From: Mycobacteriales bacterium
GTDB lineage: Bacteria > Actinomycetota > Actinomycetes > DATLTS01
Direction: 5' to 3'
Assembly (NCBI GenBank): GCA_035533475.1
Contig: DATLTS010000018.1
Location: forward strand, 1-64,000
Length of the DNA stretch: 64,000 nucleotides
Under the pieces are notes generated by a model. The model saw only the letters and a list, made by a program, of their open reading frames with translations. It was not told where the DNA came from and did not search any database. Positions 1-64,000 of the stretch are shown piece after piece; positions within the stretch are counted from its first letter, which is position 1, and the number at the start of each line of letters is the position of its first letter. The position numbers and the translations under genes are program-made.

Positions 1-141
1 CTGCTGCGCTACGAGCGGCGGCCGGCTCGCGACGGGTGGGAGTTCGTGACAGAAGCGGCTCGGCGCCGGGACGAGGACCCTGCGGCGCTGTGGCGTCAAC
101 ATCGGCCGAGCCGGGCCGAGTTGGACACCCTTGTCCTGTGA
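1..141 (+). CDS. Hypothetical protein, C-terminal part only
   Basis: An open frame runs from the window edge to a TGA at 139-141 and gives the last 46 residues of a protein, ending RAELDTLVL. The visible tail is charged and rich in Arg and Glu, with no membrane segment or motif I recognise. The next gene on the same strand is an HsdR-like nuclease domain, so a link to a type I restriction locus is possible but nothing in these residues proves it. The start and most of the protein lie outside the window. Confidence 0.45.
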   Translation: MLRYERRPARDGWEFVTEAARRRDEDPAALWRQHRPSRAELDTLVL

Positions 142-238
142 CGTGAAGGTGCTGTTACCCGTGATCTCGCCGCTCCTGACGGGATGCCACGACAGGGGCT
201 CGACGCCCGATTTGCCGGTGTGCCGGGCCGCTCGCCAG

Positions 239-244
239 TAGATT
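239..244 (+). promoter_or_regulatory. -10 element TAGATT, leaderless start
   Basis: TAGATT lies 7 bases before the GTG at 252. This TANNNT-N6/7-start spacing recurs through the window and is the actinobacterial leaderless layout; it fixes the start of the HsdR-like fragment. Confidence 0.5.
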
Positions 245-251
245 TCTGTGG

Positions 252-665
252 GTGGACGAGGCGCTGCTGGCGGCTGAACAGCGTGCCCGTGCGCAGATCG
301 ACCGCCAGCTGACCGAGGCCGGCTGGTGCGTGCAGAGCCGAGCCGGCCTCAATCTGTTCGTCGGCGACGGCGTCGCAGTCCGCGAGGTGATCCTGGCGCC
401 GGGCCACGGCCGGGTGGACTACCTCCTCTACGTTGACCAGCGCGCTGTCGGTGTCATCGAAGCCAAGCCCGAGGGCACCCCGCTGTCGGGCGTCGAGTGG
501 CAATCGGCCATCTACGCCGACGGCCTGCCCGCCGAGGTCCGCCTCAAGGCGCTGACGCACGACGGCCGGCTACCGTTCGTCCTCGACGCGTCGGAACCGC
601 ACTTCACCAACGGCTTCGACCCGGCCCCGCGGGCGCTGCGGATCTTCGCCGTCCCCCGGCCGTAG
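252..665 (+). CDS. Truncated type I restriction HsdR N-terminal nuclease domain
   Basis: The 137-residue product matches the N-terminal PD-(D/E)XK nuclease domain of type I restriction R subunits. Asp56 in VDYLLYV and the pair Glu70/Lys72 in VIEAKPEG are the expected catalytic residues, and WQSAIYADGLP is the usual following motif. Full HsdR proteins run to about 800-1,100 residues with helicase motor domains; here a TAG follows AVPRP and no helicase sequence continues in any frame. No HsdM or HsdS is recognisable nearby. It is either a decayed remnant or a stand-alone nuclease domain. The GTG start is supported by a TAGATT -10 element just upstream, so the fragment may still be expressed. 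Confidence 0.75.
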   Translation: MDEALLAAEQRARAQIDRQLTEAGWCVQSRAGLNLFVGDGVAVREVILAPGHGRVDYLLYVDQRAVGVIEAKPEGTPLSGVEWQSAIYADGLPAEVRLKALTHDGRLPFVLDASEPHFTNGFDPAPRALRIFAVPRP

Positions 666-859
666 CCGCGAGGCACCCAGTTCCATCCGTCGATCCGCAC
701 ACCGCAATGATCCCGTCCAACGTGCACCCCGTCGACCCGGTTCCGCCACTCGATCAAGCACGCATGAGCTCCGGGCCGGTACGGCCGTTCCAGGGCGGGT
801 AGGCCCCTCAGCCATCCGCGCGCGGATCCGACGATCCCGAGCGGATCGCCGGGGGTCGG

Positions 860-865
860 TAACGT
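860..865 (+). promoter_or_regulatory. -10 element TAACGT, leaderless start
   Basis: TAACGT ends 7 bases before the GTG at 873, the leaderless spacing seen repeatedly here. No Shine-Dalgarno sequence precedes that GTG. Confidence 0.5.
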
Positions 866-872
866 CGTCCGC

Positions 873-1304
873 GTGCCCGTCGATCCATACCAGATCCGCC
901 CGCCGATGGCGGTGGACGCCGATCGAATATTCGAACTCGCGGTGCGCCTGGCGACGTCCTTCAGTCCCGAACGAAGTCACTTCGAGCAGGCCTTCACCCA
1001 GCTGCTCGACAACGATGACGCCTGCATGATGGTGGCTGGCCCGGAGGCAGGGGTTGTCGGCTATCTGCTTGCCTTCGCCCACCAAACCTTCTTCGCCGAC
1101 GGGCCGGTCGGGTGGGTCGAAGAGATCATGGTCGATGACGATCATCGGCGGGGTGGAGTGGGCCGGGCGCTCATGGCGGGGTTCGAGACTTGGAGCGTGG
1201 AACGCGGTTGCCGCTTGGTCGCCCTGGCAACCCAGCGAGCGGCCGAGTTCTACACCGCGCTGGGGTACCAGGAGTCAGCGACCTACTTCCGCAAGGCGTT
1301 GTAG
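873..1304 (+). CDS. GNAT family N-acetyltransferase
   Basis: This 143-residue protein has the GNAT fold signature. The acetyl-CoA pyrophosphate loop R-x-x-G-x-G is at about residues 92-97 (RRGGVGRAL), preceded by the beta-strand WVEEIMVDD and followed by the C-terminal motif AEFYTALGYQESATYFRKAL. Length is typical of a single-domain GNAT. The acceptor substrate cannot be told from sequence. It stands alone, with its own leaderless promoter, between the HsdR fragment and a hypothetical gene. Confidence 0.9.
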   Translation: MPVDPYQIRPPMAVDADRIFELAVRLATSFSPERSHFEQAFTQLLDNDDACMMVAGPEAGVVGYLLAFAHQTFFADGPVGWVEEIMVDDDHRRGGVGRALMAGFETWSVERGCRLVALATQRAAEFYTALGYQESATYFRKAL

Positions 1305-1447
1305 GCAGGGCCGCACCCGAGAACGCCGGCGTCGATTGGCGAGCTCGAGGGCAGGATCCCGGCCGAGAGCGAATTTTCGCGCACGGGGTCCGGCCACCGA
1401 GGTGACGGCCTCGACGAATTTCGAGTGCTGTGCTCCCGGCCGGCGGC

Positions 1448-1453
1448 TACCGT
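1448..1453 (+). promoter_or_regulatory. -10 element TACCGT, leaderless start
   Basis: TACCGT lies 6 bases before the GTG at 1460 and favours that codon over the in-frame start at 1430. Confidence 0.5.
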
Positions 1454-1459
1454 CCCTTC

Positions 1460-2041
1460 GTGGCCTACGACGCGCTGGCGGAGAGTAAGCGCCTGCTGAC
1501 GTATGGCCTGCCGGACCCTCCCCGCGCGCTGAGCCGCCGGATCCGCTTCGCCGCCCTCGGATGTGACGTCGATCGGGACTTGGCGATGACTGCCTTCGCC
1601 CGTCGGGGGGTCAGCGGCGAACCCATGCTCGACGCCTGGGTCCTCGAGCGTCGCGATGGCGCCTGGGTGTTGCTCGGTGGGGGCGGCGGGTCGCTCGACC
1701 ATGATGCGCTCGCGGATCGGCCGCCTGCCGACGAGATGGGTGGATGGTTACAGCTGCAGGGTGGCGGTGGCGCGCGCCGCCGCACGGAGACGATCCTGCC
1801 GGGGGCTGGAGGCTGGGCCAGTTACGCGGAGCTTCGGCTCGCCCGGGAGGTCGCCCTCGTTCAAGTGCGGGGGCGCCGATTGCCCGTCCCGCGGCATGGC
1901 CACGTTTTCGTTGTGTGGCCCGGGCGTCGGGCGCCCTCCGCGCACCTTTTCGACGTGGACGGCGCCGTTTTGACGACGGCGCGACTTCGGTTGAACCCAA
2001 ATCTCAACAGACGTCGAGGCGAAACGATCATCGATTCATAG
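1460..2041 (+). CDS. Hypothetical protein
   Basis: A 193-residue soluble protein beginning VAYDALAESKRLL. I do not recognise the family. It has no signal peptide or membrane helix; a central glycine run (LLGGGGGS) is followed by an ELRLAREVALVQVRGRRLPVPRHGHVFVVW segment that reads as beta-rich, with the pattern hydrophobic-Val-x-Gly-Arg. The GTG at 1460 is preferred because TACCGT sits 6 bases upstream; an in-frame start at 1430 would add ten residues. A hairpin follows the stop codon. Confidence 0.6.
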   Translation: MAYDALAESKRLLTYGLPDPPRALSRRIRFAALGCDVDRDLAMTAFARRGVSGEPMLDAWVLERRDGAWVLLGGGGGSLDHDALADRPPADEMGGWLQLQGGGGARRRTETILPGAGGWASYAELRLAREVALVQVRGRRLPVPRHGHVFVVWPGRRAPSAHLFDVDGAVLTTARLRLNPNLNRRRGETIIDS

Positions 2042-2057
2042 CGACGAGACTCGTCGC
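2041..2057 (+). terminator. Hairpin after hypothetical gene
   Basis: GCGACGAG and CTCGTCGC form a near-perfect inverted repeat starting at the last base of the stop codon and followed by AACAATT. The loop is tight and there is no long U-run, so it is only a possible terminator. Confidence 0.4.
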
Positions 2058-2313
2058 AACAATTCCCGAGCGCCGGCTCCGTTCGCAAGACCCGGCGACC
2101 GCTGCCCGAACAGAGTTGAGCTTCTCGGACGGTGCTGGCTTGCCCGCCTACAGCATGTAGAGCGCGGCCACGCCATGACCGCTCAGGGGAGACCGCGAGC
2201 GTCTATGGAGCTGCGCCAGTCGCCAAGTCGGTGATCACGGCGCCGACCTTCACCAGGCCGCGGGTACCGAGTACTCGGCCAAATCGGGCAGTACCACGGC
2301 AGACCAACTGGGC
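2058..2313. other. Intergenic region, no gene supported
   Basis: About 255 bases separate the hypothetical gene from the end of the convergent MarR gene. Frames are open through composition alone; none has a recognisable product or a convincing start. Confidence 0.5.
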
Positions 2314-2745
2314 TCAGCAGCGACGGGCGCCCGGTCCCAGCGAACGGAGCAGCCGCGCTACCTTCGCGTCGTCGTCGGTGATGCCGAGCGCAGCGCGCAC
2401 CTCCACGGCCAGCTCTCGGGTCACCTGGGCACGCATCCGGCGGCCCTCCTCGGTCAACTCGAGCATGCGCACCCGGCGGTCGCGGGGATTGGAGGTCCGC
2501 GCGACCAGCCCGAGGCGTTCGGCCCGGTCGACCAGCCCGGTGACGTTCGAGGGGTCGCAGGAACGGTCCTCGGCAAACTCACGCATGGACACCGGCTCCT
2601 CGAGCATGCGCAGCAATCCCACCTGCTGGGAGGTGAGCTCGTGGCGGGCGGCCACGGCTGCCACGGCGTGCTGCACTGCCTGGGTCACCCCAAGCAGGCC
2701 GTCGAGCAGGCCGTCCATCTCCTCCGTCGACACACCCCCGGTCAC
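2314..2745 (-). CDS. MarR family transcriptional regulator
   Basis: The 143-residue product has a MarR winged helix: the helix pair around LTSQQVGLLRMLEEPVSMREFAE, the recognition helix DPSNVTGLVDRAERLGLVART and the wing DRRVRMLELTEEGRRM. It is divergent from an FMN reductase gene and very probably controls it and itself, since a 7-bp inverted repeat lies in the shared promoter. I chose the GTG at 2745; an upstream in-frame TTG at 2781 would run into the operator. GAGAAT, a weak TANNNT, lies 6 bases upstream of 2745. Members often sense phenolic or oxidative compounds; the ligand is unknown here. Confidence 0.88.
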   Translation of the reverse strand: MTGGVSTEEMDGLLDGLLGVTQAVQHAVAAVAARHELTSQQVGLLRMLEEPVSMREFAEDRSCDPSNVTGLVDRAERLGLVARTSNPRDRRVRMLELTEEGRRMRAQVTRELAVEVRAALGITDDDAKVARLLRSLGPGARRC

Positions 2746-2768
2746 CGCATCATTCTCGCACGAAGAAC

Positions 2769-2798
2769 TTGACTTCCTCAACTATTGGCCGCTACTTT
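2769..2798 (+). promoter_or_regulatory. Promoter of the FMN reductase gene
   Basis: TTGACT at 2769-2774 and TACTTT at 2793-2798 form a -35/-10 pair with an 18-base spacer, reading towards the reductase gene. The -10 lies between the two half-sites of the inverted repeat. Confidence 0.45.
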
Positions 2799-2812
2799 AG
2801 GTCGTCAATAGT
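2781..2812. promoter_or_regulatory. Probable MarR operator
   Basis: ACTATTG (2781-2787) and CAATAGT (2806-2812) are exact inverted repeats separated by 18 bases in the divergent promoter. Their placement around the reductase -10 fits repression by the adjacent MarR protein. Confidence 0.5.
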
Positions 2813-2835
2813 CGGGCTAGCCAAGGATCCGCGCG

Positions 2836-3483
2836 ATGCTGAACCTCAAGATTGTGGTCGGGAGCACCCGACCCACCCGGGCCGCCGATCATGTCGTCCC
2901 CTGGGTGGTCGCCCGATCGACCAGCCACGGGGCTTTCGACGTCGAGGTGCTGGACCTTCGCGACTGGCCCCTTCCCCTGTTCCAGGAGCACCTCGGGTCG
3001 ATCGGTGATTTCAACGATCCCACCTACTCGGACTCGCTCGTTCGGCAGTGGAACCTCAAGCTCAAGGAAGCCGACGCCCTTCTCGTCGTCACCGCCGAAT
3101 ACCTGCACTCCATTCCTGGGGTGCTGAAGAACGCCCTCGACAATGTCTTCGTCAGCTGGGCCCTGCGGAACAAGCCGCTGGCCGCGGTCGGCTACAGCAC
3201 GGGCATCGCCGCCGGGGTCCGGGCCGTGGAGCACCTGGCCCACGTGGCCATCGAGTGCGAGATGGTTCCGCTGCGCGACACGGTGCTGATCCCCTATGTG
3301 GAGTCCGCCTTCGACGAGCAGGGAACTCCCAACAACCCCATGTCGGAAGTGGCCATGACCGTGATGCTCGATGACCTCGCTTGGTGGGCAGAGCTGCTCG
3401 CCAAGGCCCGGGCCGACGGCGAGCTCCCGCCCGGTTCACTGCGGGTCCGGGCCGCCCTGGCGGCGATCCAGGATCCTTCCTGA
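2836..3483 (+). CDS. NADPH-dependent FMN reductase family protein
   Basis: This 215-residue flavodoxin-fold protein begins with the FMN phosphate-binding loop VVGSTRPTR (residues 7-15) and carries the family motif AEYLHSIPGVLKNALDNV, matching the P-E-Y-x-x-S-x-P-G-x-L-K-N-A-x-D consensus apart from an Ala for the usual Pro. Relatives reduce FMN, quinones, azo dyes or nitro compounds with NAD(P)H; the substrate here is not known. It is divergent from a MarR regulator, as often found for inducible quinone or azo reductases. AAGGA lies 9 bases before the ATG. Confidence 0.88.
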   Translation: MLNLKIVVGSTRPTRAADHVVPWVVARSTSHGAFDVEVLDLRDWPLPLFQEHLGSIGDFNDPTYSDSLVRQWNLKLKEADALLVVTAEYLHSIPGVLKNALDNVFVSWALRNKPLAAVGYSTGIAAGVRAVEHLAHVAIECEMVPLRDTVLIPYVESAFDEQGTPNNPMSEVAMTVMLDDLAWWAELLAKARADGELPPGSLRVRAALAAIQDPS

Positions 3484-3718
3484 CGGTTCCCGCGCCGCGC
3501 CACTGACGCCCTCCGGCGCCTCCGTTGCCGGGCTGGAAGCACGACGGGGAGGGGCCGATACTGCCCCGCGTGTCCCCGACTATTGGACCCCCCATCCGTT
3601 GCTGCGACGAATGTCCCAGTCGCATGATCGAGCCAGACCTCGCGGGCCGAATGCCACCTGGCAAGATCTCGCCCGGGACTACTCACCATGGCCGACAGTC
3701 ACCATGCCCGGTGACGCC
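3484..3718. other. Intergenic region, no gene supported
   Basis: About 235 bases between the reductase and the antitoxin fragment. I see no coding frame with recognisable motifs and no repeat; the region borders two gene remnants and is probably decayed sequence. Confidence 0.45.
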
Positions 3719-3856
3719 TCACCCAAGGACGACTCGACGGTCGCCGATATCGGCAACGAGCTCAACGGTGCCACCGAGGGCCTGGACGTAGACCTTGATC
3801 GTCGACAGGCCTGCGCGGTCGATCTCGCCCCGCTCGAGGTCCGAGACGGTGGGCTG
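3719..3856 (-). pseudogene. C-terminal fragment of an XRE-type HTH antitoxin
   Basis: Reading leftward from 3856 to a TGA at 3721-3719 gives QPTVSDLERGEIDRAGLSTI, then KVYVQALGGTVELVADIGD and a short tail. This is the second half of an XRE helix-turn-helix antitoxin: the end of the recognition helix, the E-R-G turn, and the Y-V-x-A-L-G-G C-terminal strand. The N-terminal half of the HTH is absent; the sequence directly upstream belongs to a YoaK-like gene on the other strand. No partner toxin is seen. I read it as a remnant left by a deletion or rearrangement. Confidence 0.6.
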
Positions 3857-4128
3857 CGCTCACCGGCGTCGCGGACGCGATCATCATCCTGGCCCTCGGC
3901 CACGTGTTCATCGCAAACATGACCGGCAACATCGCGTTTCTCGGGTTCGCAGCCGCCGGAGCCGCCGGAGCCGCCGGCTTCTCCCTCGCCGCATCACTAG
4001 CCGCTCTCGCCGGCTTCCTCATCGGAGCCGGCGCGGGTGGACAATTCGTCAACCGCTTCGGCGGCGACCGAGCCATCCTCCTGCGTAACCGAACAGCGGC
4101 CGAGCTTTTCTTCGTGGCGGTCGCGCAT
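3857..4128 (+). pseudogene. YoaK (DUF1275) family membrane protein, fragment
   Basis: From about 3857 the plus strand reads ALTGVADAIIILALGHVFIA, then NMTGNIAFLGFA, an Ala/Gly-rich helix, GFSLAASLAALAGFLIGAGA and GGDRAILLRNRTAAELFFVAV. This is the N-terminal third of a YoaK/DUF1275 inner-membrane protein with its GHVFxANMTGN signature. The start is missing, cut at the antitoxin fragment, and similarity stops near 4128, where a frame of unrelated composition continues to 4254. Family members have about 220-240 residues and 6 helices, so two thirds are lost. Confidence 0.6.
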
Positions 4129-4250
4129 CAGGGTGGTCCCAAGACGGCAGCAGGCGACAAAACGGGCGCCCCGTTCCGCGTCATCGAGCCTGAGCAAGGT
4201 GGTGAATGCTCCAATCGGGCTATGACCGCCCAGGCTGGACCTGCCGACGA

Positions 4251-5891
4251 ATGAGCAACGTGAGTACTGACGGTGGCTCTCGACTCGGGGTCCGGGGATG
4301 GACGCTGGTCGGTGTCCTCGCGCTGGTGGCGGCCGCCTGCCTGGCGGATGCGGCCCGGCTGGCGGCGACAGGGGGCTGGCCAGCGCCCGGATTCGCGCTG
4401 CTGGTGGCGGGCAGTGAGCTGTTCCTGCATGTCGTTCCGGTCAGCGCGGTGCATCGTCGAGGGGTTTTCAGCGCCCATCTGGATGAGGCGGCTCTGGTGG
4501 GTGGGATGCTGCTGCTTCCACCCGGCTGGGCGATCATCTGCTTTGGCGTGGGCTTGACCGCTGGGGTGGCCGTGAAGCTGGCTCGGCTCCCTAATCCGGA
4601 GCAGGTGCTCGCCAAGCTGGTCTTCAACGCGAGCAACGGATTCGTGGCCAGCACCGCGAGTGTCATTCTCGCGACTGTCCTCGGCCCGCGGATCGGCGGG
4701 GTTTCGGGGGCGACGGTCGGGGCGGTCACGTTTTCGGTGCTGAGCTTGACCGGGGTGAGCCTGGTCCTCGGCTGCGTCGGGACGGCGTCGTGGCGGGCCT
4801 GGTTGGTCGTCATCCGGGGTGCCGCGCTGGGTTCGGCCGTCGGGATCTGTCTCGGGCTCGCCGCGGGCCTACTGGGTCATTCGGATCCGTGGCGGGTGGG
4901 GCTGGTGGTCGGCCCGGTGGCGATGCTGCTCTTCGCGTCGGTCGGTCAGCTTCGCGCTCGGTCCGATCGCGACCGGCTGGCGGAGTTCCTCCAGGCGGCA
5001 AGCGAAGTCCTGCGTGTCAGCACGGTGGCACAAATCGAGAATGTGGTGGTCGAAGCCGCCCAGCGCAGCCTCGGCGGTGGCAAGGCAAGGGTAGCCGCCG
5101 AACCACCCCAAGCAGACGAGGTCGGCGCGCCTTTGCCGGGCCAGCACGCCAGTTGGCTGATCGCCCGGCCCAGTAATCGGCAGGATCTGTACTCGGCGAC
5201 CGACCAGCAGGTGGTGGACACGCTCGCCTCGATCGGCGGCGCGGCGCTGGAGAATGTGCGGCTACGGGACGCGCTGGCGGCCCAGGCCCGCTGCGACGAG
5301 CTCACCGACTTGGCGAACCGTCGATGTCTACTCGAAGAACTCGACGCCGCGTTCGCCCGGGCGCAGCGAACCGGATCGCCATTCAGTGTGCTGGTCGCCG
5401 ACCTTGATGGGCTCAAACCGATCAATGACACGTTCGGTCACGCGGCCGGCGACGAGGTGCTCATGCACGTCGGCCACGGGTTGTCGGCCGGCGTGCGCAG
5501 CACGGATCTGGTCGCCCGGATCGGCGGCGACGAGTTCGCCGTCCTGCTCGACGGTGCCGGCCCGGCAGCGGCAGCGGTGATGGCCGACGCGCTCGCCAGC
5601 CCGGTCCAACAGCCGATCACGTTGGCGGGGTATCCGTACATGCCTCTGCTCAGCATCGGCACCGCGTCCTGGCCGACCGACGGCGCCAGCGCGGCCGAGC
5701 TCCTCGCCCTCGCCGACGCACGGATGTATCTGAACAAGAGCGACCGTCGCCGCCGCTCAGTGGGCGGGCCGACCGGAATGTCGGCGCCCCCTCGCCAGTC
5801 GGCCCTGCAAGGCGACGGGGTGAGCCTGATCCGCCAGTACCTACCCGCGCCACGCACCCAGGAGGAAACAGCCTCCGGACCGGCCAACTGA
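4251..5891 (+). CDS. Membrane-anchored diguanylate cyclase (GGDEF)
   Basis: The 546-residue protein starts with about seven hydrophobic helices in residues 1-225 (an uncharacterised membrane sensor module), then a linker with a GAF-like segment ending IGGAALENVRLRDAL, then a GGDEF domain. The active-site GGDEF is intact within RSTDLVARIGGDEF, and RSTD before it is a complete RxxD inhibitory site, so feedback control by c-di-GMP is likely. No EAL domain is present. It should make c-di-GMP in response to a membrane or extracytoplasmic signal. I chose the ATG at 4251; an in-frame start at 4206 lies in probable remnant sequence. The gene stands alone. Confidence 0.9.
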   Translation: MSNVSTDGGSRLGVRGWTLVGVLALVAAACLADAARLAATGGWPAPGFALLVAGSELFLHVVPVSAVHRRGVFSAHLDEAALVGGMLLLPPGWAIICFGVGLTAGVAVKLARLPNPEQVLAKLVFNASNGFVASTASVILATVLGPRIGGVSGATVGAVTFSVLSLTGVSLVLGCVGTASWRAWLVVIRGAALGSAVGICLGLAAGLLGHSDPWRVGLVVGPVAMLLFASVGQLRARSDRDRLAEFLQAASEVLRVSTVAQIENVVVEAAQRSLGGGKARVAAEPPQADEVGAPLPGQHASWLIARPSNRQDLYSATDQQVVDTLASIGGAALENVRLRDALAAQARCDELTDLANRRCLLEELDAAFARAQRTGSPFSVLVADLDGLKPINDTFGHAAGDEVLMHVGHGLSAGVRSTDLVARIGGDEFAVLLDGAGPAAAAVMADALASPVQQPITLAGYPYMPLLSIGTASWPTDGASAAELLALADARMYLNKSDRRRRSVGGPTGMSAPPRQSALQGDGVSLIRQYLPAPRTQEETASGPAN

Positions 5892-6237
5892 CAGCCCCTA
5901 CCGGACCCAGCGCGCGAGGCAGCCCCTACCGCTTCTCTCTCGGATGCGAGGGACTCTCGCACGGCCGAAGGAGCTCTTTTCACAGCAGTCACGTCAGACG
6001 CCCTCGATGTCGCCGGCGTTGACCTGGGTCTTCGACGATCAAAGCCGCCGTAGCCAGGCACATGATCGACATATGGGCGTTCAAGTCATCGGCCCTGTCG
6101 GCGGGGTGTGCGTGTCGGACGGTTTCAAGCAGGTTGCCGAGGCTTTGCACGATGGATGCGATCTCGGCTGGTCATGGGGATCATTCATCGGCAGTAATCG
6201 TGAAACGGGCCCGCCGCTGGCCCGCTACCGTGGCCGT
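5892..6237. other. Gene-poor region with possible recombinase remnant
   Basis: No intact gene is supported in these 346 bases. A short hairpin (TGCGAG 5945-5950, CTCGCA 5956-5961) lies soon after the cyclase gene. On the minus strand, 6171-5989 stays open for 60 codons and includes IVQSLGNLLETVRHAHPADR, which resembles the C-terminal coiled region of large serine recombinases (consensus about D-A-D-P-A-D-K-A). The similarity is short and I treat it as a possible remnant only. Confidence 0.3.
6226..6231 (+). promoter_or_regulatory. -10 element TACCGT, leaderless start
   Basis: TACCGT lies 6 bases before the GTG at 6238 and selects this short frame over the longer open frame upstream. Confidence 0.5.
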
Positions 6238-6504
6238 GTGAGCAGCCAGCGAGTGCCGGGCGGTGTGGTGCACAAGCTTCCCGCCGACCTGCGCAAGGCG
6301 CTGAACGCCAACACCACGGCACTCGATGCCTGGAAGGACATCACGCCTCTGGCCCGCAACGAGTTCATTTGCTGGGTCGAGGATGCAAAGCAGGCGATGA
6401 CCCGAGAACGCCGCATTCGCCGGACCCAGGAGGAGCTGGAGGAAGGCCAGCGTCGGCCGTGCTGCTGGCCAGGGTGCCAGCACCGCGAGCGCACCGGTAG
6501 ATAG
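6238..6504 (+). CDS. YdeI/OmpD-associated (OmdA) family protein
   Basis: An 88-residue soluble protein that fits the YdeI/OmdA family: VVHKLPADLRKAL at the start, then the signature DITPLARNEFICWVEDAK and the tail RERRIRRTQEELEEG. It ends with CCWPGCQHRER, a Cys-rich motif common in actinobacterial members. The biochemical role of the family is not established. The GTG start at 6238 is supported by TACCGT 6 bases upstream, so the gene is probably leaderless and monocistronic. Confidence 0.82.
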   Translation: MSSQRVPGGVVHKLPADLRKALNANTTALDAWKDITPLARNEFICWVEDAKQAMTRERRIRRTQEELEEGQRRPCCWPGCQHRERTGR

Positions 6505-6604
6505 AAGCAACAGCCGGCGGATAACCGGCGCAACGGACGGTTACCGGCAGCGAGCATCTTCTGCACCGCCTGCCTCGTCACGCAATCGGGCTTGGTGGAG
6601 GGGC

Positions 6605-6952
6605 TCACAGGGACAGGTGAAGTCGCAAGGCCTGATCGAGTTGGGTCACCAGGCCAGGTGGGAGGACGCCGACCCGCGCTGCGATGCGCTCGACCGCGAC
6701 CGAACGGACTTGTTCGGCCTGGGCCTTGGAGTCCATGGTCAGTCCGGTCACGGCTGCCGGCAGCAAGACCTGGAACGGGTAGACGCTCTCGACGTTCGAG
6801 GTCACCGGGACCACGGTGACCACCCCCCGGCCAAGCCGCGTCGCAGTCGCGTTCGCACCGTCGTTGCTGACGATCACCGCAGGGCTGCGCTTGCGCGCCT
6901 CCGCGCCCCGCCCCAGGTCAAGATCAACCAGGCGGATCTCCCCCCGGCGCAT
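6605..6952 (-). CDS. MazF family endoribonuclease toxin
   Basis: The 115-residue protein has the MazF/PemK layout: the N-terminal MRRGEIRLVDLD strand, KRSPAVIVSND, the conserved VVPVTSNVESVYPFQVLLP and the helix ending AVERIAARVG. Family members cut mRNA at short sequence motifs. Its ATG shares one base with the antitoxin TGA (TGATG at 6954-6950), so translation should be coupled to the upstream antitoxin. The cleavage motif cannot be predicted. Confidence 0.9.
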   Translation of the reverse strand: MRRGEIRLVDLDLGRGAEARKRSPAVIVSNDGANATATRLGRGVVTVVPVTSNVESVYPFQVLLPAAVTGLTMDSKAQAEQVRSVAVERIAARVGVLPPGLVTQLDQALRLHLSL

Positions 6953-7173
6953 CAGCTACCTCGGCGATCCGCCGCGACCGCCTCCCACAACTGTGCGTCA
7001 TCCGTGTCGGTCCACTCGCTCCAGGCAGCCGCGTATGCCTCGCCGAGCTCGAGAACGCGCAGCAGCCGAACCGCCTTGTGCAGCACGGCTGAGCGAGATT
7101 CGATGCCTTGTTCCCGGGCGTAAGCATCGAGGAACTCGATGTCCTCGTCGGGAAGACTCACGCTGACCTTCAT
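6952..7173 (-). CDS. Ribbon-helix-helix antitoxin of MazEF-type module
   Basis: A 73-residue protein starting MKVSVSLPDEDIEFLDAYA, a ribbon-helix-helix DNA-binding N-terminus, with an acidic C-terminal tail (SEWTDTDDAQLWEAVAADRR) that would bind and block the MazF toxin. It is the first gene of the pair and probably represses the operon: a perfect 7+7 palindrome lies directly upstream and overlaps the -10 element TAGTAA, 6 bases before the ATG. Confidence 0.87.
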   Translation of the reverse strand: MKVSVSLPDEDIEFLDAYAREQGIESRSAVLHKAVRLLRVLELGEAYAAAWSEWTDTDDAQLWEAVAADRRGS

Positions 7174-7180
7174 GCCAACT

Positions 7181-7196
7181 TACTACCTTGGTAGTA
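7181..7196. promoter_or_regulatory. Operator palindrome of the MazEF-type module
   Basis: TACTACC-tt-GGTAGTA is a perfect palindrome ending 7 bases from the antitoxin start codon. On the coding strand its last bases form part of TAGTAA (7185-7180), a -10-like hexamer spaced 6 bases from the ATG, so bound antitoxin would cover the promoter. Confidence 0.6.
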
Positions 7197-7220
7197 CTCG
7201 GGTAGCAACGGTGTGACCGC

Positions 7221-9365
7221 TCAGAGCCGTGGAACGATGCTGGCCCGAGGTCCCGGGACGCTCCCGATGACGTCCCCGGTTCGGTCGAGCTTGTGCCAAC
7301 GGAGTCTCACACCCGACATGGCACTGATGACGCTTTGGATCACGACCAGATACATGAGCTGCCGGTAGACGAATTGCTGCAAGGGCAAAGCCCACAAGGG
7401 CCGCATACGCTCCCGGTCCAGGCGCAGTGCGTAGATCCCGCTGATGAGCTGGAGTAGCAGAAATGCGCCCCAGTAGGCCAACACCTTCCGCGCATCGAGG
7501 AAGAGCAACCCGTAAAGGGCAAAGACGTCGATGATCGGCGCGAGCAGGGGCAGAACCACTTGGAAGGCCACCAGGTACGGCAGTCCGATCTGGCCCAGTT
7601 CCCGGCCTGCCCCGCGGCTGAGCATGGCCGCCCGGTGTTTCCAGACCGCCTGCAAGGTTCCGTAACACCAACGGTAGCGCTGCCGCCATAACGCGTTGAG
7701 GGACGCCGGCGCCTCGGTCCAGGCAAGTGCCCGCTCCTCATACACCACGCGATAGTCAAAACGGTTGATCGCCATCGTCAGATCCGTGTCCTCGGCCAGG
7801 GTGTCACCGCTCACCCCACCCACCGCCTCGAGCGCGTCCCGACGATAGGCGCCGATCGCCCCGGGCACCGTCGGCATGCACCAGAGCAGGTCGTACATCC
7901 TTCGGTCGAGGTTGAAGCCGATCACGTATTCGAGGTGCTGCCACTGCCCGAGAAGGTGCCGCCGGTTGCCCACCTTGGTGTTCCCGCTGACCGCGCCGAC
8001 GATGGGATCCGCTAGCGGTTGGACCAGCCAGCGGATGGTGTCCACGTCGAAAAGGGTGTCACCGTCGACCATGACGATGACGTCATGGCTCGCGTGGGCA
8101 AGTCCGGTGTTGAGCGCCGCGGCCTTCCCCTGGTTCGCCTGCCGGACGACGGTGACCCCGGGCAGGGCCAATGCGTCAACGATGTCCGCGGTGCCGTCGG
8201 TCGAACCGTCGTCGACCACGATCACCTCGACAACCGGATACACGTTGGCGACCAGAGAGCGCACTGACGCGGCGATGCCGACCGCCTCGTTGTAGGCAGG
8301 GACGATGACCGACACCGGTGGGGCGTAGCCCTCGCGCGGTGTCCGTCTGGCCACGGCGCGGGAGTGTCGCCGGGCCAACACGAGCAACAAGACCGTGCGG
8401 AGCAGAGCGAGCGCCCCAAGTGGCAGGAGCAGCCAGGTCAGAAGGGTCGCCGCATCCGTGCTGAGGCGCAGGACGGTCAGGAACGCGTCTCCCTGGGCCC
8501 GGCGCAACCAGGGCACGGGTTGGACGCCTGCATTTGCCGGCAGGCCCAGGCCCCCCGTCACCGTCGTGAATCGATATCCGCGCGCCCGGAGCCGTTCGAT
8601 GATCGTCGGCAACGCCGCCACCGTCTGCGAACGGTCTCCGCCGGCGTCGTGGAACATGATGATCGCCCCGTCGTCGCCCTGCGGGAGCGCATTGCGCACG
8701 ATCAGAGCCACGCCCGGGCGCCGCCAGTCCTCGCTGTCCCGGTCGGCGAGCACGACGATGTATCCGGCGGCGGTCGCCTGAGAGACAACCTGCACGTCGC
8801 GGTGCGACAGATCCTGGGCCGTCGCGGAATACGGTGGCCGCAGCAGCACCGTGGCGCGTCCCGTCGAACCGGCGAACGCCAGTTGACTCAGCGACAATTC
8901 CAGGTTCTCCCGCCAGCCAGGCAGCGTCGAAAGGTCGGCGTGGGTGAACGTATGGCTGCCCAGCTCGTCACCGTCGGCGAGAATCCGACGGGTCAAGTTC
9001 GGGAAGCTGGCGACCCGAGCCCCTACCTCGAAGAATGTCGCGGGAACCTTCTCCCGGTTCAAGACGGCGAGGATCCTCGGTGTCCACACCGGGTCCGGTC
9101 CGTCGTCGAACGTCAAGGCCACCGTCCGCGCCGGCAGGCCACGAGAGGACAGTCCCTGCGCTGACCGGTAGAGCACCGATCCGCCGCCCGAGACCACCCC
9201 CGGCTGCGCGGGCGGCAGCAGTGCCGTGCCGGCCAAGCCGACCTCGTGACGGGCATACCCCTGTAGGAGGAGGCCGGTGCTCAGGGCAAGGAGAATCGCG
9301 GCAAGCAGCACCCAGTGTCCGGGCGGCGCCCACCGCCGCCTGATCTTGTCGGGGGCGAGGCTCAC
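7221..9365 (-). CDS. Fused polysaccharide deacetylase and family 2 glycosyltransferase
   Basis: This 714-residue membrane protein joins two enzymes. After an N-terminal helix (about 18-36), a NodB deacetylase domain covers about 78-275: TFDDGP at 85-90, metal ligands Asp88, His138 and His142, then RPPYSA and MFHDAG. Two helices (about 305-340) lead to a GT2 domain with VPAYNE, VVDDGSTDGT, the DGDT metal motif, AEDTDL and QRYRW, the Q-x-x-R-W signature of processive synthases. Four or so C-terminal helices follow. The order resembles a poly-N-acetylglucosamine synthase with its own deacetylase, so it probably makes and partly de-acetylates an exported amino-sugar polymer. Its GTG overlaps the preceding gene by 4 bases. 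Confidence 0.9.
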   Translation of the reverse strand: MSLAPDKIRRRWAPPGHWVLLAAILLALSTGLLLQGYARHEVGLAGTALLPPAQPGVVSGGGSVLYRSAQGLSSRGLPARTVALTFDDGPDPVWTPRILAVLNREKVPATFFEVGARVASFPNLTRRILADGDELGSHTFTHADLSTLPGWRENLELSLSQLAFAGSTGRATVLLRPPYSATAQDLSHRDVQVVSQATAAGYIVVLADRDSEDWRRPGVALIVRNALPQGDDGAIIMFHDAGGDRSQTVAALPTIIERLRARGYRFTTVTGGLGLPANAGVQPVPWLRRAQGDAFLTVLRLSTDAATLLTWLLLPLGALALLRTVLLLVLARRHSRAVARRTPREGYAPPVSVIVPAYNEAVGIAASVRSLVANVYPVVEVIVVDDGSTDGTADIVDALALPGVTVVRQANQGKAAALNTGLAHASHDVIVMVDGDTLFDVDTIRWLVQPLADPIVGAVSGNTKVGNRRHLLGQWQHLEYVIGFNLDRRMYDLLWCMPTVPGAIGAYRRDALEAVGGVSGDTLAEDTDLTMAINRFDYRVVYEERALAWTEAPASLNALWRQRYRWCYGTLQAVWKHRAAMLSRGAGRELGQIGLPYLVAFQVVLPLLAPIIDVFALYGLLFLDARKVLAYWGAFLLLQLISGIYALRLDRERMRPLWALPLQQFVYRQLMYLVVIQSVISAMSGVRLRWHKLDRTGDVIGSVPGPRASIVPRL

Positions 9366-9931
9366 CTGGCGTGCGAGCTGCGCGGGGACGGTGAGGGATG
9401 CGAGCTCGGCGCTACGGTCGCGGAAGGCCTCGGGCCTGCCGGCGTAGAGGTCGGTGCAGAGGTCGGTGTAGAGCTCGCTCGAGGGGTCGGTGCGACGGTT
9501 GGGCTGGTACTCGGCCGCGGTGCGGGGGTGAGCGAGGCCCCCGGAGAGCTTCCGGACAATGGTGGCTGCGACGCCGTGACACCGGGGACGGCGGTCGAAC
9601 CGACTCCAGCGGGAGAGAGCCCGGGCGTCGAACTAGGGGATGGCCCGGCAGTAGAGCGGGCAAGTACCTCCCCCGCCGCTCCCGAACCCCCGCCACCATC
9701 GGGAATCTTCGGAGCCGCAGGACCGCCCAGCAGCGATTGCAGCCCGGGAATCGAGATCGGCAGCAGACCCGGCGGGCCGACCAGGCTGATCGCGACGCAG
9801 CCGAAGAAGGCGGCCACGAGCGCCCCCAGCACCCAGCCGGACCGACGAACCCAGACCCGCCGACGGCCGGTCTGGTCGACGAAAACCTGGCGCGGGGGCG
9901 GTGGGTCGAAACGAATCCGGGCCTCGGTCAT
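9362..9931 (-). CDS. Single-pass membrane protein with Ser/Pro/Thr-rich exterior
   Basis: The 189-residue product has a basic cytoplasmic N-terminus (MTEARIRFDPPPPRQVFVDQ), one membrane helix at about residues 32-52, and an extracellular tail made almost wholly of Ser, Pro, Thr, Ala and Gly. Such tails are typical wall-spanning or O-mannosylated linkers. It belongs to no domain family I know. Its TGA overlaps the GTG of the deacetylase/glycosyltransferase gene (GTGA), so the two are translationally coupled and likely act together at the envelope. The ATG at 9931 is preferred over longer upstream starts; GATAAT lies 9 bases before it. Confidence 0.75.
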   Translation of the reverse strand: MTEARIRFDPPPPRQVFVDQTGRRRVWVRRSGWVLGALVAAFFGCVAISLVGPPGLLPISIPGLQSLLGGPAAPKIPDGGGGSGAAGEVLARSTAGPSPSSTPGLSPAGVGSTAVPGVTASQPPLSGSSPGASLTPAPRPSTSPTVAPTPRASSTPTSAPTSTPAGPRPSATVAPSSHPSPSPRSSHAR

Positions 9932-10056
9932 ATCAGCCGCATTATCCGCGCAGTACCCCATTTCCGCAGACATTCCGGGCAAGCGCGGATCGCGGCTTCG
10001 TCCCTGTCCCCCCTCCGTAATATGGCAGGATCGCCACAGTCCCCGGGAGAAGAGCC

Positions 10057-11121
10057 ATGCCTGTTCGGATCCGTTTCGTCGCCGTAACGCTGTGTGCCTT
10101 GATGGCATGGACCTTCGGCACCGGGTTGGCGTTCGCCGCCGGCAAGAACGGCGGGGGCGGTCACGTGCGGGTCAAGGTGACGAACCCCGGTTCGCAGACG
10201 TCCGCGACTGGCGGGGCAGTCGATCTGCAGATTCAGGCGAGCGACACGAACGGCGGTGCGCTCAGTTACACCGCCACTGGACTGCCGTCCGGACTGACGA
10301 TAGGCACCGCCACGGGAGTTATTTCCGGGACACCCACCGCGGCGGTTCAAGCCTCGGTGGACGTCACCGCCACCGACACCTCCGGCGGGGCATCCGCCAG
10401 CACCGCCTTCGGCTGGACGGTCAACGCGGCCTACGACGTTTCCTACCCGCAGTGCGGCACCACGCTGCCCACCGCCGCTAACACATCTCTCGTCGGGGTG
10501 AACGACGGCATCGTCTACTCGGCCAACCCCTGCCTCGCCACCCAGGCCGGCTGGGGGGCCTCGCACGGGCTCCAGTTCTACGCGAACACAGCCGATCCCG
10601 GGCCGGCGTACTCCTCCTATTGGCCGACCGGCGGCCAGGCTTCCCCCCAGGACTGCACGACCACCGACCAGAACTCGACAGCCTGCTCCTACGACTACGG
10701 ATACAACGCCGCGCGGAACTCCTACGGCGACGCGATCGCGGCCACCGCGGGGACGAGCATCAACCCCGCGGGTGTCTCCTGGTGGCTCGACGTCGAAACC
10801 GGGAACAGCTGGGAAACCCTCGAAAGGGCCTACGGTCAGACCGCGACCTCCCAGCAGAACGACACCGCCGCCCTCCAGGGGGCGGCGTACGGGTTGACGA
10901 GCGAGGGTGTGACCACCGTCGGGTTCTATTCGACGAGCTACCAGTGGGACCAGATCACCGGCGGCACGGGCGCGACGTTCCAGGCGAACCCCGCGTGGCT
11001 GGCCGGCTACACGTCGCTACCCAACGCGCAGAGCGGATGCACTTCGATCAGCTTCACCGACGGGCCGGTCGTGTTCACGCAATACCCGTCCGGCAGCTTC
11101 GACGCCGACTTCCCCTGCTGA
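10057..11121 (+). CDS. Secreted protein with Ig-like and glycosidase-like domains
   Basis: The 354-residue protein has a clear signal peptide (cleavage near AFA-AG, residue 28). Residues about 35-125 form a putative Ig domain of the He_PIG type (LSYTATGLPSGLTI, GVISGTP). The rest, from YDVSYPQCG to the C-terminal cysteine, looks like a TIM-barrel glycosidase related to GH25/DUF1906 proteins: early Asp/Tyr motif, then VSWWLDVETGNSW with the acidic pair expected at the end of a barrel strand, then TVGFYSTSYQWDQIT. Several cysteines suggest disulphides. It is divergent from the exopolysaccharide pair, so it may cut cell wall or matrix glycans. GGAGAAG precedes the ATG. Confidence 0.72.
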   Translation: MPVRIRFVAVTLCALMAWTFGTGLAFAAGKNGGGGHVRVKVTNPGSQTSATGGAVDLQIQASDTNGGALSYTATGLPSGLTIGTATGVISGTPTAAVQASVDVTATDTSGGASASTAFGWTVNAAYDVSYPQCGTTLPTAANTSLVGVNDGIVYSANPCLATQAGWGASHGLQFYANTADPGPAYSSYWPTGGQASPQDCTTTDQNSTACSYDYGYNAARNSYGDAIAATAGTSINPAGVSWWLDVETGNSWETLERAYGQTATSQQNDTAALQGAAYGLTSEGVTTVGFYSTSYQWDQITGGTGATFQANPAWLAGYTSLPNAQSGCTSISFTDGPVVFTQYPSGSFDADFPC

Positions 11122-11156
11122 ACCGCGGTCACCGGCCACCCGCGCGCCTCGGCCAG

Positions 11157-11714
11157 TCATCGATCCTCCCGTAGCTGGCCGGAAGGCCGGCTCGGCCCGC
11201 TACCCGGGCGGTGGTAGCGAACCTCGGGTACGGCAGTGTCCAGGTCCAACATCTGTCGTGCCCCATCCGGGCGGAAGCCGAATCCCTCGTAGAAACGCCG
11301 GGCCGGCAGGTTCGCCTCCAGTACCCACAAGGTCACATCCGGATGTCCCTGCTCGGCCAGGGACTCGAGGCCATGACGCAACATCTGCCGGCCGATCCCG
11401 GCCCGCCGGTGAGTGGGCAAAACGTAACAGGCGTAGACCTCGCCTTGTGGGGCCAACCGCCGGTCGCCGTCCCGACACGGACCGACGGCGATCCAGCCGA
11501 GAACCTCCTCGTCGGCGTCGACGGCGACGGTCTCCCCGAGCCGGTCGGCGCGTTCGGCGATCAGGCGCCGGCGTCGCTCCACGTCGACAGGCATGGCGTC
11601 CAGATAGGCGTCGGACACGATGCCGCGGTAGGCCTCCCGCCAGCCGGCCACCCGCAATCGCTCCACCGCAGGCGCGTCGTCGACCAGACACCGGCGAAGC
11701 CGCACCTCGAACAT
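11157..11714 (-). CDS. GNAT family N-acetyltransferase
   Basis: A 185-residue GNAT with a full domain: FEVRLRRCLVDDAPAVERLRVAGWREAYRG at the start, the acetyl-CoA loop HRRAGIGRQML, and the closing motif LPARRFYEGFGFRPDG. It resembles the general RimI-like acetyltransferases of actinobacteria with unknown substrate. I chose the ATG at 11714; an upstream start at 11768 would add 18 basic residues with no sign of conservation. It is convergent with the secreted glycosidase-like gene. Confidence 0.87.
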   Translation of the reverse strand: MFEVRLRRCLVDDAPAVERLRVAGWREAYRGIVSDAYLDAMPVDVERRRRLIAERADRLGETVAVDADEEVLGWIAVGPCRDGDRRLAPQGEVYACYVLPTHRRAGIGRQMLRHGLESLAEQGHPDVTLWVLEANLPARRFYEGFGFRPDGARQMLDLDTAVPEVRYHRPGSGPSRPSGQLREDR

Positions 11715-11819
11715 GTCCGTCAGCGTTGCGGAAACCCGCCGGCGCCGGCAACCGGTTATCGCACGCATGGCCTTGACTGCCAGGCCGTAAGTACTTCGAG
11801 CAGTTCTGGCGCGAGTCGC

Positions 11820-12299
11820 TCACTGCCTTCCGGACCGCCGCACGGCCGCCAGCGCCTGCCGGGCGATGAGGGCGGTGACGCCGGCGACTGCCGCCAGGGC
11901 GGCGGCGAGGACCAGCGGCCGGTGGAACGCCAGCTGCGGCATGAGGCGCACCGGAACGGTGACTGCGCCGAGGAATGCCCCGAGCAGACCACAGTAGGAG
12001 CCGACGACGAAGCGCTTGTGGGTTTCGACCCGGTGCGTCAACGCCGCCCATAGCGCGATGGTCAGCGTGATGAAGGTGAACACCGACAACCCGTGGATCC
12101 AGCTGAAGTGCCCGGGATGCAGCTTGCGAATCCAGAACGAGCTGAGGACCGTCCAGTACATCGCGACCATCCACACCCGGCCCATCCGCCGGTGGGCCCG
12201 GTCGCCCTTGCGCCGGCGTAGCACGACTACCGCGCCGAGCATGAGCGCCAGAGTGGCCCCGGTCGCGTGCGCGGCGATCAGCACCGTCCACCCGTTCAT
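11820..12299 (-). CDS. DUF2306 family membrane protein
   Basis: This 159-residue protein has four predicted membrane helices and the DUF2306 pattern: HATGATLALMLGAVVVL, KGDRAHRRMGRVW, then SFWIRKLHPGHFSWIHGLS, then KRFVVGSYCGLLGAFLGA. The His-rich loops between helices are conserved in the family, whose function is unknown. It is divergent from a TetR regulator and shares its operator region, so it is probably the main target of that regulator. Confidence 0.85.
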   Translation of the reverse strand: MNGWTVLIAAHATGATLALMLGAVVVLRRRKGDRAHRRMGRVWMVAMYWTVLSSFWIRKLHPGHFSWIHGLSVFTFITLTIALWAALTHRVETHKRFVVGSYCGLLGAFLGAVTVPVRLMPQLAFHRPLVLAAALAAVAGVTALIARQALAAVRRSGRQ

Positions 12300-12320
12300 C
12301 GCCGGCCGCCTGGTGGGCGA

Positions 12321-12351
12321 ATAACCTCGTTATGCATAGTAACGCTGTTAT
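12321..12351. promoter_or_regulatory. Tandem TetR operators
   Basis: Two copies of TAACnnnGTTA (12322-12332 with ctc, 12340-12350 with gct) sit 18 bp apart centre to centre, nearly two helical turns. The second overlaps the TATAGT -10 of the TetR gene. This fits two TetR dimers repressing both divergent genes. Confidence 0.65.
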
Positions 12352-12354
12352 AGT
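12349..12354 (+). promoter_or_regulatory. -10 element TATAGT, leaderless start
   Basis: TATAGT ends 7 bases before the ATG at 12362 and supports that start over the in-frame ATG at 12332, which lies inside the operator. Confidence 0.55.
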
Positions 12355-12361
12355 TGCTGCC

Positions 12362-12976
12362 ATGCCTGCCGTCAAGGCGCATACCGCCCGCCTCGCCAGC
12401 CGTCTCGTCGACGAGGCCGGGCGGCTGCTAGCCGCCGAAGGCCCCGCGGCGCTGACCCTGCGCCGGCTGGCCAGCGTCTCGGGCACCTCGACGATGGCGG
12501 TCTACACCCTGTTCGGCGACAAGCAAGGCCTGCTGGCCGCGATGCACCGCGAAGGATTCACCCGGCTGGGCGGCGCCCTGGAGGCGGTCGCGGCGGGCTC
12601 ACTCGAAGGCCTGGGCGATCTCGGCATGGCCTATCGCGACGTGGCGCTCGCCAACCCGCATCTGTATGCCCTGATGTTCGGCGGCGCCGTGCCGAACTTC
12701 GCTCCGGATGCCGAGGGCGAGGCGAGGGCTGAGGCGGCCTACCGACCGCTGGTCGAAGCCGTGCAGCGCTGCCTGGACGCGTCGCTGCTGGTCGGACCAG
12801 GGGCCGAGCCGATCGCGTTCCACCTGTGGGCGGTGTCGCACGGGATGGTGAGCCTCGAGCTGGCCGGGCATGTGCCGGGCGATGCCGCAGCGCGCGAAGC
12901 GTCCTACCGCGACGCCCTCATCTACAGCGTGTTGCCCTTCCTGTCCCCCGCGGACGGATCGCGGCGAGCACACTAG
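12362..12976 (+). CDS. TetR family transcriptional regulator
   Basis: The 204-residue protein carries a TetR N-terminal HTH (AAEGPAALTLRRLASVSG, then TMAVYTLFGDKQGLLAAM) and a C-terminal ligand domain of the WHG type (YRDVALANPHLYALMFG; AFHLWAVSHGMVSLELAG). It is divergent from the DUF2306 gene with two palindromic sites between them, and should repress both. The inducer is unknown. The ATG at 12362 follows TATAGT by 7 bases and is a leaderless start. Confidence 0.9.
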   Translation: MPAVKAHTARLASRLVDEAGRLLAAEGPAALTLRRLASVSGTSTMAVYTLFGDKQGLLAAMHREGFTRLGGALEAVAAGSLEGLGDLGMAYRDVALANPHLYALMFGGAVPNFAPDAEGEARAEAAYRPLVEAVQRCLDASLLVGPGAEPIAFHLWAVSHGMVSLELAGHVPGDAAAREASYRDALIYSVLPFLSPADGSRRAH

Positions 12977-13036
12977 AGCGAGCGCACGCCCAGCCGGCCT
13001 GGGGCACGTCAGGTCGTACTCATGTCTAACCGGAAG

Positions 13037-13049
13037 TACCATCCTGGTA
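13037..13049. promoter_or_regulatory. Operator and -10 element of the PIN-toxin module
   Basis: TACCA-tcc-TGGTA is a palindrome whose left arm forms the -10 hexamer TACCAT (13037-13042), 6 bases before the ATG at 13049. The palindrome therefore covers the promoter and the first base of the start codon. Confidence 0.55.
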
Positions 13050-13366
13050 TGACACCACGAAAAGAGCGCCTGACGGTGACGGTCGATCCGGAACTGGTCC
13101 AGGCGGGGAACGACGCGGTGCACTCGGGGCTGGCCGACTCGCTCAGCGCCTGGGTGAACGAGGCGCTATCCGCCCGTGTGGTTCGCGATCGACAACTCCA
13201 GGCGCTGGCCGCTGCGATCGCCGACTTCGAATCCCAGTTCGGTGAGATCACCGCTGGGGAAATGGCCGCGCGACGTCGGGCCGACGACGAAGCTGCGCTT
13301 GTCGTCCGGGGCCGTCGGAAGACAACACCATCGGCCGGCAAGCCCCGCGGTCATGGTGCGGCGTGA
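13049..13366 (+). CDS. Antitoxin of PIN-toxin module
   Basis: The 105-residue protein begins MTPRKERLTVTVDPELVQAG, a ribbon-helix-helix-like N-terminus, followed by a helical middle and a basic, Ala/Lys-rich tail. It lies directly before a PIN toxin, with GTGA overlap, so it is the cognate antitoxin. I use the ATG at 13049 rather than 13022 because TACCAT is 6 bases upstream; the longer start would place the operator inside the gene. Confidence 0.8.
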   Translation: MTPRKERLTVTVDPELVQAGNDAVHSGLADSLSAWVNEALSARVVRDRQLQALAAAIADFESQFGEITAGEMAARRRADDEAALVVRGRRKTTPSAGKPRGHGAA

Positions 13367-13740
13367 CCCTTCTGCTGGACGCGGGGAGCCTGATCGCGCT
13401 CGACCGGGATGACCGGGCGATGTGGGTCCGGCTGAAGATGGCCCGTGAAGCGTCGCAGCCGCCGGTCACCCACGCGGGCGTGCTCGGGCAGGCCTGGCGT
13501 GGCGGCCCGCGACAAGCTCGACTGTCCCGAGCGCTGGACGGCGTCGAGGTACGCCCGCTGGACGAGCCATTGGGCCGGGGAGCCGGAGAGCTTCTGGGCG
13601 GCACGCATGGTGCCGACGTGATCGACGCCGCACTGGTTCTCCTGGCGAACGACGGTGATCAAATCGCGACCTCGGACCCAGACGACCTGGCGGAGCTAGC
13701 CGCGGTCAGTGGCCGGCACGTCGAGCTCATCCAGGTCTGA
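13363..13740 (+). CDS. PIN domain ribonuclease toxin (VapC-like)
   Basis: A 125-residue PIN protein: the first acidic residue is Asp6 in TLLLDAGSLIALDRDD, and further acidic positions occur in ADVIDAALVLLA and ATSDPDDL, matching the PIN Mg-binding cluster. Length is typical for a type II toxin. It overlaps the antitoxin stop by 4 bases (GTGA) and should be translated with it. RNA target unknown. Confidence 0.85.
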   Translation: MTLLLDAGSLIALDRDDRAMWVRLKMAREASQPPVTHAGVLGQAWRGGPRQARLSRALDGVEVRPLDEPLGRGAGELLGGTHGADVIDAALVLLANDGDQIATSDPDDLAELAAVSGRHVELIQV

Positions 13741-13884
13741 CCATCGATGGGCGCGGAGCACGTCCGCGATTACCGTTGCGTGGGCGCTCACATTCGTTCG
13801 GCACCGGAGCCAACGGCGAGCGACCGGGCGACGTCTCTGTGTCACAGGCTCGATCAGCCATCCCTCGGCAGAAGGACACCAGCG

Positions 13885-14511
13885 ATGACGAAAACTGCGC
13901 GCTTCGTCCGGCTCGCGACGACGCGATCCGTCCTGGCCGGCACGGCCCTTCTCGTGGCGGCCTGCGGCCCCTCCCCGCACCAGGTGGCCGGTGCGGCCTC
14001 GGCGGGCCCGACCACCCCGGCGAGCACCGGAGCGCCGACCCCGACCGCCACTTCGTCGACCGCTGGACCGACTGGGCCCGCGCCCTGCCCGACCCGCTCC
14101 CTTCAGGCGAAGGTCGGGGTCAGCCAGGGAACCGCCGGCTCGACCTACACCGTGATCGACTTCACCAACCTCTCGAATTCCACGTGCACCCTCTACGGCT
14201 ACCCCGGAGTCTCGTTCGCGGGCGGCACTCCGGTGACCCAGATCGGGGTGGCCGCAGGGGAGAGCCCGACGACACCGCGAACGTTGGTGACGCTCGCAGC
14301 CGGTGCGACCGCCAACGCGCTCCTTCGGATCACCGACGCGGGGAACTACCCGGCAGCCGAGTGCCGACTGGTCACCGCGCAGTACCTACAGATCTACCCG
14401 CCGAACCAGACCACGCCCATCTACCTCGGCTACACGTCGCAGACCTGCGCCAAGCCGGTCCGGATCCTGACCGTGAGCGTCATCCAGGCTGGCGCGGGCA
14501 GCGCGTCCTAG
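13885..14511 (+). CDS. DUF4232 domain lipoprotein
   Basis: The 208-residue product has a lipoprotein signal with lipobox VAAC (Cys27), a Thr/Pro/Ala-rich linker and a DUF4232 domain (VIDFTNLSNSTCTLYGYPG through CRLVTAQYLQIYPPNQT) with paired cysteines. DUF4232 proteins are common actinobacterial surface lipoproteins without known function. GAAGGA lies about 9 bases before the ATG. A second DUF4232 lipoprotein occurs at 48999-49685. Confidence 0.87.
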   Translation: MTKTARFVRLATTRSVLAGTALLVAACGPSPHQVAGAASAGPTTPASTGAPTPTATSSTAGPTGPAPCPTRSLQAKVGVSQGTAGSTYTVIDFTNLSNSTCTLYGYPGVSFAGGTPVTQIGVAAGESPTTPRTLVTLAAGATANALLRITDAGNYPAAECRLVTAQYLQIYPPNQTTPIYLGYTSQTCAKPVRILTVSVIQAGAGSAS

Positions 14512-14630
14512 CCGACGGCCCCCGTTCCGGATCGGCGCCCGAAACGCCGGGCCGACGATCCCGTTGTGCTTGTCATCCGGTGGAACGGCGGGCACGATGA
14601 CGCCCAGGGAACTGTCCGTCAGGGGGGACC

Positions 14631-15110
14631 ATGGCGCTCGACACGAAGAAGCTCACATCGATCGACTGGGCGATCGTCGGTGGTGCGCTGATCGTATTCA
14701 TCGCCCTGTTCCTCCCGTGGTTCGGGTTCCATGGCGGCGATGCGATCCTCCCGAGCGTCAGCGGGTGGAGCTCGGGCTTCACCGGGTGGTTCGGTGGCTT
14801 GCTGCTCGTCGCCGCCGGCGTGTACCTGTTCCTGCTGCGCTCGCAGGCGAACCTCCCCAAGGTGTCCGTCGGCCCAGGAGTCCTCGTGCTCGGACTCGCC
14901 GCCTTGGGCCTCCTCCTGGTGATCATCCGCTGGGTGACCCTGCCGCGCAGCGGGATCTACCAGTACGGCGCGAAGTACGGGATCTATGTCGCGCTGGTGG
15001 CCGGGATCGCCGAGGTCGTCGGCGCCGCCATGCTCTTCCGGTCCTCCGGCGAGGCTCTCCCCTGGGCCGGACACGGAGCCGACGGGTCGAGCACACCGCC
15101 GAGCGCCTGA
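14631..15110 (+). CDS. Four-helix membrane protein, hypothetical
   Basis: A 159-residue protein with four strongly hydrophobic helices (starting at about residues 13, 52, 82 and 113) and a short hydrophilic tail. After the second residue block it reads LTSIDWAIVGGALIVFIALF, then LPWFG. It resembles small actinobacterial membrane proteins of unknown role; I cannot assign a function. A strong purine-rich ribosome site (AGGGGGGA) precedes the ATG. Confidence 0.78.
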   Translation: MALDTKKLTSIDWAIVGGALIVFIALFLPWFGFHGGDAILPSVSGWSSGFTGWFGGLLLVAAGVYLFLLRSQANLPKVSVGPGVLVLGLAALGLLLVIIRWVTLPRSGIYQYGAKYGIYVALVAGIAEVVGAAMLFRSSGEALPWAGHGADGSSTPPSA

Positions 15111-15167
15111 CCGAGGCCACAGACTGCGATCCGCCGGGTCATCCCGTGCTCGGTGCGGCGTCCTTGC

Positions 15168-15485
15168 TCACCGCAAGCCGAGCACAGTGAGCAGCGCCTC
15201 GTCGATCCCCCACTGTTGCTCGGGAGTCACGCGGCCGATGAGACCGCCAAGCCGCCCAACATCGACGGCGCCGACCTGCTCGACGAGCACCCGCGTCGAT
15301 TCGCCGTTCACCTCGACCTCGGGACGAAAGGATGCCGGCCGGGCACTCCGCGACGTGGGCGCGACGAGCACCACCGAGCGCGGCAACAACTCATTCGCCT
15401 GTACCAGTACGCCGAAGCGCCGCCCGCGTTGCTCATGTCCCCGGCCCCGCAGCAAACGGAACTCGTACACGTCACCGCGAAGCAC
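15168..15485 (-). CDS. MazF/PemK family toxin
   Basis: This 105-residue protein fits MazF/PemK: LRGDVYEFRLLRGRGHEQRG at the start, the strand RRFGVLVQANELLPRSVVLV, then APTSRSARPASF and the closing region VGRLGGLIGRVTPEQ. It should be a sequence-specific mRNA endonuclease. It overlaps the preceding antitoxin gene by 14 bases and starts with GTG. This is the second MazF-type module in the window, only distantly similar to the one at 6605. Confidence 0.85.
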   Translation of the reverse strand: MLRGDVYEFRLLRGRGHEQRGRRFGVLVQANELLPRSVVLVAPTSRSARPASFRPEVEVNGESTRVLVEQVGAVDVGRLGGLIGRVTPEQQWGIDEALLTVLGLR

Positions 15486-15708
15486 GCATGCTCTCCATCA
15501 TTGCGGCGACCTCGAGCATCTCGCGACGATCCACCTCATCGGCCTCAAGGGCCGCGACCTCGGCGGCAAGAGCCTTTCCCCGCTGGAGCCGAGTCGCGCT
15601 GTCAACGATTGCTCGACGGATGGCGTCAGAGCGACTGAGGCCAGCGGCCTCCAACTGCGTCAAGGCACGCAGCGCCTCGTCATCGAGCCGCACACTGATC
15701 GCCGTCAC
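15472..15708 (-). CDS. Ribbon-helix-helix antitoxin of MazF module
   Basis: A 78-residue protein with the RHH pattern AISVRLDDEALRALTQLEAA followed by LSRSDAIRRAIVDSA and an acidic, coiled C-terminus ending MMESMRASR. It is the cognate antitoxin of the overlapping MazF gene and probably an autorepressor. I chose the GTG at 15708, since TACAGT is 7 bases upstream; a start at 15735 would lie within the operator. Confidence 0.82.
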   Translation of the reverse strand: MTAISVRLDDEALRALTQLEAAGLSRSDAIRRAIVDSATRLQRGKALAAEVAALEADEVDRREMLEVAAMMESMRASR

Positions 15709-15715
15709 AGGAGCC

Positions 15716-15721
15716 ACTGTA
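15716..15721 (-). promoter_or_regulatory. -10 element TACAGT, leaderless start
   Basis: TACAGT on the minus strand lies 7 bases before the GTG at 15708 and overlaps the left arm of the antitoxin operator. Confidence 0.5.
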
Positions 15722-15738
15722 TCACGAATCGTCATACA
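15718..15738. promoter_or_regulatory. 21-bp operator palindrome of MazF module
   Basis: TGTAT-c-ACGA-a-TCGT-c-ATACA is a 21-bp palindrome broken only at the centre and one symmetric pair. It overlaps the -10 element of the antitoxin gene, as expected for autoregulation. Confidence 0.6.
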
Positions 15739-15958
15739 CGGTCACAGGTGAGCGGCATCTGCGTAGGCAGGCTCGTCATGGCCAATCCCGGATCCCGACG
15801 GAGGCGTTCACGACAGCACCCGTCCACGAGTAGCCTCGGGAATCGTCGAAAGGTAGCTCTACTCATCGTCCAGATGTAGCGTCTTTGTTCGTCCAGGTGT
15901 AGCCGAACCTCCTGCGCCGCGGCCCGTTTCTTGGCGGTGCGCCGATCCTCGGCCGCCG
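15739..15958. other. Intergenic region with a 15-bp direct repeat
   Basis: About 220 bases without a supportable gene. It contains two copies of TCGTCCAgATGTAGC / TCGTCCAgGTGTAGC (15866-15880 and 15889-15903; 14 of 15 bases equal, 23 bp apart). They could be the end of a lost insertion element or a protein-binding array. Confidence 0.4.
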
Positions 15959-17107
15959 TCAGGCCAGGCACGCCTCGAGAGCGTCGGCGAGCCGCCGGTA
16001 GTCGTCCAGGGTGTTGTAGAGCTGGCCCGAGACCCGGACCCAGCGCCAACCCTGGAAGAACATGACCGGGACCACGACGGCGTACTCGTCCAGCAGCCGG
16101 CGTTCGAGCGAACGCGCCTCATCGGCGTCGAGCTCGCGCGGCAACGCGACCAGCCGCATACCGGCGGTCAGATCGGGATCGGGGAACGGCACCGCGGCCC
16201 CGAACCGGTCGGCGACCAGTGCGGCGCCGCGCCCGGCAAGCTCGGCGTTGTGCCGACGCACCTCCGGCCAACCAGCGGCGGCGAACAGGTCGATGGCGGC
16301 CGGCGCACTGAGCAGCGCGGTCGGATCCCGGGTACCCGTCCAGTCGAACCCCGGCTGGTATCCAGCGTCGTGATCGTGCGAGGCCACCAGCGGATGCAGG
16401 TCCGCCCGACGGTCGGGGGCGGCGTAGAGGACCGCGGCGGACTTCGGGGAGCAAACCCACTTGTGCAGGTTGCCGGTCCAGAAATCCACTCCGAGATCGT
16501 CGAGGTCCAGCTCGAGGGAGCCGGGCGCATGCGCACCGTCGACCAGGATCGTGATCCCGCGCCGGCGGCATTCGGCGGCCAGGTCGCGGATCGGGAAGAC
16601 CAGCCCGGTCGGGGACGCGATCTGGTCGACCAGAAGCAGCTTCGCGCGTGGCCCCAGAGCCTGGATGACCGCGGCGGCGACGTCGCCCGGGCCCTCGACC
16701 TCGATCGGGACGTGGGCCACCACCACCTCGAAGCCCCGCCGGGCCGCCTCCCGGCGCAGCTGGACCAGCACCGCCGGATAGATGTGGTCCGTGCACACCA
16801 CCTCGTCGCCCGGCCCGAGCGGCACCGCCCCCAGCGCGGTCTGGGTGCCGGTCGTGGCGTTCTCGACGAAGACGAGAGAATCCGGGGTGGTTCGCAGGAA
16901 GGTCGCGAGCCGGGACCGGACCTCCGTCAGCAGGGTGCGCAGCCGTCGCAGGTAGAAGTCCGCCGGGTTGGCCTCGAGCGCGGCGCGCAGGCCGGACTGG
17001 ACGTCGAGGACCGCCCGCGGGGTCGCCCCGAAGGCCCCGTGGTTGAGGTAGGCGAGCGCCGGATCGAGGGCCCAGGAATCGGATCGGCGCAACCGGTCCA
17101 GGGTCAC
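15959..17107 (-). CDS. Aminotransferase class V-fold PLP enzyme
   Basis: The 382-residue protein belongs to the class V aminotransferase superfamily near isopenicillin N epimerase-like and cysteine desulfurase-like enzymes. Visible motifs: YLNHGAFGATPRAVLD at the start, FVENATTGTQTAL, LLVDQIASPTGLVFP, the PLP Asp region LVDGAHAPGSLELDL, and the PLP lysine in FWTGNLHKWVCSPK. The reaction could be epimerisation, desulfuration or lyase chemistry; sequence alone does not decide. Its GTG overlaps the TGA of an upstream membrane protein gene by 4 bases, implying a shared transcript. Confidence 0.87.
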   Translation of the reverse strand: MTLDRLRRSDSWALDPALAYLNHGAFGATPRAVLDVQSGLRAALEANPADFYLRRLRTLLTEVRSRLATFLRTTPDSLVFVENATTGTQTALGAVPLGPGDEVVCTDHIYPAVLVQLRREAARRGFEVVVAHVPIEVEGPGDVAAAVIQALGPRAKLLLVDQIASPTGLVFPIRDLAAECRRRGITILVDGAHAPGSLELDLDDLGVDFWTGNLHKWVCSPKSAAVLYAAPDRRADLHPLVASHDHDAGYQPGFDWTGTRDPTALLSAPAAIDLFAAAGWPEVRRHNAELAGRGAALVADRFGAAVPFPDPDLTAGMRLVALPRELDADEARSLERRLLDEYAVVVPVMFFQGWRWVRVSGQLYNTLDDYRRLADALEACLA

Positions 17108-18237
17108 GACGGCACCGTTGAGCTCGGCTGCCGGTTCGGCGGCCGGACCGGCGCGATCGCGTCGACCGGATGCCGGCGCGGGCCCGACCACATGGCCGGG
17201 GGCGCGGCCACCGCCGCGGCGACCGCGTAGGCCGCCTGCTCGTAGTTGACCCGCCAGCCGACGAAATGCGGCCAGGCCTCCTCGGGTTCGCGTTCGAGCG
17301 GGAAGTTGACGCTGGCCAGGCGCCCCACGGCGTCCCGGAACTCTTCGTAGGTGAGGCTGATCCCCTGTCCGGGGTCCGGGTCGATCTCGACCTCGGCGCC
17401 GAGCGCGAGGGCGATCTGCTGGAAACAGGTGAAGCCCATCCGCAGGCACATCCGCGCCGGGACAACCGGCGCGGATGTCGGGCACAGCGCGAGATACATC
17501 GCAGCGGAGTCGAGCACCGCGAGCAGGGCGGTCACCCAGGACGCGTACGCGATCGGCGAGCGGAAGCGGGCCAGCGGTAGGTAGGTCGTGTGGCTCTCCG
17601 CCACGTCCGCCGCCCAGCGTTCCCAGGTCACGTACAGCTCGGGCAGGGTTTGCGTGGAGGTGCTCTCGGTCTGGAAGCCGTAGCGGGTGCGCAGCAGCAG
17701 CTCCGGGCCCCAGGCGGGCAGCCCGGCCCGGGAGTAGAGCAACGTCACCTCCGTCTCCCGCCGGTTGAACGCCCCGTACAGCGTCGGCAGGTAGCCGATC
17801 TGGAGCGCGATCGTGACCAGGCCGGTGAGCGCCGCGACATCATCGACGGCGGCCGAGCCGACCCCGTGCGGCGCGGCGTAGCCCAGGGTGAACAGCGAGG
17901 ACCCGGCCTGGGCGAAGGCGGCGCCGATGCCGGGCGCGGCGAACGGCCAGTCGAGCAGCGCGAAGCCGACGAAGAAGACCGTGAGCCAGGTCGCCAGCTG
18001 GCCGAGGAGGATCGTCGCCGCCTGGGCCGAGTAGAGCCGGTCGCGCGCCTTGGCGTCGTCGATCGGATGCACGAGGACGTGGAAAACGTCGTCCACCGCC
18101 CGGTCGACCGCCCGGGTGAGCCAGCTCCGCACGCGGCGGGGCACTACGACGGTGCCGATCAGGCTCTTCGCCGCGATCAGGACGAGACCACCGCCCGCGA
18201 CCGCGGCGACGGCGCGGGCGCCGATCGGCACGATCAT
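17104..18237 (-). CDS. Ion-channel-like membrane protein, hypothetical
   Basis: A 377-residue protein with an N-terminal helix (12-30), two central helices flanking SLFTLGYAAPHGVG, which looks like a pore-loop segment of a two-TM cation channel, another helix ending LPTLYGAFNRRE, and a long cytoplasmic region with WERWAADVAESHTTYLPLARFRSP. I know similar conserved actinobacterial proteins but no tested function. The TLGYAAP loop lacks a TVGYG selectivity filter, so channel activity is inference. It is translationally coupled to the PLP enzyme. Confidence 0.6.
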   Translation of the reverse strand: MIVPIGARAVAAVAGGGLVLIAAKSLIGTVVVPRRVRSWLTRAVDRAVDDVFHVLVHPIDDAKARDRLYSAQAATILLGQLATWLTVFFVGFALLDWPFAAPGIGAAFAQAGSSLFTLGYAAPHGVGSAAVDDVAALTGLVTIALQIGYLPTLYGAFNRRETEVTLLYSRAGLPAWGPELLLRTRYGFQTESTSTQTLPELYVTWERWAADVAESHTTYLPLARFRSPIAYASWVTALLAVLDSAAMYLALCPTSAPVVPARMCLRMGFTCFQQIALALGAEVEIDPDPGQGISLTYEEFRDAVGRLASVNFPLEREPEEAWPHFVGWRVNYEQAAYAVAAAVAAPPAMWSGPRRHPVDAIAPVRPPNRQPSSTVPS

Positions 18238-18311
18238 GCTCCGCCCTTCCGCATGTGTTCGGCGACACCGGGTAGGCCGACGTTATCCGAACGCGAGGGA
18301 AGGAAATCGTG

Positions 18312-19304
18312 ATGAACTCCAAGGTCGCCGTCGTGACCGGCGGCAGCGCCGGTGTCGGCCGGGCCACCGTCCGGGAGCTCGCCGCCGCGGGCTACAACGT
18401 CGCCGTGCTGGCCCGCGGCCAGGACGGCGCGGAGGCCGCCGCCAAGGAGGTCGAGAACGCCGGGCGACGCGGGCTCGCCGTGCCGATCGACGTCACCGAC
18501 CTCGATGCCCTGCGGGCGGCGGCGGAACGGGTGGAGCGCGAGTTGGGCCCGATCGACCTGTGGGTCAACGTGGCGTTCGTGGGTGCGCTCGCCTACTTCT
18601 GGGACACCTCGCCGGACGAGTACCGCCGGATCACCGACGTGACCTACTTCGGTCAGGTCAACGGGGTCCGGGTGGCGCTCGAACGGATGCGCCCCCGCGA
18701 CGCCGGGGTCATCGTCAACGTCGGTTCGGCGCTCGCGTTCCGCGGGATCCCGCTCCAGTCCGCGTACTGCGGAGCCAAGCACGCGATCAAAGGCTTCACC
18801 GAATCGGTGATCACCGAGCTGCGGAGCGAGCAAAGCCGGGTCAGGCTCTGCATGGTCGAGCTGCCCGGCATGAACACCCCGCAGTTCACCTGGAACCTGA
18901 ACAAGATGCCCGGGCATCCGAAGCCGGTGCCGCCGATCTATCAGCCGGAGCTCGCGGCCCGCGCGGTCGCGTTCCTCGCCCGGCATCCCAGGCGCAACAT
19001 GTGGGTCGGGATCCCGACCGCCTACACCATCCTGGGCAACCGGATCGCGCCGGCATTCCTCGACTGGTACCTCGGCCGGACCGGGGTGAAGGGGCAGCTC
19101 ACCCAGCAGCCGCTGCCCCGGTTCCCGAGCAACGTGTTCGAGCCGGTGGCGGGGGACCACGGTGCCCACGGGCCGTTCGACGCGCACGCGCGCAGCCCGA
19201 TGCTGTGGGCGTCCATGCACCGGGCGCTCGTGACCGGTGCCGCGGTGGCCGCCGCGACGGCCGCCACGCTGCGTCGGTTCCGGGTCAGCCGAACCGGCCG
19301 GTGA
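18312..19304 (+). CDS. SDR family NAD(P)-dependent oxidoreductase
   Basis: The 330-residue protein has a classical SDR Rossmann core: the cofactor loop T-G-G-S-A-G-V-G at residues 9-16, LWVNVAFVG in place of the usual NNAG motif, [10 protein letters not shown], and the catalytic Tyr/Lys in [15 protein letters not shown]-terminal extension of about 90 residues (from [15 protein letters not shown]) ends in a hydrophobic Ala-rich helix and a basic tail. Replacement of NNAG by VNVA is unusual. AGGA lies 7 bases from the ATG. The last 20 bases overlap the end of the convergent pstB. Confidence 0.88.
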
Positions 19305-20061
19305 TGTAGTCCTCGGTGCGCTGCTCGCGGGGGTTGGTGAAGATCCGGTTGGTGACGTCGGTCTCGACCAGGTAGCCGGGCTCCCCCGGCCCGCGCAGGG
19401 TGAAGAAGGCCGTGACGTCGCTGACCCGGGCCGCCTGCTGCATGTTGTGGGTGACGATGACGATCGTGTACCGGTCCTTGAGATCCGACATCAGATCTTC
19501 GATCGCCAGCGTCGAGATGGGGTCGAGCGAACTGCACGGCTCGTCCATCAGCAGGACCTGAGGCTCGACGGCGAGGGCGCGGGCGATGCACAGCCGCTGC
19601 TGCTGGCCGCCGGACAGACCCGCTCCCGGCCTGCCGAGCCGGTCCTTGACCTCGCGCCACAGGTTCGCCGCGGTCAGCGAGCGTTCCACCGCGGTGTCGA
19701 GATCTGCCTTCTTCCGGACACCGGTTAGCCGCAGCCCACTTGCGACGTTGTCGTAGATGGACATGGTCGGGAACGGGTTGGGCCGCTGGAAGACCATCCC
19801 CACCGCCCGCCGGACCGCGACCGGATCCACGGCGGAGGCGTAGATGTCCTCGTCGTCGAGCAGGACCCGGCCGGTGATCCGGCCTCCGGGGGTGATCTCG
19901 TGGAGCCGGTTGAGGGTGCGCAGGAACGTCGACTTGCCACACCCGGAGGGCCCGATCAAGGCGGTCACCGTCTTCGGTTCGATGACCAGCGAGACGTCGT
20001 CGACCGCCTGGACGCTGCCGTAGAAGCAGGACAGACCGATCGTCTCGATCCGCTTCGCCAT
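19285..20061 (-). CDS. pstB: Phosphate ABC transporter ATP-binding protein PstB
   Basis: A 258-residue ABC ATPase with Walker A GPSGCGKS (37-44), the PstB-typical [18 protein letters not shown], signature LSGGQQQR and Walker [14 protein letters not shown]. The segment [17 protein letters not shown] is diagnostic for PstB. It energises import of inorganic phosphate through PstCA. It is the last gene of pstSCAB, 27 bases after pstA. Its 3-prime end overlaps the convergent SDR gene. Confidence 0.97.
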
Positions 20062-20088
20062 GACTCCTCGTCTCCCGGGCTTTCCAGG

Positions 20089-21147
20089 CTACCGGGCGAC
20101 CCGGCTATTTCGCCGGGTCACCAACCGGGCGGTGACGTAGAGCAACACGACGATCGCGATCAGGGTGAAGGCGGCCGCCCAGGCCCGGTTGACCGACGCC
20201 GGGTAGGCCTGCTGCGCACCGACGAAGATGATCAGCGGTAGTGCGCTCTGCGCGCCGTGCAGCGGGTCGACGTTGATGTAGCTGGAACCGAAGGCGGTGA
20301 GTAGCAGTGGAGCGGTCTCGCCGGTCACCCGGGCCACGGCCAGCATGACCCCGGTCGTCAGGCCGGCGGACGCGGTCGGAAGCACGACCGACACGATCGT
20401 CCGCCACCGGGGAATGCCGAGCGCGTAGCTGGCCTCGCGCAGCTGGCCGGGGACCAGAGCCAGCATGTCGGTCGAGGCGCGGATGACCACCGGCAGCATG
20501 AGCACGGCCAGCGACAACGCACCGGCACCGCCGGAGAAGCCGCCGTGCAGCCCGATCACGATGAAGGCGAAGATGAACAGACCGGCGACGATCGACGGCA
20601 CCCCGGTCATGACGTCGACGACGAATCGCGTCGTCCGGGCGAGGCTCCCTCGGCCGTACTCGTTGAGATAGATGGCCACCAGCACGCCGATCGGCACGCT
20701 GATCGCCGTCGCCAGACCGACCTGCTCGACGGTTCCGATGATCGCGTGGTAGACGCCGCCGCCCGCCGAGTCGGGCGAGACACCGGCCAGCGAGTGGGTG
20801 AAGAAGGTGGCGCTGAGGTGGGGGACCCCCTTGGCGACGGTGTAGTACAGCACCAGCAGCAGGGGCAGGAGGGCGAGCACGAAGGCGCCGGCGACGAGCG
20901 AGGTGGCCAGCCGGTCGACCGCCCGTCGGCGGCCCTCTACGAGCATCGAACCGGCGACCAGGCCGGCCGTCACGAGGAAAGCGGTGAACACGACGAAGTC
21001 CGCGTCGCCCTGCATCGGGGTGACGGCGAACAGCAGCACGGACAGGAGGACCGCTCCCGCGACGACCGCGCCGTTCCCGAGCCGGGTGATCCGCCGGTCC
21101 GCCGAGGCCAGCCCGGCCGACTGGCGGGTCGTGACCAGTGCGCTCAT
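20089..21147 (-). CDS. pstA: Phosphate ABC transporter permease PstA
   Basis: The 352-residue permease has an extra N-terminal stretch with three helices before the usual six-helix core. PstA signatures include VEQVGLATAISVPIGVLVAI, VVDVMTGVPSIVAGLFIFAF and REASYALGIPRWRTIVSVVLP (the EAA loop contacting PstB), then ARVTGETAPLLLTA. It forms the channel with PstC. Its ATG overlaps the TGA of pstC by 4 bases, so translation is coupled. Confidence 0.96.
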   Translation of the reverse strand: MSALVTTRQSAGLASADRRITRLGNGAVVAGAVLLSVLLFAVTPMQGDADFVVFTAFLVTAGLVAGSMLVEGRRRAVDRLATSLVAGAFVLALLPLLLVLYYTVAKGVPHLSATFFTHSLAGVSPDSAGGGVYHAIIGTVEQVGLATAISVPIGVLVAIYLNEYGRGSLARTTRFVVDVMTGVPSIVAGLFIFAFIVIGLHGGFSGGAGALSLAVLMLPVVIRASTDMLALVPGQLREASYALGIPRWRTIVSVVLPTASAGLTTGVMLAVARVTGETAPLLLTAFGSSYINVDPLHGAQSALPLIIFVGAQQAYPASVNRAWAAAFTLIAIVVLLYVTARLVTRRNSRVAR

Positions 21148-22115
21148 ACCGCCGCGCTCCGTTCGACCGCGCCGGCCCGGTAGATGATCGCCCGGGCGAC
21201 GACCGCGACCCCCATCGTCATCGCGAACAGGACCAGCCCGGCGGCCATCAGCGCACCGCGACCGACCGGGCCGGCTTCGCCGAACTGGTTGGCGATCAGG
21301 GCGGCGATCGTCTCGAGCTTGCCCGGGAGCAGGATGTGGGCGTTGATCGTGTAGCCGGTGCCGAGGACGAGCGCGACCGCGATGGTCTCCCCGAGCGCGC
21401 GGCCGAAGCCGAGGATGACGGCGCCGACCATGCCGGGACGGCTCACCGGCAGCATCGCGGTCCGGATCATCTCCCAGCGGGTGGCCCCGAGCGCGAGCGC
21501 GGCTTCCCGCTGCGCGGGTTCGACCTGCGCCAGCACCTCACGGCTGATCGCGGAAATGATCGGGATGATCATGATTGCGAGGACGAGCGAAGCGGCGAAG
21601 ACCGACTTGCTCGCGACCGACGTCGCGTCCTGGCTGTTGGCGAACAGCGGGATGAACCCGAGGTGGCGGGCCAGGAAGTGCTGTAAGCCGATCAGGTGGG
21701 GCACGAGGAAGTACAGGCCCCAGAGCCCGTAGACGACGGAGGGGATCGCGGCCAGCATGTCGGTCAGGTAACCGAGCAGGTGGGCGATCCGTCGCGGGGC
21801 GTAGACCACCACGTAGAGCGCGACGCCCAGGGCGATCGGGAAGGCCATGAGCAGGGCCAGCGCGCTCGACAGCGCCGATCCGAACGCGACCGCCGCCACC
21901 CCGAAGAGGCCGGCCGTGTCCGGGTCCCACCCGAACGTCGTCCAGAAGCTTCCGTGGTCGGAGCGGATCGCCGGCACCGCCTGGACCAGGAGGAACACGG
22001 TGATCGCGACGAGGATCCCCAGCACGAGCACCGCGGCCAGCCGGGTCAGGCTGCGGAAGATCGGGTCAGCCAACCGGCCGCGCCGCCCCCCGGCGGCGGC
22101 GGTGAGGGAACTCAC
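21144..22115 (-). CDS. pstC: Phosphate ABC transporter permease PstC
   Basis: A 323-residue permease with six helices. PstC features: WDPDTAGLFGVAAVAFGSAL, DMLAAIPSVVYGLWGLYFLVP, the EAA loop REAALALGATRWEMIRTAMLP and GFGRALGETIAVALVLG. It pairs with PstA. The start is GTG with AAAGG upstream; 76 bases separate it from pstS. Confidence 0.96.
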   Translation of the reverse strand: MSSLTAAAGGRRGRLADPIFRSLTRLAAVLVLGILVAITVFLLVQAVPAIRSDHGSFWTTFGWDPDTAGLFGVAAVAFGSALSSALALLMAFPIALGVALYVVVYAPRRIAHLLGYLTDMLAAIPSVVYGLWGLYFLVPHLIGLQHFLARHLGFIPLFANSQDATSVASKSVFAASLVLAIMIIPIISAISREVLAQVEPAQREAALALGATRWEMIRTAMLPVSRPGMVGAVILGFGRALGETIAVALVLGTGYTINAHILLPGKLETIAALIANQFGEAGPVGRGALMAAGLVLFAMTMGVAVVARAIIYRAGAVERSAAV

Positions 22116-22191
22116 CGGTGCGGACCTTTCGACGGGCGGGTCAGGACCAGGGGCGGGCGCCCCTGGTCGCGGACGATAGCGCAGCCGCGGG

Positions 22192-23301
22192 TCAGGAGAT
22201 CGCGGCGATCGTCGCGGTGTCCCGGGTCACCAGCGTGCTGGGCAGCGGGGCGAAGCCCAGGCCGGTGGCGTACTGCTGACCGGTGGTGACCGCGTAGGTG
22301 AGGTAGTCCTTGAGCAGCGCGACGGTGCCCGCGCTGACGCTAGACGGATAGGTCGTGCACGTGATGACGTAGGTAACCGTCGAGATCGGGTAGGCGTTGG
22401 GATCGGTGGGGCGGAAGTTGAGCTTCGCGCTGAGGTCGTCGGGCCCGGCCGGCGCCACGGTGAGGCTGGCCAGCCCGGTACTCACGTTCGCGGCGTTCAA
22501 GGCGACGTAGCTGCCGCCGGCGTTCTTCACCTGTGCCGTCGGCAGGTTGTGCGCGGTCGCGTAGTTCTGCTCGACGTAGGTGATGCCGCCGGTCGTCGAG
22601 GCGACCCCGGCCGAGACCCCGGCGCTCTGCGCCGCCCCCTGCCCGACCGGGAAGTTGACCGTCTTCCCGCTCCCCAGGGCCCAGTTCGTCGCCGCGTCCT
22701 TGAGGAAACCGGTGAACACCGCCGTCGTGCCCGACGCGTCCGACCGGTAGAAGACGGAGATGTGGGTGCTCGGCAGCGCCACCCCCGGGTTGTCCTGGGT
22801 CAGCGCCGAGGCGTTCCAGGTCGTGATCGAACCGTCGAAGATCCCGGCGATCGTGTCCGGTGAGAGCTTGAGCGAATGCACGGTCGGGAGGTTCCAGGTG
22901 AGGGCCACCCCGCCCGCCGCGACCGGGATGTCCAGCGCCAGGCTGTGGCAGCGACCATCCGCGCCCGGACGGTCCTTGCTGGTGAGGATGACGTCGTCGC
23001 CGGCGAAGGTCTGGGTCCCGGAACTGAACAGGGAAACCCCGGCACCCGATCCGTCACCGGTGTAGTCGATCTGGGCGTTGGAGCACTGCGCGGTGAACTG
23101 CGCGATCCACTTGAGCTCCATCGGCTGCTGGAACGTCGAGCCGGCACCGCTCAGGGTTCCGCCGGCGCAGCCGGCAGCCTGGGTCGAGCCGCTGCTCGGG
23201 GTGCCGCCCGGGGCGCCGTTGTTGTTGTTGCTCCCGCAACCCGCGATCAGCATCGCCGCCGTGCCTACCGCCAGCAGTCCGCCGCGCCGTCCGATCCTCA
23301 C
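22192..23301 (-). CDS. pstS: Phosphate-binding lipoprotein PstS
   Basis: The 369-residue protein has a lipoprotein signal (lipobox IAGC, Cys22), a Gly/Ser/Asn-rich linker, and a PstS fold: LSGAGSTFQQPMELKWIAQF, DYTGDGSGAGVSLF, HISVFYRSDASGTTAVFTGF. The Ser/Thr/Asp/Arg positions that hydrogen-bond phosphate are visible in these motifs. It is the high-affinity phosphate receptor and first gene of pstSCAB. Three 11-bp direct repeats of PHO-box type lie about 90 bases upstream, so induction by phosphate limitation is expected. GGAGG precedes the GTG. Confidence 0.97.
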   Translation of the reverse strand: MRIGRRGGLLAVGTAAMLIAGCGSNNNNGAPGGTPSSGSTQAAGCAGGTLSGAGSTFQQPMELKWIAQFTAQCSNAQIDYTGDGSGAGVSLFSSGTQTFAGDDVILTSKDRPGADGRCHSLALDIPVAAGGVALTWNLPTVHSLKLSPDTIAGIFDGSITTWNASALTQDNPGVALPSTHISVFYRSDASGTTAVFTGFLKDAATNWALGSGKTVNFPVGQGAAQSAGVSAGVASTTGGITYVEQNYATAHNLPTAQVKNAGGSYVALNAANVSTGLASLTVAPAGPDDLSAKLNFRPTDPNAYPISTVTYVITCTTYPSSVSAGTVALLKDYLTYAVTTGQQYATGLGFAPLPSTLVTRDTATIAAIS

Positions 23302-23392
23302 GATGGGTTGTCCTCCCGTGGTCGCCCGCGCCGGTGCCTACCGACGTCGCCGACGACGCTAGGAAGATCGGATGACGGGATCGCCCCGTCGA

Positions 23393-23425
23393 CATGAACG
23401 GAAGGTGAACGACGGACGAACAGTC
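23393..23425 (-). promoter_or_regulatory. PHO box upstream of pstS, three 11-bp units
   Basis: On the coding strand of pstS three units at exact 11-bp spacing read GTTCGTCCGTC, GTTCACCTTCC and GTTCATGTCGA. The GTTCACC-type 11-bp direct repeat is the known PhoP-binding PHO box of Streptomyces. The adjacent SenX3/RegX3-type pair would be the regulator. Confidence 0.7.
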
Positions 23426-23428
23426 CGG

Positions 23429-24094
23429 TCAGGGGCCGCCGAGGGCGCCGAGGGTGGCGCGCTCCCCGGTCACCAGGTAGATGACCCGGCGCGCGACCGA
23501 GACCGCGTGGTCGCAGAACCGCTCGTAGTAGCGACCGCACAAGGTCACGTCGATCGCCCGCTCCACCCCACCCTCCCAGTCCGGGGTGAGAATGATCTGG
23601 AAAAGCTTGCGGTGCAGGTTGTCCATCACGTCGTCGTCCTTCTCCAGCTCCGCCGCAAGGTCGACGTCCCGGGTGGCGACCACGCTCCCGCACTTGGTGA
23701 CGATCCGCTGCGCGACCTGACCCATCTCGAGGACCGTCGCCCGCAGCTCCTGCGGGATCGCCTGGACCGGATACCTACGGCGGGCCACCTTGGCGATGTG
23801 GTGCGCGAGGTCGCCCATCCGCTCCAGGTCACTGGACATCCGCAGGCTCGTGATCAGGATCCGCAGGTCGCTGGCCACCGGCTGCTGGCGGGCAAGCAGC
23901 TCGAACGCGCGCGATTCCACGTCCTGGTAGGCGGCGTCGATCCCCTCGTCGGCCGAGATGACGCTCTCCGCGAGGGCCAGGTCGGCATCCAGCAACGCCT
24001 GGGTGGCGCCGTTGATGGCGCTGCCGACGATCTGGGTCATCGAGACGATCGTCGCGAGGATGGCGTCCAGCTCGTCGTGGTAAAGATCCCGCAC
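23429..24094 (-). CDS. phoU: Phosphate signalling protein PhoU
   Basis: This 221-residue, all-helical protein begins VRDLYHDELDAILATIVSMT and has two PhoU three-helix bundles, each with the E/D-x-x-x-D metal motif: DEGIDAAYQDVESRAFELLARQQPVASDLR in the first and KDDDVMDNLHRKLF in the second. PhoU links the Pst transporter to the sensor kinase and keeps it inactive when phosphate is ample. The GTG at 24094 has an excellent ribosome site (GGAAGGAG, 5 bases). It is divergent from the sensor kinase gene. Confidence 0.95.
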   Translation of the reverse strand: MRDLYHDELDAILATIVSMTQIVGSAINGATQALLDADLALAESVISADEGIDAAYQDVESRAFELLARQQPVASDLRILITSLRMSSDLERMGDLAHHIAKVARRRYPVQAIPQELRATVLEMGQVAQRIVTKCGSVVATRDVDLAAELEKDDDVMDNLHRKLFQIILTPDWEGGVERAIDVTLCGRYYERFCDHAVSVARRVIYLVTGERATLGALGGP

Positions 24095-24152
24095 GTCGAC
24101 TCCTTCCCCCGGCCCGGTCCAGCTTCTCACGGAACCGCCCGGCCGCCGGGCG

Positions 24153-24175
24153 GGTGAATGAACGGTGACGGGCGC
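24153..24175. promoter_or_regulatory. PHO-box-like repeat between phoU and the kinase gene
   Basis: GGTGAATGAAC followed by GGTGACGGGCG are two 11-bp units in direct repeat, equivalent on the other strand to GTTCATTCACC. Position between phoU and the divergent kinase gene suggests autoregulation by the response regulator. Confidence 0.5.
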
Positions 24176-24222
24176 GTCGGTGAATTCCCGATGTCCGGCC
24201 GGGTTCCCCGCCGATGCCTCCC

Positions 24223-24228
24223 TATCCT
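24223..24228 (+). promoter_or_regulatory. -10 element TATCCT, leaderless start
   Basis: TATCCT lies 6 bases before the GTG at 24235. It favours this start over the ATG at 24214, which lies upstream of the hexamer. Confidence 0.5.
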
Positions 24229-24234
24229 GAGATC

Positions 24235-25410
24235 GTGGCGATCGCGGTCGGCGTTCTTTCGGCTGCCCTGACCGTGGCCCTGGTGGCCCTGGTGGCCCTG
24301 ACCGTGCTGGCCCTGGCGCACCGCGGCCGGGCGCGGCGCTCGCCCGTGGCGGCGGTTGTCACCCCCGCGACCAGCGAGGCCGAGGAGCTGCTCGGCCTGT
24401 TGCCCACCGCGGTCGCCGTCGTGGACTCCTCCGACGACCCGCGATACGCCAACCACGCCGCCCGGGCGATCGGTCTTGCCACGCCCCGCGGCCTCGCGGC
24501 TGACCTGCGCGCGCAGGTCCGGGAAACCCGCCGGGACGGGATCGCGCGCGACACCGAACTGGGGCTGCGACCACCCGATGCCAACCGCGCGGGCCGGCCG
24601 GCCGCCTGGGTGCGAGCCCGCACGCACCGGCTGCGCGACGGTCAGGTGGCCCTGCTCGTCGACGACATCACCGAGACCCGGCGGGTGGAGGCGGTCCGCC
24701 GGGATTTCGTCGCCAACGTCGGCCACGAGATCAAGACGCCGGTCGGCGCGATCGAGCTGCTCCTCGAAGCCGCCGACGGCGCCGGGAACGACCAGGTCGC
24801 GGTCGACCGGTTCATGGCCCGGCTGCGCGTGGAGAGCGCCCGGCTGAGCCGGCTGGTCCAGGAGATCCTCGACCTGTCCAGGCTGCAAGGCGGCGAGCCG
24901 CTGCCGCCTTCGCATCCGGTGCCGCTGCGCCGCGTGGTGTCCGAAGCCATCGACCGGGCCGAGACCGCGGCCACCGCCAAGGCCATTCGGATCCGCAGCG
25001 ACGTGGAGGACGTCCTCGTCGCCGGCTCGGAGTCCCAGCTGGTCACCGCCATCACGAACCTGTTGGACAACGCGGTTGCCTACAGCCCGGCCTCGACGAC
25101 GATCGCCGTCACCGGGCGCGCGGCCGGCGGCTGGGCCGAGCTCGCGGTCGCCGACCAGGGCTCGGGCATGGATCCGTCGGAGACCGCCCGGATCTTCGAG
25201 CGCTTCTACCGGGTCGACCCCGCCCGCTCGCGGATGACCGGCGGCACGGGTCTCGGCCTGGCCATCGTCAAGCACATCGTGAGCAACCATGGCGGGGAGG
25301 TCCGGGTATGGAGCCGCCCGGGCTCCGGGTCGACCTTCACCCTGCGTCTGCCGCTGGCGGAGGCGCGGGGCGCGGTCACCGGACTGCCGGCGGCGGAGGC
25401 GGTGCCGTGA
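24235..25410 (+). CDS. senX3: Phosphate-sensing histidine kinase (SenX3/PhoR type)
   Basis: The 391-residue kinase has one N-terminal helix (about 5-29), a degenerate PAS domain (50-145), a HisKA domain with the phospho-accepting His164 in VGHEIKTPVG, and an HATPase domain with N box TAITNLLDNAVAYSP, G1 box VADQGSGMDPSETARIFERFYRVD and G2 box GGTGLGLAIVKHI. This is the SenX3/PhoR architecture that works with PhoU and Pst. I use the GTG at 24235 because of the TATCCT -10 element. It overlaps the response regulator gene by 4 bases. Confidence 0.92.
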   Translation: MAIAVGVLSAALTVALVALVALTVLALAHRGRARRSPVAAVVTPATSEAEELLGLLPTAVAVVDSSDDPRYANHAARAIGLATPRGLAADLRAQVRETRRDGIARDTELGLRPPDANRAGRPAAWVRARTHRLRDGQVALLVDDITETRRVEAVRRDFVANVGHEIKTPVGAIELLLEAADGAGNDQVAVDRFMARLRVESARLSRLVQEILDLSRLQGGEPLPPSHPVPLRRVVSEAIDRAETAATAKAIRIRSDVEDVLVAGSESQLVTAITNLLDNAVAYSPASTTIAVTGRAAGGWAELAVADQGSGMDPSETARIFERFYRVDPARSRMTGGTGLGLAIVKHIVSNHGGEVRVWSRPGSGSTFTLRLPLAEARGAVTGLPAAEAVP

Positions 25411-26090
25411 CCAAGGTGCTCATCGTCGAGGACGAGGAGTCCTTCGCCGATGCCCTGTCCTACCTGCTCGGGCGGGAAGGATTCGACGTCCGGGTCGCGA
25501 CCACCGGTCCCGACGCCCTCGCCGAATTTCATCGCGCCGGCGCCGACCTCGTCGTGCTCGACCTCATGCTGCCCGGCATGGCCGGCCTCGAGGTCTGCCG
25601 CCGGCTGCGCTCGGTCTCCGACGTGCCCCTGATCATGCTGACCGCGAAGGACAGCGAGGTGGACAAGGTCGTGGGCCTGGAGATCGGCGCCGACGACTAC
25701 GTGACCAAGCCGTACTCCGCCCGAGAGCTGATCGCCCGGATCCGGGCCGTGCTGCGCCGGCGGGCCGCCGCCGGGGAGGAGGACCCGCTCGACGTCCTCG
25801 GCGTCGGCCCGATCCGGATGGACGTGGACCGGCACGTGGTCACCGTCGGCAGCCAGCCGGTGGAGCTGCCGCGCAAAGAGTTCGAGCTACTCGAGCTGCT
25901 GCTCCGCAACTCCGGCCGCGTGCTCACCCGCCAGCAGCTCATCGACCGGGTCTGGGGCTCGGACTACGTCGGTGACACCAAGACCCTCGACGTGCACGTC
26001 AAGCGCCTGCGCGCCAAGCTGGAACCCGACCCGGCCCAACCCCGCTACCTGCTCACCGTCCGCGGGTGGGGCTACAAGATGGAAGCCTGA
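25407..26090 (+). CDS. regX3: Phosphate response regulator (RegX3/PhoP type)
   Basis: A 227-residue OmpR-family regulator: receiver domain with acidic pocket Glu8/Asp9, phospho-acceptor Asp52 (VVLDLMLPG), Thr79 and Lys101, then a winged-helix domain (PVELPRKEFELLELLLRN, TKTLDVHVKRLRAKL, LLTVRGWGYKM). It is coupled to the kinase by a GTGA overlap and should bind the GTTCACC-type repeats upstream of pstS and in the phoU-kinase gap. Streptomyces would call the pair PhoR-PhoP and mycobacteria SenX3-RegX3. Confidence 0.94.
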   Translation: MTKVLIVEDEESFADALSYLLGREGFDVRVATTGPDALAEFHRAGADLVVLDLMLPGMAGLEVCRRLRSVSDVPLIMLTAKDSEVDKVVGLEIGADDYVTKPYSARELIARIRAVLRRRAAAGEEDPLDVLGVGPIRMDVDRHVVTVGSQPVELPRKEFELLELLLRNSGRVLTRQQLIDRVWGSDYVGDTKTLDVHVKRLRAKLEPDPAQPRYLLTVRGWGYKMEA

Positions 26091-26104
26091 GGAGAACCGC
26101 CCCG

Positions 26105-26908
26105 ATGTCGCGACTCCGCTACGACCTGCTCGGCTGCGCCCTCCACGGTCATGCGCTCGCCGGCACCGGCGCGGCGAGCCTCCGCCCCGAGGACCACGTT
26201 CTGGTCCGCGAGCATGCCGGCCTGCGGTGGCACCGCTGCCTGCGCTGCGACGCGTGGGTGCCGACGGAGCCGCCGGCCGCACCGACCACCGAGTTCCCCC
26301 CGGGGCCGGATGAGGTGGAGGTGCCACTGCGCGGGAAGCCGCTGCGGGACCGCTACGTCCTGCGCCTGATCGCCTTCGACCGTTTCGTCCACGTCGTCGT
26401 GCTCGGCGCGTTAGCCGTGGTGATCTTCCTGTTCGCCCGGCACAAGATCGGCCTCGAGCGTGACTACATACGAATCCTCAACGACATCCAGGGTGGTGCC
26501 GGTGGTCCGGCCCATGGCCAGCACGGCCTGCTCGGCGAGATCCAAAAAGCGTTCCGGGTGAGCCCCACCCATCTGTACTACGCCGGCGGCTTCGTCGCCG
26601 CCTACGCGCTGCTCGAGGGGGTGGAGATGGTCGGCCTGTGGCGAGGCCGGCGCTGGGCGGAATATCTCACCTTCGTCGCAACCTCGGTGCTGCTACCCCT
26701 CGAGGTGTATGAACTGGGTCACTCGTTGAGCGTGCTAAAAGCCGTGACATTCGCGATCAACCTGGCCATCGTCGTCTACCTGCTGCTCGCGAAACGGCTG
26801 TTCGGCCTGCGCGGTGGCGGGCGTGCGGTGGCGGAGGAGCGGGAGCGGGACTCCGGCTGGCCGGCGGTGCTGCGGGCGACGCCGACGGCTCCCGGGCCGA
26901 CGTCCTGA
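26105..26908 (+). CDS. DUF2127 family membrane protein
   Basis: The 267-residue protein begins with a cytoplasmic segment containing WHRCLRCDAWVP, a possible metal-binding C-x-x-C, followed by four membrane helices with the DUF2127 motif LRLIAFDRFVHVVVLG, the region AYALLEGVEMVGLWRGRRWAEYLT and LPLEVYELG. DUF2127 proteins have no proven function. It follows the response regulator by 14 bases with GAGGAG upstream, so it may be co-transcribed with the phosphate two-component genes. Confidence 0.86.
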   Translation: MSRLRYDLLGCALHGHALAGTGAASLRPEDHVLVREHAGLRWHRCLRCDAWVPTEPPAAPTTEFPPGPDEVEVPLRGKPLRDRYVLRLIAFDRFVHVVVLGALAVVIFLFARHKIGLERDYIRILNDIQGGAGGPAHGQHGLLGEIQKAFRVSPTHLYYAGGFVAAYALLEGVEMVGLWRGRRWAEYLTFVATSVLLPLEVYELGHSLSVLKAVTFAINLAIVVYLLLAKRLFGLRGGGRAVAEERERDSGWPAVLRATPTAPGPTS

Positions 26909-26912
26909 CCAC

Positions 26913-27719
26913 TCAGCGGCGCAGCGAGGGGTGCCGGCCGAGCACCGGCATGAGCAGTGGGTGCGGCGTGTACCGGGCGGAGAGCGCACCGGCCCGGTTG
27001 AAGGCGCCGGGGATGACGACCGCGCGGTCGCGATCCAGGCCGGTGACCCCGGCCTTCGCGACCTGCGCCGAGCTCACCCACATGAAGGAGGGCAGCACGT
27101 GCGCCTCCTCGTCGGAGATGCCGGCCGCCTCCCCGAAACCGGTCTCGACCGGACCCGGGCACAGCGCGGTGACCGTCACGCCGGTCGCGCGCAGCTCGGC
27201 GCGAAGGGCCTCGGTGTAGGACAGGACGAACGCCTTGCTCGCGGCGTAGCTGGCCTGGCCCGGCAACGGCTGGAAGGCCGCCGTCGATGCGACGTTCAGG
27301 ATGGCTCCCCGACCGCGACCGACCATGCCGGGCAGCAACCGGCTGCAAAGGTCGACCACGGCTTCGATGTTGAGCCGAACGAGCGCCAGCTCCCGGTCCG
27401 GGTCGCCCCGATGTGCCGCCCCGGAGGTACCGACGCCGGCGTTGTTCACCAGCACGTCCACGGTCCGGTCCCCGGCTTCGAGCTGGGCGAGGAGCCTCGC
27501 CCGGTCGGCGGCGCTCGCCAGATCCGCGGCGATCGCCTCGACCCGCACCCCCGCGCCGTTCAGCTCATCGGTGAGGCCCCGCAGCCGCTCGGCGCCGCGG
27601 GCGACGAGGACGAGACCGTGCCCGCGGGCGGCCAGTTCGCGGGCGATGTCGGCGCCGATGCCGGAGGAGGCCCCGGTGACCAGGCAGGTGCGGTCGGGGG
27701 CCGGGGTCGGGAGCGTCAT
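26913..27719 (-). CDS. SDR family NAD(P)-dependent oxidoreductase
   Basis: A 268-residue classical SDR: T-G-A-S-S-G-I-G cofactor loop near residue 15, DVLVNNAGVG, ILNVASTAAFQPLPGQ, and the catalytic Y-A-A-S-K in ASYAASKAFVLSYTEALRAEL, then CPGPVETGF. Such DltE/YqjQ-like enzymes are short-chain dehydrogenases of broad type; the substrate is unknown. The ATG at 27719 is supported by TAGGGT 7 bases upstream. It converges on the DUF2127 gene with 4 bases between them. Confidence 0.9.
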   Translation of the reverse strand: MTLPTPAPDRTCLVTGASSGIGADIARELAARGHGLVLVARGAERLRGLTDELNGAGVRVEAIAADLASAADRARLLAQLEAGDRTVDVLVNNAGVGTSGAAHRGDPDRELALVRLNIEAVVDLCSRLLPGMVGRGRGAILNVASTAAFQPLPGQASYAASKAFVLSYTEALRAELRATGVTVTALCPGPVETGFGEAAGISDEEAHVLPSFMWVSSAQVAKAGVTGLDRDRAVVIPGAFNRAGALSARYTPHPLLMPVLGRHPSLRR

Positions 27720-27726
27720 GCCGGCG

Positions 27727-27732
27727 ACCCTA
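27727..27732 (-). promoter_or_regulatory. -10 element TAGGGT, leaderless start
   Basis: TAGGGT (minus strand) lies 7 bases before the ATG at 27719 and sets the SDR start against a much longer open frame upstream. Confidence 0.5.
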
Positions 27733-27747
27733 AGCCGCGGGCGTGCA

Positions 27748-28149
27748 TTACCACCAGCGCGGGCAGCAGTTCCACGCGGACCGCGACCGGTGGAACCGGC
27801 GCCGGAGGAGCACCCGGCTGGCGAGGAACGCCAGCCCGACGAAGGCCAGAAGCGGGAGCAGGTGCACGACCACGGAGATCGCCAGCGCCACGAGCGCGAG
27901 TCGCCAGGCGACCGCGCGCAACCGCCTCCGGTGGGTCGGTTCGGCCCGGCGCGAGCCGCCGTCGTGTGGCGGCAGGTCGGCGCAGAGCGCGTCGAGGTCG
28001 GCGCCGATGCGGGCTTCGAGGGCAAGCCCGGTGCGCTCCTCGTGCTCGAGGCGGGTCAGCCGGCCCTCGGCGTAGTGCCGGCTGAGCGCGGTGACCACGG
28101 CCTCCCGCTCCGCGTCACCGACCCGCAGGGATGAGGCCGCCGCCCTCAC
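27748..28149 (-). CDS. DUF1707 domain membrane protein
   Basis: The 133-residue protein starts with a DUF1707 domain (SLRVGDAEREAVVTALSRHY, AEGRLTRLEHEERTGLALEA), followed by a basic linker, one or two hydrophobic helices (WRLALVALAISVVVHLLPLL) and a basic C-terminus. DUF1707 is an actinobacterial, SHOCT-like module with unknown role, often next to regulators. Its GTG overlaps the PadR stop codon by 4 bases, so the two form a coupled pair. Confidence 0.82.
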   Translation of the reverse strand: MRAAASSLRVGDAEREAVVTALSRHYAEGRLTRLEHEERTGLALEARIGADLDALCADLPPHDGGSRRAEPTHRRRLRAVAWRLALVALAISVVVHLLPLLAFVGLAFLASRVLLRRRFHRSRSAWNCCPRWW

Positions 28150-28796
28150 GGGGCGCCGCCGGCGGGGCCGTCGTCCTCGGCGAGCAGCCGGTACAGCGCG
28201 CGCCTCGTCTCGTTGACCATCGTCTCCGCGCGGGCCACCTGGCCGGGGGTGCCCGCGGCAGCGACCTGGAGTACGGCGGCCATCAACTGGCCGGCGTACT
28301 CGCGGAGGTCGCCGGCGCCGTCGTCCGCCTCGTCGGCCATCTCCTCCCACGGAGCCCGCCGCCCCTGGGACGCGGTCTGCACCTCCGCGCGGCCGGCATC
28401 GGTGAGTTCGAAGGTCCGCCGGCCGTCGCGTTCGGAGACCGACACCAGGCCCTCGTCCTCGAGCTGCTGGAGGGTCGGGTAGACCGAGCCGGGGCTCGGC
28501 CGCCACACGCCACCGCTGCGGGTGGTCAGCTCGGTGATGATCTGGTAGCCGTGCATCGGCGACTCGGCGAGCAGGGTGAGCACGGCCAGGCGCACGTCGC
28601 CGCGCCGAGGCCGCGGCCGACGCCCCCGCGGGCCGCCCGTCCAGGCCCACGGGCCGGCGAACCCCCAGGGGCCGTGCGGCCGGGGATGGTGGCGGGGCTC
28701 GCCGGGGGGCGCGCCGCTCGCCCAGAGCAGGGAGAGCCAGGATTTGAGCTGCTGCGGATCGAGCCGGAAACCGGGTGCCGCCGTCGTCGCGTCCAC
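28146..28796 (-). CDS. PadR family transcriptional regulator
   Basis: This 216-residue protein has a Gly/Pro/Arg-rich N-terminus (to about 65), then a PadR winged helix: VRLAVLTLLAESPMHGYQII, then GGVWRPSPGSVYPTLQQLED and the wing LVSVSERDGRRTFELT. A C-terminal helical segment for dimerisation follows. It is coupled to the DUF1707 gene. I prefer the GTG at 28796 because AGGAAAGG is 8 bases upstream; the GTG at 28805 directly abuts that site. A CGATATATCG palindrome lies about 30 bases upstream. Confidence 0.9.
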   Translation of the reverse strand: MDATTAAPGFRLDPQQLKSWLSLLWASGAPPGEPRHHPRPHGPWGFAGPWAWTGGPRGRRPRPRRGDVRLAVLTLLAESPMHGYQIITELTTRSGGVWRPSPGSVYPTLQQLEDEGLVSVSERDGRRTFELTDAGRAEVQTASQGRRAPWEEMADEADDGAGDLREYAGQLMAAVLQVAAAGTPGQVARAETMVNETRRALYRLLAEDDGPAGGAP

Positions 28797-28827
28797 GCGA
28801 GCCACCTTTCCTGCCGGAGGCCACTCA

Positions 28828-28837
28828 CGATATATCG
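28828..28837. promoter_or_regulatory. Probable PadR operator CGATATATCG
   Basis: A perfect 10-bp palindrome sits between the padR-like gene and the divergent GT87 gene. TTGACA, a -35-like hexamer on the minus strand, is at 28854-28849. AT-rich palindromes of this kind are usual PadR targets. Confidence 0.5.
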
Positions 28838-28882
28838 CGTACGGACCGTGTCAAGGCCTCGGCCTCCCGGCATGATTGGCGG

Positions 28883-30184
28883 GTGACAGCCGGAGCGCGC
28901 GGGCTCGGCCGGAGGGCGGTCCGGGCCGCTCCGGTCCTCGCCGTCGTGCTGGTCGTCGCCGTCGCCTTCCTGCCGCGCAGCGCCCCCTACGACCTACAGG
29001 TCTTCCTCCGGGCGGGCCACCGGTTGGCCGGCGGCGGGGACGTCTATCCGGCGCCGGGCAGCAGGTCGGTCTACTCCGGCTTCTCCTTCGTCTACCCGTT
29101 CGTGATGGCGTGGCCGTTCGCTGCGCTGGCGTGGCTGCCCGATCCGGTCGCGGTCGGGATCTGCACGGCCGTGGGGTTCGCCGCGGTCCTCGGGGCCTGC
29201 ACGCTCGCCGGGCCGGGCGGCCGATTGCCTCCGGTCCTGCTCCTGCTGAGCTCCTTCACGCTGGTCGGGCTCCAGCTCGGCAGCATGAGCGTGCTGCTGC
29301 TCTTCGGGCTGGTGGCGGCATGGCGGTTGCGCGACCGGCCGCTGTGGTTCGCCCTGGTGGCCACTCCGCTCGTGGCGTCCAAACTTTTCCTTGCGCCGCT
29401 TCTCCTCTGGTTACTCCTCACCGGGCGCTGGCGGGCGCTCGGGGGCACCGTCGCCGGACTGATCGGCGTGCTCGGCTTGGGCTTCCTCACCGGTCCGCTC
29501 GGGCCGGTCGCATACGCTCGGCTGCTCGGGGCGCTGGCGCGACACGAGGCCGCCTCCGGACTCGGTTTCATCAGCCTGCTCCGTGGGCTCGGCGTCTCCC
29601 CCACGGCGTCGGAACTGCTCGCGGTCGCCCTCGCCGGCGCCGTCGTGTGGTGGGCCACCCTGCGGATGCGCCGCACCGGCGACGAGCGGTGGCTCTACAG
29701 CGCAGCGGTCGTCGCCGCCCTGTTGCTCACCCCGGTGCTCTGGAGCCATTACCTCGTTCTGCTCGCGGCCCCGCTGCTCGTCGCCGAGGCCGGCCCGCTC
29801 TGGTTCGCCGGTTTCGCGGTGTCCAGTTGGGCGGTGACGGTCCCGCACGGGAGCAACGCGATGACCGACGTGCTGGGCCTCGTCCTGCTGCTGCCGATCG
29901 CCGGTTACGCCGCCCGGGAGCAGGTGGCCCGGTTCTGGCGGGGGGCGGTGCTCGCCGCCGGGTTGGCCATCGCCGGGATCGCGGTCGGCCTGACCGTGCT
30001 GACCGGCCCGGTCTCGTGGCACCCGGCCAGTACCGCGCTCGCGGTGGTGATCTCGCTCGCCGTGTTACGCGCGAACCCAGGCCTCGACCGCGTCCGGTTC
30101 TCTGGGCAGCGCCGCGGAGAGGTTCTGCATCCCGGCGGGGGTGACCAGCACGTCGTCCTCGATCCGGACGCCGATCCCGCGTAG
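28883..30184 (+). CDS. GT87-type (DUF2029) polyprenol-linked mannosyltransferase-like protein
   Basis: A 433-residue polytopic protein with roughly ten hydrophobic helices. The extracytoplasmic start SAPYDLQVFLRAGHRLAGGGDVYP and the following FSFVYPFVMAWPFAALAWLP are typical for GT87 (PimE-like) glycosyltransferases, where the early Asp is catalytic. Such enzymes add mannose or arabinose from polyprenyl-phosphate donors to envelope glycolipids. The last 40 codons (from about 30065) lie antisense to the end of the aminopeptidase gene, so the 120-bp overlap is odd; the functional C-terminus may be shorter. Start chosen at the GTG 28883 just before the first helix. Confidence 0.75.
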   Translation: MTAGARGLGRRAVRAAPVLAVVLVVAVAFLPRSAPYDLQVFLRAGHRLAGGGDVYPAPGSRSVYSGFSFVYPFVMAWPFAALAWLPDPVAVGICTAVGFAAVLGACTLAGPGGRLPPVLLLLSSFTLVGLQLGSMSVLLLFGLVAAWRLRDRPLWFALVATPLVASKLFLAPLLLWLLLTGRWRALGGTVAGLIGVLGLGFLTGPLGPVAYARLLGALARHEAASGLGFISLLRGLGVSPTASELLAVALAGAVVWWATLRMRRTGDERWLYSAAVVAALLLTPVLWSHYLVLLAAPLLVAEAGPLWFAGFAVSSWAVTVPHGSNAMTDVLGLVLLLPIAGYAAREQVARFWRGAVLAAGLAIAGIAVGLTVLTGPVSWHPASTALAVVISLAVLRANPGLDRVRFSGQRRGEVLHPGGGDQHVVLDPDADPA

Positions 30185-31492
30185 CTCGGGCGGCACGGTG
30201 AGATCGTCCGGTTGGAAGTACAGGCCGGGCTCGACGGTCAGCACCATGCCGGCTTCGAGCCGGCCCTCGGGGTAACGGTCGCCCCGGGCCCGCGCGCAGT
30301 CGTGGACGTCCAGCCCGAGCATGTGCCCGGAGCCGTGGATCGTCCACCGCCGGTACAGCCGGGAGTCCTCACCGAGGTCGTCGGCCGCCGGCTTCGGCAG
30401 AACGCCGAAGGCCTCCAGGCCGTGGGCCATGACCTCCATCGCGGCGAAGTGGTAGTCCCGGAACCGCGCGCCGGGCCGGACCGCAGCCAGGCCGGCCTCC
30501 TGCGCCGCAAGCACCAGCTCGTACACCCGACGCTGTTCGGGGCTGAACCGGCCCGACACCGGGATCGTGCGGGTCACGTCCGCGGTGTACAGCCAGCGGT
30601 TCTCCACTCCCGCGTCGACGAGCAGCAGTTCCCCGGGCCGGACCGGACCGTCGTTGCGGCCCCAGTGCAGGGTGGTCGCGTGCGCACCGGCCGCGGCGAT
30701 GGTCCCGTAGCCGACACCATTACCTTCGAGCCGGGCGCGGGTGGCGAAGACCCCCTCGACCATCCGCTCGCTGGTCCCGACCGCATCCGGAAGCGACCGA
30801 ACGATGTCCTGGAAGCCGCGGACGGTGGCCGCGACCGCGTCGGTCAGCTGGGCGAGCTCGAAGTCGTCCTTGATCAGACGGAGCTCTGAGCAGACCGCGG
30901 CGAACTCGTCGTTCCCGTCATCGCGAGCGTCCGCACCGGCCGGGACCGCGGCGTCGACCGACGCGTCGAGGCCGGGCAGCAGGCGGACCGGATGCCCGGC
31001 AGCAGCCCCCAGGACCGCGTCCAGCTCGTCGAGCGGGCGGCACTCCAGGCCGAAGGCCACCGCCGCCTCGGCCAGGCTGCGCCGGCGGCCCTCCCAGAAC
31101 TCGCCCTGCCGGTGCTTGTAGAAGCCGGGGTCTTCGGCGCGGGAATGCACCGGCGTGCGGAACAGTACCGAGTCGTGGCCGCCCCCGGAGGGCACGAGGA
31201 CGAGCACGGCGCCCGGGTCCGGGTCACCGGTGAAGTAGAAGAAGTCGCTCCCGGGCCGGAAGTCGTACGGGGTGTCGTTCGAGCGGATCTTGAGCCGGCC
31301 GGTCGGTAGGACCAGCAGCTCACCGGGGAAGGCAGCAGACAGCGCGGACCGCCGCTTCGCCGTGTAGGGGGCACACTCGACCGTCTCGTCGAGGCGGTTC
31401 CGTTCCGCCCACCCGGTGAGCATGAACGCGTCGAGGGCCGACGAGAAGCCCAGGTCGTAGCTCGTGCGCGATCGCCGATCCGGATCCGCCAT
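30065..31492 (-). CDS. Aminopeptidase P family (M24B) metallopeptidase
   Basis: The 475-residue protein has the two-domain aminopeptidase P layout. The N-terminal domain contains SNDTPYDFRPGSDFFYFTG. The pita-bread catalytic domain carries the five metal ligands: Asp in LLVDAGVENRW, Asp in YTADVTRTIPV, His in HGSGHMLGLDVHD, Glu in LTVEPGLYF and Glu in VRIEDDVLVT. It removes N-terminal residues preceding proline, probably with Mn ions, in the cytoplasm. GGAGG lies 7 bases before the ATG. Its 3-prime end overlaps the convergent GT87 gene. Confidence 0.94.
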   Translation of the reverse strand: MADPDRRSRTSYDLGFSSALDAFMLTGWAERNRLDETVECAPYTAKRRSALSAAFPGELLVLPTGRLKIRSNDTPYDFRPGSDFFYFTGDPDPGAVLVLVPSGGGHDSVLFRTPVHSRAEDPGFYKHRQGEFWEGRRRSLAEAAVAFGLECRPLDELDAVLGAAAGHPVRLLPGLDASVDAAVPAGADARDDGNDEFAAVCSELRLIKDDFELAQLTDAVAATVRGFQDIVRSLPDAVGTSERMVEGVFATRARLEGNGVGYGTIAAAGAHATTLHWGRNDGPVRPGELLLVDAGVENRWLYTADVTRTIPVSGRFSPEQRRVYELVLAAQEAGLAAVRPGARFRDYHFAAMEVMAHGLEAFGVLPKPAADDLGEDSRLYRRWTIHGSGHMLGLDVHDCARARGDRYPEGRLEAGMVLTVEPGLYFQPDDLTVPPELRGIGVRIEDDVLVTPAGMQNLSAALPREPDAVEAWVRA

Positions 31493-31556
31493 GGGTCGCC
31501 TCCCGGCCCCACGGTACCTCCGGGTCCGGCGCCCGCCGGACTGCCCGGCTGCGCCG

Positions 31557-31599
31557 GTCTCAGCCTGTCTCAGCCTGTCTCAGCCGGTCTCAGCTGGTC
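31557..31599. repeat. 10-bp tandem repeat, four copies
   Basis: GTCTCAGCCT occurs twice, then GTCTCAGCCG and GTCTCAGCTG, then GTC. The array spans the stop codon of the phosphatase gene (31592-31590), so a change in copy number would alter its C-terminus or 3-prime end. Confidence 0.75.
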
Positions 31600-32351
31600 G
31601 GCTCCCGCCACAGCCAGACGATTTCCCGGTCGTCGTGGGCATCGCCACCGGCCTCGAGGAGCCGGGCCGCGCCGCCGGCGAAACCCTGGAGAACCTGGCG
31701 ATAGGCGTTGCCGAGCAGCCGATCGATCCCGGTGTCGATGTCCTCGTGGGAGCGCTCCACGCAGCCGTCGGTGTAGAGCAGCAGGGCGTCGCCGGCATCC
31801 AGCCGTCCATGCTGGACGGGCCAGAACGCGGTGTCGGTGACCCCGAGCAGAACGCCGCTGCTCTCGAGGACCCGCCAGTCCCCCGCTCCGGCGTGGAACT
31901 CCGCCGGCGGCGGGTGCCCGGCGACGCTGAGCGCGTAGTCGCCGCTGGCCAGGGTGACGGCGACATGCACCGCGGTCCCGAAACCGTCGTCCCACCCCTG
32001 CCGGAGCAGGTGCGCGTTCAGCGCGGGGAGCACCTCGGTCGGCGGCACCGCGCCCAGGATGCCGCTCACGGCGCCGGCCAGCATCAGCGCACGAGTGCCG
32101 GCCTCGATCCCCTTGCCCGAGACGTCGACCAGCACCAGTTCCAGCAGCTTGCCCTGCCGGGTGAGTGCGGAGACGCAGAAATCCCCGCCGAACGCCGCGC
32201 CGTCCGCCGTCAGGTGCGCAAGTTCCAACGCCCAGCCGGGTGGAAGAGATGGCGGGTTGGACAGCGCGGCCAGCTGCTCGCGGAGGTCGATGACCAGCCG
32301 GTCCGGGTCGCCGCGGCGCGAACGGCCCGGTCGCCGCGGTCCCAGGGTCAC
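31590..32351 (-). CDS. SpoIIE-type PP2C protein phosphatase
   Basis: A 253-residue single-domain Ser/Thr phosphatase. Motifs: GGDFCVSALTRQGKLLELVLVDVSGKGIEAG with the first metal Asp residues, SGDYALSVAGHPPP, GVTDTAFWPV and the metal Asp in LLLYTDGCVERS. No sensor domain is attached. Such proteins control anti-sigma antagonists in actinobacterial partner-switch systems; no partner is encoded nearby. The GTG at 32351 follows TAGCCT by 7 bases. Confidence 0.9.
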   Translation of the reverse strand: MTLGPRRPGRSRRGDPDRLVIDLREQLAALSNPPSLPPGWALELAHLTADGAAFGGDFCVSALTRQGKLLELVLVDVSGKGIEAGTRALMLAGAVSGILGAVPPTEVLPALNAHLLRQGWDDGFGTAVHVAVTLASGDYALSVAGHPPPAEFHAGAGDWRVLESSGVLLGVTDTAFWPVQHGRLDAGDALLLYTDGCVERSHEDIDTGIDRLLGNAYRQVLQGFAGGAARLLEAGGDAHDDREIVWLWREPTS

Positions 32352-32358
32352 GGGCAGG

Positions 32359-32364
32359 AGGCTA
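32359..32364 (-). promoter_or_regulatory. -10 element TAGCCT, leaderless start
   Basis: TAGCCT (minus strand) is 7 bases before the GTG at 32351, favouring it over a start at 32399. Confidence 0.5.
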
Positions 32365-32479
32365 CCCCGGCCGTGGGCGGCGGGGCATCGACCGGACATA
32401 TCGTCCGGGTCAGGAAAACCTGACCTGCCCGATCCGACTCGAAGTGCGGGGAGGGCACCAACCGGGTAGGGGCCTTGCC

Positions 32480-33346
32480 ATGCAGCCGTTCGACTCGGTC
32501 AGCCGCTTGGAAGATCTTCGTGCCATCGACCCGGTGGTGCGCTCGGTCCGGTCGGTCGTGCATCGGGCGCTGAAGAACCAGCGGGTCGCCGACCTGTTGC
32601 ACGGCACCTGGCTCGGACACCCGCTGCACCCGGCGCTCGTTCAGGTGCCCATCGGGGCGTGGCTCGCCGCCTCGGTTCTCGACGTCGCCGTGCCCGGTTC
32701 CGGCCCGGCGTCAGCGACCCTAGTCGGGGTGGGTCTGGCGGGTGCCGCGCCGGCGGCGTGGGCCGGCTGGGCCGACTGGGCCGACCTTCCCGATCGGCCG
32801 GCCCGGGTGGGGCTGGTGCACGCCGGGACGAACGGTCTCGCCGTCGGCCTGTATGCCGGGTCCTTGGCGGCCCGTCTCTCCGGGCGGCGCGGGCGCGGGA
32901 AGCTGCTCGCCCTCGCCGGCCTGGGAACCGCACTGGGCGGCGGCGTGCTCGGCGGACATCTCGCGTTCCGGCAGGCCGCCGGAGCGAACCACGCCGAATA
33001 CGTCGCTCGCCTGATGCCGACCGGCTGGACCCGGGTGGCACGACTCGACGAGCTGGCGGACGGCAAGCCCGTCGAGCGGATGGTCGGGCCGGTGCCGATC
33101 ATGCTGCTGCGCCGGCACGGCTCGGTGCATGCCCTCGCCAACACCTGCAGCCACCTCGCGGGCCCGTTGCACGAGGGCGAGCTCTCCGACGATCCAGAAC
33201 CCTGCGTCAGCTGCCCCTGGCACGGGAGCACGTTCCGGCTGCGCGACGGCGCGGTCCTCCGCGGTCCGGCCACAGCTCCGCAGCCGGTCCTGGAGACGCG
33301 GGTCCAGGGCGGCGAGGTCGAGGTCCGGCTCGAGATCCGGGGATAG
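32480..33346 (+). CDS. DUF2231 membrane domain fused to Rieske [2Fe-2S] domain
   Basis: The 288-residue protein has an N-terminal DUF2231 domain with four helices (GTWLGHPLHPALVQVPIGAW is the signature) covering about residues 45-170, joined to a Rieske domain. The cluster ligands are visible as C-S-H in NTCSHLAGPLHEG and C-P-W-H in SCPWHGSTFRL. It is thus a membrane-tethered iron-sulphur electron carrier. The redox partner is unknown. The next gene (DUF1360) follows by 9 bases, suggesting one transcript. Confidence 0.9.
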   Translation: MQPFDSVSRLEDLRAIDPVVRSVRSVVHRALKNQRVADLLHGTWLGHPLHPALVQVPIGAWLAASVLDVAVPGSGPASATLVGVGLAGAAPAAWAGWADWADLPDRPARVGLVHAGTNGLAVGLYAGSLAARLSGRRGRGKLLALAGLGTALGGGVLGGHLAFRQAAGANHAEYVARLMPTGWTRVARLDELADGKPVERMVGPVPIMLLRRHGSVHALANTCSHLAGPLHEGELSDDPEPCVSCPWHGSTFRLRDGAVLRGPATAPQPVLETRVQGGEVEVRLEIRG

Positions 33347-33355
33347 GGGTCGGTC

Positions 33356-33862
33356 ATGCGGGTGATGCAGCGAATCCAGGCCGAAGGCGCCGAGTACTCG
33401 GATGGGGCGGAGCGACAGCTCGGCTCGCGCGCCGTCACGATCGGCGTCTACGCCGCCACCCTCGCCGGTCTCGCGGCTGCCGTACGCGGCCGCCGGGCCG
33501 AGATCGCCGAGCAGATCGACTGGCGGGATCTGGGGCTGGTGGCACTGGCCTCCTTCCGCCTGTCGCGGACGATCGCCAAGGACAGTGTGGCGAGTCCGGT
33601 GCGCGCTCCGTTCACCCGCTTCGAGGGGGTCAGCGGACCCGCGGAGCTCAAGGAGTCTCCCCGCGGCCACGGTTGGCGACACACCATCGGCGAGCTGATC
33701 ACCTGCCCGTTCTGCCTCGACCAGTGGGTGTCGACCGGCTTCGTCGGTGGCCTCGTACTGGCCCCGCGGGTCACGCGGGTGCTCGCGGCGGTGTTCGCCG
33801 TCCGCGGCCTCGCCGACGCCGGGCAACTCGGCTATGCCTGGCTCGAACACCGCGCCGAGTAG
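33356..33862 (+). CDS. DUF1360 family membrane protein
   Basis: A 168-residue protein of the DUF1360 family: FRLSRTIAKDSVASPVRAPFTRFEG, then GWRHTIGELITCPFCLDQWVS with the conserved C-x-x-C, and two or three helices. DUF1360 proteins are small membrane proteins, sometimes linked to spore or stress functions; role unknown. The C-P-F-C motif could bind metal or be redox-active, which fits its position after a Rieske protein. The end nearly abuts the convergent channel gene. Confidence 0.87.
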   Translation: MRVMQRIQAEGAEYSDGAERQLGSRAVTIGVYAATLAGLAAAVRGRRAEIAEQIDWRDLGLVALASFRLSRTIAKDSVASPVRAPFTRFEGVSGPAELKESPRGHGWRHTIGELITCPFCLDQWVSTGFVGGLVLAPRVTRVLAAVFAVRGLADAGQLGYAWLEHRAE

Positions 33863-33865
33863 CCG

Positions 33866-34687
33866 CTACCCGGGGTCGGTGACGTGCTCGCCGGGGCTCG
33901 CCCGCTGGCTGAGTACCTGGTGCGGGCCCTGAAGAAGTCGCAGGAGTGTCACCAGGCCGACGCCGCCCACCAGATTGCCGAGGGCAGCCCAACCGGCTGC
34001 TTCCAGCCAACTCAGGTAGCCGAACGGCGCGTGCCCGGTATGCAGTGCCGCGAACATCATCAACGACGCGACGATCGCATGGTTGAGCTTGCCGGCACCG
34101 AGCAGGAAGGCCGCCGCGAACGCCGCCACGATTTTGGCGGTCATCGCCTCGCTGGTGTGCTGCATCCAGGTCATCAACGTGATGACCAGGCCTCCGAGCA
34201 GGGCCAGGGAGAAGGCGCGCCAGCCCAGGCCAAAGCCCACGTAAGCAGCCCCGGAGTGCACGGCGGTCGCCGCCAGGTTCGGGAAGCCGGCGATGATCAG
34301 GCCGGTCACGATCCAGCCACCGATCAGGTTGAAGACGAGCGTCCCGGCCCACAACCAGAACAGCCGCCACCAAGGGGCCTGCCGCGCGACCACTGCGATC
34401 ACCGGCACGAGGAAGTTCTCGGTGAACAGTTCGCTACCAGCGAGAGTGAGCGCGATGAACCCGATCGGGAACGCCAACCCGGCCAGCACGTCGCTCCGGG
34501 TGGCCGCGAGCACGATGAGAAAGGCGAGAACACCCGTTGCCACGTCCACACCGCCGACGAACCCGGTCGCGAACAGTGCGGACACGCCGCGACCGAGCCG
34601 GCGCTTCCCCTCCTCCAGCGTCCGGTCGAACCCAGCCTCGGGGGTCTGGTCCGCGGGTGCCGGCTGCTCCGTTTCGGTGTCGACCAT
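33866..34687 (-). CDS. Formate/nitrite transporter family protein
   Basis: The 273-residue protein shows the FNT fold with six helices: LFATGFVGGVDVATGVLAFLIV, GSELFTENFLVPVIAVVAR, NLIGGWIVTGLIIAG and LNHAIVASLMMFAALHTGHAPFGYLSW. The TEN and the NHAIVAS motifs are at the usual pore positions. Members conduct formate, nitrite or other small monovalent anions. I chose the ATG at 34687; an in-frame GTG at 34777 would add 30 poorly conserved residues and neither start has a strong ribosome site. Confidence 0.85.
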   Translation of the reverse strand: MVDTETEQPAPADQTPEAGFDRTLEEGKRRLGRGVSALFATGFVGGVDVATGVLAFLIVLAATRSDVLAGLAFPIGFIALTLAGSELFTENFLVPVIAVVARQAPWWRLFWLWAGTLVFNLIGGWIVTGLIIAGFPNLAATAVHSGAAYVGFGLGWRAFSLALLGGLVITLMTWMQHTSEAMTAKIVAAFAAAFLLGAGKLNHAIVASLMMFAALHTGHAPFGYLSWLEAAGWAALGNLVGGVGLVTLLRLLQGPHQVLSQRASPGEHVTDPG

Positions 34688-34854
34688 CCCGTGACGGTTC
34701 CGCCAGGAGCGGCCAGGGAAACCTCGTGCCGCCCGAGCGGGCGAGTCCCCGAAACGGGCAAACGTGATGTCGGTCACGCCTGCTTGCGGGTGTACGCAGA
34801 CGCTCGGCGGGAAGGCTTTGAGTGACCGTGATCCCTATTCGCGAGGTGGACCGC

Positions 34855-35103
34855 ATGATTCCCCGTATCAGTCCGAGCAACATCCGCGGCATCAGCGACA
34901 AGGTCGTCGGGCTCGGCAAGGAGATCTTCGGCAGCGCGCTCGGGAACGACCGGCTCAAGCGGAGCGGTCAGCTGCAGCAGGACGCCGGGACCGAGCGACT
35001 CAAGGCGCTGGAGGAGCAGACCAAGGCCGAGGCGCGCGGTGGCCAGGCCAAGACCGCGGAGACGCGGGAGCGCGCCGCGCAGCGGGAGAAGGCGAACGCC
35101 TGA
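34855..35103 (+). CDS. CsbD-like stress protein
   Basis: An 82-residue hydrophilic, helical protein: GISDKVVGLGKEIFGSALGN, DRLKRSGQLQQDAG and a Lys/Glu/Ala-rich tail with many Q and R. The pattern V-x-G-x-x-K-E and G-x-x-Q-x-x-x-G matches CsbD-like general stress proteins. The ATG at 34855 has GAGGTGG upstream; an in-frame GTG at 34822 with GGAAGG is also possible. It precedes a second CsbD protein by 34 bases, likely one operon. Confidence 0.75.
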   Translation: MIPRISPSNIRGISDKVVGLGKEIFGSALGNDRLKRSGQLQQDAGTERLKALEEQTKAEARGGQAKTAETRERAAQREKANA

Positions 35104-35137
35104 GTCCGTCCGACCACAACCGAAAGGAGTCGCCCCG

Positions 35138-35341
35138 ATGGGCGTATTCGAGCAGGCCAAGGGCAAGGTCAAGGAGACCGTAGGCGACGTCACGGACAAC
35201 GACGCGCTGCAGGCCGAAGGCCGAGCCCAGGACGAGAAGGGTGCCGCGGAGACCCAGGAGACGAAGCACCGGGCCGCAGCGCAGGTGCACGAGAAGAAGG
35301 CCGAGGCGCTCGATCGTCAGGCCGAGGCAGTGAACGACTGA
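35138..35341 (+). CDS. CsbD family stress protein
   Basis: A 67-residue protein starting MGVFEQAKGKVKETVGDVTD and continuing DALQAEGRAQDEKG, a clear CsbD domain. CsbD proteins are small, highly soluble and induced by general or envelope stress; molecular function unknown. AAAGGAG lies 9 bases before the ATG. A strong hairpin follows the stop. Confidence 0.9.
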   Translation: MGVFEQAKGKVKETVGDVTDNDALQAEGRAQDEKGAAETQETKHRAAAQVHEKKAEALDRQAEAVND

Positions 35342-35352
35342 GCTAGCTGGAT

Positions 35353-35388
35353 GCGAAGCCCCGTCCGGAATTCCGGGCGGGGCTTCGC
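35353..35388. terminator. Bidirectional intrinsic terminator
   Basis: A long hairpin with arms GCGAAGCCCCG and CGGGGCTTCGC, extended by CCGG/CCGG around an AATT loop, lies between the rightward CsbD gene and the leftward topoisomerase gene. It can serve both. Confidence 0.8.
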
Positions 35389-35392
35389 CGCG

Positions 35393-36424
35393 TCAGGCGG
35401 CGATCGCGGGAGCGCGACGGAGCAGCCGGACGACCGCTGTTTCGAGAAGCGCCAGCGGACCGCCGTCGACCGTCTCCGGGCCGGCCGGCCAACGCTCCAG
35501 GGTCGCCTGCACGGTCTCGCCGGCGAGGTAGCAGTCGACGATGCGCGGGTCGACGTAGGAGCTCCGACAGACCGCCGGGGTGTTGCCGAGGTAATGCGCG
35601 ACCTCGCGGTAGGCGCGGGCAACCGCGCGCTGCCGCCCGCTCGGCGAGGTCGGCGCGCGGGCCGACGCAGCGAATGCCGCCGCGGCGAGCAGGGTGGCGT
35701 TCCAGGTCCGGAAGTCCTTGGCGGTGAACCCGGGCCCCGCATGCGCCTTGAGGTAATCGTTGATGTCCGTCGAGCGAAGGTTCACCCATCGTCGCCCGGA
35801 CCGGTACGCGAGCAGAGCAGGTCCGCCGCTGCGGCGTCGTTGAAGGGTCCGGACGATCTCCGCGACGACCGGATCGACGAGCGCCTGCACCCGCTGTCGA
35901 CCACCCTTCGCCGGATAGTCGAACACGAGGTCCTGCCCGCGGACCTGCACGTGGGACTGCTCGAGGGTGGCCAGGCCGAAAGTCCCGTTGGCCTCCGCGT
36001 ACTCCTCGCTGCCGATCCGGAAGAAGCCGAGGTCGAGCAGACGCACCGCGCACGCGAGGATCCGCTCCTGGTCGAGCTCCGTCCGGGCCAGGCCGACCGC
36101 GACCTGGCGGCGCAGGCCGGGCAGCACGGCCGCGAACTCGAGCATCCGGTCGAACTTCTCGGCGTCGCGACGGGCCCGCCAGGCGTCGTGGTAGCGGTAC
36201 TGGCGCCGTCCGGCCGCGTCCGTGCCGGTCGCCTGGATGTGGCCGCGGGGGTCCGGGCTGATCCACACGTCCTGCCAGGCGGGCGGGATGGCCAGCGCGC
36301 GGATCCGGTCCAGCGTCGCGGGGTCGCGGACCGGGGCGCCGGTGCGGTCGAGGTAGCGGAACCCGCGCCCGGCCCGCACGCGGCGCAGACCGGGCGTCCC
36401 GCAGTCAACCCGCCGCAGCCGCAT
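35393..36424 (-). CDS. DNA topoisomerase IB (poxvirus type)
   Basis: The 343-residue enzyme contains the topoisomerase IB N-terminal domain (GFRYLDRTGAPVRD, IPPAWQDVWISPDPRGHIQATG) and catalytic domain: RIGSEEYAEANGTFGLATL, DYPAKGGRQ, FTAKDFRTWNATLLAA and the active-site Tyr in VCRSSYVDPRIVD. It nicks and rejoins DNA through a 3-prime phosphotyrosine to relax supercoils. Bacterial members often accompany stress genes, as here with CsbD. The ATG at 36424 is chosen; a GTG at 36439 is possible. Confidence 0.94.
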   Translation of the reverse strand: MRLRRVDCGTPGLRRVRAGRGFRYLDRTGAPVRDPATLDRIRALAIPPAWQDVWISPDPRGHIQATGTDAAGRRQYRYHDAWRARRDAEKFDRMLEFAAVLPGLRRQVAVGLARTELDQERILACAVRLLDLGFFRIGSEEYAEANGTFGLATLEQSHVQVRGQDLVFDYPAKGGRQRVQALVDPVVAEIVRTLQRRRSGGPALLAYRSGRRWVNLRSTDINDYLKAHAGPGFTAKDFRTWNATLLAAAAFAASARAPTSPSGRQRAVARAYREVAHYLGNTPAVCRSSYVDPRIVDCYLAGETVQATLERWPAGPETVDGGPLALLETAVVRLLRRAPAIAA

Positions 36425-36507
36425 GCTCCTCCGTCCCACCGTCGGTAGTCACGACCTTCCCGGTGGGCCGACGGCGGAAACGAAGGGCTAGTTCCCGCTT
36501 CCCCCCG

Positions 36508-39500
36508 TCATGGGGAGGCGGGAACCCAGCCGACAACATCGACGGCCACATCAACCGGCGAACCGTCGGAGTACAGATTGACCATGCCGTTGGACGCCAA
36601 CTGGACGCTGACGAAGTCAGCCACGTCGTTGGTGCCGTCGTAGTTGATCGCAGATGCCGTCGGCGCGGTCGTCGCGTCGCCCGGGAAGACCCGCAGGTCG
36701 CCTCCCCCTGCCGACGGATCGATCGCTGTCACCTGAAGAAGCACCGACCTGGCGTCGGCCGGCACACCGCCGACACCGGAGACTTGGAAACCGATCACCT
36801 GGCCGGCAGGCAGCGGGCCGCTGAGCAAGCCGACCCGATCCGGAGCCGGACGGGTATCAAGAATCCGGACCGGATTTTGAGTGACCAAGGCCGTGCTGGA
36901 GTAGTAGTAGCCGGAAACGTCGACGACGAGATCCGTGTCACTGCCCGAGGTGAGGAAATCAATCTTCCCGCTCGACGGCAGCTGGGACAGCACGAACACA
37001 GCAGTGTCCTGACCGGGAATGTAGTTGATGTTCGAACTGTCCGGGGTCGGCGAGCCGTCCGGATACACCCGCAGGTTTCCGGCTCCCGCGGGACCCACGG
37101 CCGTCACGTTCAACGCCACGGCGGTCGCTCCAACCGGCACGCCACCCACCCCGGCGACAGTCACTACGCGAGGGACTCCCGGCGCCAGCTTCGCGGAACT
37201 GCCACCGGTACCATCTCGCGTGTCGATGATCCGCACTGGCGTCTGACCCTGGTACCCGGCAGCGTTCGTGCAGTAACCGACCACATCCAGCAGGGCGCCG
37301 CTCGCGCTCCCGTCGGAGTAGAGATCGACCTTCCCGTTCGACGGGAGAGACACGATCGCGTAGTTTGCCACCGTTCGGTGTGGCACATAGTTGACCGTGG
37401 ACGCGAGCGGCGCCGCGGACCCATCCGGGTAGACCCGCAGGTTCCCGGCGCCGGCCGGGCCGACTGCGGTGACGGTCATCTCCACCGCGGTCGCTGACGA
37501 CGGGACTCCGCCCATCCCGGCAACCTGGATCGGGTAGCTATTACCAGCGGCGAGCGGTGCGGACAACCCGCCCGTCCCGTTCCTCGTGTCCAAGATGCGA
37601 ACTGGAGGGAGGTTGGCGCATCCAGCCACGGCGAGATAGGTGAACTCCGCCTGCGGCACCGCCGCAGACGACCCACCCGGCGTCGTCACGGTGACATACA
37701 CCGGACCGGCTCCGCCGATGGCTGGGGACACCGCATCGATCTCGCTGCCGGACACCACGGCGAACGACTTGGCGGGGGTATCGGCGAACACCACCGAGGT
37801 GGCCCCCGTGAACCCGCTCCCGGTGATCTTCACGGGCGTACCACCTGTGGTCGGCCCGCTGGTTGGGCTTAGCCCGGTGACGCTCGGCGTCGGCCCGGTG
37901 AACGCTGCGGCCGTGTTGGTCAGGGCGAAACTGGCCGGCGACGCGCCGGAAGTACTGGCGGCGACGGTGTAACTACCGGCCGCCACCCCAGCCGTTACCG
38001 GTACCGACACCGTGCCATCGCTGCCGCTGGCCGCGCTCGAGCCGCTCGGGAAGGTCGCCGTCGCGCCGCTGGCGGCTGGGGTCGGTACAAGACTCACCGT
38101 CGCCCCGGGGATCGGGTTCTGGCCGGCATCGCGAACGATCGCGACGAGCGGGTTGGCGAAGCTCGCGCCCACGGTCGCGCTCTGCCCGCCACCGGACACC
38201 GCGGTCACCGTCGCGGGGGCGTTCACCGAAACCGTGACGTCCCCCATTGCCCATCGCTCATCGGAGCAGTTCTGGCTCAAACCATCAGCGAAGGTCAGGT
38301 TCGCGCTTGGGGAGCTGTCCGGCACGGTTTCAGTGACCCGGTAGGAGGAATCCATCCCCGCGTACGCGGAGTCGTTCGCGCCAAGCGTGTCGAACGCATC
38401 GGCCATCGCACCGGGCTGGAAATTCGACCCGTTGTGCGAGTGCGGATACGACTGCGTGGTTCCATTGTTGAAGCCGTAGTTTTGCGGTGCGGCGTCGTAG
38501 TTGTCGAAGGTGGCGCTCGGCATGACCGTGGTCGAGCCGTCGATGACGCTGAAGGTATCCGGACCGTACGCGCTGCTGTTGCCGTCCCAGGTCGCCAGCG
38601 GGTCGAATGCGAACGACACCCGCAACGACGTGTGCGCGGGCAGGTTCGAGAGCTTCAGCACCGGCTCGGCAGTGCCGTCGGGGCAACCACCGTTATCGTT
38701 GAACGGGCCCAGCAGCGTCTGCCCGTTGCCCGGGGCGACAGTCGCCGGCGACGAGAATGTGGCCGGCTGGGTAGTCGTCCAGTGACTGTCGACCCCACTG
38801 TTGAAGTTCGAGGCGTACACGGGCGCGTAGTCACTGGTATGGCTCACCGCCGTGATGGAGCTGCCGTCGCTGTCGGTGATCGTGGTCGTCACCGTGTACC
38901 CGCCAGGCTGGGCGTAGCTGTGGCTGCCGGTTACCCGGCCGCCACTCACGGTCCCGGCCGAGCTGGATCCGTCCCCCCAGGCGATCGAGGCCGTGTACGT
39001 GTCACCGGAGTTGCCGTCGGAGTCAGTGAACGTCGCCACGGCTCCGCTGAAAGCCACCGCGGCCGGCGCGTATACCGACGCCGCGGCTAGGTTGAGTCCG
39101 TTGTACTGGTAGGCACCCATGTCACAGGACCCGGGCAACGCGACCCCGCGCTGGTCGCTACCCGAACAGCTGGGCACCACGTCATGGGCCGGGCTCGCGG
39201 CGGTCAGGTCGATCGTCGCCGTCGGGCCGCCGTTGTCGGCCAGGCCGCCGTGCGCCCCGCCCGGGAACGGATTCGACTCGACGATGCTGTGCAGGGTGGT
39301 GCTGAAAGAGCAGGTGTTGCTGCCGCTCGGATTGTAGTCGAGGTTGTAGCCCGAATCGGAAGCCGCGGCATGGCAGTTGCCACCGAGGTTGTCCGCGACG
39401 ATCGTGTCGGCCAGCCCGGGCGCAGAGGCCCCACCGATGCCGCCGCCGGCCCCGCTGGGGGCAAGGTTGGTCGCGATGGTCACATGCTTCAGAGTGCCAC

Positions 39501-40419
39501 CCTGGTACATGAAGTCGAGGCCGCCCCCGGCCGTGCCGGCGGAATTGCCGGAGATCGTGCTCTCCTCGAGGTCCAGGCTGATGCTTGTGCCGGTCTCGCC
39601 GGTGTAGCCCTCGCTCAGGCCCCCGCCGTAGGCTGCACTGTTACCAGAGATCTCGCTTACCATGACGGTGGTCTGGTTTTCGTTTGCGATGCCGCCGCCG
39701 TCAATGGCGGCGGTGTTCAACGTGATCGTCGAGTCGGTAATAGTGGCCGAACCCGAGGCGCCGGCATTGTCGAGGCCGCCGCCATCACCTGAAGCCGTAT
39801 TGCCGGACACAGTAGAGGACATGACCGTCAGCGCGCTGTCGTTGTAGATCCCGCCGCCGCTACCGGCGCCGTTGGCGGTGATTACGTCGGATGTAAGCGC
39901 GAGCGAGCCGTAGTTGGCGACGCCGCCGCCTTTGGACGTCGGGCTCACCGAGCCGTGCCGGATCACCACTCCGCTCACGACAGCGTTGGCCGTCGCCGCC
40001 ACGGTCAGCACTCGGTCCAACCCGCCGCCGTCGATCACCGTCCCGCTGCTTGTCGCACCCACTCCGGAAATCGTGACGCTGCCCCCGGTGATGTTCAGGT
40101 CGCCGGTAGTAGCGTCATCCGACCCAGTAGGCGCGATCGCCAGGGTATAGCTCCCGGCCGGGACGACGACCTTTGCCGGACTGTTCGCGTTCGCCGCGAT
40201 GACTGCCTCGCGCAAGGAGCAGGGTTGGACGCTCACACACGCATTCGCAACCGGCGTGGGGTCGGCGGTGGTGGTGACCGTGTACGTGGTCACGGTAACG
40301 ACCATGATGGCCGCCGCCGGCAGGATGCCGGTGATGCCGACTACCGTCGACGCCGCGGCGATCATTGCCACCGCCGATCGGATTGTGCTCGGCCGATGAA
40401 CGTGCCGCCATCGCAACAT
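36508..40419 (-). CDS. Giant secreted protein with beta-helix, PKD, IPT and DTR repeats
   Basis: About 1,303 residues. A signal sequence (helix MIAAASTVVGITGILPAAAI) is followed by CSLREAVIAANANSP, the CSLREA motif that starts right-handed parallel beta-helix domains (to about 430). Next come a PKD-like domain (AVATFTDSDGNSGDTYTASI, then HSYAQPGGYTVTTTI), a jelly-roll-like segment, a bacterial Ig-like domain (GQSATVGASFANPLVAIVRD), an IPT/TIG domain and three copies of a module of about 120 residues, each opening with VRI-L/I-DTR and closing with DVVGY or DVSGY. It is exported and probably attached to surface polymers. RBS GAGGG fixes the ATG at 40419. Its IPT part is almost identical in DNA to the neighbour gene. 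Confidence 0.85.
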   Translation of the reverse strand: MLRWRHVHRPSTIRSAVAMIAAASTVVGITGILPAAAIMVVTVTTYTVTTTADPTPVANACVSVQPCSLREAVIAANANSPAKVVVPAGSYTLAIAPTGSDDATTGDLNITGGSVTISGVGATSSGTVIDGGGLDRVLTVAATANAVVSGVVIRHGSVSPTSKGGGVANYGSLALTSDVITANGAGSGGGIYNDSALTVMSSTVSGNTASGDGGGLDNAGASGSATITDSTITLNTAAIDGGGIANENQTTVMVSEISGNSAAYGGGLSEGYTGETGTSISLDLEESTISGNSAGTAGGGLDFMYQGGTLKHVTIATNLAPSGAGGGIGGASAPGLADTIVADNLGGNCHAAASDSGYNLDYNPSGSNTCSFSTTLHSIVESNPFPGGAHGGLADNGGPTATIDLTAASPAHDVVPSCSGSDQRGVALPGSCDMGAYQYNGLNLAAASVYAPAAVAFSGAVATFTDSDGNSGDTYTASIAWGDGSSSAGTVSGGRVTGSHSYAQPGGYTVTTTITDSDGSSITAVSHTSDYAPVYASNFNSGVDSHWTTTQPATFSSPATVAPGNGQTLLGPFNDNGGCPDGTAEPVLKLSNLPAHTSLRVSFAFDPLATWDGNSSAYGPDTFSVIDGSTTVMPSATFDNYDAAPQNYGFNNGTTQSYPHSHNGSNFQPGAMADAFDTLGANDSAYAGMDSSYRVTETVPDSSPSANLTFADGLSQNCSDERWAMGDVTVSVNAPATVTAVSGGGQSATVGASFANPLVAIVRDAGQNPIPGATVSLVPTPAASGATATFPSGSSAASGSDGTVSVPVTAGVAAGSYTVAASTSGASPASFALTNTAAAFTGPTPSVTGLSPTSGPTTGGTPVKITGSGFTGATSVVFADTPAKSFAVVSGSEIDAVSPAIGGAGPVYVTVTTPGGSSAAVPQAEFTYLAVAGCANLPPVRILDTRNGTGGLSAPLAAGNSYPIQVAGMGGVPSSATAVEMTVTAVGPAGAGNLRVYPDGSAAPLASTVNYVPHRTVANYAIVSLPSNGKVDLYSDGSASGALLDVVGYCTNAAGYQGQTPVRIIDTRDGTGGSSAKLAPGVPRVVTVAGVGGVPVGATAVALNVTAVGPAGAGNLRVYPDGSPTPDSSNINYIPGQDTAVFVLSQLPSSGKIDFLTSGSDTDLVVDVSGYYYSSTALVTQNPVRILDTRPAPDRVGLLSGPLPAGQVIGFQVSGVGGVPADARSVLLQVTAIDPSAGGGDLRVFPGDATTAPTASAINYDGTNDVADFVSVQLASNGMVNLYSDGSPVDVAVDVVGWVPASP
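37641..37904. repeat. 264-bp segment duplicated at 42113-42376 (copy 1)
   Basis: This IPT/TIG-coding stretch matches 42113-42376 base for base over its whole length apart from a modest number of substitutions (about 95% identical by eye) and without gaps. It indicates recent duplication or gene conversion between the two giant genes. Confidence 0.8.
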
Positions 40420-40479
40420 GTGGTTCCCTCGGATCGACGAAAGCTGCTCGGCCGGCCGACCGACGTCAGAATCCTGCCG

Positions 40480-40493
40480 CACGCGAAGTGCGG
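40480..40493 (-). other. Hairpin in the 5-prime region of the giant gene
   Basis: On the minus strand CCGCAC-ttcgc-GTGCGG (40493-40477) forms a stable hairpin about 60 bases before the start at 40419. It may be part of the leader; no known riboswitch pattern was seen. Confidence 0.3.
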
Positions 40494-40548
40494 TTCGCAG
40501 CCGTTTTGGCTGAACCGCGGGCTGGGCACGGGCGTCGGACCTGGCCTC

Positions 40549-40570
40549 GCCCGACGGTCATCCGTCGGCC
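40549..40570 (-). terminator. Hairpin after the 2,134-residue gene
   Basis: CCGACGG-atga-CCGTCGG, with flanking GC pairs, starts about 20 bases after the stop codon of the upstream giant gene. It lacks a U-run, so it may terminate only partly and let transcription reach the next gene. Confidence 0.45.
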
Positions 40571-40589
40571 CGGGCGCCAAGTCTCCTGC

Positions 40590-43500
40590 TCATCCACCGG
40601 GGTACCAGCCGAGGACATCGAGCGCGACGTTCACCGAGGATCCGCTGCTCTCCAGGTTGATCGTGCCGGTCGAGCTGAGCCGAACGATGACGAAGTTCGC
40701 GATCGCGGACGGACCCGCGTAGTTCAGCGTCGATGCGTTCGGCGCCGAGGCGTCACCTGGATACACCCGCAGGTTTCCCACCCCGGTGGACGGTCCGATC
40801 GCGGTCACCGATAGCAGCACGGCCGAGGCGTTCGACGGCACATTGCCGGTCCCGGCGATCTTCACCGCGTACCCGGTGCCGGCAGCCAGTGGCCCGTTCA
40901 GCGTGCCGACATGATCCGTGCCGGGCCGGGTGTCGAGAACCCGCACCGGGGTTTGCGTTGCCAGCGTCGCGGTGGAGTCCAGGTAACCGACGACGTCGAT
41001 TGCCAAGTTCACGGGCGAGCCCGCGGAGACGACGTCGATCTTGCCGTCGGCCGGCAGCTGCACCACATCGAACACGGCGTGCGTCTGCCCCGCCACGTAG
41101 TTGATCGACGACGCGTTCGGCACGGCGGCCCCGTCCGGGAACACCCGCAGGTTGCCCCCGCTGCTCGGCCCGATCGCGGTGACGTTGACCAGCACCGCAG
41201 CGGCGCCGATCGGCACCCCGTCCGCGCCGGTCACCGTGAACCCGTAGGTCTTGCCCGCGGCCAAGGTGCCGGCCGTGGTGCCGGTGCCGTAGCGGGTGTC
41301 GATGGCCCGCACCGGGGCTTGCGGGTGCAATCCGGATGCCGAGGTGTAGAAGCCCACCACGTCGATGACCACGTTGCTCGCCGATCCGGCGGAGTACACA
41401 TCGATCTTCCCGTCGGCAGGAAGCTGGACGACCGCGAAGTTCGCGGTCCCTTGCCCGGGCACATAGTTGACCGTCGACGCGTTCGGCAGCGAGGCACCGT
41501 CCGGGTAGACCCGCAGGTTCCCGGCCCCCGCCGGATTCACCGCGGTCACGTTGAGGGCAACCGCGACCGCGTCGCTCGGCACCCCGTCCATCCCGGCAAC
41601 GGTGATCGCGGCGTCGTGACCTGCCGCCAGCGGTCCGGCGATCGAACCGATCCGGCTGGTGGGCCGGGTGTCCAACAGCCGCTGCGGGGTCTCCGGCACA
41701 TAGCCGGCTATACCAACCGCGAAAACGGTCCCCGTCAGACTCGCGAGCGTCGGGGTCGACGTCCCAGAAGCCGTCCAGTTCAGACACGGTGACGCACCGC
41801 CGCTTCCCGGCACGTACACCGCGGGCGGGCTCACCGACGCGTACTGGCCGGTGGCCGAGTCGTAGTAGTCCAGGACGCTGCCATCCGTACCAGGTGGGCA
41901 GAGCGAGATCGCCAGATTCTGGCTACCCGAGCTGACCTTGACGTCGAAGTACACGCCACTCGAGGTAAAGCTAGGCGAAGCCGTCTGCGGATTGCCCGAG
42001 TAGAACCCGGTAGTGATCGCGTCCCCGCTGCCGGCGCCAGTCAAGGTTTGGCCCCCGTAACTGCTCGTCGAGGATCCGTTGCCCGAAATCTGGTCGATCT
42101 CGGTGACATAAGTGAACTCCGCCGCTGGCACCGCCGCAGACGACCCACCCGGCGTCGTTACGGTGACATACACCGGACCGGCTCCGCCGATAGCTGGGGA
42201 CACCGCATCGATCTCACTGTCGGACACCACGGCGAACGACTTGGCAGGTGTGTCGGCCAACACCACCGAAGTGGCCCCCGTGAACCCGCTCCCGGTGATC
42301 TTCACAGGCGTACCACCAGTGATCGGCCCGCTGGTTGGGCTTAGCCCGGTGACGCTCGGCGTCGGACCGGTGAACGGAGGGGCGAGCGTGGTCGCGCTGG
42401 ACGAGGCGCTGGGACCCGTGAAGTCGTCGTTGCTTGCAGAGACCGCAATCGGGTACTTGGTCGAGTAGAGAAGCCCAGTCCAGGTAACGGTGTACTTCTG
42501 GCCCGAAGGCGAGGCGGTGGCAGAGGTCTGTGTCGCAGTCGACGAGGTGCCGGTGGTCGGGTTGGTGCAGCTGAAGCTCTGCGACGCCGTCGGGCTGGTC
42601 GGGATCACCGTACAGGTCACGGTGTTTGTTCCCTCGGTCAAGGCGACCGTGTACTGGGTAATGGCCGAACCGCCATTGTCGGTAGGTTGGCTGAAGCCAA
42701 TGGTCACCGAGCCGCTGCCTCCGCTGGCGATGAGCCCAGTGGGCGCGGTCGGCTTCGTCACCGCGACCAGATGCGCCCCGCTGGAATCGTAAACGACGTC
42801 GTAGTCCTCGGACGGGGACAAGACCCGGCCGTCGACGGTGGCGAAGCTGGTGCTTCCTGGGTTGCCCGCCACCACCGGGAAGGTCGCGCCCTCGGCCGGC
42901 AGATAACCGGCCGCGTTGAAGATCTGCGAGTTGCCACCCAACGAACTCGACGCGGCGGAGAGCTGGTCGTTACTCCCGGCCCCGGCGATATTGACGTCGA
43001 GCGTGCCACCCGAGCCCTGGCTGTAGGCGCCGCTCACCGTGAAGGTGCCGATCTGGTGCGGTGTGCCGCTGCCCGGCTCCACGGTTCCGCCGCTGTTGTC
43101 AACCGTGCCCGAGACTTGCCCGTCACCGGACAGGACGCCGCCACCGAGGCTGAAAGTTCCCGAGCCAAGGTTGAGCGTCGAGGTGGTCGTCCCTGACGGC
43201 TGGTTGATGTCCGTGACCGCCCCGCTGCCCGACTGCGAATAACTGGGGGCGGTCAGCGTCCCTCCGTCGAGTAGGGAGACATTTCCGGTGTTGGTCAAGC
43301 CGCCCGACAGCACTAGCGTGGCGTGGTTGAGCGAGAGGGTTCCACCGTTGGTCGCCAAGGTGAGCAGCTGCGCGCCCGAAGCGTCGAGAAGATTGCCGCC
43401 GTTGACCAATTCGACCGTGGCCTCGTTGTCGGTCACCGGAGACGACGCCGGCAGGGTGAGCGTGCCGTTATTCGCCTCGAAGGTTCCCCCGGTCAATGCA

Positions 43501-46500
43501 CCTGCGGTCGTATCCAGGTTCTGCAGGTCGCCGGAGACGGTCGTGGCAACTCCGAGGCTGTCGATCAGACCGTGGTTGACGAACGTCCCGCTCATCGTCC
43601 GCCCGGCGCTAGCCCATGAGGAGGTGTCCTGCGAGGTGATCGTCCCGCCGGCCGCGTTCGTGAACGTCGCCCCCGAACCAACCGACACCACCACCGCGTC
43701 GTTGAAGTACGTCTGGTCCAACACCAGGGTGCCGTCGTTGCTGAGCGAGTTCGGCACCGACAACGTCGTCGTCCCGGTGCTCCCGACCCCCAGGGCGTCC
43801 ACCGTGACCCCGGCCGGGATGTTCCCGTTTAGCGTGGGGCTCACCTCCACATCGACCTGCCCACACCCGGTCGTGCAACCCGCGAACGACCCCGGGAAGT
43901 TCAGCGTGCCCGAAGCCACCGTGATCGGGCTGCCAGTCACCTGGCCACCGTTCCAGTCCAACGTCGCGGTCCCAACCGAGATCCCGCCGCTGTTCGTCAC
44001 ACTCCCCGGATTGGACAGCGTCAGCGTGTCCGCGGCCTTGGTCGACGACAGCGTGGCACCCGAGCCGGTGGTCAACGTGCCGTCGCTGGCCAGCGAACCG
44101 GACCAGGACGTGTTCACGTCCACATTCAGCGAGCCGTCGTTGACGAACGTCCCGCTCAACGTCCGCCCGGCACTGCCATATGAGGCGGTGTCCTGCGAGG
44201 TGATCGTCCCGCCGGCCGCGTTCGTTAACTTCGCCCCCGAACCAACCAACACCACCACCGCGTCGTTGTAGTACGACTGGTCCAACAGCAGCGTGCCGTG
44301 GTTGCTGAGCGAGTTCGGCACCGACAACGACGTCGTCCCGGTGTTACCGATCCCCAGGGCATCCACAACCTGACCCGCCGGGATGCCCCCGGTCAGCGTC
44401 GAGCCTCCCTCCAGGTAGAAGGGAATACTCGCGGCGGTATGGCTTGCGAGGTCCAGCGTGCCGTTTAGGATCGTGAATCCGGACGCTGCATTCGCACCGG
44501 AGATCGTCCCACCTTGATAATCGAAGGTGGCGGCTTGAAGACTGAGCGTCCCGTCGACGACCAGACCGCCGCCGGCAGCCTGGGTAAATATCTGACCCGC
44601 CGCGAGGGTTAAGGACACTCCAGATTCGACGTCGAGTGAACCCCTGTTGATGAAGGACGTGCCCGTCGGCACGATCGAACTGGCGGTCGCAAAGTTGACT
44701 GCGCCCTGGTTGACGAAGGTACCGATCAGCGTCCGCCCCGCGCTAGCCCATGAGGAGGTATCCTGCGAGGTGATCGTCCCGCCGGCCGCGTTCGTGAACG
44801 TCGCCCCCGAACCAACCGACACCACCACCGCGTCATTGTTGTACCCCTGGTCCAACAGCAGCGTGCCGTAGTTCGTGAGCGAGTTAGGCACCGACAACGT
44901 CGTCGTCCCGGTGTTGGCGTTGTCCTTAGTCTCCACCGTGACCCCGGCCGGAATGTTCCCGGCTAATGTCGAGGTCCCATCCCCCACGTTCACCTGCCCA
45001 CACCCGGTCGAGCAGCCCGCGAACGACACCGGGAAGTTCAGCGTGCCGGAAGCCATCGTGATCGGACTACCAGACACCGTGCCACCGTTCCAGTCCAGCG
45101 TCCCGGTTCCGACCGAGATCCCGCCGCTGTTCGTCACACTCCCCGGAGCCGACAGCGTCAGCGTGTCCGAGCCGGCCGTTGCCGACAGTGCACCCCCACC
45201 GGTGGTCAACGTGCCGTCGCTGGCCAGCGAACCGGACCAGGACGTGTTCACGTCCACATTCAGCGAGCCGTCGTTGACGAACGTCCCGCTCAACGTCCGC
45301 CCGGCGCTGCCATATGAGGTGGTGTCCTGCGAGGTGATCGTCCCGCCGGCCGCGTTCGTGAACGTCGCCCCCGTACCAACCGAAACGGTCACCGCGTCGT
45401 TGTTGTACCCCTGGTCCAACAGCAGCGTGCCGTAGTTCGTGAGCGAGTTCGGCACCGAAAACGTCGTCGTCCCGGTGTTGGCGTTGTCCTTAGTCTCCAC
45501 CGTGACCCCGGCGGGGATGTTACCGACGAGCTTTGACGTCCCATCCCCCACGTTCACCTGCCCACACCCGGTCGAGCAGCCCGCGAAGGACCCCGGAAAG
45601 TTAATCGTGCCGGAAGTCAACGTGATCGGACTACCGGTCACCGTTCCGCCGTTCCAGTCCAGGGTCGTGCCGACCGTGGCCGTGCTGCCGACAGAGATCC
45701 CGCCGCTGTTCGTCACACTCCCCGGATTGGACAGCGTCAGCGTGTCCGTGGCGTTGGTCGACGACAGGGTCGCACCCGAGCCGGTGGTCAACGTGCCGTC
45801 GCTGGCCAGCGAACCGGACCAGGACGTGTTCACGTCCACATTCAGCGTGCCGTCGTTGACGAACGTCCCGCTCAACGTCCGCCCGGCACTGCCATATGAG
45901 GCGGTGTCCTGCGAGGTGATCGTCCCGCCGGCCGCGTTCGTTAACGTCGCCCCCGAACCAACCGACACCACCACCGCGTCGTTGAAGAACGACTGGTCCA
46001 ACAGCAGCGTGCCATCGTTGCTGAGCGAGTTCGGCACCGACAACGTCGTCGTCCCGGTGTTCCCGACCCCCAGGGCGTCCACGGTGACCCCGGCCGGGAT
46101 GTTCCCGTTCAGCGTGGGGCTCACCTCCACATCGACCTGCCCACACCCGGTCGTGCAACCCGCGAACGACCCCGGGAAGTTCAGCGTGCCCGAAGCCACC
46201 GCGATCGGGCTGCCGGTCACCTGGCCACCGTTCCAGTCCAACGTCGCGGTCCCAACCGAGATCCCACCGCTGTTCGTCACACTCCCCGGATTGGACAGCG
46301 TCAGCGTGTCCGAGCTGGCCGTCGACGACAGGGTCGCACCCGAGCCGGTGGTCAACGTGCCGTCGCTGGACAGCGCACCGGACCAGGACGTGTTCACGTC
46401 CACATTCAGCGAGCCGTCGTTGACGAACGTCCCGCTCAACGTCCGCCCTGCGCTAGCCCATGAGGAGGTGTCCTGCGAGGTGATCGTCCCGCCGGTCGCG

Positions 46501-46994
46501 TTCGTGAACGTCGCCCCGGTAGCAACCGACACCGTCACCGCGCCGCTGACATACGACTGGTCCAACAGCAGCGTGCCGCCGGCTGCCACCGTAGACCCGG
46601 TCAGGCTGGTGTTTCCGGTAAGGCTCAGGGTCAACTGACCGGTATTGTTTGGCTCGACCAGGTCAAGCGTCTGGCTTCCGGTGCCGCTGCCGGCCCCGAC
46701 AACTAACGCAAGTACCGACGTGCTGGCGTTGAGTGTGACCTTGTACGTACCGGCCGTAGTTATGCAGACCACGTCCGTGGGCCCCGGCACCATTGTGGTG
46801 CTCCAGTCTGAGGCGGTGGACCAGGATCCCCCAGAGGTATTCGTCCAGGTGTCCGTGCAGACGGGAGGAAGAAGAACGGCAGCGGCGTGCCCGGGTCGGA
46901 GGAACCAGCCGGCGACCAGCGCGGCGGCTAGGCAGAGCAGCACGACCCAGGCGCGGCGAACATGACGGAACTGACGGATCGCGATAGCTGCCAC
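40590..46994 (-). CDS. Giant secreted repeat protein (six 190-residue repeats, Fn3, IPT, DTR)
   Basis: About 2,134 residues. A basic N-terminus and helix AWVVLLCLAAALVAGWFL form a signal peptide. Residues about 145-1,130 hold six repeats of 188-194 residues; each opens with GTLLLDQ (or GTLVLDQ), then GGTITSQDT, RTLSGTFVNDG, NVDVNTSWSG, and most contain a Cys pair in SFAGC-x-TGCGQV. These read as beta-strand ladders like passenger domains of adhesins. A lower-complexity beta region, an Fn3 domain (near KPTAPTGLIASGGSGS), an IPT/TIG domain, a TEIDQISGNG module and three DTR modules follow. An extracellular adhesin or matrix protein is likely. The start is uncertain (46994 or as far as 47138). 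Confidence 0.82.
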   Translation of the reverse strand: MAAIAIRQFRHVRRAWVVLLCLAAALVAGWFLRPGHAAAVLLPPVCTDTWTNTSGGSWSTASDWSTTMVPGPTDVVCITTAGTYKVTLNASTSVLALVVGAGSGTGSQTLDLVEPNNTGQLTLSLTGNTSLTGSTVAAGGTLLLDQSYVSGAVTVSVATGATFTNATGGTITSQDTSSWASAGRTLSGTFVNDGSLNVDVNTSWSGALSSDGTLTTGSGATLSSTASSDTLTLSNPGSVTNSGGISVGTATLDWNGGQVTGSPIAVASGTLNFPGSFAGCTTGCGQVDVEVSPTLNGNIPAGVTVDALGVGNTGTTTLSVPNSLSNDGTLLLDQSFFNDAVVVSVGSGATLTNAAGGTITSQDTASYGSAGRTLSGTFVNDGTLNVDVNTSWSGSLASDGTLTTGSGATLSSTNATDTLTLSNPGSVTNSGGISVGSTATVGTTLDWNGGTVTGSPITLTSGTINFPGSFAGCSTGCGQVNVGDGTSKLVGNIPAGVTVETKDNANTGTTTFSVPNSLTNYGTLLLDQGYNNDAVTVSVGTGATFTNAAGGTITSQDTTSYGSAGRTLSGTFVNDGSLNVDVNTSWSGSLASDGTLTTGGGALSATAGSDTLTLSAPGSVTNSGGISVGTGTLDWNGGTVSGSPITMASGTLNFPVSFAGCSTGCGQVNVGDGTSTLAGNIPAGVTVETKDNANTGTTTLSVPNSLTNYGTLLLDQGYNNDAVVVSVGSGATFTNAAGGTITSQDTSSWASAGRTLIGTFVNQGAVNFATASSIVPTGTSFINRGSLDVESGVSLTLAAGQIFTQAAGGGLVVDGTLSLQAATFDYQGGTISGANAASGFTILNGTLDLASHTAASIPFYLEGGSTLTGGIPAGQVVDALGIGNTGTTSLSVPNSLSNHGTLLLDQSYYNDAVVVLVGSGAKLTNAAGGTITSQDTASYGSAGRTLSGTFVNDGSLNVDVNTSWSGSLASDGTLTTGSGATLSSTKAADTLTLSNPGSVTNSGGISVGTATLDWNGGQVTGSPITVASGTLNFPGSFAGCTTGCGQVDVEVSPTLNGNIPAGVTVDALGVGSTGTTTLSVPNSLSNDGTLVLDQTYFNDAVVVSVGSGATFTNAAGGTITSQDTSSWASAGRTMSGTFVNHGLIDSLGVATTVSGDLQNLDTTAGALTGGTFEANNGTLTLPASSPVTDNEATVELVNGGNLLDASGAQLLTLATNGGTLSLNHATLVLSGGLTNTGNVSLLDGGTLTAPSYSQSGSGAVTDINQPSGTTTSTLNLGSGTFSLGGGVLSGDGQVSGTVDNSGGTVEPGSGTPHQIGTFTVSGAYSQGSGGTLDVNIAGAGSNDQLSAASSSLGGNSQIFNAAGYLPAEGATFPVVAGNPGSTSFATVDGRVLSPSEDYDVVYDSSGAHLVAVTKPTAPTGLIASGGSGSVTIGFSQPTDNGGSAITQYTVALTEGTNTVTCTVIPTSPTASQSFSCTNPTTGTSSTATQTSATASPSGQKYTVTWTGLLYSTKYPIAVSASNDDFTGPSASSSATTLAPPFTGPTPSVTGLSPTSGPITGGTPVKITGSGFTGATSVVLADTPAKSFAVVSDSEIDAVSPAIGGAGPVYVTVTTPGGSSAAVPAAEFTYVTEIDQISGNGSSTSSYGGQTLTGAGSGDAITTGFYSGNPQTASPSFTSSGVYFDVKVSSGSQNLAISLCPPGTDGSVLDYYDSATGQYASVSPPAVYVPGSGGASPCLNWTASGTSTPTLASLTGTVFAVGIAGYVPETPQRLLDTRPTSRIGSIAGPLAAGHDAAITVAGMDGVPSDAVAVALNVTAVNPAGAGNLRVYPDGASLPNASTVNYVPGQGTANFAVVQLPADGKIDVYSAGSASNVVIDVVGFYTSASGLHPQAPVRAIDTRYGTGTTAGTLAAGKTYGFTVTGADGVPIGAAAVLVNVTAIGPSSGGNLRVFPDGAAVPNASSINYVAGQTHAVFDVVQLPADGKIDVVSAGSPVNLAIDVVGYLDSTATLATQTPVRVLDTRPGTDHVGTLNGPLAAGTGYAVKIAGTGNVPSNASAVLLSVTAIGPSTGVGNLRVYPGDASAPNASTLNYAGPSAIANFVIVRLSSTGTINLESSGSSVNVALDVLGWYPGG
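42113..42376. repeat. 264-bp segment duplicated at 37641-37904 (copy 2)
   Basis: The partner of 37641-37904; both encode the IPT/TIG domain (VTGLSPTSGP, then GGTPVKITGSGFTG). Most differences are silent third-base changes. Confidence 0.8.
43569..46577 (-). repeat. Six tandem coding repeats of about 564-582 bp
   Basis: GTLLLDQ codon anchors occur at 46557-46577, 45993-46013, 45411-45431, 44847-44867, 44277-44297 and 43713-43733, giving unit lengths 564, 582, 564, 570 and 564 bp; the sixth unit is partial. Units 1 and 5 are almost identical over about 290 bp (43741-44032 against 46021-46312). Unit 4 is divergent in its middle. Confidence 0.9.
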
Positions 46995-47195
46995 CGCTGG
47001 GCCCCCGCACCTGTGATTCCACCGGAAGCGAAGCCCGCTTCCGAGTGCAGCGCCGACTATCACAGGGCTTGCCGCATTTCGGCGCTCGTACAGGAAACAA
47101 TGAGCCGAACGTTTGCTCAAGCAGCCTGTTCTGACCACGCACGCCTGGTTACGAGTGACCAGGTGGCGAACACCCGAACGCCGGCCGACTCCCGA
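46995..47195. other. Leader region upstream of the repeat protein
   Basis: Two hairpins are visible on the minus strand: CCTGGT-n8-ACCAGG (near 47140) and GGAAGC-gggcttc-GCTTCC (near 47030). They may be leader structure. I could not match them to a c-di-GMP or c-di-AMP riboswitch. Confidence 0.35.
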
Positions 47196-47417
47196 TCAGC
47201 TGCCAGGCGTCGGGGCGGGCACCGGGCAGCACTCGTGCTGTACCGGACCGTAGGCGGTGCGCCGGACGATCTCGTGCGGCTTCACCCACCGGAAACAGGC
47301 GGGGCAGACGCTGTCCGCATCCACCCGGAACGCGTGGTCCTCGACTCCCCCGACCGGGTCGACCACAGGGGACAGCGGGAGGAGGGACACCGACGACCAC
47401 GCATCCGGTCGCTCCAT
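47196..47417 (-). CDS. Small zinc-ribbon-like protein, hypothetical
   Basis: A 73-residue protein with SVCPACFRWVKPHEIVRRTA and a downstream CC pair (QHECCP), giving a likely C-x-x-C/C-C metal site. I know similar short actinobacterial proteins but no function. GGGAGG directly before the ATG at 47417 supports that start over 47477. Confidence 0.65.
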   Translation of the reverse strand: MERPDAWSSVSLLPLSPVVDPVGGVEDHAFRVDADSVCPACFRWVKPHEIVRRTAYGPVQHECCPVPAPTPGS

Positions 47418-47538
47418 CTCGCCTCCCGGTGGGTCGCCGAACCGAGTCTCCCCCGGAATCAGACCCGGGCGGGTCACGACCGGATCACATTTGCGACCCG
47501 CCTCGTTTGCCGCCGGGCCGCTCGGGGATCATGACCCG

Positions 47539-47781
47539 GTGCCCCCCACGAGACGGCCGGGCGCCGCCGGCCTGTTCCTCGCGGTGGCGCTGTTCTGGGG
47601 GTCGGTCACCCTGGTGGTCGCGGTCGTCGTCGTGCTCGACGCGTTCTTCCTCTGGCCGCAGTCGCACGGGGTGGGCAAGGTCCTCGACGGACTCCTGATG
47701 CTCGCCGCCGTCGCCCTGCTCGGCTTCCTCGTCCGGACCAGCCTGCGGAGGGCTCGGCCGACCGACACGGGCTCGCGCTGA
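47539..47781 (+). CDS. Small two-helix membrane protein, hypothetical
   Basis: An 80-residue protein with helices GLFLAVALFWGSVTLVVAVV and KVLDGLLMLAAVALLGFLVR, and basic ends. No family is recognised. It lies 47 bases before the AI-2E transporter gene on the same strand and may be co-expressed. The GTG start at 47539 lacks a ribosome site, so a leaderless start is likely. Confidence 0.6.
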   Translation: MPPTRRPGAAGLFLAVALFWGSVTLVVAVVVVLDAFFLWPQSHGVGKVLDGLLMLAAVALLGFLVRTSLRRARPTDTGSR

Positions 47782-47828
47782 ACCGCCGGCTACTTCCACC
47801 GGGAGCCGGACTGGGGCAGGCTGGACGG

Positions 47829-48983
47829 ATGGAGCCCACGGAGACCGCCGCCCCCCTTGGCGCCGAGATCGGGGTGATGCTGCCACCGGCGGATACCGGC
47901 AGCGCGCCCTCGTCGCCGCTGCAGGTGCCGCCGCTGCTCCGGGACGCCGCCGGCTGGGTGTGGCGGCTGCTGGTCCTGGCGGTCGGCGCCTACGCGCTCG
48001 TCCAGCTCTTCGACAAGCTGTACCTGCTCGTCCTGCCGATCCTCGGCGCCATCTTCATCGCGGCGCTGCTCCGGCCGATCGTGCAGACCTTCCGCAATCG
48101 CGGCTTCCCGCGCGCGGTAGCGACCTGGACCACGCTGCTGCTCGGGTTCGCGGCGATGGGCAGCGCCGTGTTCTTCGTCTCCTACCGGATCTCCTCCGAG
48201 TCCGCCATCCTGCGGACCTCGGCCACCCGGCTGGTGAACAACCTCCGCAACGTCGCGGTGCGCGACCTGCACGTCGCGCCCGCCTCGGTGGACAACCTGC
48301 AGACCCGGCTCGTGCACTACATCAACACCCACCACAGCACGGTCGTGCACGGCGTCGTGTCCACCACGCTGGTCGTGGCCGAGGCACTGACCGGCGCCAT
48401 CCTCGGCTTCTTCATCTGCTTCTTCCTGCTCTACGACGGCGATCGGATCTGGGATTGGCTGGTCGGGCTGTTCCCGCGCCCGCACCGGAGCCGGATCCAC
48501 GAGGCAGGTGAGGAAGCCTGGGGCCGGATCTCGGGTTGGGTCCGTGGCACCTTCCTGATCGCGCTGTTCCACTCCACCGTCGTAGCCATCACCCTGACCG
48601 CACTCGGCGCTCCCCTGGTCGCACCGCTGGCGCTGATCGTGTTCCTCGGCAGCTTCATCCCGATCATCGGGTCGATCATCTTCGGCGGCCTCGCCGCGTT
48701 GGTCACCCTGGTCGACGCGGGCGTCGGATCGGCGCTCATCCTGGTCGGCGTGTTGGTCCTCGACAGCCAGGTGGAGGCCCACCTCCTCCAACCTTTCCTG
48801 GTCGGCCGCTACGTGCGGCTGCACCCGCTGGCCGTCGTCATCGTCATCGCCGGCGGCGGTTTCCTGGAGGGCGTGCCAGGGGCGATCATCGCGTTGCCGC
48901 TGACCTCGGCCATGTTCGCCGCCGCCGTGTCATTGCGGGACACCGCGGCGCGCAGCCGGCTGGAGGTCCCGGACACGTCGTGA
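47829..48983 (+). CDS. AI-2E family (PerM/YdiK-like) transporter
   Basis: The 384-residue protein shows the AI-2E family layout: N-terminal helices LLVLAVGAYALVQLFDKLYL and LVLPILGAIFIAALLRPIV, a long extracytoplasmic loop with a coiled segment, then GFFICFFLLYDGDRIWDWLVG, FLIALFHSTVVAITLTALG, LALIVFLGSFIPIIGSIIFG, and the closing QVEAHLLQPFLVGRYVRLHPLAVV motif. Members export small molecules or exchange ions with protons; the substrate is unknown. Confidence 0.9.
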   Translation: MEPTETAAPLGAEIGVMLPPADTGSAPSSPLQVPPLLRDAAGWVWRLLVLAVGAYALVQLFDKLYLLVLPILGAIFIAALLRPIVQTFRNRGFPRAVATWTTLLLGFAAMGSAVFFVSYRISSESAILRTSATRLVNNLRNVAVRDLHVAPASVDNLQTRLVHYINTHHSTVVHGVVSTTLVVAEALTGAILGFFICFFLLYDGDRIWDWLVGLFPRPHRSRIHEAGEEAWGRISGWVRGTFLIALFHSTVVAITLTALGAPLVAPLALIVFLGSFIPIIGSIIFGGLAALVTLVDAGVGSALILVGVLVLDSQVEAHLLQPFLVGRYVRLHPLAVVIVIAGGGFLEGVPGAIIALPLTSAMFAAAVSLRDTAARSRLEVPDTS

Positions 48984-48998
48984 ACCGGGCCGGGCGGC

Positions 48999-49685
48999 TC
49001 AGTTCCCGTTGACCGTCGCGAGCGTGCCGAACGGGGTGACCGCGAGGTCGCCGCGACATGCCTGAACCCGCTTGCCGGAGCCGTCCGCCGCCGTCGCCGA
49101 CACCCGGACCTGTCCCGGCTCGCCGGGCAGGCTCACGCCGAGCCACGCCGGCTGCTCGATCTGGTCCTGTGCGCAAAGCCCGGTGGAGCTCCGGAACGTG
49201 TTGAAGACGACCGTCGCGTAGCCGTGCGCCGGGTTCGGTTGCCCGGCGGCGATCGGGGCGCTGCCGGCTGGCAGGAGCACCTCGCGGTCCGGGTAGGACG
49301 GCCTGCGAACCACCTGCCCCCCGAGCGGACGTCCGGCGCTGTCCAACGCCACCACCCCCGGATACCCGATCAGGGTGCACGGCCCGGGCCCGGTGTTGCG
49401 GAACTCGAGGAACGCGGCCTGGTCCCCGCCCGTGCCGGCGGTGATCGCCGGCAACGCGACCTGGAGCCGAGACAGGGCGCACGCCGGCACCAGCACCGCC
49501 GTGGCACGCAGGCTCGGCGTCAGCCGAAGCGACGGCGTCTCCCGGACCGACGGCAACCCGGTGGCCAGGACGACCGGTGCCGGTGACCGGGTGGGAGTCA
49601 CGGCAGGGACCGGGTGGCTGTGGGCACACCCGGCCCCAACGAGTACCACCGCCGCTCCCCCGGCCAGTCCGGCGAACCGCCTCAC
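48999..49685 (-). CDS. DUF4232 domain lipoprotein
   Basis: The 228-residue protein begins with a lipoprotein signal (lipobox VGAGC, Cys20), a Pro/Ser/Thr-rich linker and a DUF4232 domain (AFLEFRNTGPGPCTLIGYPG, VVFNTFRSSTGLCAQD, and a C-terminal Cys). It overlaps the stop of the beta-propeller protein gene by 4 bases (GTGA), so both are translated together and are probably partners outside the cell. Function unknown. Confidence 0.85.
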   Translation of the reverse strand: MRRFAGLAGGAAVVLVGAGCAHSHPVPAVTPTRSPAPVVLATGLPSVRETPSLRLTPSLRATAVLVPACALSRLQVALPAITAGTGGDQAAFLEFRNTGPGPCTLIGYPGVVALDSAGRPLGGQVVRRPSYPDREVLLPAGSAPIAAGQPNPAHGYATVVFNTFRSSTGLCAQDQIEQPAWLGVSLPGEPGQVRVSATAADGSGKRVQACRGDLAVTPFGTLATVNGN

Positions 49686-51595
49686 TGGTCGTGCATGATG
49701 TCCGTCGAGTACGGCAGCGCGGCGATCCGGGTCTGCGGTTGACCGGTGATGTCGTTCCATAGTTCCCACCAGCCCTGGGCCGGGGTGTTCCCGGTGTCCG
49801 CGCAGCCACCCTCCTGCTGGCAGGACTCCCACTGGGTCATCTCGCCGGCGAACGGCACCGCGGGATGCCCCTGCTGGGTCCCCCATAGCGAGATGTGCGC
49901 CCACTGGCTGCCCTGGGTGAGCTGGTCCTGCGCGGAGGTGTAGATCTCCGGCAGCGCCCGGGCGGTCGCCACCCCGTCGGACACCGACCAAAGCTGGCCG
50001 ATCGTCCAGCCGTCGCCGCACACCGTGCTGGGGTCCCCGATCCCCGGGCAGCCGTCGGCGGATCCGTAGTCGTAGGACGGGAAACCGGTCGCGCTGTCGT
50101 AGCCCTGCGTCCAGGCCAGGGCGGCGGAGGGGACGCCGAAACCGGGCTCGATGTCGTTGGCCCCACCCACGCTGATCCCGGTTCCACCGTTCGACGCCGC
50201 GTAGCGCGCGACCGCGTTGACCACGTTGGTCGCCCAGTCGACACCGGCGGGACCGCCCGTCGTGCTCGCCGGTCCGCTGTTGTTCGTGCCGAGGGCGAGG
50301 ATGAGACCGGGCTGCGCGCCGTTCGAGCACGCGACGTAACCGCGAAGGTAGCCGTCGGCGTGCGCCACGATGTCCGCGTCGGACAGGAAGACGCCGTAGG
50401 CGAGCACCTTCCAGGTGCCGTTCACGCCCTGCTGGATCGTCTGCGTTCCGTAGTCGAGCACGACGAGGCCGGACCCGCCGCTCTGCGCCCGGGCGCAGCC
50501 GTGGTCGTACCCGAGCCCGGCATCCGTTCCGGGATCTCCGGTCATGTCGTTCGTATAGTGGCTGGAGGTCCACGCCGGCGGGGATGTGCCGGGAAGGGCG
50601 ATGAGCCGCCAGGCCCCCCATGATCCGGCGGTCGAGGTGCGCTGCCACAGGCCGGCCTGCGGGCCGAGCACGAACACGTCGATCCGCGAGCTCGTGGCGC
50701 CCCCCGCCGCGCCCGACTGCGGCGTGCCGGCCCCGGACGCCGCCCCGGCGCCGCCGCCGAGATTGCCCTGCACCGAAACCCACGGGCCGAAGCCGCCGGC
50801 GGGCCGGCCGGTTGCCTGCTGGAGGGTCCGGTTGCCTGCCTCGGTGAACACGACCGGCTCGCCCCCGGAGCTGACCGCGGTCGGATCGTTGATCGCGTAG
50901 CCGCCGATCGAACGCCAGCTTCCGAGCGCACCGTCGACCGTGACGGTCTCGGTGTACACCACGTGCGTGGTATGTACGCCGGCGAGCAGCAGCAGGCCCG
51001 TCCCGGCCCTGGTGATCGCCGGTCCGGTGCCGGCGAGCAACGACCCACCGGCCGCGATCCATCTCGACCAGACCCCGCCGGCGTGGATCTTGAGATAGAC
51101 CGCGCCGCCCCCGCCGGCGACCGCGACCGCGACCGTGCTGGTGGCCGGGTCGGCGACCGCAGCCGGCCGCCCGGTCAGCCATCCGCCGAGGTTCTGCCAA
51201 CCCGACCAGGTGCCGTTGCTGCGGACCTTCTCGAACAGCAGGTGGTCGGGACCCTGCACGAAGACGTCGACCGCGCCGGTCACCGGGTCGACTGCGACGG
51301 CCGGGCCGCCGGCGAGCTGCCCACCGAGGTCGGAAACACCGGCCCAGCCGCCGGACGCGGTCCAGTGCGCCGCCTCGAGATAGCCGGCGGTGTTCCGGTC
51401 GAGCACGTCGAGGGACCCACCCGGCTCCACCACCGCCGCCGGTGCGGTACCGGCCGTCACCGCCATGATCAGGTTGGGGTTGGCGGACGCCGGGACGGGC
51501 AGGGCCAGCGAGCTGCAGGCGACGGCGCTGCACACGGCGACGCCCAGGGCCAGCCGGGGCCGACGCCCGGGCACCGGACGGTCCATGGGTGGCAT
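49682..51595 (-). CDS. Secreted beta-propeller (PLL-like) protein with unknown C-terminal domain
   Basis: A 637-residue secreted protein: signal peptide to about residue 37, then a propeller of about six to seven repeats with the pattern W-x-x-L-G-G and DVFVQGPD, as in PLL-type fucose-binding lectins (GVSDLGGQLAGGPAVAVDPV, then SGWQNLGGWLTGRP, then GVWSRWIAAGGSL). From about 360, a second domain rich in Cys and Trp (LGYDHGCARAQSGGSGLVVLDYG, then GLILALGTNNSGP, then GGANDIEPGFG) resembles a glycosidase-like barrel. GAGGGA is 7 bases before the ATG at 51595. Likely binds and perhaps cleaves an external glycan. Confidence 0.75.
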   Translation of the reverse strand: MPPMDRPVPGRRPRLALGVAVCSAVACSSLALPVPASANPNLIMAVTAGTAPAAVVEPGGSLDVLDRNTAGYLEAAHWTASGGWAGVSDLGGQLAGGPAVAVDPVTGAVDVFVQGPDHLLFEKVRSNGTWSGWQNLGGWLTGRPAAVADPATSTVAVAVAGGGGAVYLKIHAGGVWSRWIAAGGSLLAGTGPAITRAGTGLLLLAGVHTTHVVYTETVTVDGALGSWRSIGGYAINDPTAVSSGGEPVVFTEAGNRTLQQATGRPAGGFGPWVSVQGNLGGGAGAASGAGTPQSGAAGGATSSRIDVFVLGPQAGLWQRTSTAGSWGAWRLIALPGTSPPAWTSSHYTNDMTGDPGTDAGLGYDHGCARAQSGGSGLVVLDYGTQTIQQGVNGTWKVLAYGVFLSDADIVAHADGYLRGYVACSNGAQPGLILALGTNNSGPASTTGGPAGVDWATNVVNAVARYAASNGGTGISVGGANDIEPGFGVPSAALAWTQGYDSATGFPSYDYGSADGCPGIGDPSTVCGDGWTIGQLWSVSDGVATARALPEIYTSAQDQLTQGSQWAHISLWGTQQGHPAVPFAGEMTQWESCQQEGGCADTGNTPAQGWWELWNDITGQPQTRIAALPYSTDIMHDQ

Positions 51596-51688
51596 CGCGA
51601 ATTCCCTCGGCAGGTGGCTGCGGAGAACCTTAGCCGGACCGAGGGGCAAATCCCGGAAAGCGGGACAAATCCCGCGTCCAGGTGGGGG

Positions 51689-51970
51689 TCAGCGCTGGGC
51701 GGGGATCGGCAGCGAGCCGTCCGGCAGGCCGGCAGCGCGGCTGCATGCCGGGCAGCGCTCGAACGGGTGCAGCCGGGTCCAGTCGGCGTCGAAGATCGCC
51801 ACAAGGTCGCCCACCTGCTGCCCGCACAGGGTGTCCCCCTGCGCGGTGACGGCATGGGTGGCGCCCTGCCATACGGGGTCCGCACCCGCGGCCCGGGACC
51901 AGCGACCGCTCTCGCCGACGTGGATCGCCGCGCGGGGGCAGATCCGAACCGCACCGACGCTGAGCACCAT
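51689..51970 (-). CDS. Hypothetical protein with C-x-x-C tail
   Basis: A 93-residue protein beginning VLSVGAVRICPRAAIHVGES and ending ERCPACSRAAGLPDGSLPIP. Cysteines in ICPRA, TLCGQQ and CPAC could bind zinc. I do not recognise the family. GGAGGAG lies 8 bases before the ATG at 51970. Confidence 0.6.
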   Translation of the reverse strand: MVLSVGAVRICPRAAIHVGESGRWSRAAGADPVWQGATHAVTAQGDTLCGQQVGDLVAIFDADWTRLHPFERCPACSRAAGLPDGSLPIPAQR

Positions 51971-52077
51971 GACGACCACTCCTCCGGCTGCTGTCGACTC
52001 AATGATCGGCCGTGACGCGGCCGCGGCACATGGCCCGTTGTGACCATTCCGCGCAAATGGGGCATCCCGCCCTGGGC

Positions 52078-53466
52078 TCAGGGCTTCCCGGCCAACTCGG
52101 GGACGAGAAGCGCCGCGTCGACCGTGCCCAGGCCGGTCGCCAGGTTGTAGCCCGGACCGGCCTGGAAGCCGGTGACGGTGACCATCCGGCCGCCGGCCCC
52201 GACGAAGGACACGGTGTTGTCGCCACGGGTCACCGGGACGAGGCCGGGCGCGTGCTCGGCGCCGAGCCGGTAGAGCGCCGGATTGAGCAACCCGAGGTCG
52301 TGCCCGGCCAGCTGGTCGGCGATGGCCACGATGCCGGCGAGCAGCGGGCAGGACTCGCTGGTCCCGTTGATGGCGACGAAGCCGGGCGCCGCCGGCGCCG
52401 CCCCGGGGGCGCCCGGCACCGGGTAGCCGAGGTACACGAGGACGCTGCCCCGCCCCGCCGCGGACAGCGAGATGTCCGGGATCCCGCGGTGCGTGCCGAC
52501 GATTGCGGCGACCCCGTTCTGGTAAGCGGGCCGGGAGAACACCTTCGACAGACCGCCGCTGCTCGCCGCTGGTCCGCTCCTCGGGCTGGTGTCGTTCCAC
52601 ACGCTGTCCGGCGCGAGCCGGCGGCCCCGGGCGTCCAACTGCAGGTAGGTGCCGCCGACCGCGGTGACCAGCGGGTCGGTCGCCGGCCAGCCGGTCGCCC
52701 GGTAGGGGTAGTAGTGGACCGCGTCGTACTCGAGCCCGGCGGCGCCGGAGTCCCCGCTCGACGCCAGCACGCTGACCCCGTGCGCCGCGGCGTTGACAAA
52801 GGCACTGCGGAAGCTCAGCAGCGACGCCGGGCTCGGGAAGGTGTCTTCGGTGGCGTCGAAGCTCTGGCTGATCACGTCACCGAGCCGGTGGTCGACGACG
52901 TAGTTCTCGGCCGCCACGATCTGCGGGAATCCGGAGGTCCCCTCGATCTCGGCGACCGGCGTCTCGACGAGCAGCAGGTTGGCTCCCGGAGCCATCGCGT
53001 GCGCCCATTGCACATCCAGCGACGTTTCGGCCGCCGACCCGAGCACCTCCGAACCCTTGGGGTCGAACTTGGGGATCGGGCCGGCCGGCGCGATGATCCG
53101 GAACGAAGGCGGGTCCGGCAGGTGGAACGCGAGGTCGAAGACCTTGAGGTCGGCCGCCACGGTCGGCGACCCGAACGGGTCGACGATGACGATCGTGCGC
53201 CCCGCCCCGGTCAGCCCCCGGGCGAGCAGCGGGCCCAGGTCGTAGGCCGCCTGAAGCTGCTGGGGGTCGTAGCAGTCCACTCCGAACCAGCGTTCGCACT
53301 GCGCGGCGGTCGGGGGCACCGGGACCGGGCCGGTGGGGGCCGGTAGCGGGCTGGCGCTCGGGGGGACCGACGGCGGCGCCGGCCGGGGCGCTGCAACCGG
53401 TGAGCTCGAGCAGCCGACGACCGCGGCGAGCAGGCCCACCGCGAGGAGTCTCGGCCGGCTGATCAC
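52078..53466 (-). CDS. S53 family (sedolisin) serine-carboxyl peptidase
   Basis: The 462-residue protein has a lipoprotein-type signal (VVGC, Cys19), a Pro/Ser-rich linker, then the S53 catalytic domain: TAGYDPQQ-like start (CYDPQQLQAAYDL), the Glu/Asp pair in AAETSLDVQWAHAMAPGA, SFDATEDTFP, ASSGDSGAAGLEYD with the oxyanion Asp, and the Ser in NGTSESCPLLAGIVA, followed by the Ca-binding region GFQAGPGYNLATGLGTVD. No pro-domain is evident, unlike many sedolisins. It should be an acid-tolerant surface peptidase. TACGGT sits 7 bases before the GTG. Confidence 0.9.
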   Translation of the reverse strand: MISRPRLLAVGLLAAVVGCSSSPVAAPRPAPPSVPPSASPLPAPTGPVPVPPTAAQCERWFGVDCYDPQQLQAAYDLGPLLARGLTGAGRTIVIVDPFGSPTVAADLKVFDLAFHLPDPPSFRIIAPAGPIPKFDPKGSEVLGSAAETSLDVQWAHAMAPGANLLLVETPVAEIEGTSGFPQIVAAENYVVDHRLGDVISQSFDATEDTFPSPASLLSFRSAFVNAAAHGVSVLASSGDSGAAGLEYDAVHYYPYRATGWPATDPLVTAVGGTYLQLDARGRRLAPDSVWNDTSPRSGPAASSGGLSKVFSRPAYQNGVAAIVGTHRGIPDISLSAAGRGSVLVYLGYPVPGAPGAAPAAPGFVAINGTSESCPLLAGIVAIADQLAGHDLGLLNPALYRLGAEHAPGLVPVTRGDNTVSFVGAGGRMVTVTGFQAGPGYNLATGLGTVDAALLVPELAGKP

Positions 53467-53473
53467 GCCAGGT

Positions 53474-53479
53474 ACCGTA
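53474..53479 (-). promoter_or_regulatory. -10 element TACGGT, leaderless start
   Basis: TACGGT (minus strand) lies 7 bases before the GTG at 53466. Confidence 0.5.
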
Positions 53480-53487
53480 GCGGTAGG

Positions 53488-53510
53488 TTATTGCGAGTAG
53501 GTGGCAATTA
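53488..53510. promoter_or_regulatory. Nur-box-like palindrome
   Basis: TTATTGC-n9-GCAATTA contains TTGC-N9-GCAA, the invariant part of the Streptomyces Nur box (tTGCaa-N5-ttGCAA). It lies about 30 bases before the nickel permease gene, as expected for Ni-dependent repression. Confidence 0.5.
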
Positions 53511-53541
53511 CACACGACAGGCTTTAGGGGCTGGAGGGTAG

Positions 53542-54690
53542 ATGGCGACGCTCGACACACTGGAGACTTCCGCGGCCCCCGGACCCCCGGCGCGGCTGCG
53601 GGATCGACTGTCCGGGCCGGAGTGGCGAAACCTCGGCGCGATGTTCGGCGTCATCATCGTCCTGCACGTGCTGGGGTTCACCCTGCTCTTCGCGGCGGCA
53701 ACCGGTCGCTACCACCTGGACGCGAAGACGACGTTCGGGATCGGCACCGGCATCCTCGCGTACACCCTCGGCCTGCGGCACGCCTTCGACGCCGACCACA
53801 TCTCGGCGATCGACAACACCACGCGCAAGCTGATGGCCGAGGGGAAGCGACCGCTCGGGGTCGGCTTCTTCTTCTCGCTCGGGCATTCGAGCGTCGTGTT
53901 CGCGCTGGCCGTACTGCTCAACTTCGGCATCAAGGCGCTGAACTCGCAGGTGAAGAACAACACCTCGGGGCTGCACCACTACACCGGGCTGATCGGCACC
54001 ACGGTGTCCGGCTCGTTCCTGATGCTGCTCGCGATCCTGAACATCGTCGTCCTGGTCTCGATCGTCAAGGTCTTCCTCGAGCTGCGCCGCGGCCGCTACG
54101 ACGACGAGGAGCTGGAGCGGCAGCTGAACAGCCGCGGCCTGATGAACCGGTTCTTCGGCCCGCTGGCCCGATCGGTCGACACCAGCTGGAAGATGTACCC
54201 GATCGGGGTCCTGTTCGGGCTCGGTTTCGACACCGCGACCGAGGTCGCCCTGCTCGTGCTCGCCGGCTCGGCGGTGGCCGGCGGCCTCCCGTTCTGGGCG
54301 ATCCTCTCCCTGCCGATCCTGTTCGCCGCCGGGATGAGCCTGCTCGACACGATCGACGGGTCGTTCATGAACTTCGCCTACGGGTGGGCGTTCTCCAGGC
54401 CGGTCCGCAAGGTGTACTACAACATCACGATCACCGGTCTCTCGGTCGCGGTGGCGCTGTTCATCGGCGGCCTCGAAGTGGCGCAGGTGCTCTCCCAGCA
54501 GCTCAACCTGACCGGCGGATTCTGGAACTACGCGCAGGGCTTCAACATCAACCACGCCGGCTTCGTCATCGTCGGCATGTTCATCGCGGTCTGGGTGATC
54601 GCCCTCGCGGTCTGGCGGTACGGCAAGGTCGAGGCGCGCTGGGAGACCGCCGCGACCCGGGCCCGGGAATCCGGCTCTAGCCGGGCCTGA
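53542..54690 (+). CDS. NiCoT family nickel/cobalt permease (HoxN/NixA)
   Basis: The 382-residue permease has about eight helices and the metal signature H80-A-F-D-A-D85-H86 in GLRHAFDADHISAIDN, then FSLGHSSVVF (111-120) and GLGFDTATEVALL, all diagnostic of HoxN/NixA/NhlF transporters. It imports Ni or Co ions at high affinity. GGAGGG precedes the ATG. A Nur-box-like site lies upstream. Its end overlaps the convergent ABC gene by 14 bases. Clients could be urease, hydrogenase or Ni-superoxide dismutase; none is in the window. Confidence 0.95.
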   Translation: MATLDTLETSAAPGPPARLRDRLSGPEWRNLGAMFGVIIVLHVLGFTLLFAAATGRYHLDAKTTFGIGTGILAYTLGLRHAFDADHISAIDNTTRKLMAEGKRPLGVGFFFSLGHSSVVFALAVLLNFGIKALNSQVKNNTSGLHHYTGLIGTTVSGSFLMLLAILNIVVLVSIVKVFLELRRGRYDDEELERQLNSRGLMNRFFGPLARSVDTSWKMYPIGVLFGLGFDTATEVALLVLAGSAVAGGLPFWAILSLPILFAAGMSLLDTIDGSFMNFAYGWAFSRPVRKVYYNITITGLSVAVALFIGGLEVAQVLSQQLNLTGGFWNYAQGFNINHAGFVIVGMFIAVWVIALAVWRYGKVEARWETAATRARESGSSRA

Positions 54691-55468
54691 CCGCCGGTCG
54701 CCGGGCCGGTTTGCGCCGGGACAGACCCGAGGAGAGGTCGCCGCGGAGCAGCCGCCCCACCCCGAGGTGGGTCGCCAGCGTCGTCTCGTCGAGGTCGGCC
54801 ACGCCGCCGCGGTAGACGATCCGGCCGCGCTGCAACAGGCAGGCGGTGTCCGCCAGGCGCAGCCCGAACCGGATGTTCTGCTCGACGAGCAGCATCGTGA
54901 CGCCGGTTTCCTGCACCAGCAGCAGCGCCTCGAGCAACTCCTCGACGATCGCCGGCGCGAGACCCGCGGAGGGTTCGTCGATCAGCACGAGCTGCGGGTT
55001 CGCCACCAGAGCCCGGGCGACGGCGAGCGACGCCTGCTGCCCGCCGGAGAGGGTCCCGGCAGCCGCGTCGCGCTTCGCGGCGAGCAGCGGGAACGTCTCG
55101 TAGGCGGCGGCGACCCGGCCGGCGAGCTCCGCCTTGCGGCCACGCATCGGATAGCCGCCGATACGCAGGTTCTGCTCGACGGTCAGGGAGCCGAACACCT
55201 GCCGACCCTGCGGGACGTGCCCCATGCCGAGCGCCACCCGCTGCTCCGGGCCGGACCGGGTGATGTCGTGACCGGCGAAGACGATCTGGCCGGCCCAGGC
55301 CGGGACGAGGCCGGCGACGACCTTGAGCAGGACGCTCTTGCCGGCGCCGTTGAGGCCGAACAGGCCGGTGACCGAGCCGCGGGGCACGGCCAGGTCCACG
55401 CCGTGGATGACGGTCTGGGCGTTGAATCCGGCACGGATGCCGGTCAGCTCGAGGAGCGGTTCGCTCAT
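54677..55468 (-). CDS. livF: Branched-chain-type ABC transporter ATPase LivF
   Basis: A 263-residue ATPase: Walker A GLNGAGKSVLL (about residue 36), HVPQGRQVFGSLTVEQNLRIG, signature LSGGQQASLAVARALV, Walker B LVLIDEPSAGLAP. The QGRQVF and PSAGLAP motifs are typical of LivF. With the LivG half it powers import of small carboxylic substrates. Its ATG overlaps the stop of the LivM-LivG gene (ATGA). It is the last gene of the leftward operon. Confidence 0.93.
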   Translation of the reverse strand: MSEPLLELTGIRAGFNAQTVIHGVDLAVPRGSVTGLFGLNGAGKSVLLKVVAGLVPAWAGQIVFAGHDITRSGPEQRVALGMGHVPQGRQVFGSLTVEQNLRIGGYPMRGRKAELAGRVAAAYETFPLLAAKRDAAAGTLSGGQQASLAVARALVANPQLVLIDEPSAGLAPAIVEELLEALLLVQETGVTMLLVEQNIRFGLRLADTACLLQRGRIVYRGGVADLDETTLATHLGVGRLLRGDLSSGLSRRKPARRPAVRPG

Positions 55469-57309
55469 GCCGGCACCGCCGCCGCCCCGAAGTAGGCCGC
55501 GATGACCCCCGGGTCGGCGGTCACCTCGTCGGGAGCCCCCTCGGCGATCAGCCGGCCGGCGTCGAGCACGTAGACGTGGTCGCACGTGTCGAGGACCAGG
55601 GGGATGTTGTGCTCGATCAGCAGGACCGTCCGGTCGAGGACGTCGCGCAGGTCGCGGAGCCGCTCGGCCAGGCTCTCCGCCGCGGCCGGCGCCATCCCGG
55701 CCGAGGGCTCGTCGAGCAGGACGAGATCGGGGGCGGTAAGGAGCAGCGCACCGATCTCGACCAGCCGCTGCTGCCCGCCGGACAGGTTGCGCATCGGGAT
55801 GCGGGCGTGGCTGGTCAGGCCGAGCGCCTCGATCGCCTGGTCCGCCCGGGCCGCGAGCTCCCGTTCGCGCCGGGCCGCCCGGGGCAGCAGGAACAAGGCC
55901 TCGAGGTCGCCGTATCCGGCCAGCGGATGCTGGGCGAGCAGGAAGTTCTCCCGGACCGAGAGCTCCTTGGCCAGGCCGATCTGCTGGAAGCTGCGGGCGA
56001 TCCCGCGCCGGGCCCGCTGATCGCAGCGCAACTGCTGGATCGGCCGGCCCTGGAAGTTGATCACCCCGCTCTGGGTGCGCACCAGGCCGGAAACGGCGTT
56101 GAACAGGGTGGACTTGCCGGCCCCGTTGGGCCCGATCAGCCCGGTGATCCGGCCGCGCGCGACGGTGAGGCTAACTTGATCGACGGCCACGAGCCCACCG
56201 AAGCGCACGGTGAGGTTCTCGACGGCCAGGACGGTCTCGCCGGCAAGGACGGTCTCGCCGGCCAGCCCGCCGCCGCTGCGGACGCCGGGCGGCAGCGAGA
56301 GCCGGGGCAGCTCGGGCAGCGCCAGGTCCGCCTCGTCGTCGTCGGCGCGGTCGCGGCGGCGGGGGCCATGGGGCACGAACAGGTCCGCGATGCCGTCCGG
56401 GTGCAGGGCGAGGGTGAGCATGAGGAGCAAGGAGCCGATGACCGGGGCCCAGTCCGCCGACAGGTGCAGCACGGGGGGCAGGATGAAGAAGGAGAAGCCC
56501 GCGACCGCGACGGCCACCCGGCGGCCCTGGCCACCGACGACGACGGCCGCGACGAGCACCAGCGACTCCTTGAACTGGAAGGTCTCGCCGTTCACGAACA
56601 GGAACGTGTGGCAGTACAGCGCGCCGGCGAGGCCGGCCATCCCGCCGGAGGTGGCGAAGGCGAACAGCTTGTAGCGGACGACGCTCACACCGAGCGACTG
56701 GGCAACCGACTCGTTCTCCTTGATCGCCCGGAAGGCGCGGCCGAGCCGGGTGCGGACGACGTTGCCGTCCACCGCCCACACCAACAGGAACCCGACCAGG
56801 CAGACGGCGAGGTAAACGCCGTTGCTGACGATGTAGTGGCTGCCCCACAGGCGGCGCGGCAGCGCCACGCCGGCGGACCCGCGGGAGAGCAGCTCGCTGT
56901 CGAACACGCCGTACTGCATGGCGGTGGCGAAGGCGAGGGTGACGACCGCGAGGTACATGCCACTGAGGCGGAGCGCGACGATGCCGAGGATCGCCGCGAC
57001 CAGGCTGGCGACGACGATGGACAGCGCGAGTCCGACGAACATCGGGAGGTCGGCCCGGGAGGTGATGAACCCGCTGGTGAACGCGCCGACCCCGAGCAGG
57101 GCACCGTGCCCGAGCGAGAGCTGCCCGGTGTAGCCGAGCAGCAGGTTGAGGCTGAGCGCCCCGATCGCGAAGGCGGTGGCCAAGCAGAGGGTCTGGTACT
57201 GGCGACCGGTGAGCAGGTTCGGCATCGCCGCCTGGGTAAGGATCGGCAGGGCGATCAGCAGGGCGGCCGCGATCGCCAGGTTCGCCCGGCGCCCCCAGGC
57301 CCCGCTCAT
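55465..57309 (-). CDS. LivM-LivG fusion: permease and ATPase of branched-chain-type ABC transporter
   Basis: The 614-residue protein joins two subunits. Residues about 1-310 form a LivM permease (ALSLNLLLGYTGQLSLGHGA, GMYLAVVTLAFATAMQYGVF, RAFRAIKENESVAQSLGVSV, GGMAGLAGALYCHTFLFVNG). After an acidic and Pro-rich linker comes a LivG ATPase (about 355-610) with Walker A GPNGAGKSTLFNAVSG, FQQIGLAKELSVRENFLLAQ, signature LSGGQQRLVEIGALL and Walker B LVLLDEPSAGMAP. Such LivM-LivG fusions occur in actinobacteria. Its ATG overlaps livH by 4 bases. Confidence 0.93.
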   Translation of the reverse strand: MSGAWGRRANLAIAAALLIALPILTQAAMPNLLTGRQYQTLCLATAFAIGALSLNLLLGYTGQLSLGHGALLGVGAFTSGFITSRADLPMFVGLALSIVVASLVAAILGIVALRLSGMYLAVVTLAFATAMQYGVFDSELLSRGSAGVALPRRLWGSHYIVSNGVYLAVCLVGFLLVWAVDGNVVRTRLGRAFRAIKENESVAQSLGVSVVRYKLFAFATSGGMAGLAGALYCHTFLFVNGETFQFKESLVLVAAVVVGGQGRRVAVAVAGFSFFILPPVLHLSADWAPVIGSLLLMLTLALHPDGIADLFVPHGPRRRDRADDDEADLALPELPRLSLPPGVRSGGGLAGETVLAGETVLAVENLTVRFGGLVAVDQVSLTVARGRITGLIGPNGAGKSTLFNAVSGLVRTQSGVINFQGRPIQQLRCDQRARRGIARSFQQIGLAKELSVRENFLLAQHPLAGYGDLEALFLLPRAARRERELAARADQAIEALGLTSHARIPMRNLSGGQQRLVEIGALLLTAPDLVLLDEPSAGMAPAAAESLAERLRDLRDVLDRTVLLIEHNIPLVLDTCDHVYVLDAGRLIAEGAPDEVTADPGVIAAYFGAAAVPA

Positions 57310-58190
57310 CCGGAGGTCCGCAGGCCGACGGCGATCCGGGGCCACAGCTGCCGGGCCAGCAGGACGAGCAGGATGATCACCAGCATCGCGATCGACTGCA
57401 CGCCGGCCAGCTTCGTGGTCAGCGGGTGGGCGGTGAAGAAGGCCTGCGCGATCCCCACGATGAGACCGCCGGCCACGGCCCCGGGGAGGCTGGACAGGCC
57501 GCCGATGACGGCGGCGGTCAGCCCGAACAGCAGCAGGCTGCCGAAGACGCCGGGAGCGATCTCCCCGATCGACGGCTCGATCAGCAGGGCGGCCAGCCCG
57601 GCGAGCAGGCCGGCGGTGGCCCAGGTGAAGCGGCTCACCCGGGCCTGCGAGATGCCCATCAGCCGGGCCGCCACCGGATCGTCGGCGAAGGCGCGGACCG
57701 CGAGCCCGAAGCTCGTGTAGCGGAAGAAGAGGGTCAGCACGACGGTGACGACCAGCACGACGATCAGGGACAGCCAGTAGCTCGGCAGGATGACGACGCC
57801 GGCCAGCGAGAAGCTCCCGGTGGTCAGCGGCGGGGCCAGCTGCCGCGGCGACGGTCCGAACCACAGCGCCTCCAGACCGACCAGTCCGGAGAGCAGTCCC
57901 ACCGTGGCCACCGCCACGGCCACCCGGGGCGCGGAGATCATCCGGCGGATGACGACCTCCTCGAACGCCAGCGAGATGGCCACCGAGACGACCAGTGCGG
58001 TCAGCGCTCCGAGCACCCACGGCAGGTGGTGCTCGGTGACCACGAAGGTCGCCGGGTAGAGCGCGAACGTGCCGATCTCGGCCTGCGCGAAGTTGATCGC
58101 CGACGAGGTCTTGTAGACCAGCGTGATCCCGAGCGCGTACAGGGCGTAGATCGCGCCACTGACGACCCCGAAGATCAGGATTTCGGCCAT
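57306..58190 (-). CDS. livH: Branched-chain-type ABC transporter permease LivH
   Basis: A 294-residue permease with eight helices: VVSGAIYALYALGITLVYKTSSAINFAQAE is the LivH signature, then GLAVRAFADDPVAARLMGIS (the coupling loop to the ATPases) and GGLSSLPGAVAGGLIVGIAQ. It pairs with the LivM half. Two bases separate it from the substrate-binding protein gene upstream. Confidence 0.94.
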   Translation of the reverse strand: MAEILIFGVVSGAIYALYALGITLVYKTSSAINFAQAEIGTFALYPATFVVTEHHLPWVLGALTALVVSVAISLAFEEVVIRRMISAPRVAVAVATVGLLSGLVGLEALWFGPSPRQLAPPLTTGSFSLAGVVILPSYWLSLIVVLVVTVVLTLFFRYTSFGLAVRAFADDPVAARLMGISQARVSRFTWATAGLLAGLAALLIEPSIGEIAPGVFGSLLLFGLTAAVIGGLSSLPGAVAGGLIVGIAQAFFTAHPLTTKLAGVQSIAMLVIILLVLLARQLWPRIAVGLRTSG

Positions 58191-58192
58191 CG

Positions 58193-60727
58193 TCAGCTGA
58201 CCGACGACACGCAGCGGTCGATCGGGATCCACGCCGCGTTGCCCTGCGGGTCGCGCACCACCATGTCGGCGTCGGTGAGGTAGCCGCCGTGGTGGTGGTC
58301 GCCCTGGCTGAAGTCGACGTCGCAGTTCGGCGGCACGGTCCGGTGGTAACCGGCGAGCAGGATGCCGGCCATCCGGTTGCGCGTGCAGTTCGGCCCGCAC
58401 TCGAGGAACAGGTCGCGGATCCCGCGTTGCGCCTCCCAGTTGAGAAACAGCAGGTCACCGCCGTCCCCGCCCAGGTTCGCTCCCGGGTCGTAGGCCTTGT
58501 ACTCCCGGTTGAACTCGAGGATGTCGCTCGTGTAGGACGAGTACGGGCCGCCCGACCAGGTGCTGTCGTAGGGGTCCCAGGCGGCGATCCCGTAGAGCGG
58601 CTGCTGGAGCGCGGCCGCGCCGAGCGTCTTGATCGTGAGGTTGAACGGGAAGACCAGCCACGAGGGGTAGTACTTCTGCCCCTCGGCCTGCTGGATCATC
58701 TCGGTCGCGGCGAGCGCGTTCTCCAGGGCGAAGACGGCGGTCACCCCGGCGGTCTTGAGCTGGAACAGATCCTGGGTGTAGTTGCCCTGGTTGATCTGGA
58801 CCGGGTAGTCGAAGACCTGCACCCCGGCGGCGCGCAGCATCTGCTCGAAGATGTCCCGCGCCGGCTGCCAGTTCGGGCTGTCCCGCCAGATCACACCCAC
58901 CTTCTGGCCGCGGAACTTCGCCAGCGCGAGCTGTCCGAACCAGGTGCCCATCTGCTCGAGCGTGGGCAGGGCGGTGAAGCTGTAGTGCAGTCCGGCCGAC
59001 CCCTCCACGGTGGCGATGTGGTGCAGGTAGAGCTCGTGGTTCTGCTCGGCCCAGACCCGCACGGCCGGGATCTGGTCGAATCCGATCCCGCCGAGCAGCA
59101 TGAACGTGCCGGCGTCCTTGCAGGCCTGTGCCGCCTGCACGGCGGTCCCCGGGTCGTAGTTGTCGTTCTGGTAGCTGGCGTTCACCGTGCGCCCGTACAC
59201 GCCGCCGTGGGCGTGGATGTAGTCCCAGTACACGTTCAGGTCGCTCGCCTTGATGTCGAACGCCTGACCGTAGGTGAGGGCGGCGTGCGCGCACAGGGTG
59301 ATCTGCTTCGCGGTGATGCCGATCGTGTCGTCGGCGCCGGAGTACATCTGGGCCACCGGCGGGCCGCCGTTGGACGGGAAGAAGACCCGGACGCCGTCGA
59401 TGGTCTCGTAGTGCCCCGGCCCGGAGAACTCGCTGGCCTGGGCCGCCGTCGACGACGCGGTGGTCGGGGCACCGACCGACGAGGAGCCAGCCGCCCCGGT
59501 GACGGCCACTCCGGTGACGGCGCCGGTCGCGGTCCCGGACCGGGCGCCGGGCCCCGCGCTGGCACTCGCGGTGGGCCCGGGCGCGGGCCCGCCGTTCAGG
59601 GCGGTCGACGGCGACCCGGTCGCGGCGACGGTTCCGATCGTCGGCCTGCTCTGGTCGAGGGAGTACCCGGAGTACACGAGTCCCCAGACCACGGCGACCG
59701 ACGCGACCGAATAGGCCCGCGGATGGGCCCGGAACGCGGCAACCGACGGCGGGCCGACCTTGGCCGCGAAGGCGGACAGCCTGGCCGGGACGAAGCGCAG
59801 CTGGTCGCGGTGCGCGGTCGCGATCGCGCCGGCCCCGACCAGGAGGCAGCCGAGCAGGACCCAGGGCCACCACACGGTGCCGCCGCCGCGCGAAGCCGGC
59901 GCAGCCGGGGCGGCGGCCGCCGGTGCCGGGGCGGGCGGGGCGAGGCTCGGCGCCGGGCTGGTGCCGGGCGGCGCCACCGCCGCCTGGCTGGTCGCAACGC
60001 TGGCCGGCGGCGGCGCGGGCACCGGCGCGGGTGCCCGGGTCACCGCAGATGCGCCCGGGACCGGTGCCAGGGTCGCGGGCGTCACCGGGGCGGCGGGCGC
60101 TGCCGGGGTCGCCGGGAACTCGTACTCGGCTACCGCGGTAGTCAGGCTGACGTAATACGCGACGGCCCAGGCGTCCGACGGGCCGGACGAGATCGGGATG
60201 AGGACGAGCCCGGTGTTGCCGTGCACCCGCCAGTACCCGACGAGCTCACGCAGGTCGAAGACCCAGGTGTCGTAGGCGGCGTTCGGCTTGCCGATCGCGG
60301 AGCCGTGCGCGCAGTCGTAGGCGGGGGCATTCGAGGCGGTCAGGCTCGCCGGGATCGGATGGACGAGGGCGCAGGCCTCCACGATCGCCGAGCTGGGATT
60401 GACGTTGTAGACCTGGTAGACGCTGGTGTTCGACGCGCCCGACTGATTGGTGAGGTGGAAGGTCGCAACGAGGTCGAGCGGGACCGCCCCGGCGGGCAGG
60501 TAGTCGAGCGCGAAGTGCACGTAGGAGCGGGCCAGTTCCTGGCCGGCGTTCACCGAGACGTGGATGGAGGAGGGGTCGCCGTTGTAGGGATCGACGGGAG
60601 AGTCGGTGACGTAAGACTGCCGGTCCGGCGGAATCGCGCTGGAGTCGGGTGCGGCGACCGCGGTGGTCGCGAGGCCGGAGAACAGTCCGACCGCGAGCAG
60701 TCCGCTCGCCAGGGTGCGCCTCTTCAT
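58193..60727 (-). CDS. Two-TM substrate-binding fusion protein (surface domain plus Peripl_BP_6 domain)
   Basis: An unusual 844-residue protein. A signal peptide (1-26) is followed by a beta-rich domain (27-205) resembling DNRLRE carbohydrate-binding modules (RSYVHFALDYLPAGAV, TWVFDLRELVGYWRVHG). A Pro/Ala linker leads to a membrane helix (285-304), a basic loop of about 35 residues, a second helix (340-356), a Ser/Gly/Thr linker and a Peripl_BP_6-type ligand domain (from about 468 to the end: ITLCAHAALTYGQAFDIKAS, YQNDNYDPGTAVQAAQACKD, LLGGIGFDQIPAVRVW). Both large domains should face outwards. It lies before livH and is the receptor of the ABC system. AAGGGG precedes the ATG. Confidence 0.85.
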   Translation of the reverse strand: MKRRTLASGLLAVGLFSGLATTAVAAPDSSAIPPDRQSYVTDSPVDPYNGDPSSIHVSVNAGQELARSYVHFALDYLPAGAVPLDLVATFHLTNQSGASNTSVYQVYNVNPSSAIVEACALVHPIPASLTASNAPAYDCAHGSAIGKPNAAYDTWVFDLRELVGYWRVHGNTGLVLIPISSGPSDAWAVAYYVSLTTAVAEYEFPATPAAPAAPVTPATLAPVPGASAVTRAPAPVPAPPPASVATSQAAVAPPGTSPAPSLAPPAPAPAAAAPAAPASRGGGTVWWPWVLLGCLLVGAGAIATAHRDQLRFVPARLSAFAAKVGPPSVAAFRAHPRAYSVASVAVVWGLVYSGYSLDQSRPTIGTVAATGSPSTALNGGPAPGPTASASAGPGARSGTATGAVTGVAVTGAAGSSSVGAPTTASSTAAQASEFSGPGHYETIDGVRVFFPSNGGPPVAQMYSGADDTIGITAKQITLCAHAALTYGQAFDIKASDLNVYWDYIHAHGGVYGRTVNASYQNDNYDPGTAVQAAQACKDAGTFMLLGGIGFDQIPAVRVWAEQNHELYLHHIATVEGSAGLHYSFTALPTLEQMGTWFGQLALAKFRGQKVGVIWRDSPNWQPARDIFEQMLRAAGVQVFDYPVQINQGNYTQDLFQLKTAGVTAVFALENALAATEMIQQAEGQKYYPSWLVFPFNLTIKTLGAAALQQPLYGIAAWDPYDSTWSGGPYSSYTSDILEFNREYKAYDPGANLGGDGGDLLFLNWEAQRGIRDLFLECGPNCTRNRMAGILLAGYHRTVPPNCDVDFSQGDHHHGGYLTDADMVVRDPQGNAAWIPIDRCVSSVS

Positions 60728-61830
60728 CGGTGACCCCTTCCTGGACAGCCGTCCCCGAGCTGGTGAGAGAGGAAAAAGTCCACGCTGGCCTGGGTCACGT
60801 CCGGGCCCAACGGGTCGGTGTACGGGCCGTCCCCCGGCGAGTCGGGATAGGCGTGCTCCATCCCGTAGATGGCCCAGAGGTCGACCAGGTCGCAACCGCC
60901 GGCATCGGTGAAGTGGGAAACCGAGTACGGGTAGCTGCCCCGGAAGCCGATCGCCCCGCCCGGGCAGGTCCAGCTGTCGTTGTGGATGCAGAGGTCCCCG
61001 CTCCCCGGGGCCGGGGTCTGGCCGAACCCGTAGGTCGTGGTCGCCGCCGGGGTCCGCGGCACGGCCGGGCTCACCGGCGAACCGGTCTCGACCAGGCTGT
61101 CCACGCCGAGCCAGGACTGGACCAGGCCGGCGGCGAGCGGGAGCGGGTTGACCGTGTCGGCGCTGCCGTTCTCGACGAAGAGCGGGACCAGCCGGGCCCG
61201 CGGGCCCATCGCCTCGTACGCGAGCCGGCCGGTGGCGTCGGCGCAGGCGGCGTACGCGCAACCGGCGATCACCCCCGCGGCGGCGAAGACGTCCGGGTAG
61301 GCCGCGGCGAGGATCACCGACATGTCGGCGCCGGCCGAGATGCCCTCGACGTACACCCGGCGCGGATCCCCGTGCTCGGTGTCGACGACCCACTGGGCCA
61401 GCCCGGCGATCGTCGACGCCTCGCCGCTGCCGCGCACCTGGTCGGCCGGGAGGAACCAGTTCCAGCAGCCGATGCCGTTGCCGTCGGCGAGCGGCGCGGT
61501 GCTCGGCGCCGTCACGTTCTGCTGCGGGTAGACGACGACGAAGTCCCGCTGGTCGGCCAGCTCGTCGAGGCGGGTGGCCGCGGCCGCCTGGACCGCGGTC
61601 TGGTTGCAGCCGTGCAGGAACCCGACGACCGGCCGCGGTGCCGAGCGGTGCCCCGGCGGCACGTAAAGCCAGTACTGCCGGGCGCCCGGCGCGCCCTGCG
61701 CCGGGTAGTACCCGGAGGTGAAGGAGCCGGAACCGGCGGCACCGGCACCGGCGGCACCGGCGGGCAGCGCGGCGAGCGCCGTGCCGGCAAGGGCGATCCC
61801 GAGCAGCAGCCGGAGCGGACGGGTGCTCAT
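60724..61830 (-). CDS. Secreted PHB-depolymerase-like esterase
   Basis: The 368-residue protein has a signal peptide (about 1-27) and an alpha/beta hydrolase of the PHB depolymerase/LpqC (feruloyl-type esterase) family: oxyanion HGCNQTA (73-79), nucleophile Ser165 in EGISAGADM, Asp in ENGSADTVNP and His in GMEHAYP. Substrates of the family are polyhydroxyalkanoate, acetyl or feruloyl esters. It overlaps the acyl-CoA synthetase and the binding-protein genes by 4 bases each, so it is part of the uptake operon and probably frees the imported acid. Confidence 0.88.
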   Translation of the reverse strand: MSTRPLRLLLGIALAGTALAALPAGAAGAGAAGSGSFTSGYYPAQGAPGARQYWLYVPPGHRSAPRPVVGFLHGCNQTAVQAAAATRLDELADQRDFVVVYPQQNVTAPSTAPLADGNGIGCWNWFLPADQVRGSGEASTIAGLAQWVVDTEHGDPRRVYVEGISAGADMSVILAAAYPDVFAAAGVIAGCAYAACADATGRLAYEAMGPRARLVPLFVENGSADTVNPLPLAAGLVQSWLGVDSLVETGSPVSPAVPRTPAATTTYGFGQTPAPGSGDLCIHNDSWTCPGGAIGFRGSYPYSVSHFTDAGGCDLVDLWAIYGMEHAYPDSPGDGPYTDPLGPDVTQASVDFFLSHQLGDGCPGRGHR

Positions 61831-63422
61831 TCGCCGAACCGGGCCCGCAGGGCCAGCTTGTCGAACTTGCCGACCGAGGTCCGCGGGACCTCGCCGATCA
61901 GCTCGACCCGGTCCGGTAGCTGCCAGCGGGCGAACCCGGCGCCGAGCAGATGCTCGTGCACCTCGGCGAGGGTGACGGTGGCGCCGGAGGTGGCCACGAT
62001 GGCGGCGAGCGGGCGTTCCAGCCACTTGGGATCCGGGATGGCGACGACCGCGGCCTCGAGCACCCCCGGCATCGCCATCAGGGCGGCCTCCATGTCGACC
62101 GATGAGATCCACTCGCCACCGGACTTGATCAGGTCCTTGGTGCGGTCCGCGATCCGGAAGTAGCCGTTCGGCGACCCGACCGCGACGTCGCCGGTCGCGA
62201 ACCACCCGGCCTCGAACTGCTCGGCGCCGGCGCCGTGCAGGTAGGAGTCGACGACCCACGGGCCACGGACGAACAGCCGGCCCATCGCCGCGCCGTCCCA
62301 CGCCAGGTCCTCGCCCCGCTCGGAGCGGATCGCGAGGTCGATCGTCGGCAACGGCAGGCCGGCCTGGCAGGCCGCCTCGCTGACCATCTGCTCGGCGGGG
62401 TAATCGGCCATCCGGTGCTTCGGCCAGGCGACGCTGGCCAGCGGCGAGGTCTCGGTCATCCCCCAGGCCTGAAGGATCGGGATGCCGAACTCGCTGCGGT
62501 ACCGCTCGATCAGCGCGCGCGGCGGTTGGGCGCCGCCGCAGACGATGTGGCGCAGGCGCGGCAGCCCGCCGCCCCGCCGGCGCAGCTCGTCGGCGGTTTC
62601 CAGCCAGATCGTGGGCACCCCGGCGGTCACGGTCACCTGCTCCTCGGCGAGCAGGTCGACGAGCAGCCGGGGCTCGAACGGGCCGGCGAGGAACACCTGT
62701 TTGGCGCCCATCATGGTGGCCGCGTGCGGCGCCCCCCACGCGTTGGCGTGGAACATCGGAACCACCGGCAGGACACAGTCGCTCGGACCGATCGCCAACC
62801 CGGCTCCGGAACTCACCCCGAGCGCGTGCAGCACCGAGGACCGGTGGGTGTAGACGACCCCCTTCGACCGTCCGGTGGTACCCGACGTGTAGCAGATCCC
62901 GAAGGGTGCGGACTCCTCGATGTCCGGCCGCGGGTAGGTGGCCGGCTGGGTGGCGAGGAGATCGTCGTAAGAGATCAGATGGGGTAGATCCGAATCGGGA
63001 ACCTCGCCGAACACGACGATCTGCCGGACCCCGTCGAGGAACCCGGCACCGCGCGCCTTTTCCAGCAGCGGAACGAGATCCGCGTCGACCAGGATCACCT
63101 GGTCGCCCGCATCGTCGACGATGTAGCCGAGCTCGTCCGGCGACAGGCGCAGGTTCAACGTGTGCAGGACCCGACCGGCACAGGTCACCCCGAAGTAGGC
63201 CTCGAGATGGCGGTAGCTGTTCCAGGCCAGCGTGCCGACCGCCGCGCCGGGCGCCACGTCGAGCGCCTCGATCGCGTTCATCAGCCGGGTCGCCCGGACC
63301 GCGAAGTCGCCGTAGGTGTAGCGATGGCGCCGACCGTCCGCCCAACCGGTGACGATGTCGACGTCGCCGAAATGCCGCGCGGCGTGGTCGAACATGGTCC
63401 ACGCGTTGAGCGGCATCTCCAT
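61827..63422 (-). CDS. Acyl-CoA synthetase (AMP-dependent)
   Basis: The 531-residue enzyme is a member of the long-chain and medium-chain acyl-CoA ligases: P-loop FGICYTSGTTGRSKGVVYTH, WGMTETSP, AGWFATGDVA, RTKDLIKSGGEWISSVD and the C-terminal lysine motif SVGKFDKLALR. It activates a carboxylic acid to its CoA ester with ATP. No CoA-ligase specificity can be read. It is coupled to the secreted esterase gene by ATGA overlap. The start may be ATG 63422 or GTG 63425. Confidence 0.92.
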   Translation of the reverse strand: MEMPLNAWTMFDHAARHFGDVDIVTGWADGRRHRYTYGDFAVRATRLMNAIEALDVAPGAAVGTLAWNSYRHLEAYFGVTCAGRVLHTLNLRLSPDELGYIVDDAGDQVILVDADLVPLLEKARGAGFLDGVRQIVVFGEVPDSDLPHLISYDDLLATQPATYPRPDIEESAPFGICYTSGTTGRSKGVVYTHRSSVLHALGVSSGAGLAIGPSDCVLPVVPMFHANAWGAPHAATMMGAKQVFLAGPFEPRLLVDLLAEEQVTVTAGVPTIWLETADELRRRGGGLPRLRHIVCGGAQPPRALIERYRSEFGIPILQAWGMTETSPLASVAWPKHRMADYPAEQMVSEAACQAGLPLPTIDLAIRSERGEDLAWDGAAMGRLFVRGPWVVDSYLHGAGAEQFEAGWFATGDVAVGSPNGYFRIADRTKDLIKSGGEWISSVDMEAALMAMPGVLEAAVVAIPDPKWLERPLAAIVATSGATVTLAEVHEHLLGAGFARWQLPDRVELIGEVPRTSVGKFDKLALRARFGE

Positions 63423-63432
63423 CACCGGGTGC

Positions 63433-64000
63433 TCACCGGCCGCACGATTCCGCGAACTCGACTACGGCGTCCGCAACGACGGACGCGCCGGGATCGCCCA
63501 ACGCGATCGTGTAGTGCGTGGTGCCCGGAACCACCCGATGCTCGAACGCGGAGACCAGACCGGCGCATTCGTCGACGACGTCGTCGGTCATCAGCGGCGG
63601 TTGCCCGGGCGCCATCCCCTCCGCGGCCCGCAGCAACAGGACCGGCACCGCCAACCCGGCGAGCCGCCGGCGCAGGACCGCGGTGTCCATCGCGTCCAGC
63701 GAGTCGGCGCGGACGGCCGCCGCGGAGGCCTTCGGCTGGAGCCGCGGCGCCTCCCCGCCGAGGTCGTAGCCGAGATAGGCCTCGACCCACGGCCCCCAGC
63801 GACCGCCGCGGAACGTCGGCAGCTCCCGCCAGAACTGGTAGTACTCCTCCAGGCTGCCGAACGTCTGGCTCAGGCGGCCGACCTGGGCGGAGAGCAGCGC
63901 CTCGAGCAGATCGTCGACGTCGATCCCCGGCGGCGGGTCGAGCGGCGGTCCGCCGTCGATCAGCACCAGGCCGGCGACGAGCTCCGGGAACTCGGCGGCG
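63433..64000 (-). CDS. Alpha/beta hydrolase, N-terminal part outside the window
   Basis: The frame is open to the window edge; the visible 188 residues are the C-terminal part of an alpha/beta hydrolase: ELVAGLVLIDGGPPLDPPPG after the nucleophile strand, a helical cap (GSLEEYYQFWRELPTFRGGR), PVLLLRAAEGMAPGQPPLMT with the acid strand, and the catalytic His in RVVPGTTHYTIALGD. The nucleophile elbow lies further upstream, beyond the window. It is 10 bases from the acyl-CoA synthetase and belongs to the same operon, perhaps hydrolysing an intermediate ester. Confidence 0.85.
   Translation of the reverse strand, partial: AAEFPELVAGLVLIDGGPPLDPPPGIDVDDLLEALLSAQVGRLSQTFGSLEEYYQFWRELPTFRGGRWGPWVEAYLGYDLGGEAPRLQPKASAAAVRADSLDAMDTAVLRRRLAGLAVPVLLLRAAEGMAPGQPPLMTDDVVDECAGLVSAFEHRVVPGTTHYTIALGDPGASVVADAVVEFAESCGR

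What the first reader, a model, noticed from the sequence alone, without database searches (positions are those of the whole stretch)
43569..46577. Six near-identical 190-residue repeats in a giant surface protein
Regular units of 564-582 bp with stretches close to identical (43741-44032 against 46021-46312) show recent exchange. A Cys pair is kept in most units. Copy number should vary among strains, as in length-variable adhesins.
Basis: seen in the sequence. Interest (0 to 1): 0.62.

Follow-up and report, generated by a model that had tools for sequence, protein, structure and literature searches.

The report
Recombining stalk repeats on triplet-tailed protein
A giant secreted protein of an actinobacterium-like organism carries a stalk built from about five recombining 190-residue repeats and ends in an uncatalogued module that almost always comes as exactly three copies and may fix such proteins to the cell surface.

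Summary
The repeat array is real but overstated. The 2182-residue ORF (40590-47138, minus strand) holds four full units of 188-194 aa (85-93% nt identity), a fifth whose middle is unrelated (60-64%), and a sixth truncated to about 56 residues: not six near-identical copies. The quoted 98% match is correct. Unit 5 is a mosaic of unit 2 (first half) and unit 1 (second half), with low dS, so recombination is supported. A model of two units is all-beta, pLDDT 85. Its PDB hits are mostly parallel beta-helices but none is significant. No relative of the unit was found in sampled class and phylum genomes, GTDB contigs, viral contigs or plasmids, so copy-number variation is untested. The protein has a signal peptide, fn3, TIG and no sortase motif. 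Its C-terminus is three ~122-aa domains without a Pfam or NCBIfam family. In other actinobacteria this module almost always occurs as exactly three consecutive, position-specific copies, on varied enzymes and stalks. Its model resembles the homotrimeric Bd2133 fibre tip. Best reading: a recombining beta-solenoid stalk on a non-covalent triplet surface module that works like SLH x3 or CWB2 x3 without belonging to either family.

The parts
40590..46994 (-). Gene of the giant secreted protein (ORF opens at 47138; likeliest start GTG at 46994, just before the signal peptide)
   Evidence: codon-position GC fits a coding gene. Start choice is inferred.
46881..46994 (-). Signal peptide (VAAIAIRQFRHVRRAWVVLLCLAAALVAGWFLRPGHAAA); the only strongly hydrophobic segment in the protein
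   Evidence: Kyte-Doolittle scan
46581..46856 (-). Leading segment of the solenoid region (residues 95-186)
   Evidence: sequence; inference
46017..46580 (-). Repeat unit 1, full, CxxxC
45435..46016 (-). Repeat unit 2, full, CxxxC, 6-residue insertion
44871..45434 (-). Repeat unit 3, full, CxxxC
44301..44870 (-). Repeat unit 4, unrelated middle, no Cys pair
43737..44300 (-). Repeat unit 5, mosaic of unit 2 (first half) and unit 1 (second half), CxxxC
43569..43736 (-). Repeat unit 6, first ~56 residues only
42759..43568 (-). Diverged continuation of the solenoid-like region (residues 1191-1460)
   Evidence: weak match of the unit profile at 43371-43736; rest inferred from sequence
42402..42746 (-). 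Fibronectin type III domain (below Pfam cut-off, E 0.00055)
42101..42383 (-). IPT/TIG domain, 261/283 nt identical to that of the neighbouring gene (37629-37911), with sharp edges
41313..41678 (-). Tail domain copy 1
40947..41312 (-). Tail domain copy 2
40593..40946 (-). Tail domain copy 3, ends at the stop codon
36508..40482 (-). Neighbouring giant secreted protein (ORF coordinates; CSLREA, choice_anch_Q, PKD, TIG) with the same tail triplet at 36511-37602

Best explanation
The array is the stalk of a giant secreted protein. Each ~188-residue unit forms several coils of an all-beta solenoid, and head-to-tail units make a long rod. Units are duplicated, converted and lost by homologous recombination between copies, which makes mosaics such as unit 5. 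Neighbouring genes also trade whole domains (the TIG). Fn3 and TIG domains link the stalk to the C-terminal triplet of ~122-aa beta-sandwich domains. I infer that the triplet folds as one single-chain pseudo-trimer that holds the protein non-covalently on the cell surface, so that the N-terminal solenoid points outward and unit number sets its reach. Shown: repeats, mosaic, signal peptide, domain order, fixed triplet. Inferred: solenoid handedness, anchoring, orientation, variable length.
For: Array and mosaic: (unit 1/5 run of 22 concordant variable sites, permutation p=0.001; dS 0.09 for units 1/5 against 0.19-0.24 for the other full-unit pairs). All-beta model, pLDDT 85, pTM 0.85; most of the PDB hits are parallel beta-helices, though not significant. 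Signal peptide, no other strongly hydrophobic segment, no terminal LPXTG. Triplet: exactly three copies in 65 of 69 closed ORFs, 50 of those ending within 4 residues of the stop. Nearest neighbour has the same copy index in 164 of 222 cases. Found on pullulanase, subtilase, amidase, beta-helix, PKD and cutinase-family proteins, at either end. All 18 plasmid hits are Actinomycetota. Single-copy model matches the homotrimeric Bd2133 tip, E 4e-4 (PMC10769870). A second triplet protein in this genome has three fn3-like repeats, closest pair 94% nt identical: different stalk, same tail.
Against: No structural hit for the repeat model reaches E 0.001, and its alignment had only five overlapping rows. 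No strain or species comparison exists. The tail fold match is modest (TM 0.54, 15-17% identity) and the whole triplet was not modelled. Anchoring has no direct evidence, and a triplet on secreted enzymes could equally bind a substrate.
Confidence: 0.5

Rival explanations
1. The triplet is the binding head (lectin or carbohydrate-binding tip), not the anchor; the protein is a released or otherwise attached adhesin.
For: Fold neighbours are the Bd2133 adhesive tip and several carbohydrate-binding modules; weak profile hit to an agarase chain, E 0.003; fusion to pullulanase and amidase suits substrate binding.
Against: Fused proteins have unrelated substrates (pullulan, peptidoglycan, protein, cutin), and no other anchor is seen in the window protein.
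Confidence: 0.3
2. The array count is partly an assembly artefact: an identical unit was collapsed or units were misjoined.
For: Draft of 68 contigs. Four contig ends fall inside tail modules, in two pairs whose ends overlap by 75 and 34 nt, so this assembly does break in such repeats. Exact repeats of 107, 97 and 91 nt lie in the array.
Against: Each unit carries private sites, the frame is open throughout, and the array sits well inside a 181,567-base contig.
Confidence: 0.12
3. Similarity of units reflects selection on sequence alone, with old duplications and no recent exchange.
For: Many invariant residues between units.
Against: Synonymous divergence is also low, and similarity changes partner abruptly along the unit.
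Confidence: 0.06
4. The solenoid is a catalytic beta-helix (polysaccharide lyase type) rather than a stalk.
For: Some PDB hits are PL6 lyases and a polygalacturonase.
Against: Not significant; no Pfam enzyme family; near-identical tandem units are not typical of catalytic beta-helices (own knowledge).
Confidence: 0.07

Closest known systems
Periscope Proteins (SasG, Rib, Sgo_0707; PMC8201768)
   Same: Tandem, highly similar folded units in a long secreted surface-type protein, with signs of recombination between units
   Different: Known examples vary in unit number between strains; Sgo_0707 has an N-terminal ligand-binding domain and a C-terminal LPXTG. Here variation is untested, there is no LPXTG, and units are 78-89% alike in protein
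CWB2 cell wall proteins of Clostridioides difficile (PMC4973711)
   Different: No CWB2 match in Pfam; all-beta tail model, whereas the CWB2 trimer has an inner three-helix bundle (PMC6081394)
SLH domain trimer (PMC6081394)
   Same: Three tandem copies forming a pseudo-trimer that anchors proteins in Gram-positive walls
   Different: Helical core, PF00395 not matched; ligand here unknown
Bd2133 MAT fibre tip of Bdellovibrio (PMC10769870; 8ok3, 8ond)
   Same: Best fold match of one tail copy (E 4e-4, TM 0.54); Bd2133 trimerises through this tip
   Different: One copy per chain and homotrimer there, three copies in one chain here; no sequence match
Parallel beta-helix passengers (UpaB, TibA, Ag43, EtpA)
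   Same: Repetitive beta coils in secreted adhesins; they are among the fold hits
   Different: Not significant (best E 0.6); no autotransporter barrel in the protein; actinobacterial host

Membership tests
Periscope Proteins | Tandem array of highly similar folded repeats | tested here: met
   Four full units at 85-93% nt identity, all-beta model pLDDT 85; units 4 and 6 only partly
Periscope Proteins | Repeat number varies between strains | not testable with these tools
   No relative below class level held
Periscope Proteins (Sgo_0707 type) | C-terminal LPXTG wall anchor | tested here: not met
   No motif at the C-terminus
Right-handed parallel beta-helix proteins | Significant fold match to a solved beta-helix | tested here: inconclusive
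   Many beta-helix hits but best E 0.6; no Pfam beta-helix
SLH-anchored proteins | PF00395 SLH domains | tested here: not met
   No SLH hit in the window proteins or in 38 tail copies; tail model is all-beta
CWB2 proteins | PF04122 motifs | tested here: not met
   No CWB2 hit
Triplet wall-anchor kind (SLH or CWB2 like, by function) | Exactly three position-specific copies at a protein end on varied proteins | tested here: met
Triplet wall-anchor kind (SLH or CWB2 like, by function) | Binds a wall polymer | not testable with these tools
   Needs a binding assay
Bd2133-type MAT tip | Same fold, trimeric | tested here: inconclusive
   E 4e-4, TM 0.54 for one copy; triplet assembly not modelled (cap reached); no sequence hit

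The most novel reading that the evidence does not exclude
The C-terminal module is an undescribed domain family of Actinomycetota (with single Chloroflexi and Dormiibacterota MAG hits) that works as a single-chain pseudo-trimer: three differentiated beta-sandwich copies fused in one chain take the place of a homotrimeric fibre tip and fix unrelated secreted proteins to the cell surface, with recombining stalks in front.
Probability: 0.35. Interest if true: 0.7.

Novelty: new variant of a known kind. Interest (0 to 1): 0.45.

Why it matters
The array alone is an ordinary example of recombining stalk repeats, in a lineage where no relative of the unit was found. The triplet matters more: it is widespread in Actinomycetota, attached to many secreted enzymes and giant proteins, nearly always counted in threes, and without a Pfam or NCBIfam family. 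If it is a wall anchor it explains how many sortase-free actinobacterial proteins stay on the surface, and it gives a direct binding test.

Tried and rejected
Relatives of the repeat unit: 60 nearest genomes, 395 of the class and 397 of the phylum, GTDB contigs, viral contigs, plasmids: none. PDB sequence search with units: none. Tail-bearing loci searched for the unit: none. Self-BLAST of tail proteins gave no off-diagonal hits even for the window protein, so it was discarded and replaced by a lag-identity scan. Weak Pfam and NCBIfam hits of the array (DUF5916, a beta-lactamase exception model) rejected as chance. PDB sequence hits of the tail profile other than the agarase (E 0.3 or worse) rejected. 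Literature search for the tail motif found nothing relevant. A first alignment of all six tail copies was too diverse for the contig scan, so three copies were used, which biases the loci found towards close relatives.

Full report
OBSERVATION. The repeats lie in a single ORF on the minus strand, 40590-47138, 2182 residues. Direct repeats start at 43570, 44134, 44704, 45268, 45850 and 46414 with spacing 564, 570, 564, 582 and 564. Read as protein the units are residues 187-374, 375-568, 569-756, 757-946, 947-1134 and about 1135-1190. Units 1, 2, 3 and 5 are full and 85-93% identical in DNA; unit 4 is 60-64% identical because its middle ~110 residues are unrelated, and unit 6 stops after ~56 residues. 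The CxxxC pair is in units 1, 2, 3 and 5 only. So 'six near-identical' is an overstatement, though the quoted 98% match of 43741-44032 with 46021-46312 is correct.

EXCHANGE. Unit 5 matches unit 2 at about 92-100% in its first half and unit 1 at 97-100% in its second half. Among 111 variable sites, units 1 and 5 share a run of 22 concordant sites (permutation p=0.001) and units 2 and 3 a run of 13 (p=0.0016); six pairs were tested, so the weaker pairs should not be leaned on. dS is 0.09 for units 1/5 and 0.19-0.24 for the other full pairs. This is the pattern of intragenic recombination, not of selection alone. The TIG domain is also 261/283 nt identical to that of the next gene, with abrupt loss of similarity at both edges, so a domain-sized transfer between neighbours occurred too.

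ASSEMBLY. The contig is 181,567 bases and the array is internal to it. The longest exact repeats in the array are 107, 97 and 91 nt. Four contig ends of this draft lie in tail modules of other genes, in two pairs overlapping by 75 and 34 nt, so the assembler did stop in such sequence. A collapsed identical unit cannot be excluded, but the units present are distinguishable.

STRUCTURE OF THE ARRAY. AlphaFold on two consecutive units with five overlapping rows gave pLDDT 85, pTM 0.85, strands only. Foldseek against the PDB gave no match with E below 0.001; most of the 45 listed hits are parallel beta-helices such as UpaB, EtpA, TibA and alginate lyases, with TM mostly 0.1-0.3. I take a beta-solenoid as likely but not proven.

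DISTRIBUTION. The unit profile found nothing outside this genome in 395 class genomes and 397 phylum genomes, nor in GTDB contigs, viral contigs or plasmids. Records of very near genomes may be hidden from some of these searches. Copy number in strains is therefore untested.

REST OF THE PROTEIN. A signal peptide precedes the solenoid and is the only strongly hydrophobic stretch; there is no LPXTG at the C-terminus. After the array come a weak fn3, a TIG domain (from the 92% match with the neighbour's Pfam-supported TIG), and three tandem ~122-aa domains up to the stop. The adjacent gene 36508-40482 has a different N-terminal part (CSLREA, choice_anch_Q, PKD) and the same TIG plus triplet.

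THE TRIPLET. No Pfam family is matched by more than two of 38 tail copies, and none strongly; NCBIfam has none over the tail in the proteins scanned; the only PDB sequence hit below 0.01 is a marginal agarase chain. The module occurs in 19 of 60 class genomes, in 41 named loci mostly from Actinomycetota with one Chloroflexi and one Dormiibacterota MAG, and in 18 plasmids, all actinobacterial; none in phages. In 65 of 69 closed ORFs there are exactly three copies; 50 of the 65 end within four residues of the stop and 15 carry 150-880 further residues. These loci come from profile hits and are not a random sample. The nearest neighbour of a copy in another locus has the same index in 164 of 222 cases, against about 74 expected, so the three positions are old and distinct. 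Partners include subtilase, pullulanase, amidase, DUF1501, beta-helix and PKD proteins and, with the triplet near the N-terminus, a cutinase-family and an RHS-core protein. A model of one copy (pLDDT 81) best matches the Bd2133 fibre tip (E 4.2e-4, TM 0.54), which is a trimeric beta-sandwich (PMC10769870).

MECHANISM. CWB2 and SLH modules also come as three copies on varied surface proteins; CWB2 triplets sit at either end and the copies are non-identical and cannot replace each other (PMC4973711, PMC6081394). By analogy, and because no other anchor is visible, I propose that the triplet is a pseudo-trimeric surface anchor and the array a stalk whose length can change by recombination, as in Periscope Proteins (PMC8201768). 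In the same genome another triplet protein (contig C59) has three fn3-like repeats, the closest pair 94% identical in DNA, so stalks vary while the tail stays. The rival, that the triplet is a glycan-binding head, is not excluded.

VERDICT. Array: real, ordinary in kind, overstated in number. Triplet: an uncatalogued module that deserves a binding test.

Noticed in passing
40593-41678 and 36511-37602, minus strand: Triplet of ~122-aa tail domains without Pfam or NCBIfam family, nearly always three position-specific copies across Actinomycetota.
   Followed up: yes
42101-42383 and 37629-37911: TIG domains of two adjacent genes 92% identical in DNA with sharp edges, between otherwise dissimilar sequence: domain-sized transfer.
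   Followed up: yes
L101:2591-3546 (own genome, contig C59): Another triplet protein (looks like LamG plus fn3) with three tandem 282-bp fn3-like repeats, the closest pair 94% identical.
   Followed up: partly
L097, L098, L099, L102 (contigs C20, C40, C66, C29): Four contig ends of this draft lie inside tail modules; the ends pair up by overlaps of 75 and 34 nt, so two further triplet genes are probably split.
   Followed up: partly
L104, L105 (actinobacterial plasmids): Triplet placed near the N-terminus in front of a cutinase-family protein and an RHS-core protein.
   Followed up: partly
59527-59617, plus strand: ARAGORN reports a tRNA with a four-base anticodon and no assigned amino acid; it overlaps predicted coding sequence and is probably spurious.
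   Followed up: no

Follow-up and report, generated by a model that had tools for sequence, protein, structure and literature searches.

The window analysed here comprises the first 64000 bases of the 181567-base contig C18, part of a genome of 3.27 Mb, and carries on its minus strand seven genes descending from position 63433, the stop of the first, to 54677. In order of transcription, these encode an alpha/beta hydrolase (63433-64000, running past the window to about C18:64329), an acyl-CoA synthetase (61827-63422), an esterase resembling PHB depolymerases (60724-61830), a membrane-tethered receptor (58193-60727), a LivH-type permease (57306-58190), a LivM-LivG fusion joining permease and ATPase in a single frame (55465-57309), and a LivF-type ATPase (54677-55468). 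All assignments were backed by Pfam and NCBIfam. A first-pass annotation of the same DNA had described seven leftward genes, mostly overlapping by four bases, which was borne out: all seven lie where it placed them, four of the six junctions are 4-base ATGA overlaps (61830-61827, 60727-60724, 57309-57306 and 55468-55465), and the other two (hydrolase/synthetase and receptor/LivH) are gaps of a few bases. The downstream neighbour of LivF is a nickel transporter gene on the opposite strand (53542-54690). Elsewhere in the window, positions 52078-53466 encode a secreted lipoprotein-like serine peptidase, possibly sedolisin-like, with a weak match to Peptidase_S8 (23.5 bits), and within positions 36508-47138 are two leftward frames, both very long (about 1324 and 2182 aa), for apparently secreted proteins. 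An Rfam search of the 64 kb window returned no RNA.

The receptor and the last three genes account for the complete part list of a Liv/HAAT transporter, with two BPD_transp_2 permeases (101 bits for LivH, 122 bits for the LivM part), two ATPases (ABC_tran, 112 bits for the LivG part and 98 bits for LivF) and a LivK-type receptor, the Pfam scores all exceeding the cut-off. The equivalog scores fell short of the cut-offs for LivH (92 of 379 bits), LivG (231 of 362) and LivF (165 of 441). The LivM-LivG fusion was also found in the related operons L060 and L064.

A divergent TetR gene (about C18:64453-65151) faces the hydrolase just beyond the window edge. The gap between the two contains a pair of CGAACG-NN-CGTTCG-like palindromes (4347-4360 and 4430-4443 of L009; C18:64346 and 64429), namely CGAACGCCCGTTCG and, 83 bases apart from it, a second site with two mismatches. 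Two sites near CGAACGNNCGTTCG (0-2 mismatches) are present in the TetR-operon gap of this genome and in those of L060, L064 and L085, where the paired sites are spaced by 78 to 122 bases. The exact palindrome is absent from the 64 kb window and occurs once in a 20 kb region surrounding the start of the operon, where chance alone would give 0.25 matches with no more than 1 mismatch. The pair presents itself as candidate TetR operators. The nearest solved relative of the TetR protein was Mce3R, with KstR2 further down the match list. Both are repressors of lipid catabolism or uptake genes, and this kinship makes an acyl-CoA effector plausible.

Enzymes of the operon

The esterase was matched by Pfam Esterase_PHB (91 bits, above cut-off) and by NF050058, the model for short-chain PHA depolymerases of type 1 (209.5 bits, cut-off 150), to which the orthologous esterases of L064 and L060 scored 217 and 218 bits, respectively. 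Its closest solved relative was 8daj (E 1e-42), titled PHB depolymerase family esterase, which we take to be the PHB depolymerase of Lihuaxuella thermophila; the next were the feruloyl esterase 8iy8 and then an acetylxylan esterase. The residues S165 (within GISAG), D225, H326 and C75 (within HGC) align with those of 8daj and were found to be invariant across the orthologue alignment. The hallmarks of type-1 PHA depolymerases given in a review (PMC11893044) are accordingly all present, i.e. a mid-sequence lipase box of the form G-(L/I)-S-(A/S)-G, Ser-Asp-His and an oxyanion Cys. The same review also credits the Lihuaxuella enzyme with activity on polylactate and polycaprolactone. A signal sequence predicts secretion, and the 367 residues comprise a catalytic domain only, with no linker or polymer/substrate-binding domain detected by Pfam or NCBIfam. 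When the window's own genome was searched with the esterase, the single match was the esterase itself.

The synthetase matched Pfam AMP-binding (234 bits, above cut-off) and exceeded the cut-off of PRK06187 (509 bits, cut-off 476), placing it in a subfamily of long-chain fatty acid CoA ligases. Its nearest solved relative was the long-chain acyl-CoA synthetase 1ult (467 bits, E 9e-139), followed by the AMP-binding protein 6ihk. The longest frame of the hydrolase (stop at 63433) extends to C18:64407, with a likely ATG at about C18:64329. The protein has a GHSMGA nucleophile box, no signal peptide, and a match of the whole gene (in L009) to Abhydrolase_1 (75 bits), and belongs to no specific family; orthologues occupy the same operon position in L064 (65% seq. 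id.) and L060 (35%).

One reading of these enzymes is a locus dedicated to PHB or short-chain PHA, in which the esterase would depolymerise PHB, 3-hydroxybutyrate or its oligomers would be imported, the hydrolase would split the oligomers and the synthetase would activate the monomer. Besides the NF050058 score and the proximity to 8daj, this reading gains from the Lihuaxuella PHB depolymerase having a Ser-His-Asp triad and an oxyanion Cys (PMC11893044), all found in the window esterase, and from the unrelated lipase that replaces the esterase in two sister operons (L076 and L077), for which the best NCBIfam match was PhaZ7. However, that match reached just 56 and 47 bits against a cut-off of 450, the window esterase lacks a linker or polymer-binding domain, and its superfamily also includes the feruloyl and acetylxylan esterases. 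The synthetase resembles long-chain ligases, and a search of five genomes for 3-hydroxybutyrate dehydrogenase gave many SDR matches, none over the cut-off. We therefore regard a dedicated PHB locus as unlikely.

The receptor and its likely ligands

Behind its signal sequence, the receptor has an N-terminal domain, which an Ala/Pro-rich linker joins to a first membrane helix; then come a basic loop, a second hydrophobic stretch that is less pronounced, another linker and the binding domain (about residues 430-844). This order would place both domains outside the cell. The first-pass annotation had proposed a Peripl_BP_6 receptor with two transmembrane helices; in the hydropathy profile the first helix was clear and the second weaker. 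The weak stretch aligns with a clear helix in the orthologue of L062, and a helix is found at the corresponding place in that of L085. The N-terminal domain scored below the cut-off of the DNRLRE model (NF033679; 22.9 bits, E 7e-5, cut-off 34), and its structural model was too poor for a structure search (pLDDT 47). The binding domain matched Peripla_BP_6 (76 bits, above cut-off). Orthologues of the same architecture are encoded in L060, L064, L063 and L085, whereas the L062 protein lacks the N-terminal domain and begins at the first helix. Elsewhere in the window's genome, on C53 (L059 9335-13314), a similar N-terminal domain (28% seq. id.) with one membrane helix forms a separate gene, adjoining fused LivH-LivM and LivG/LivF-like genes. 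With its two parts thus found apart, the receptor seems to have arisen by the joining of two types of membrane protein that existed before it, and the C53 arrangement points to Liv systems with additional surface domains as a broader class. In another part of the same genome (C45; L015 6700-13082), genes for a LivK-type receptor and LivHMGF follow that of a secreted 397-aa protein without a Pfam family; this receptor and that of the window have a GG-x-G-x-DQI motif in common.

In alignments, the ligand-binding Ser of amino-acid-type LivK proteins was found to be replaced in the window receptor (GGIGFDQIPA), and the Thr of the Ala-Thr motif was retained there and lost in L062; the genome's own amino-acid-type LivK paralogue on C25 retains both SGA and SAT. 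We take this ligand-contacting Ser and the Ala-Thr motif to be features of LivK proteins that bind amino acids. A model of the binding domain of medium confidence (pLDDT 73) had 4n03 as its best solved fold (E 2e-14), deposited as a fatty acid ABC transporter substrate-binding protein, and also matched many LivK folds, with binders of amino acids and of aromatic acids among them. The aromatic-acid binders, together with the rank of the feruloyl esterase 8iy8 as second-best solved relative of the esterase, would fit uptake of hydroxycinnamate or other aromatic acids from plant cell-wall esters, and the LivK-family protein CouP, encoded beside a CoA ligase, binds coumarate and ferulate (PMC3610893). 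Nevertheless, the operon has no aromatic-degradation genes, and the closest kin of its synthetase are fatty-acid rather than coumarate ligases, making an aromatic role improbable.

Conservation of the gene set in related genomes

The genus, family and order of the source are represented by this genome only, and relatives were drawn from its class and from GTDB contigs. A scan of the GTDB contigs with a single protein gave no matches, and one with a two-sequence alignment gave six loci. Orthologues were found in metagenome-assembled genomes named Frankiales, Frankiaceae and, in one case, Acidimicrobiia, as well as in class relatives. In four further genomes (L060, L064, L062 and L063), the receptor gene directly adjoins that of the esterase or is parted from it by the synthetase alone. 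L060 and L064 comprise the divergent TetR, hydrolase, esterase, receptor, LivH, LivMG and LivF, with no synthetase in the operon. In L062 (on the same contig as L049), an esterase with a C-terminal membrane anchor is followed by receptor, LivH, LivM and the contig end, and in L063 the order is esterase, synthetase (65% seq. id.), receptor and contig end. The L063 contig is labelled Acidimicrobiia yet carries genes close to those of the Frankiales-type operon, as would arise from horizontal transfer or mis-binning. Directly after LivF in L060, an opposite-strand tRNA-Phe is followed by a Lipase_2-type gene (8720-9927; 45% seq. id. to the L077 lipase), which may be a second esterase; it was excluded as an operon member because of the intervening tRNA.

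Two further relatives show the transporter in other company. In L085 (genome G119), TetR and hydrolase genes are divergent from receptor-LivHMGF with no esterase beside them, the esterase of G119 being located elsewhere, and in L065 the stretch covered has receptor-LivHMGF followed by a different synthetase. A CoA ligase, a TetR, a DUF2236-like protein and a PHB-type esterase are consecutive in another part of G119 (L107 2883-6930), this row having no Liv genes. None of the other inspected esterase loci (L101-L107, some on short contigs) had the gene beside LivH or LivM, and for most members of the esterase family no Liv genes are close by. Among 297 genomes of the class, the receptor was found in 7, a strong esterase match in 13 and both in 5, for which the hypergeometric P is about 1e-6 if relatedness is ignored.

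Since adjacency or near-adjacency of esterase and receptor recurs in four further genomes, the linkage of esterase and transporter is not accidental; chance linkage was rejected on the conserved gene order, the co-occurrence count and the shared palindromes. Esterase, receptor and Liv genes, the combination that the first-pass annotation advised looking for, are linked in L060, L064 and L062, with esterase-synthetase-receptor in L063, which disposes of the objection raised there that esterase and transporter might never be linked. The same data bear on the reading as an ordinary branched-chain amino acid transporter, cotranscribed by chance with unrelated lipid enzymes. LivHMGF homology and the amino-acid binders among the receptor matches would suit it, but the linkage persists across family boundaries, together with a common regulator and palindromes, and the receptor has lost the ligand-binding Ser that the C25 Liv set keeps, so that we consider it highly unlikely.

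The sister operons L076 and L077 encode a lipoprotein-type receptor, LivHMGF, a regulator-like gene (L076), synthetase, hydrolase and a secreted Lipase_2-type esterase. Their synthetases and hydrolases share 41-43% and 35% sequence identity with the window proteins, respectively, and the secreted lipase (Lipase_2, 78 bits), unrelated to the window esterase, occupies the role of the latter in the operon. More distantly, L108 has an esterase of 31% identity beside a different Liv set with a different receptor. With its genes named by eye, this large, catabolic-looking cluster (L108 1-19001, genome G108) comprises Liv genes, a PHB-type esterase, a DUF2236-like gene, P450, SDR, aldehyde dehydrogenase, a CoA-transferase-like gene and a CoA ligase. 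Its P450, SDR, aldehyde dehydrogenase and CoA-transferase-like genes, and the TetR matches to Mce3R and KstR2, would accord with a complex lipid substrate (a steroid, terpenoid or cutin/suberin-type ester) feeding a scattered pathway. Such a substrate has little probability, as P450/SDR-type enzymes are absent from the window operon and L108 differs in its receptor and has only a distantly related esterase.

Proposed route and comparison with known systems

Starting from the observed genes and their conserved order, the catalytic residues, the layout of the receptor and the palindromes kept among relatives, we infer all activities and the substrate, and the whole locus is probably a TetR-controlled ester-scavenging operon. 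The secreted serine esterase would act outside the cell and cut a hydrophobic ester or polyester. The membrane-held receptor, with both domains outside, would keep substrate or products near the cell through its N-terminal domain, a weak step because the model of that domain was unusable, and would bind the released acid or short oligomer through its Peripla_BP_6 domain. LivH, LivMG and LivF would then import the ligand, the cytoplasmic hydrolase would split leftover ester bonds, and the synthetase would form a CoA ester for beta-oxidation. The acid or its CoA ester may free the divergent TetR repressor from the two palindromic operators.

The most likely substrates are (poly)esters of hydroxy-alkanoates or fatty acids rather than amino acids, given the lost receptor Ser, the title of the fatty-acid binder 4n03 and a synthetase near long-chain ligases. 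PHB itself is possible and ranks next with aromatic esters and complex lipids, amino acids coming last. The evidence singles out none of PHB, feruloyl esters and fatty-acid oligomers, the substrates suggested for growth tests in the first-pass annotation. Its idea that the products of the operon cut, bind, import and activate an ester is upheld in outline, since a scheme of secreted esterase, tethered capture, Liv import and CoA ligation fits best, with the linkage, the shared TetR and palindromes, the Ser loss, 4n03 and the sister lipase operons in its favour. An obligatory role of synthetase or esterase is not supported, however, as the operons of L060 and L064 lack the former and the latter is missing beside the L085 transporter; these cases, the many family esterases away from Liv genes, and the variety of LivK folds, amino-acid binders included, matched by the medium-confidence receptor model count against the full scheme. 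More speculatively, and on balance doubtfully, this could be an actinobacterial polyester-utilisation locus, in which esterase, tethered two-domain receptor and Liv importer act as one surface machine, much like polysaccharide utilisation loci, with depolymerases interchangeable between clades (PHB-type here, lipase/PhaZ7-like in the sister) and the TetR sensing the CoA product.

Little has been described of how bacteria take hold of what their secreted polyester depolymerases release; a recent review of PHA breakdown states that the products enter the cell, yet has no word starting with "transport" (PMC11893044). A conserved operon linking a depolymerase-like esterase, receptor, importer, CoA ligase and regulator offers a concrete, testable uptake route, and would aid the re-annotation of some "branched-chain amino acid" transporters and supply candidate esterases for polyester recycling. 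Our non-exhaustive literature search found no paper on the esterase-receptor-Liv set or on a transporter of this kind combined with a PHB depolymerase.

Several known systems resemble parts of the locus. The window esterase is like the type-1 short-chain PHA depolymerases (NF050058; Lihuaxuella thermophila) in its predicted secretion, Ser-Asp-His, Cys oxyanion and mid-sequence GISAG box, and unlike them in having no linker or substrate-binding domain and in being part of a transporter operon. The hca cluster of Acinetobacter baylyi also combines non-cytoplasmic ester cleavage, import and CoA ligation, with a different esterase and an MFS importer. In Rhodopseudomonas palustris, fatty, dicarboxylic and aromatic acids are ligands of LivK-family proteins, some of which are encoded beside CoA ligases, and the RPA3723/RPA3724 ABC system, with binders of fatty and dicarboxylic acids, adjoins the acyl-CoA ligase operon pimFABCDE; a secreted esterase and a tethered fused receptor, as here, are not described in the part of that report drawn on (PMC3223731). 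The CouPSTU cluster of the same organism likewise groups a LivK-family receptor, acid import, a CoA ligase and a regulator, which senses the CoA ester; it differs in handling aromatic acids and in having a MarR where a TetR is found here, and the word "esterase" is absent from that paper (PMC3610893). Liv-type uptake of fatty or aromatic acids beside CoA ligases is thus already known, and what is new is the linked depolymerase-like esterase together with the fused, tethered receptor.
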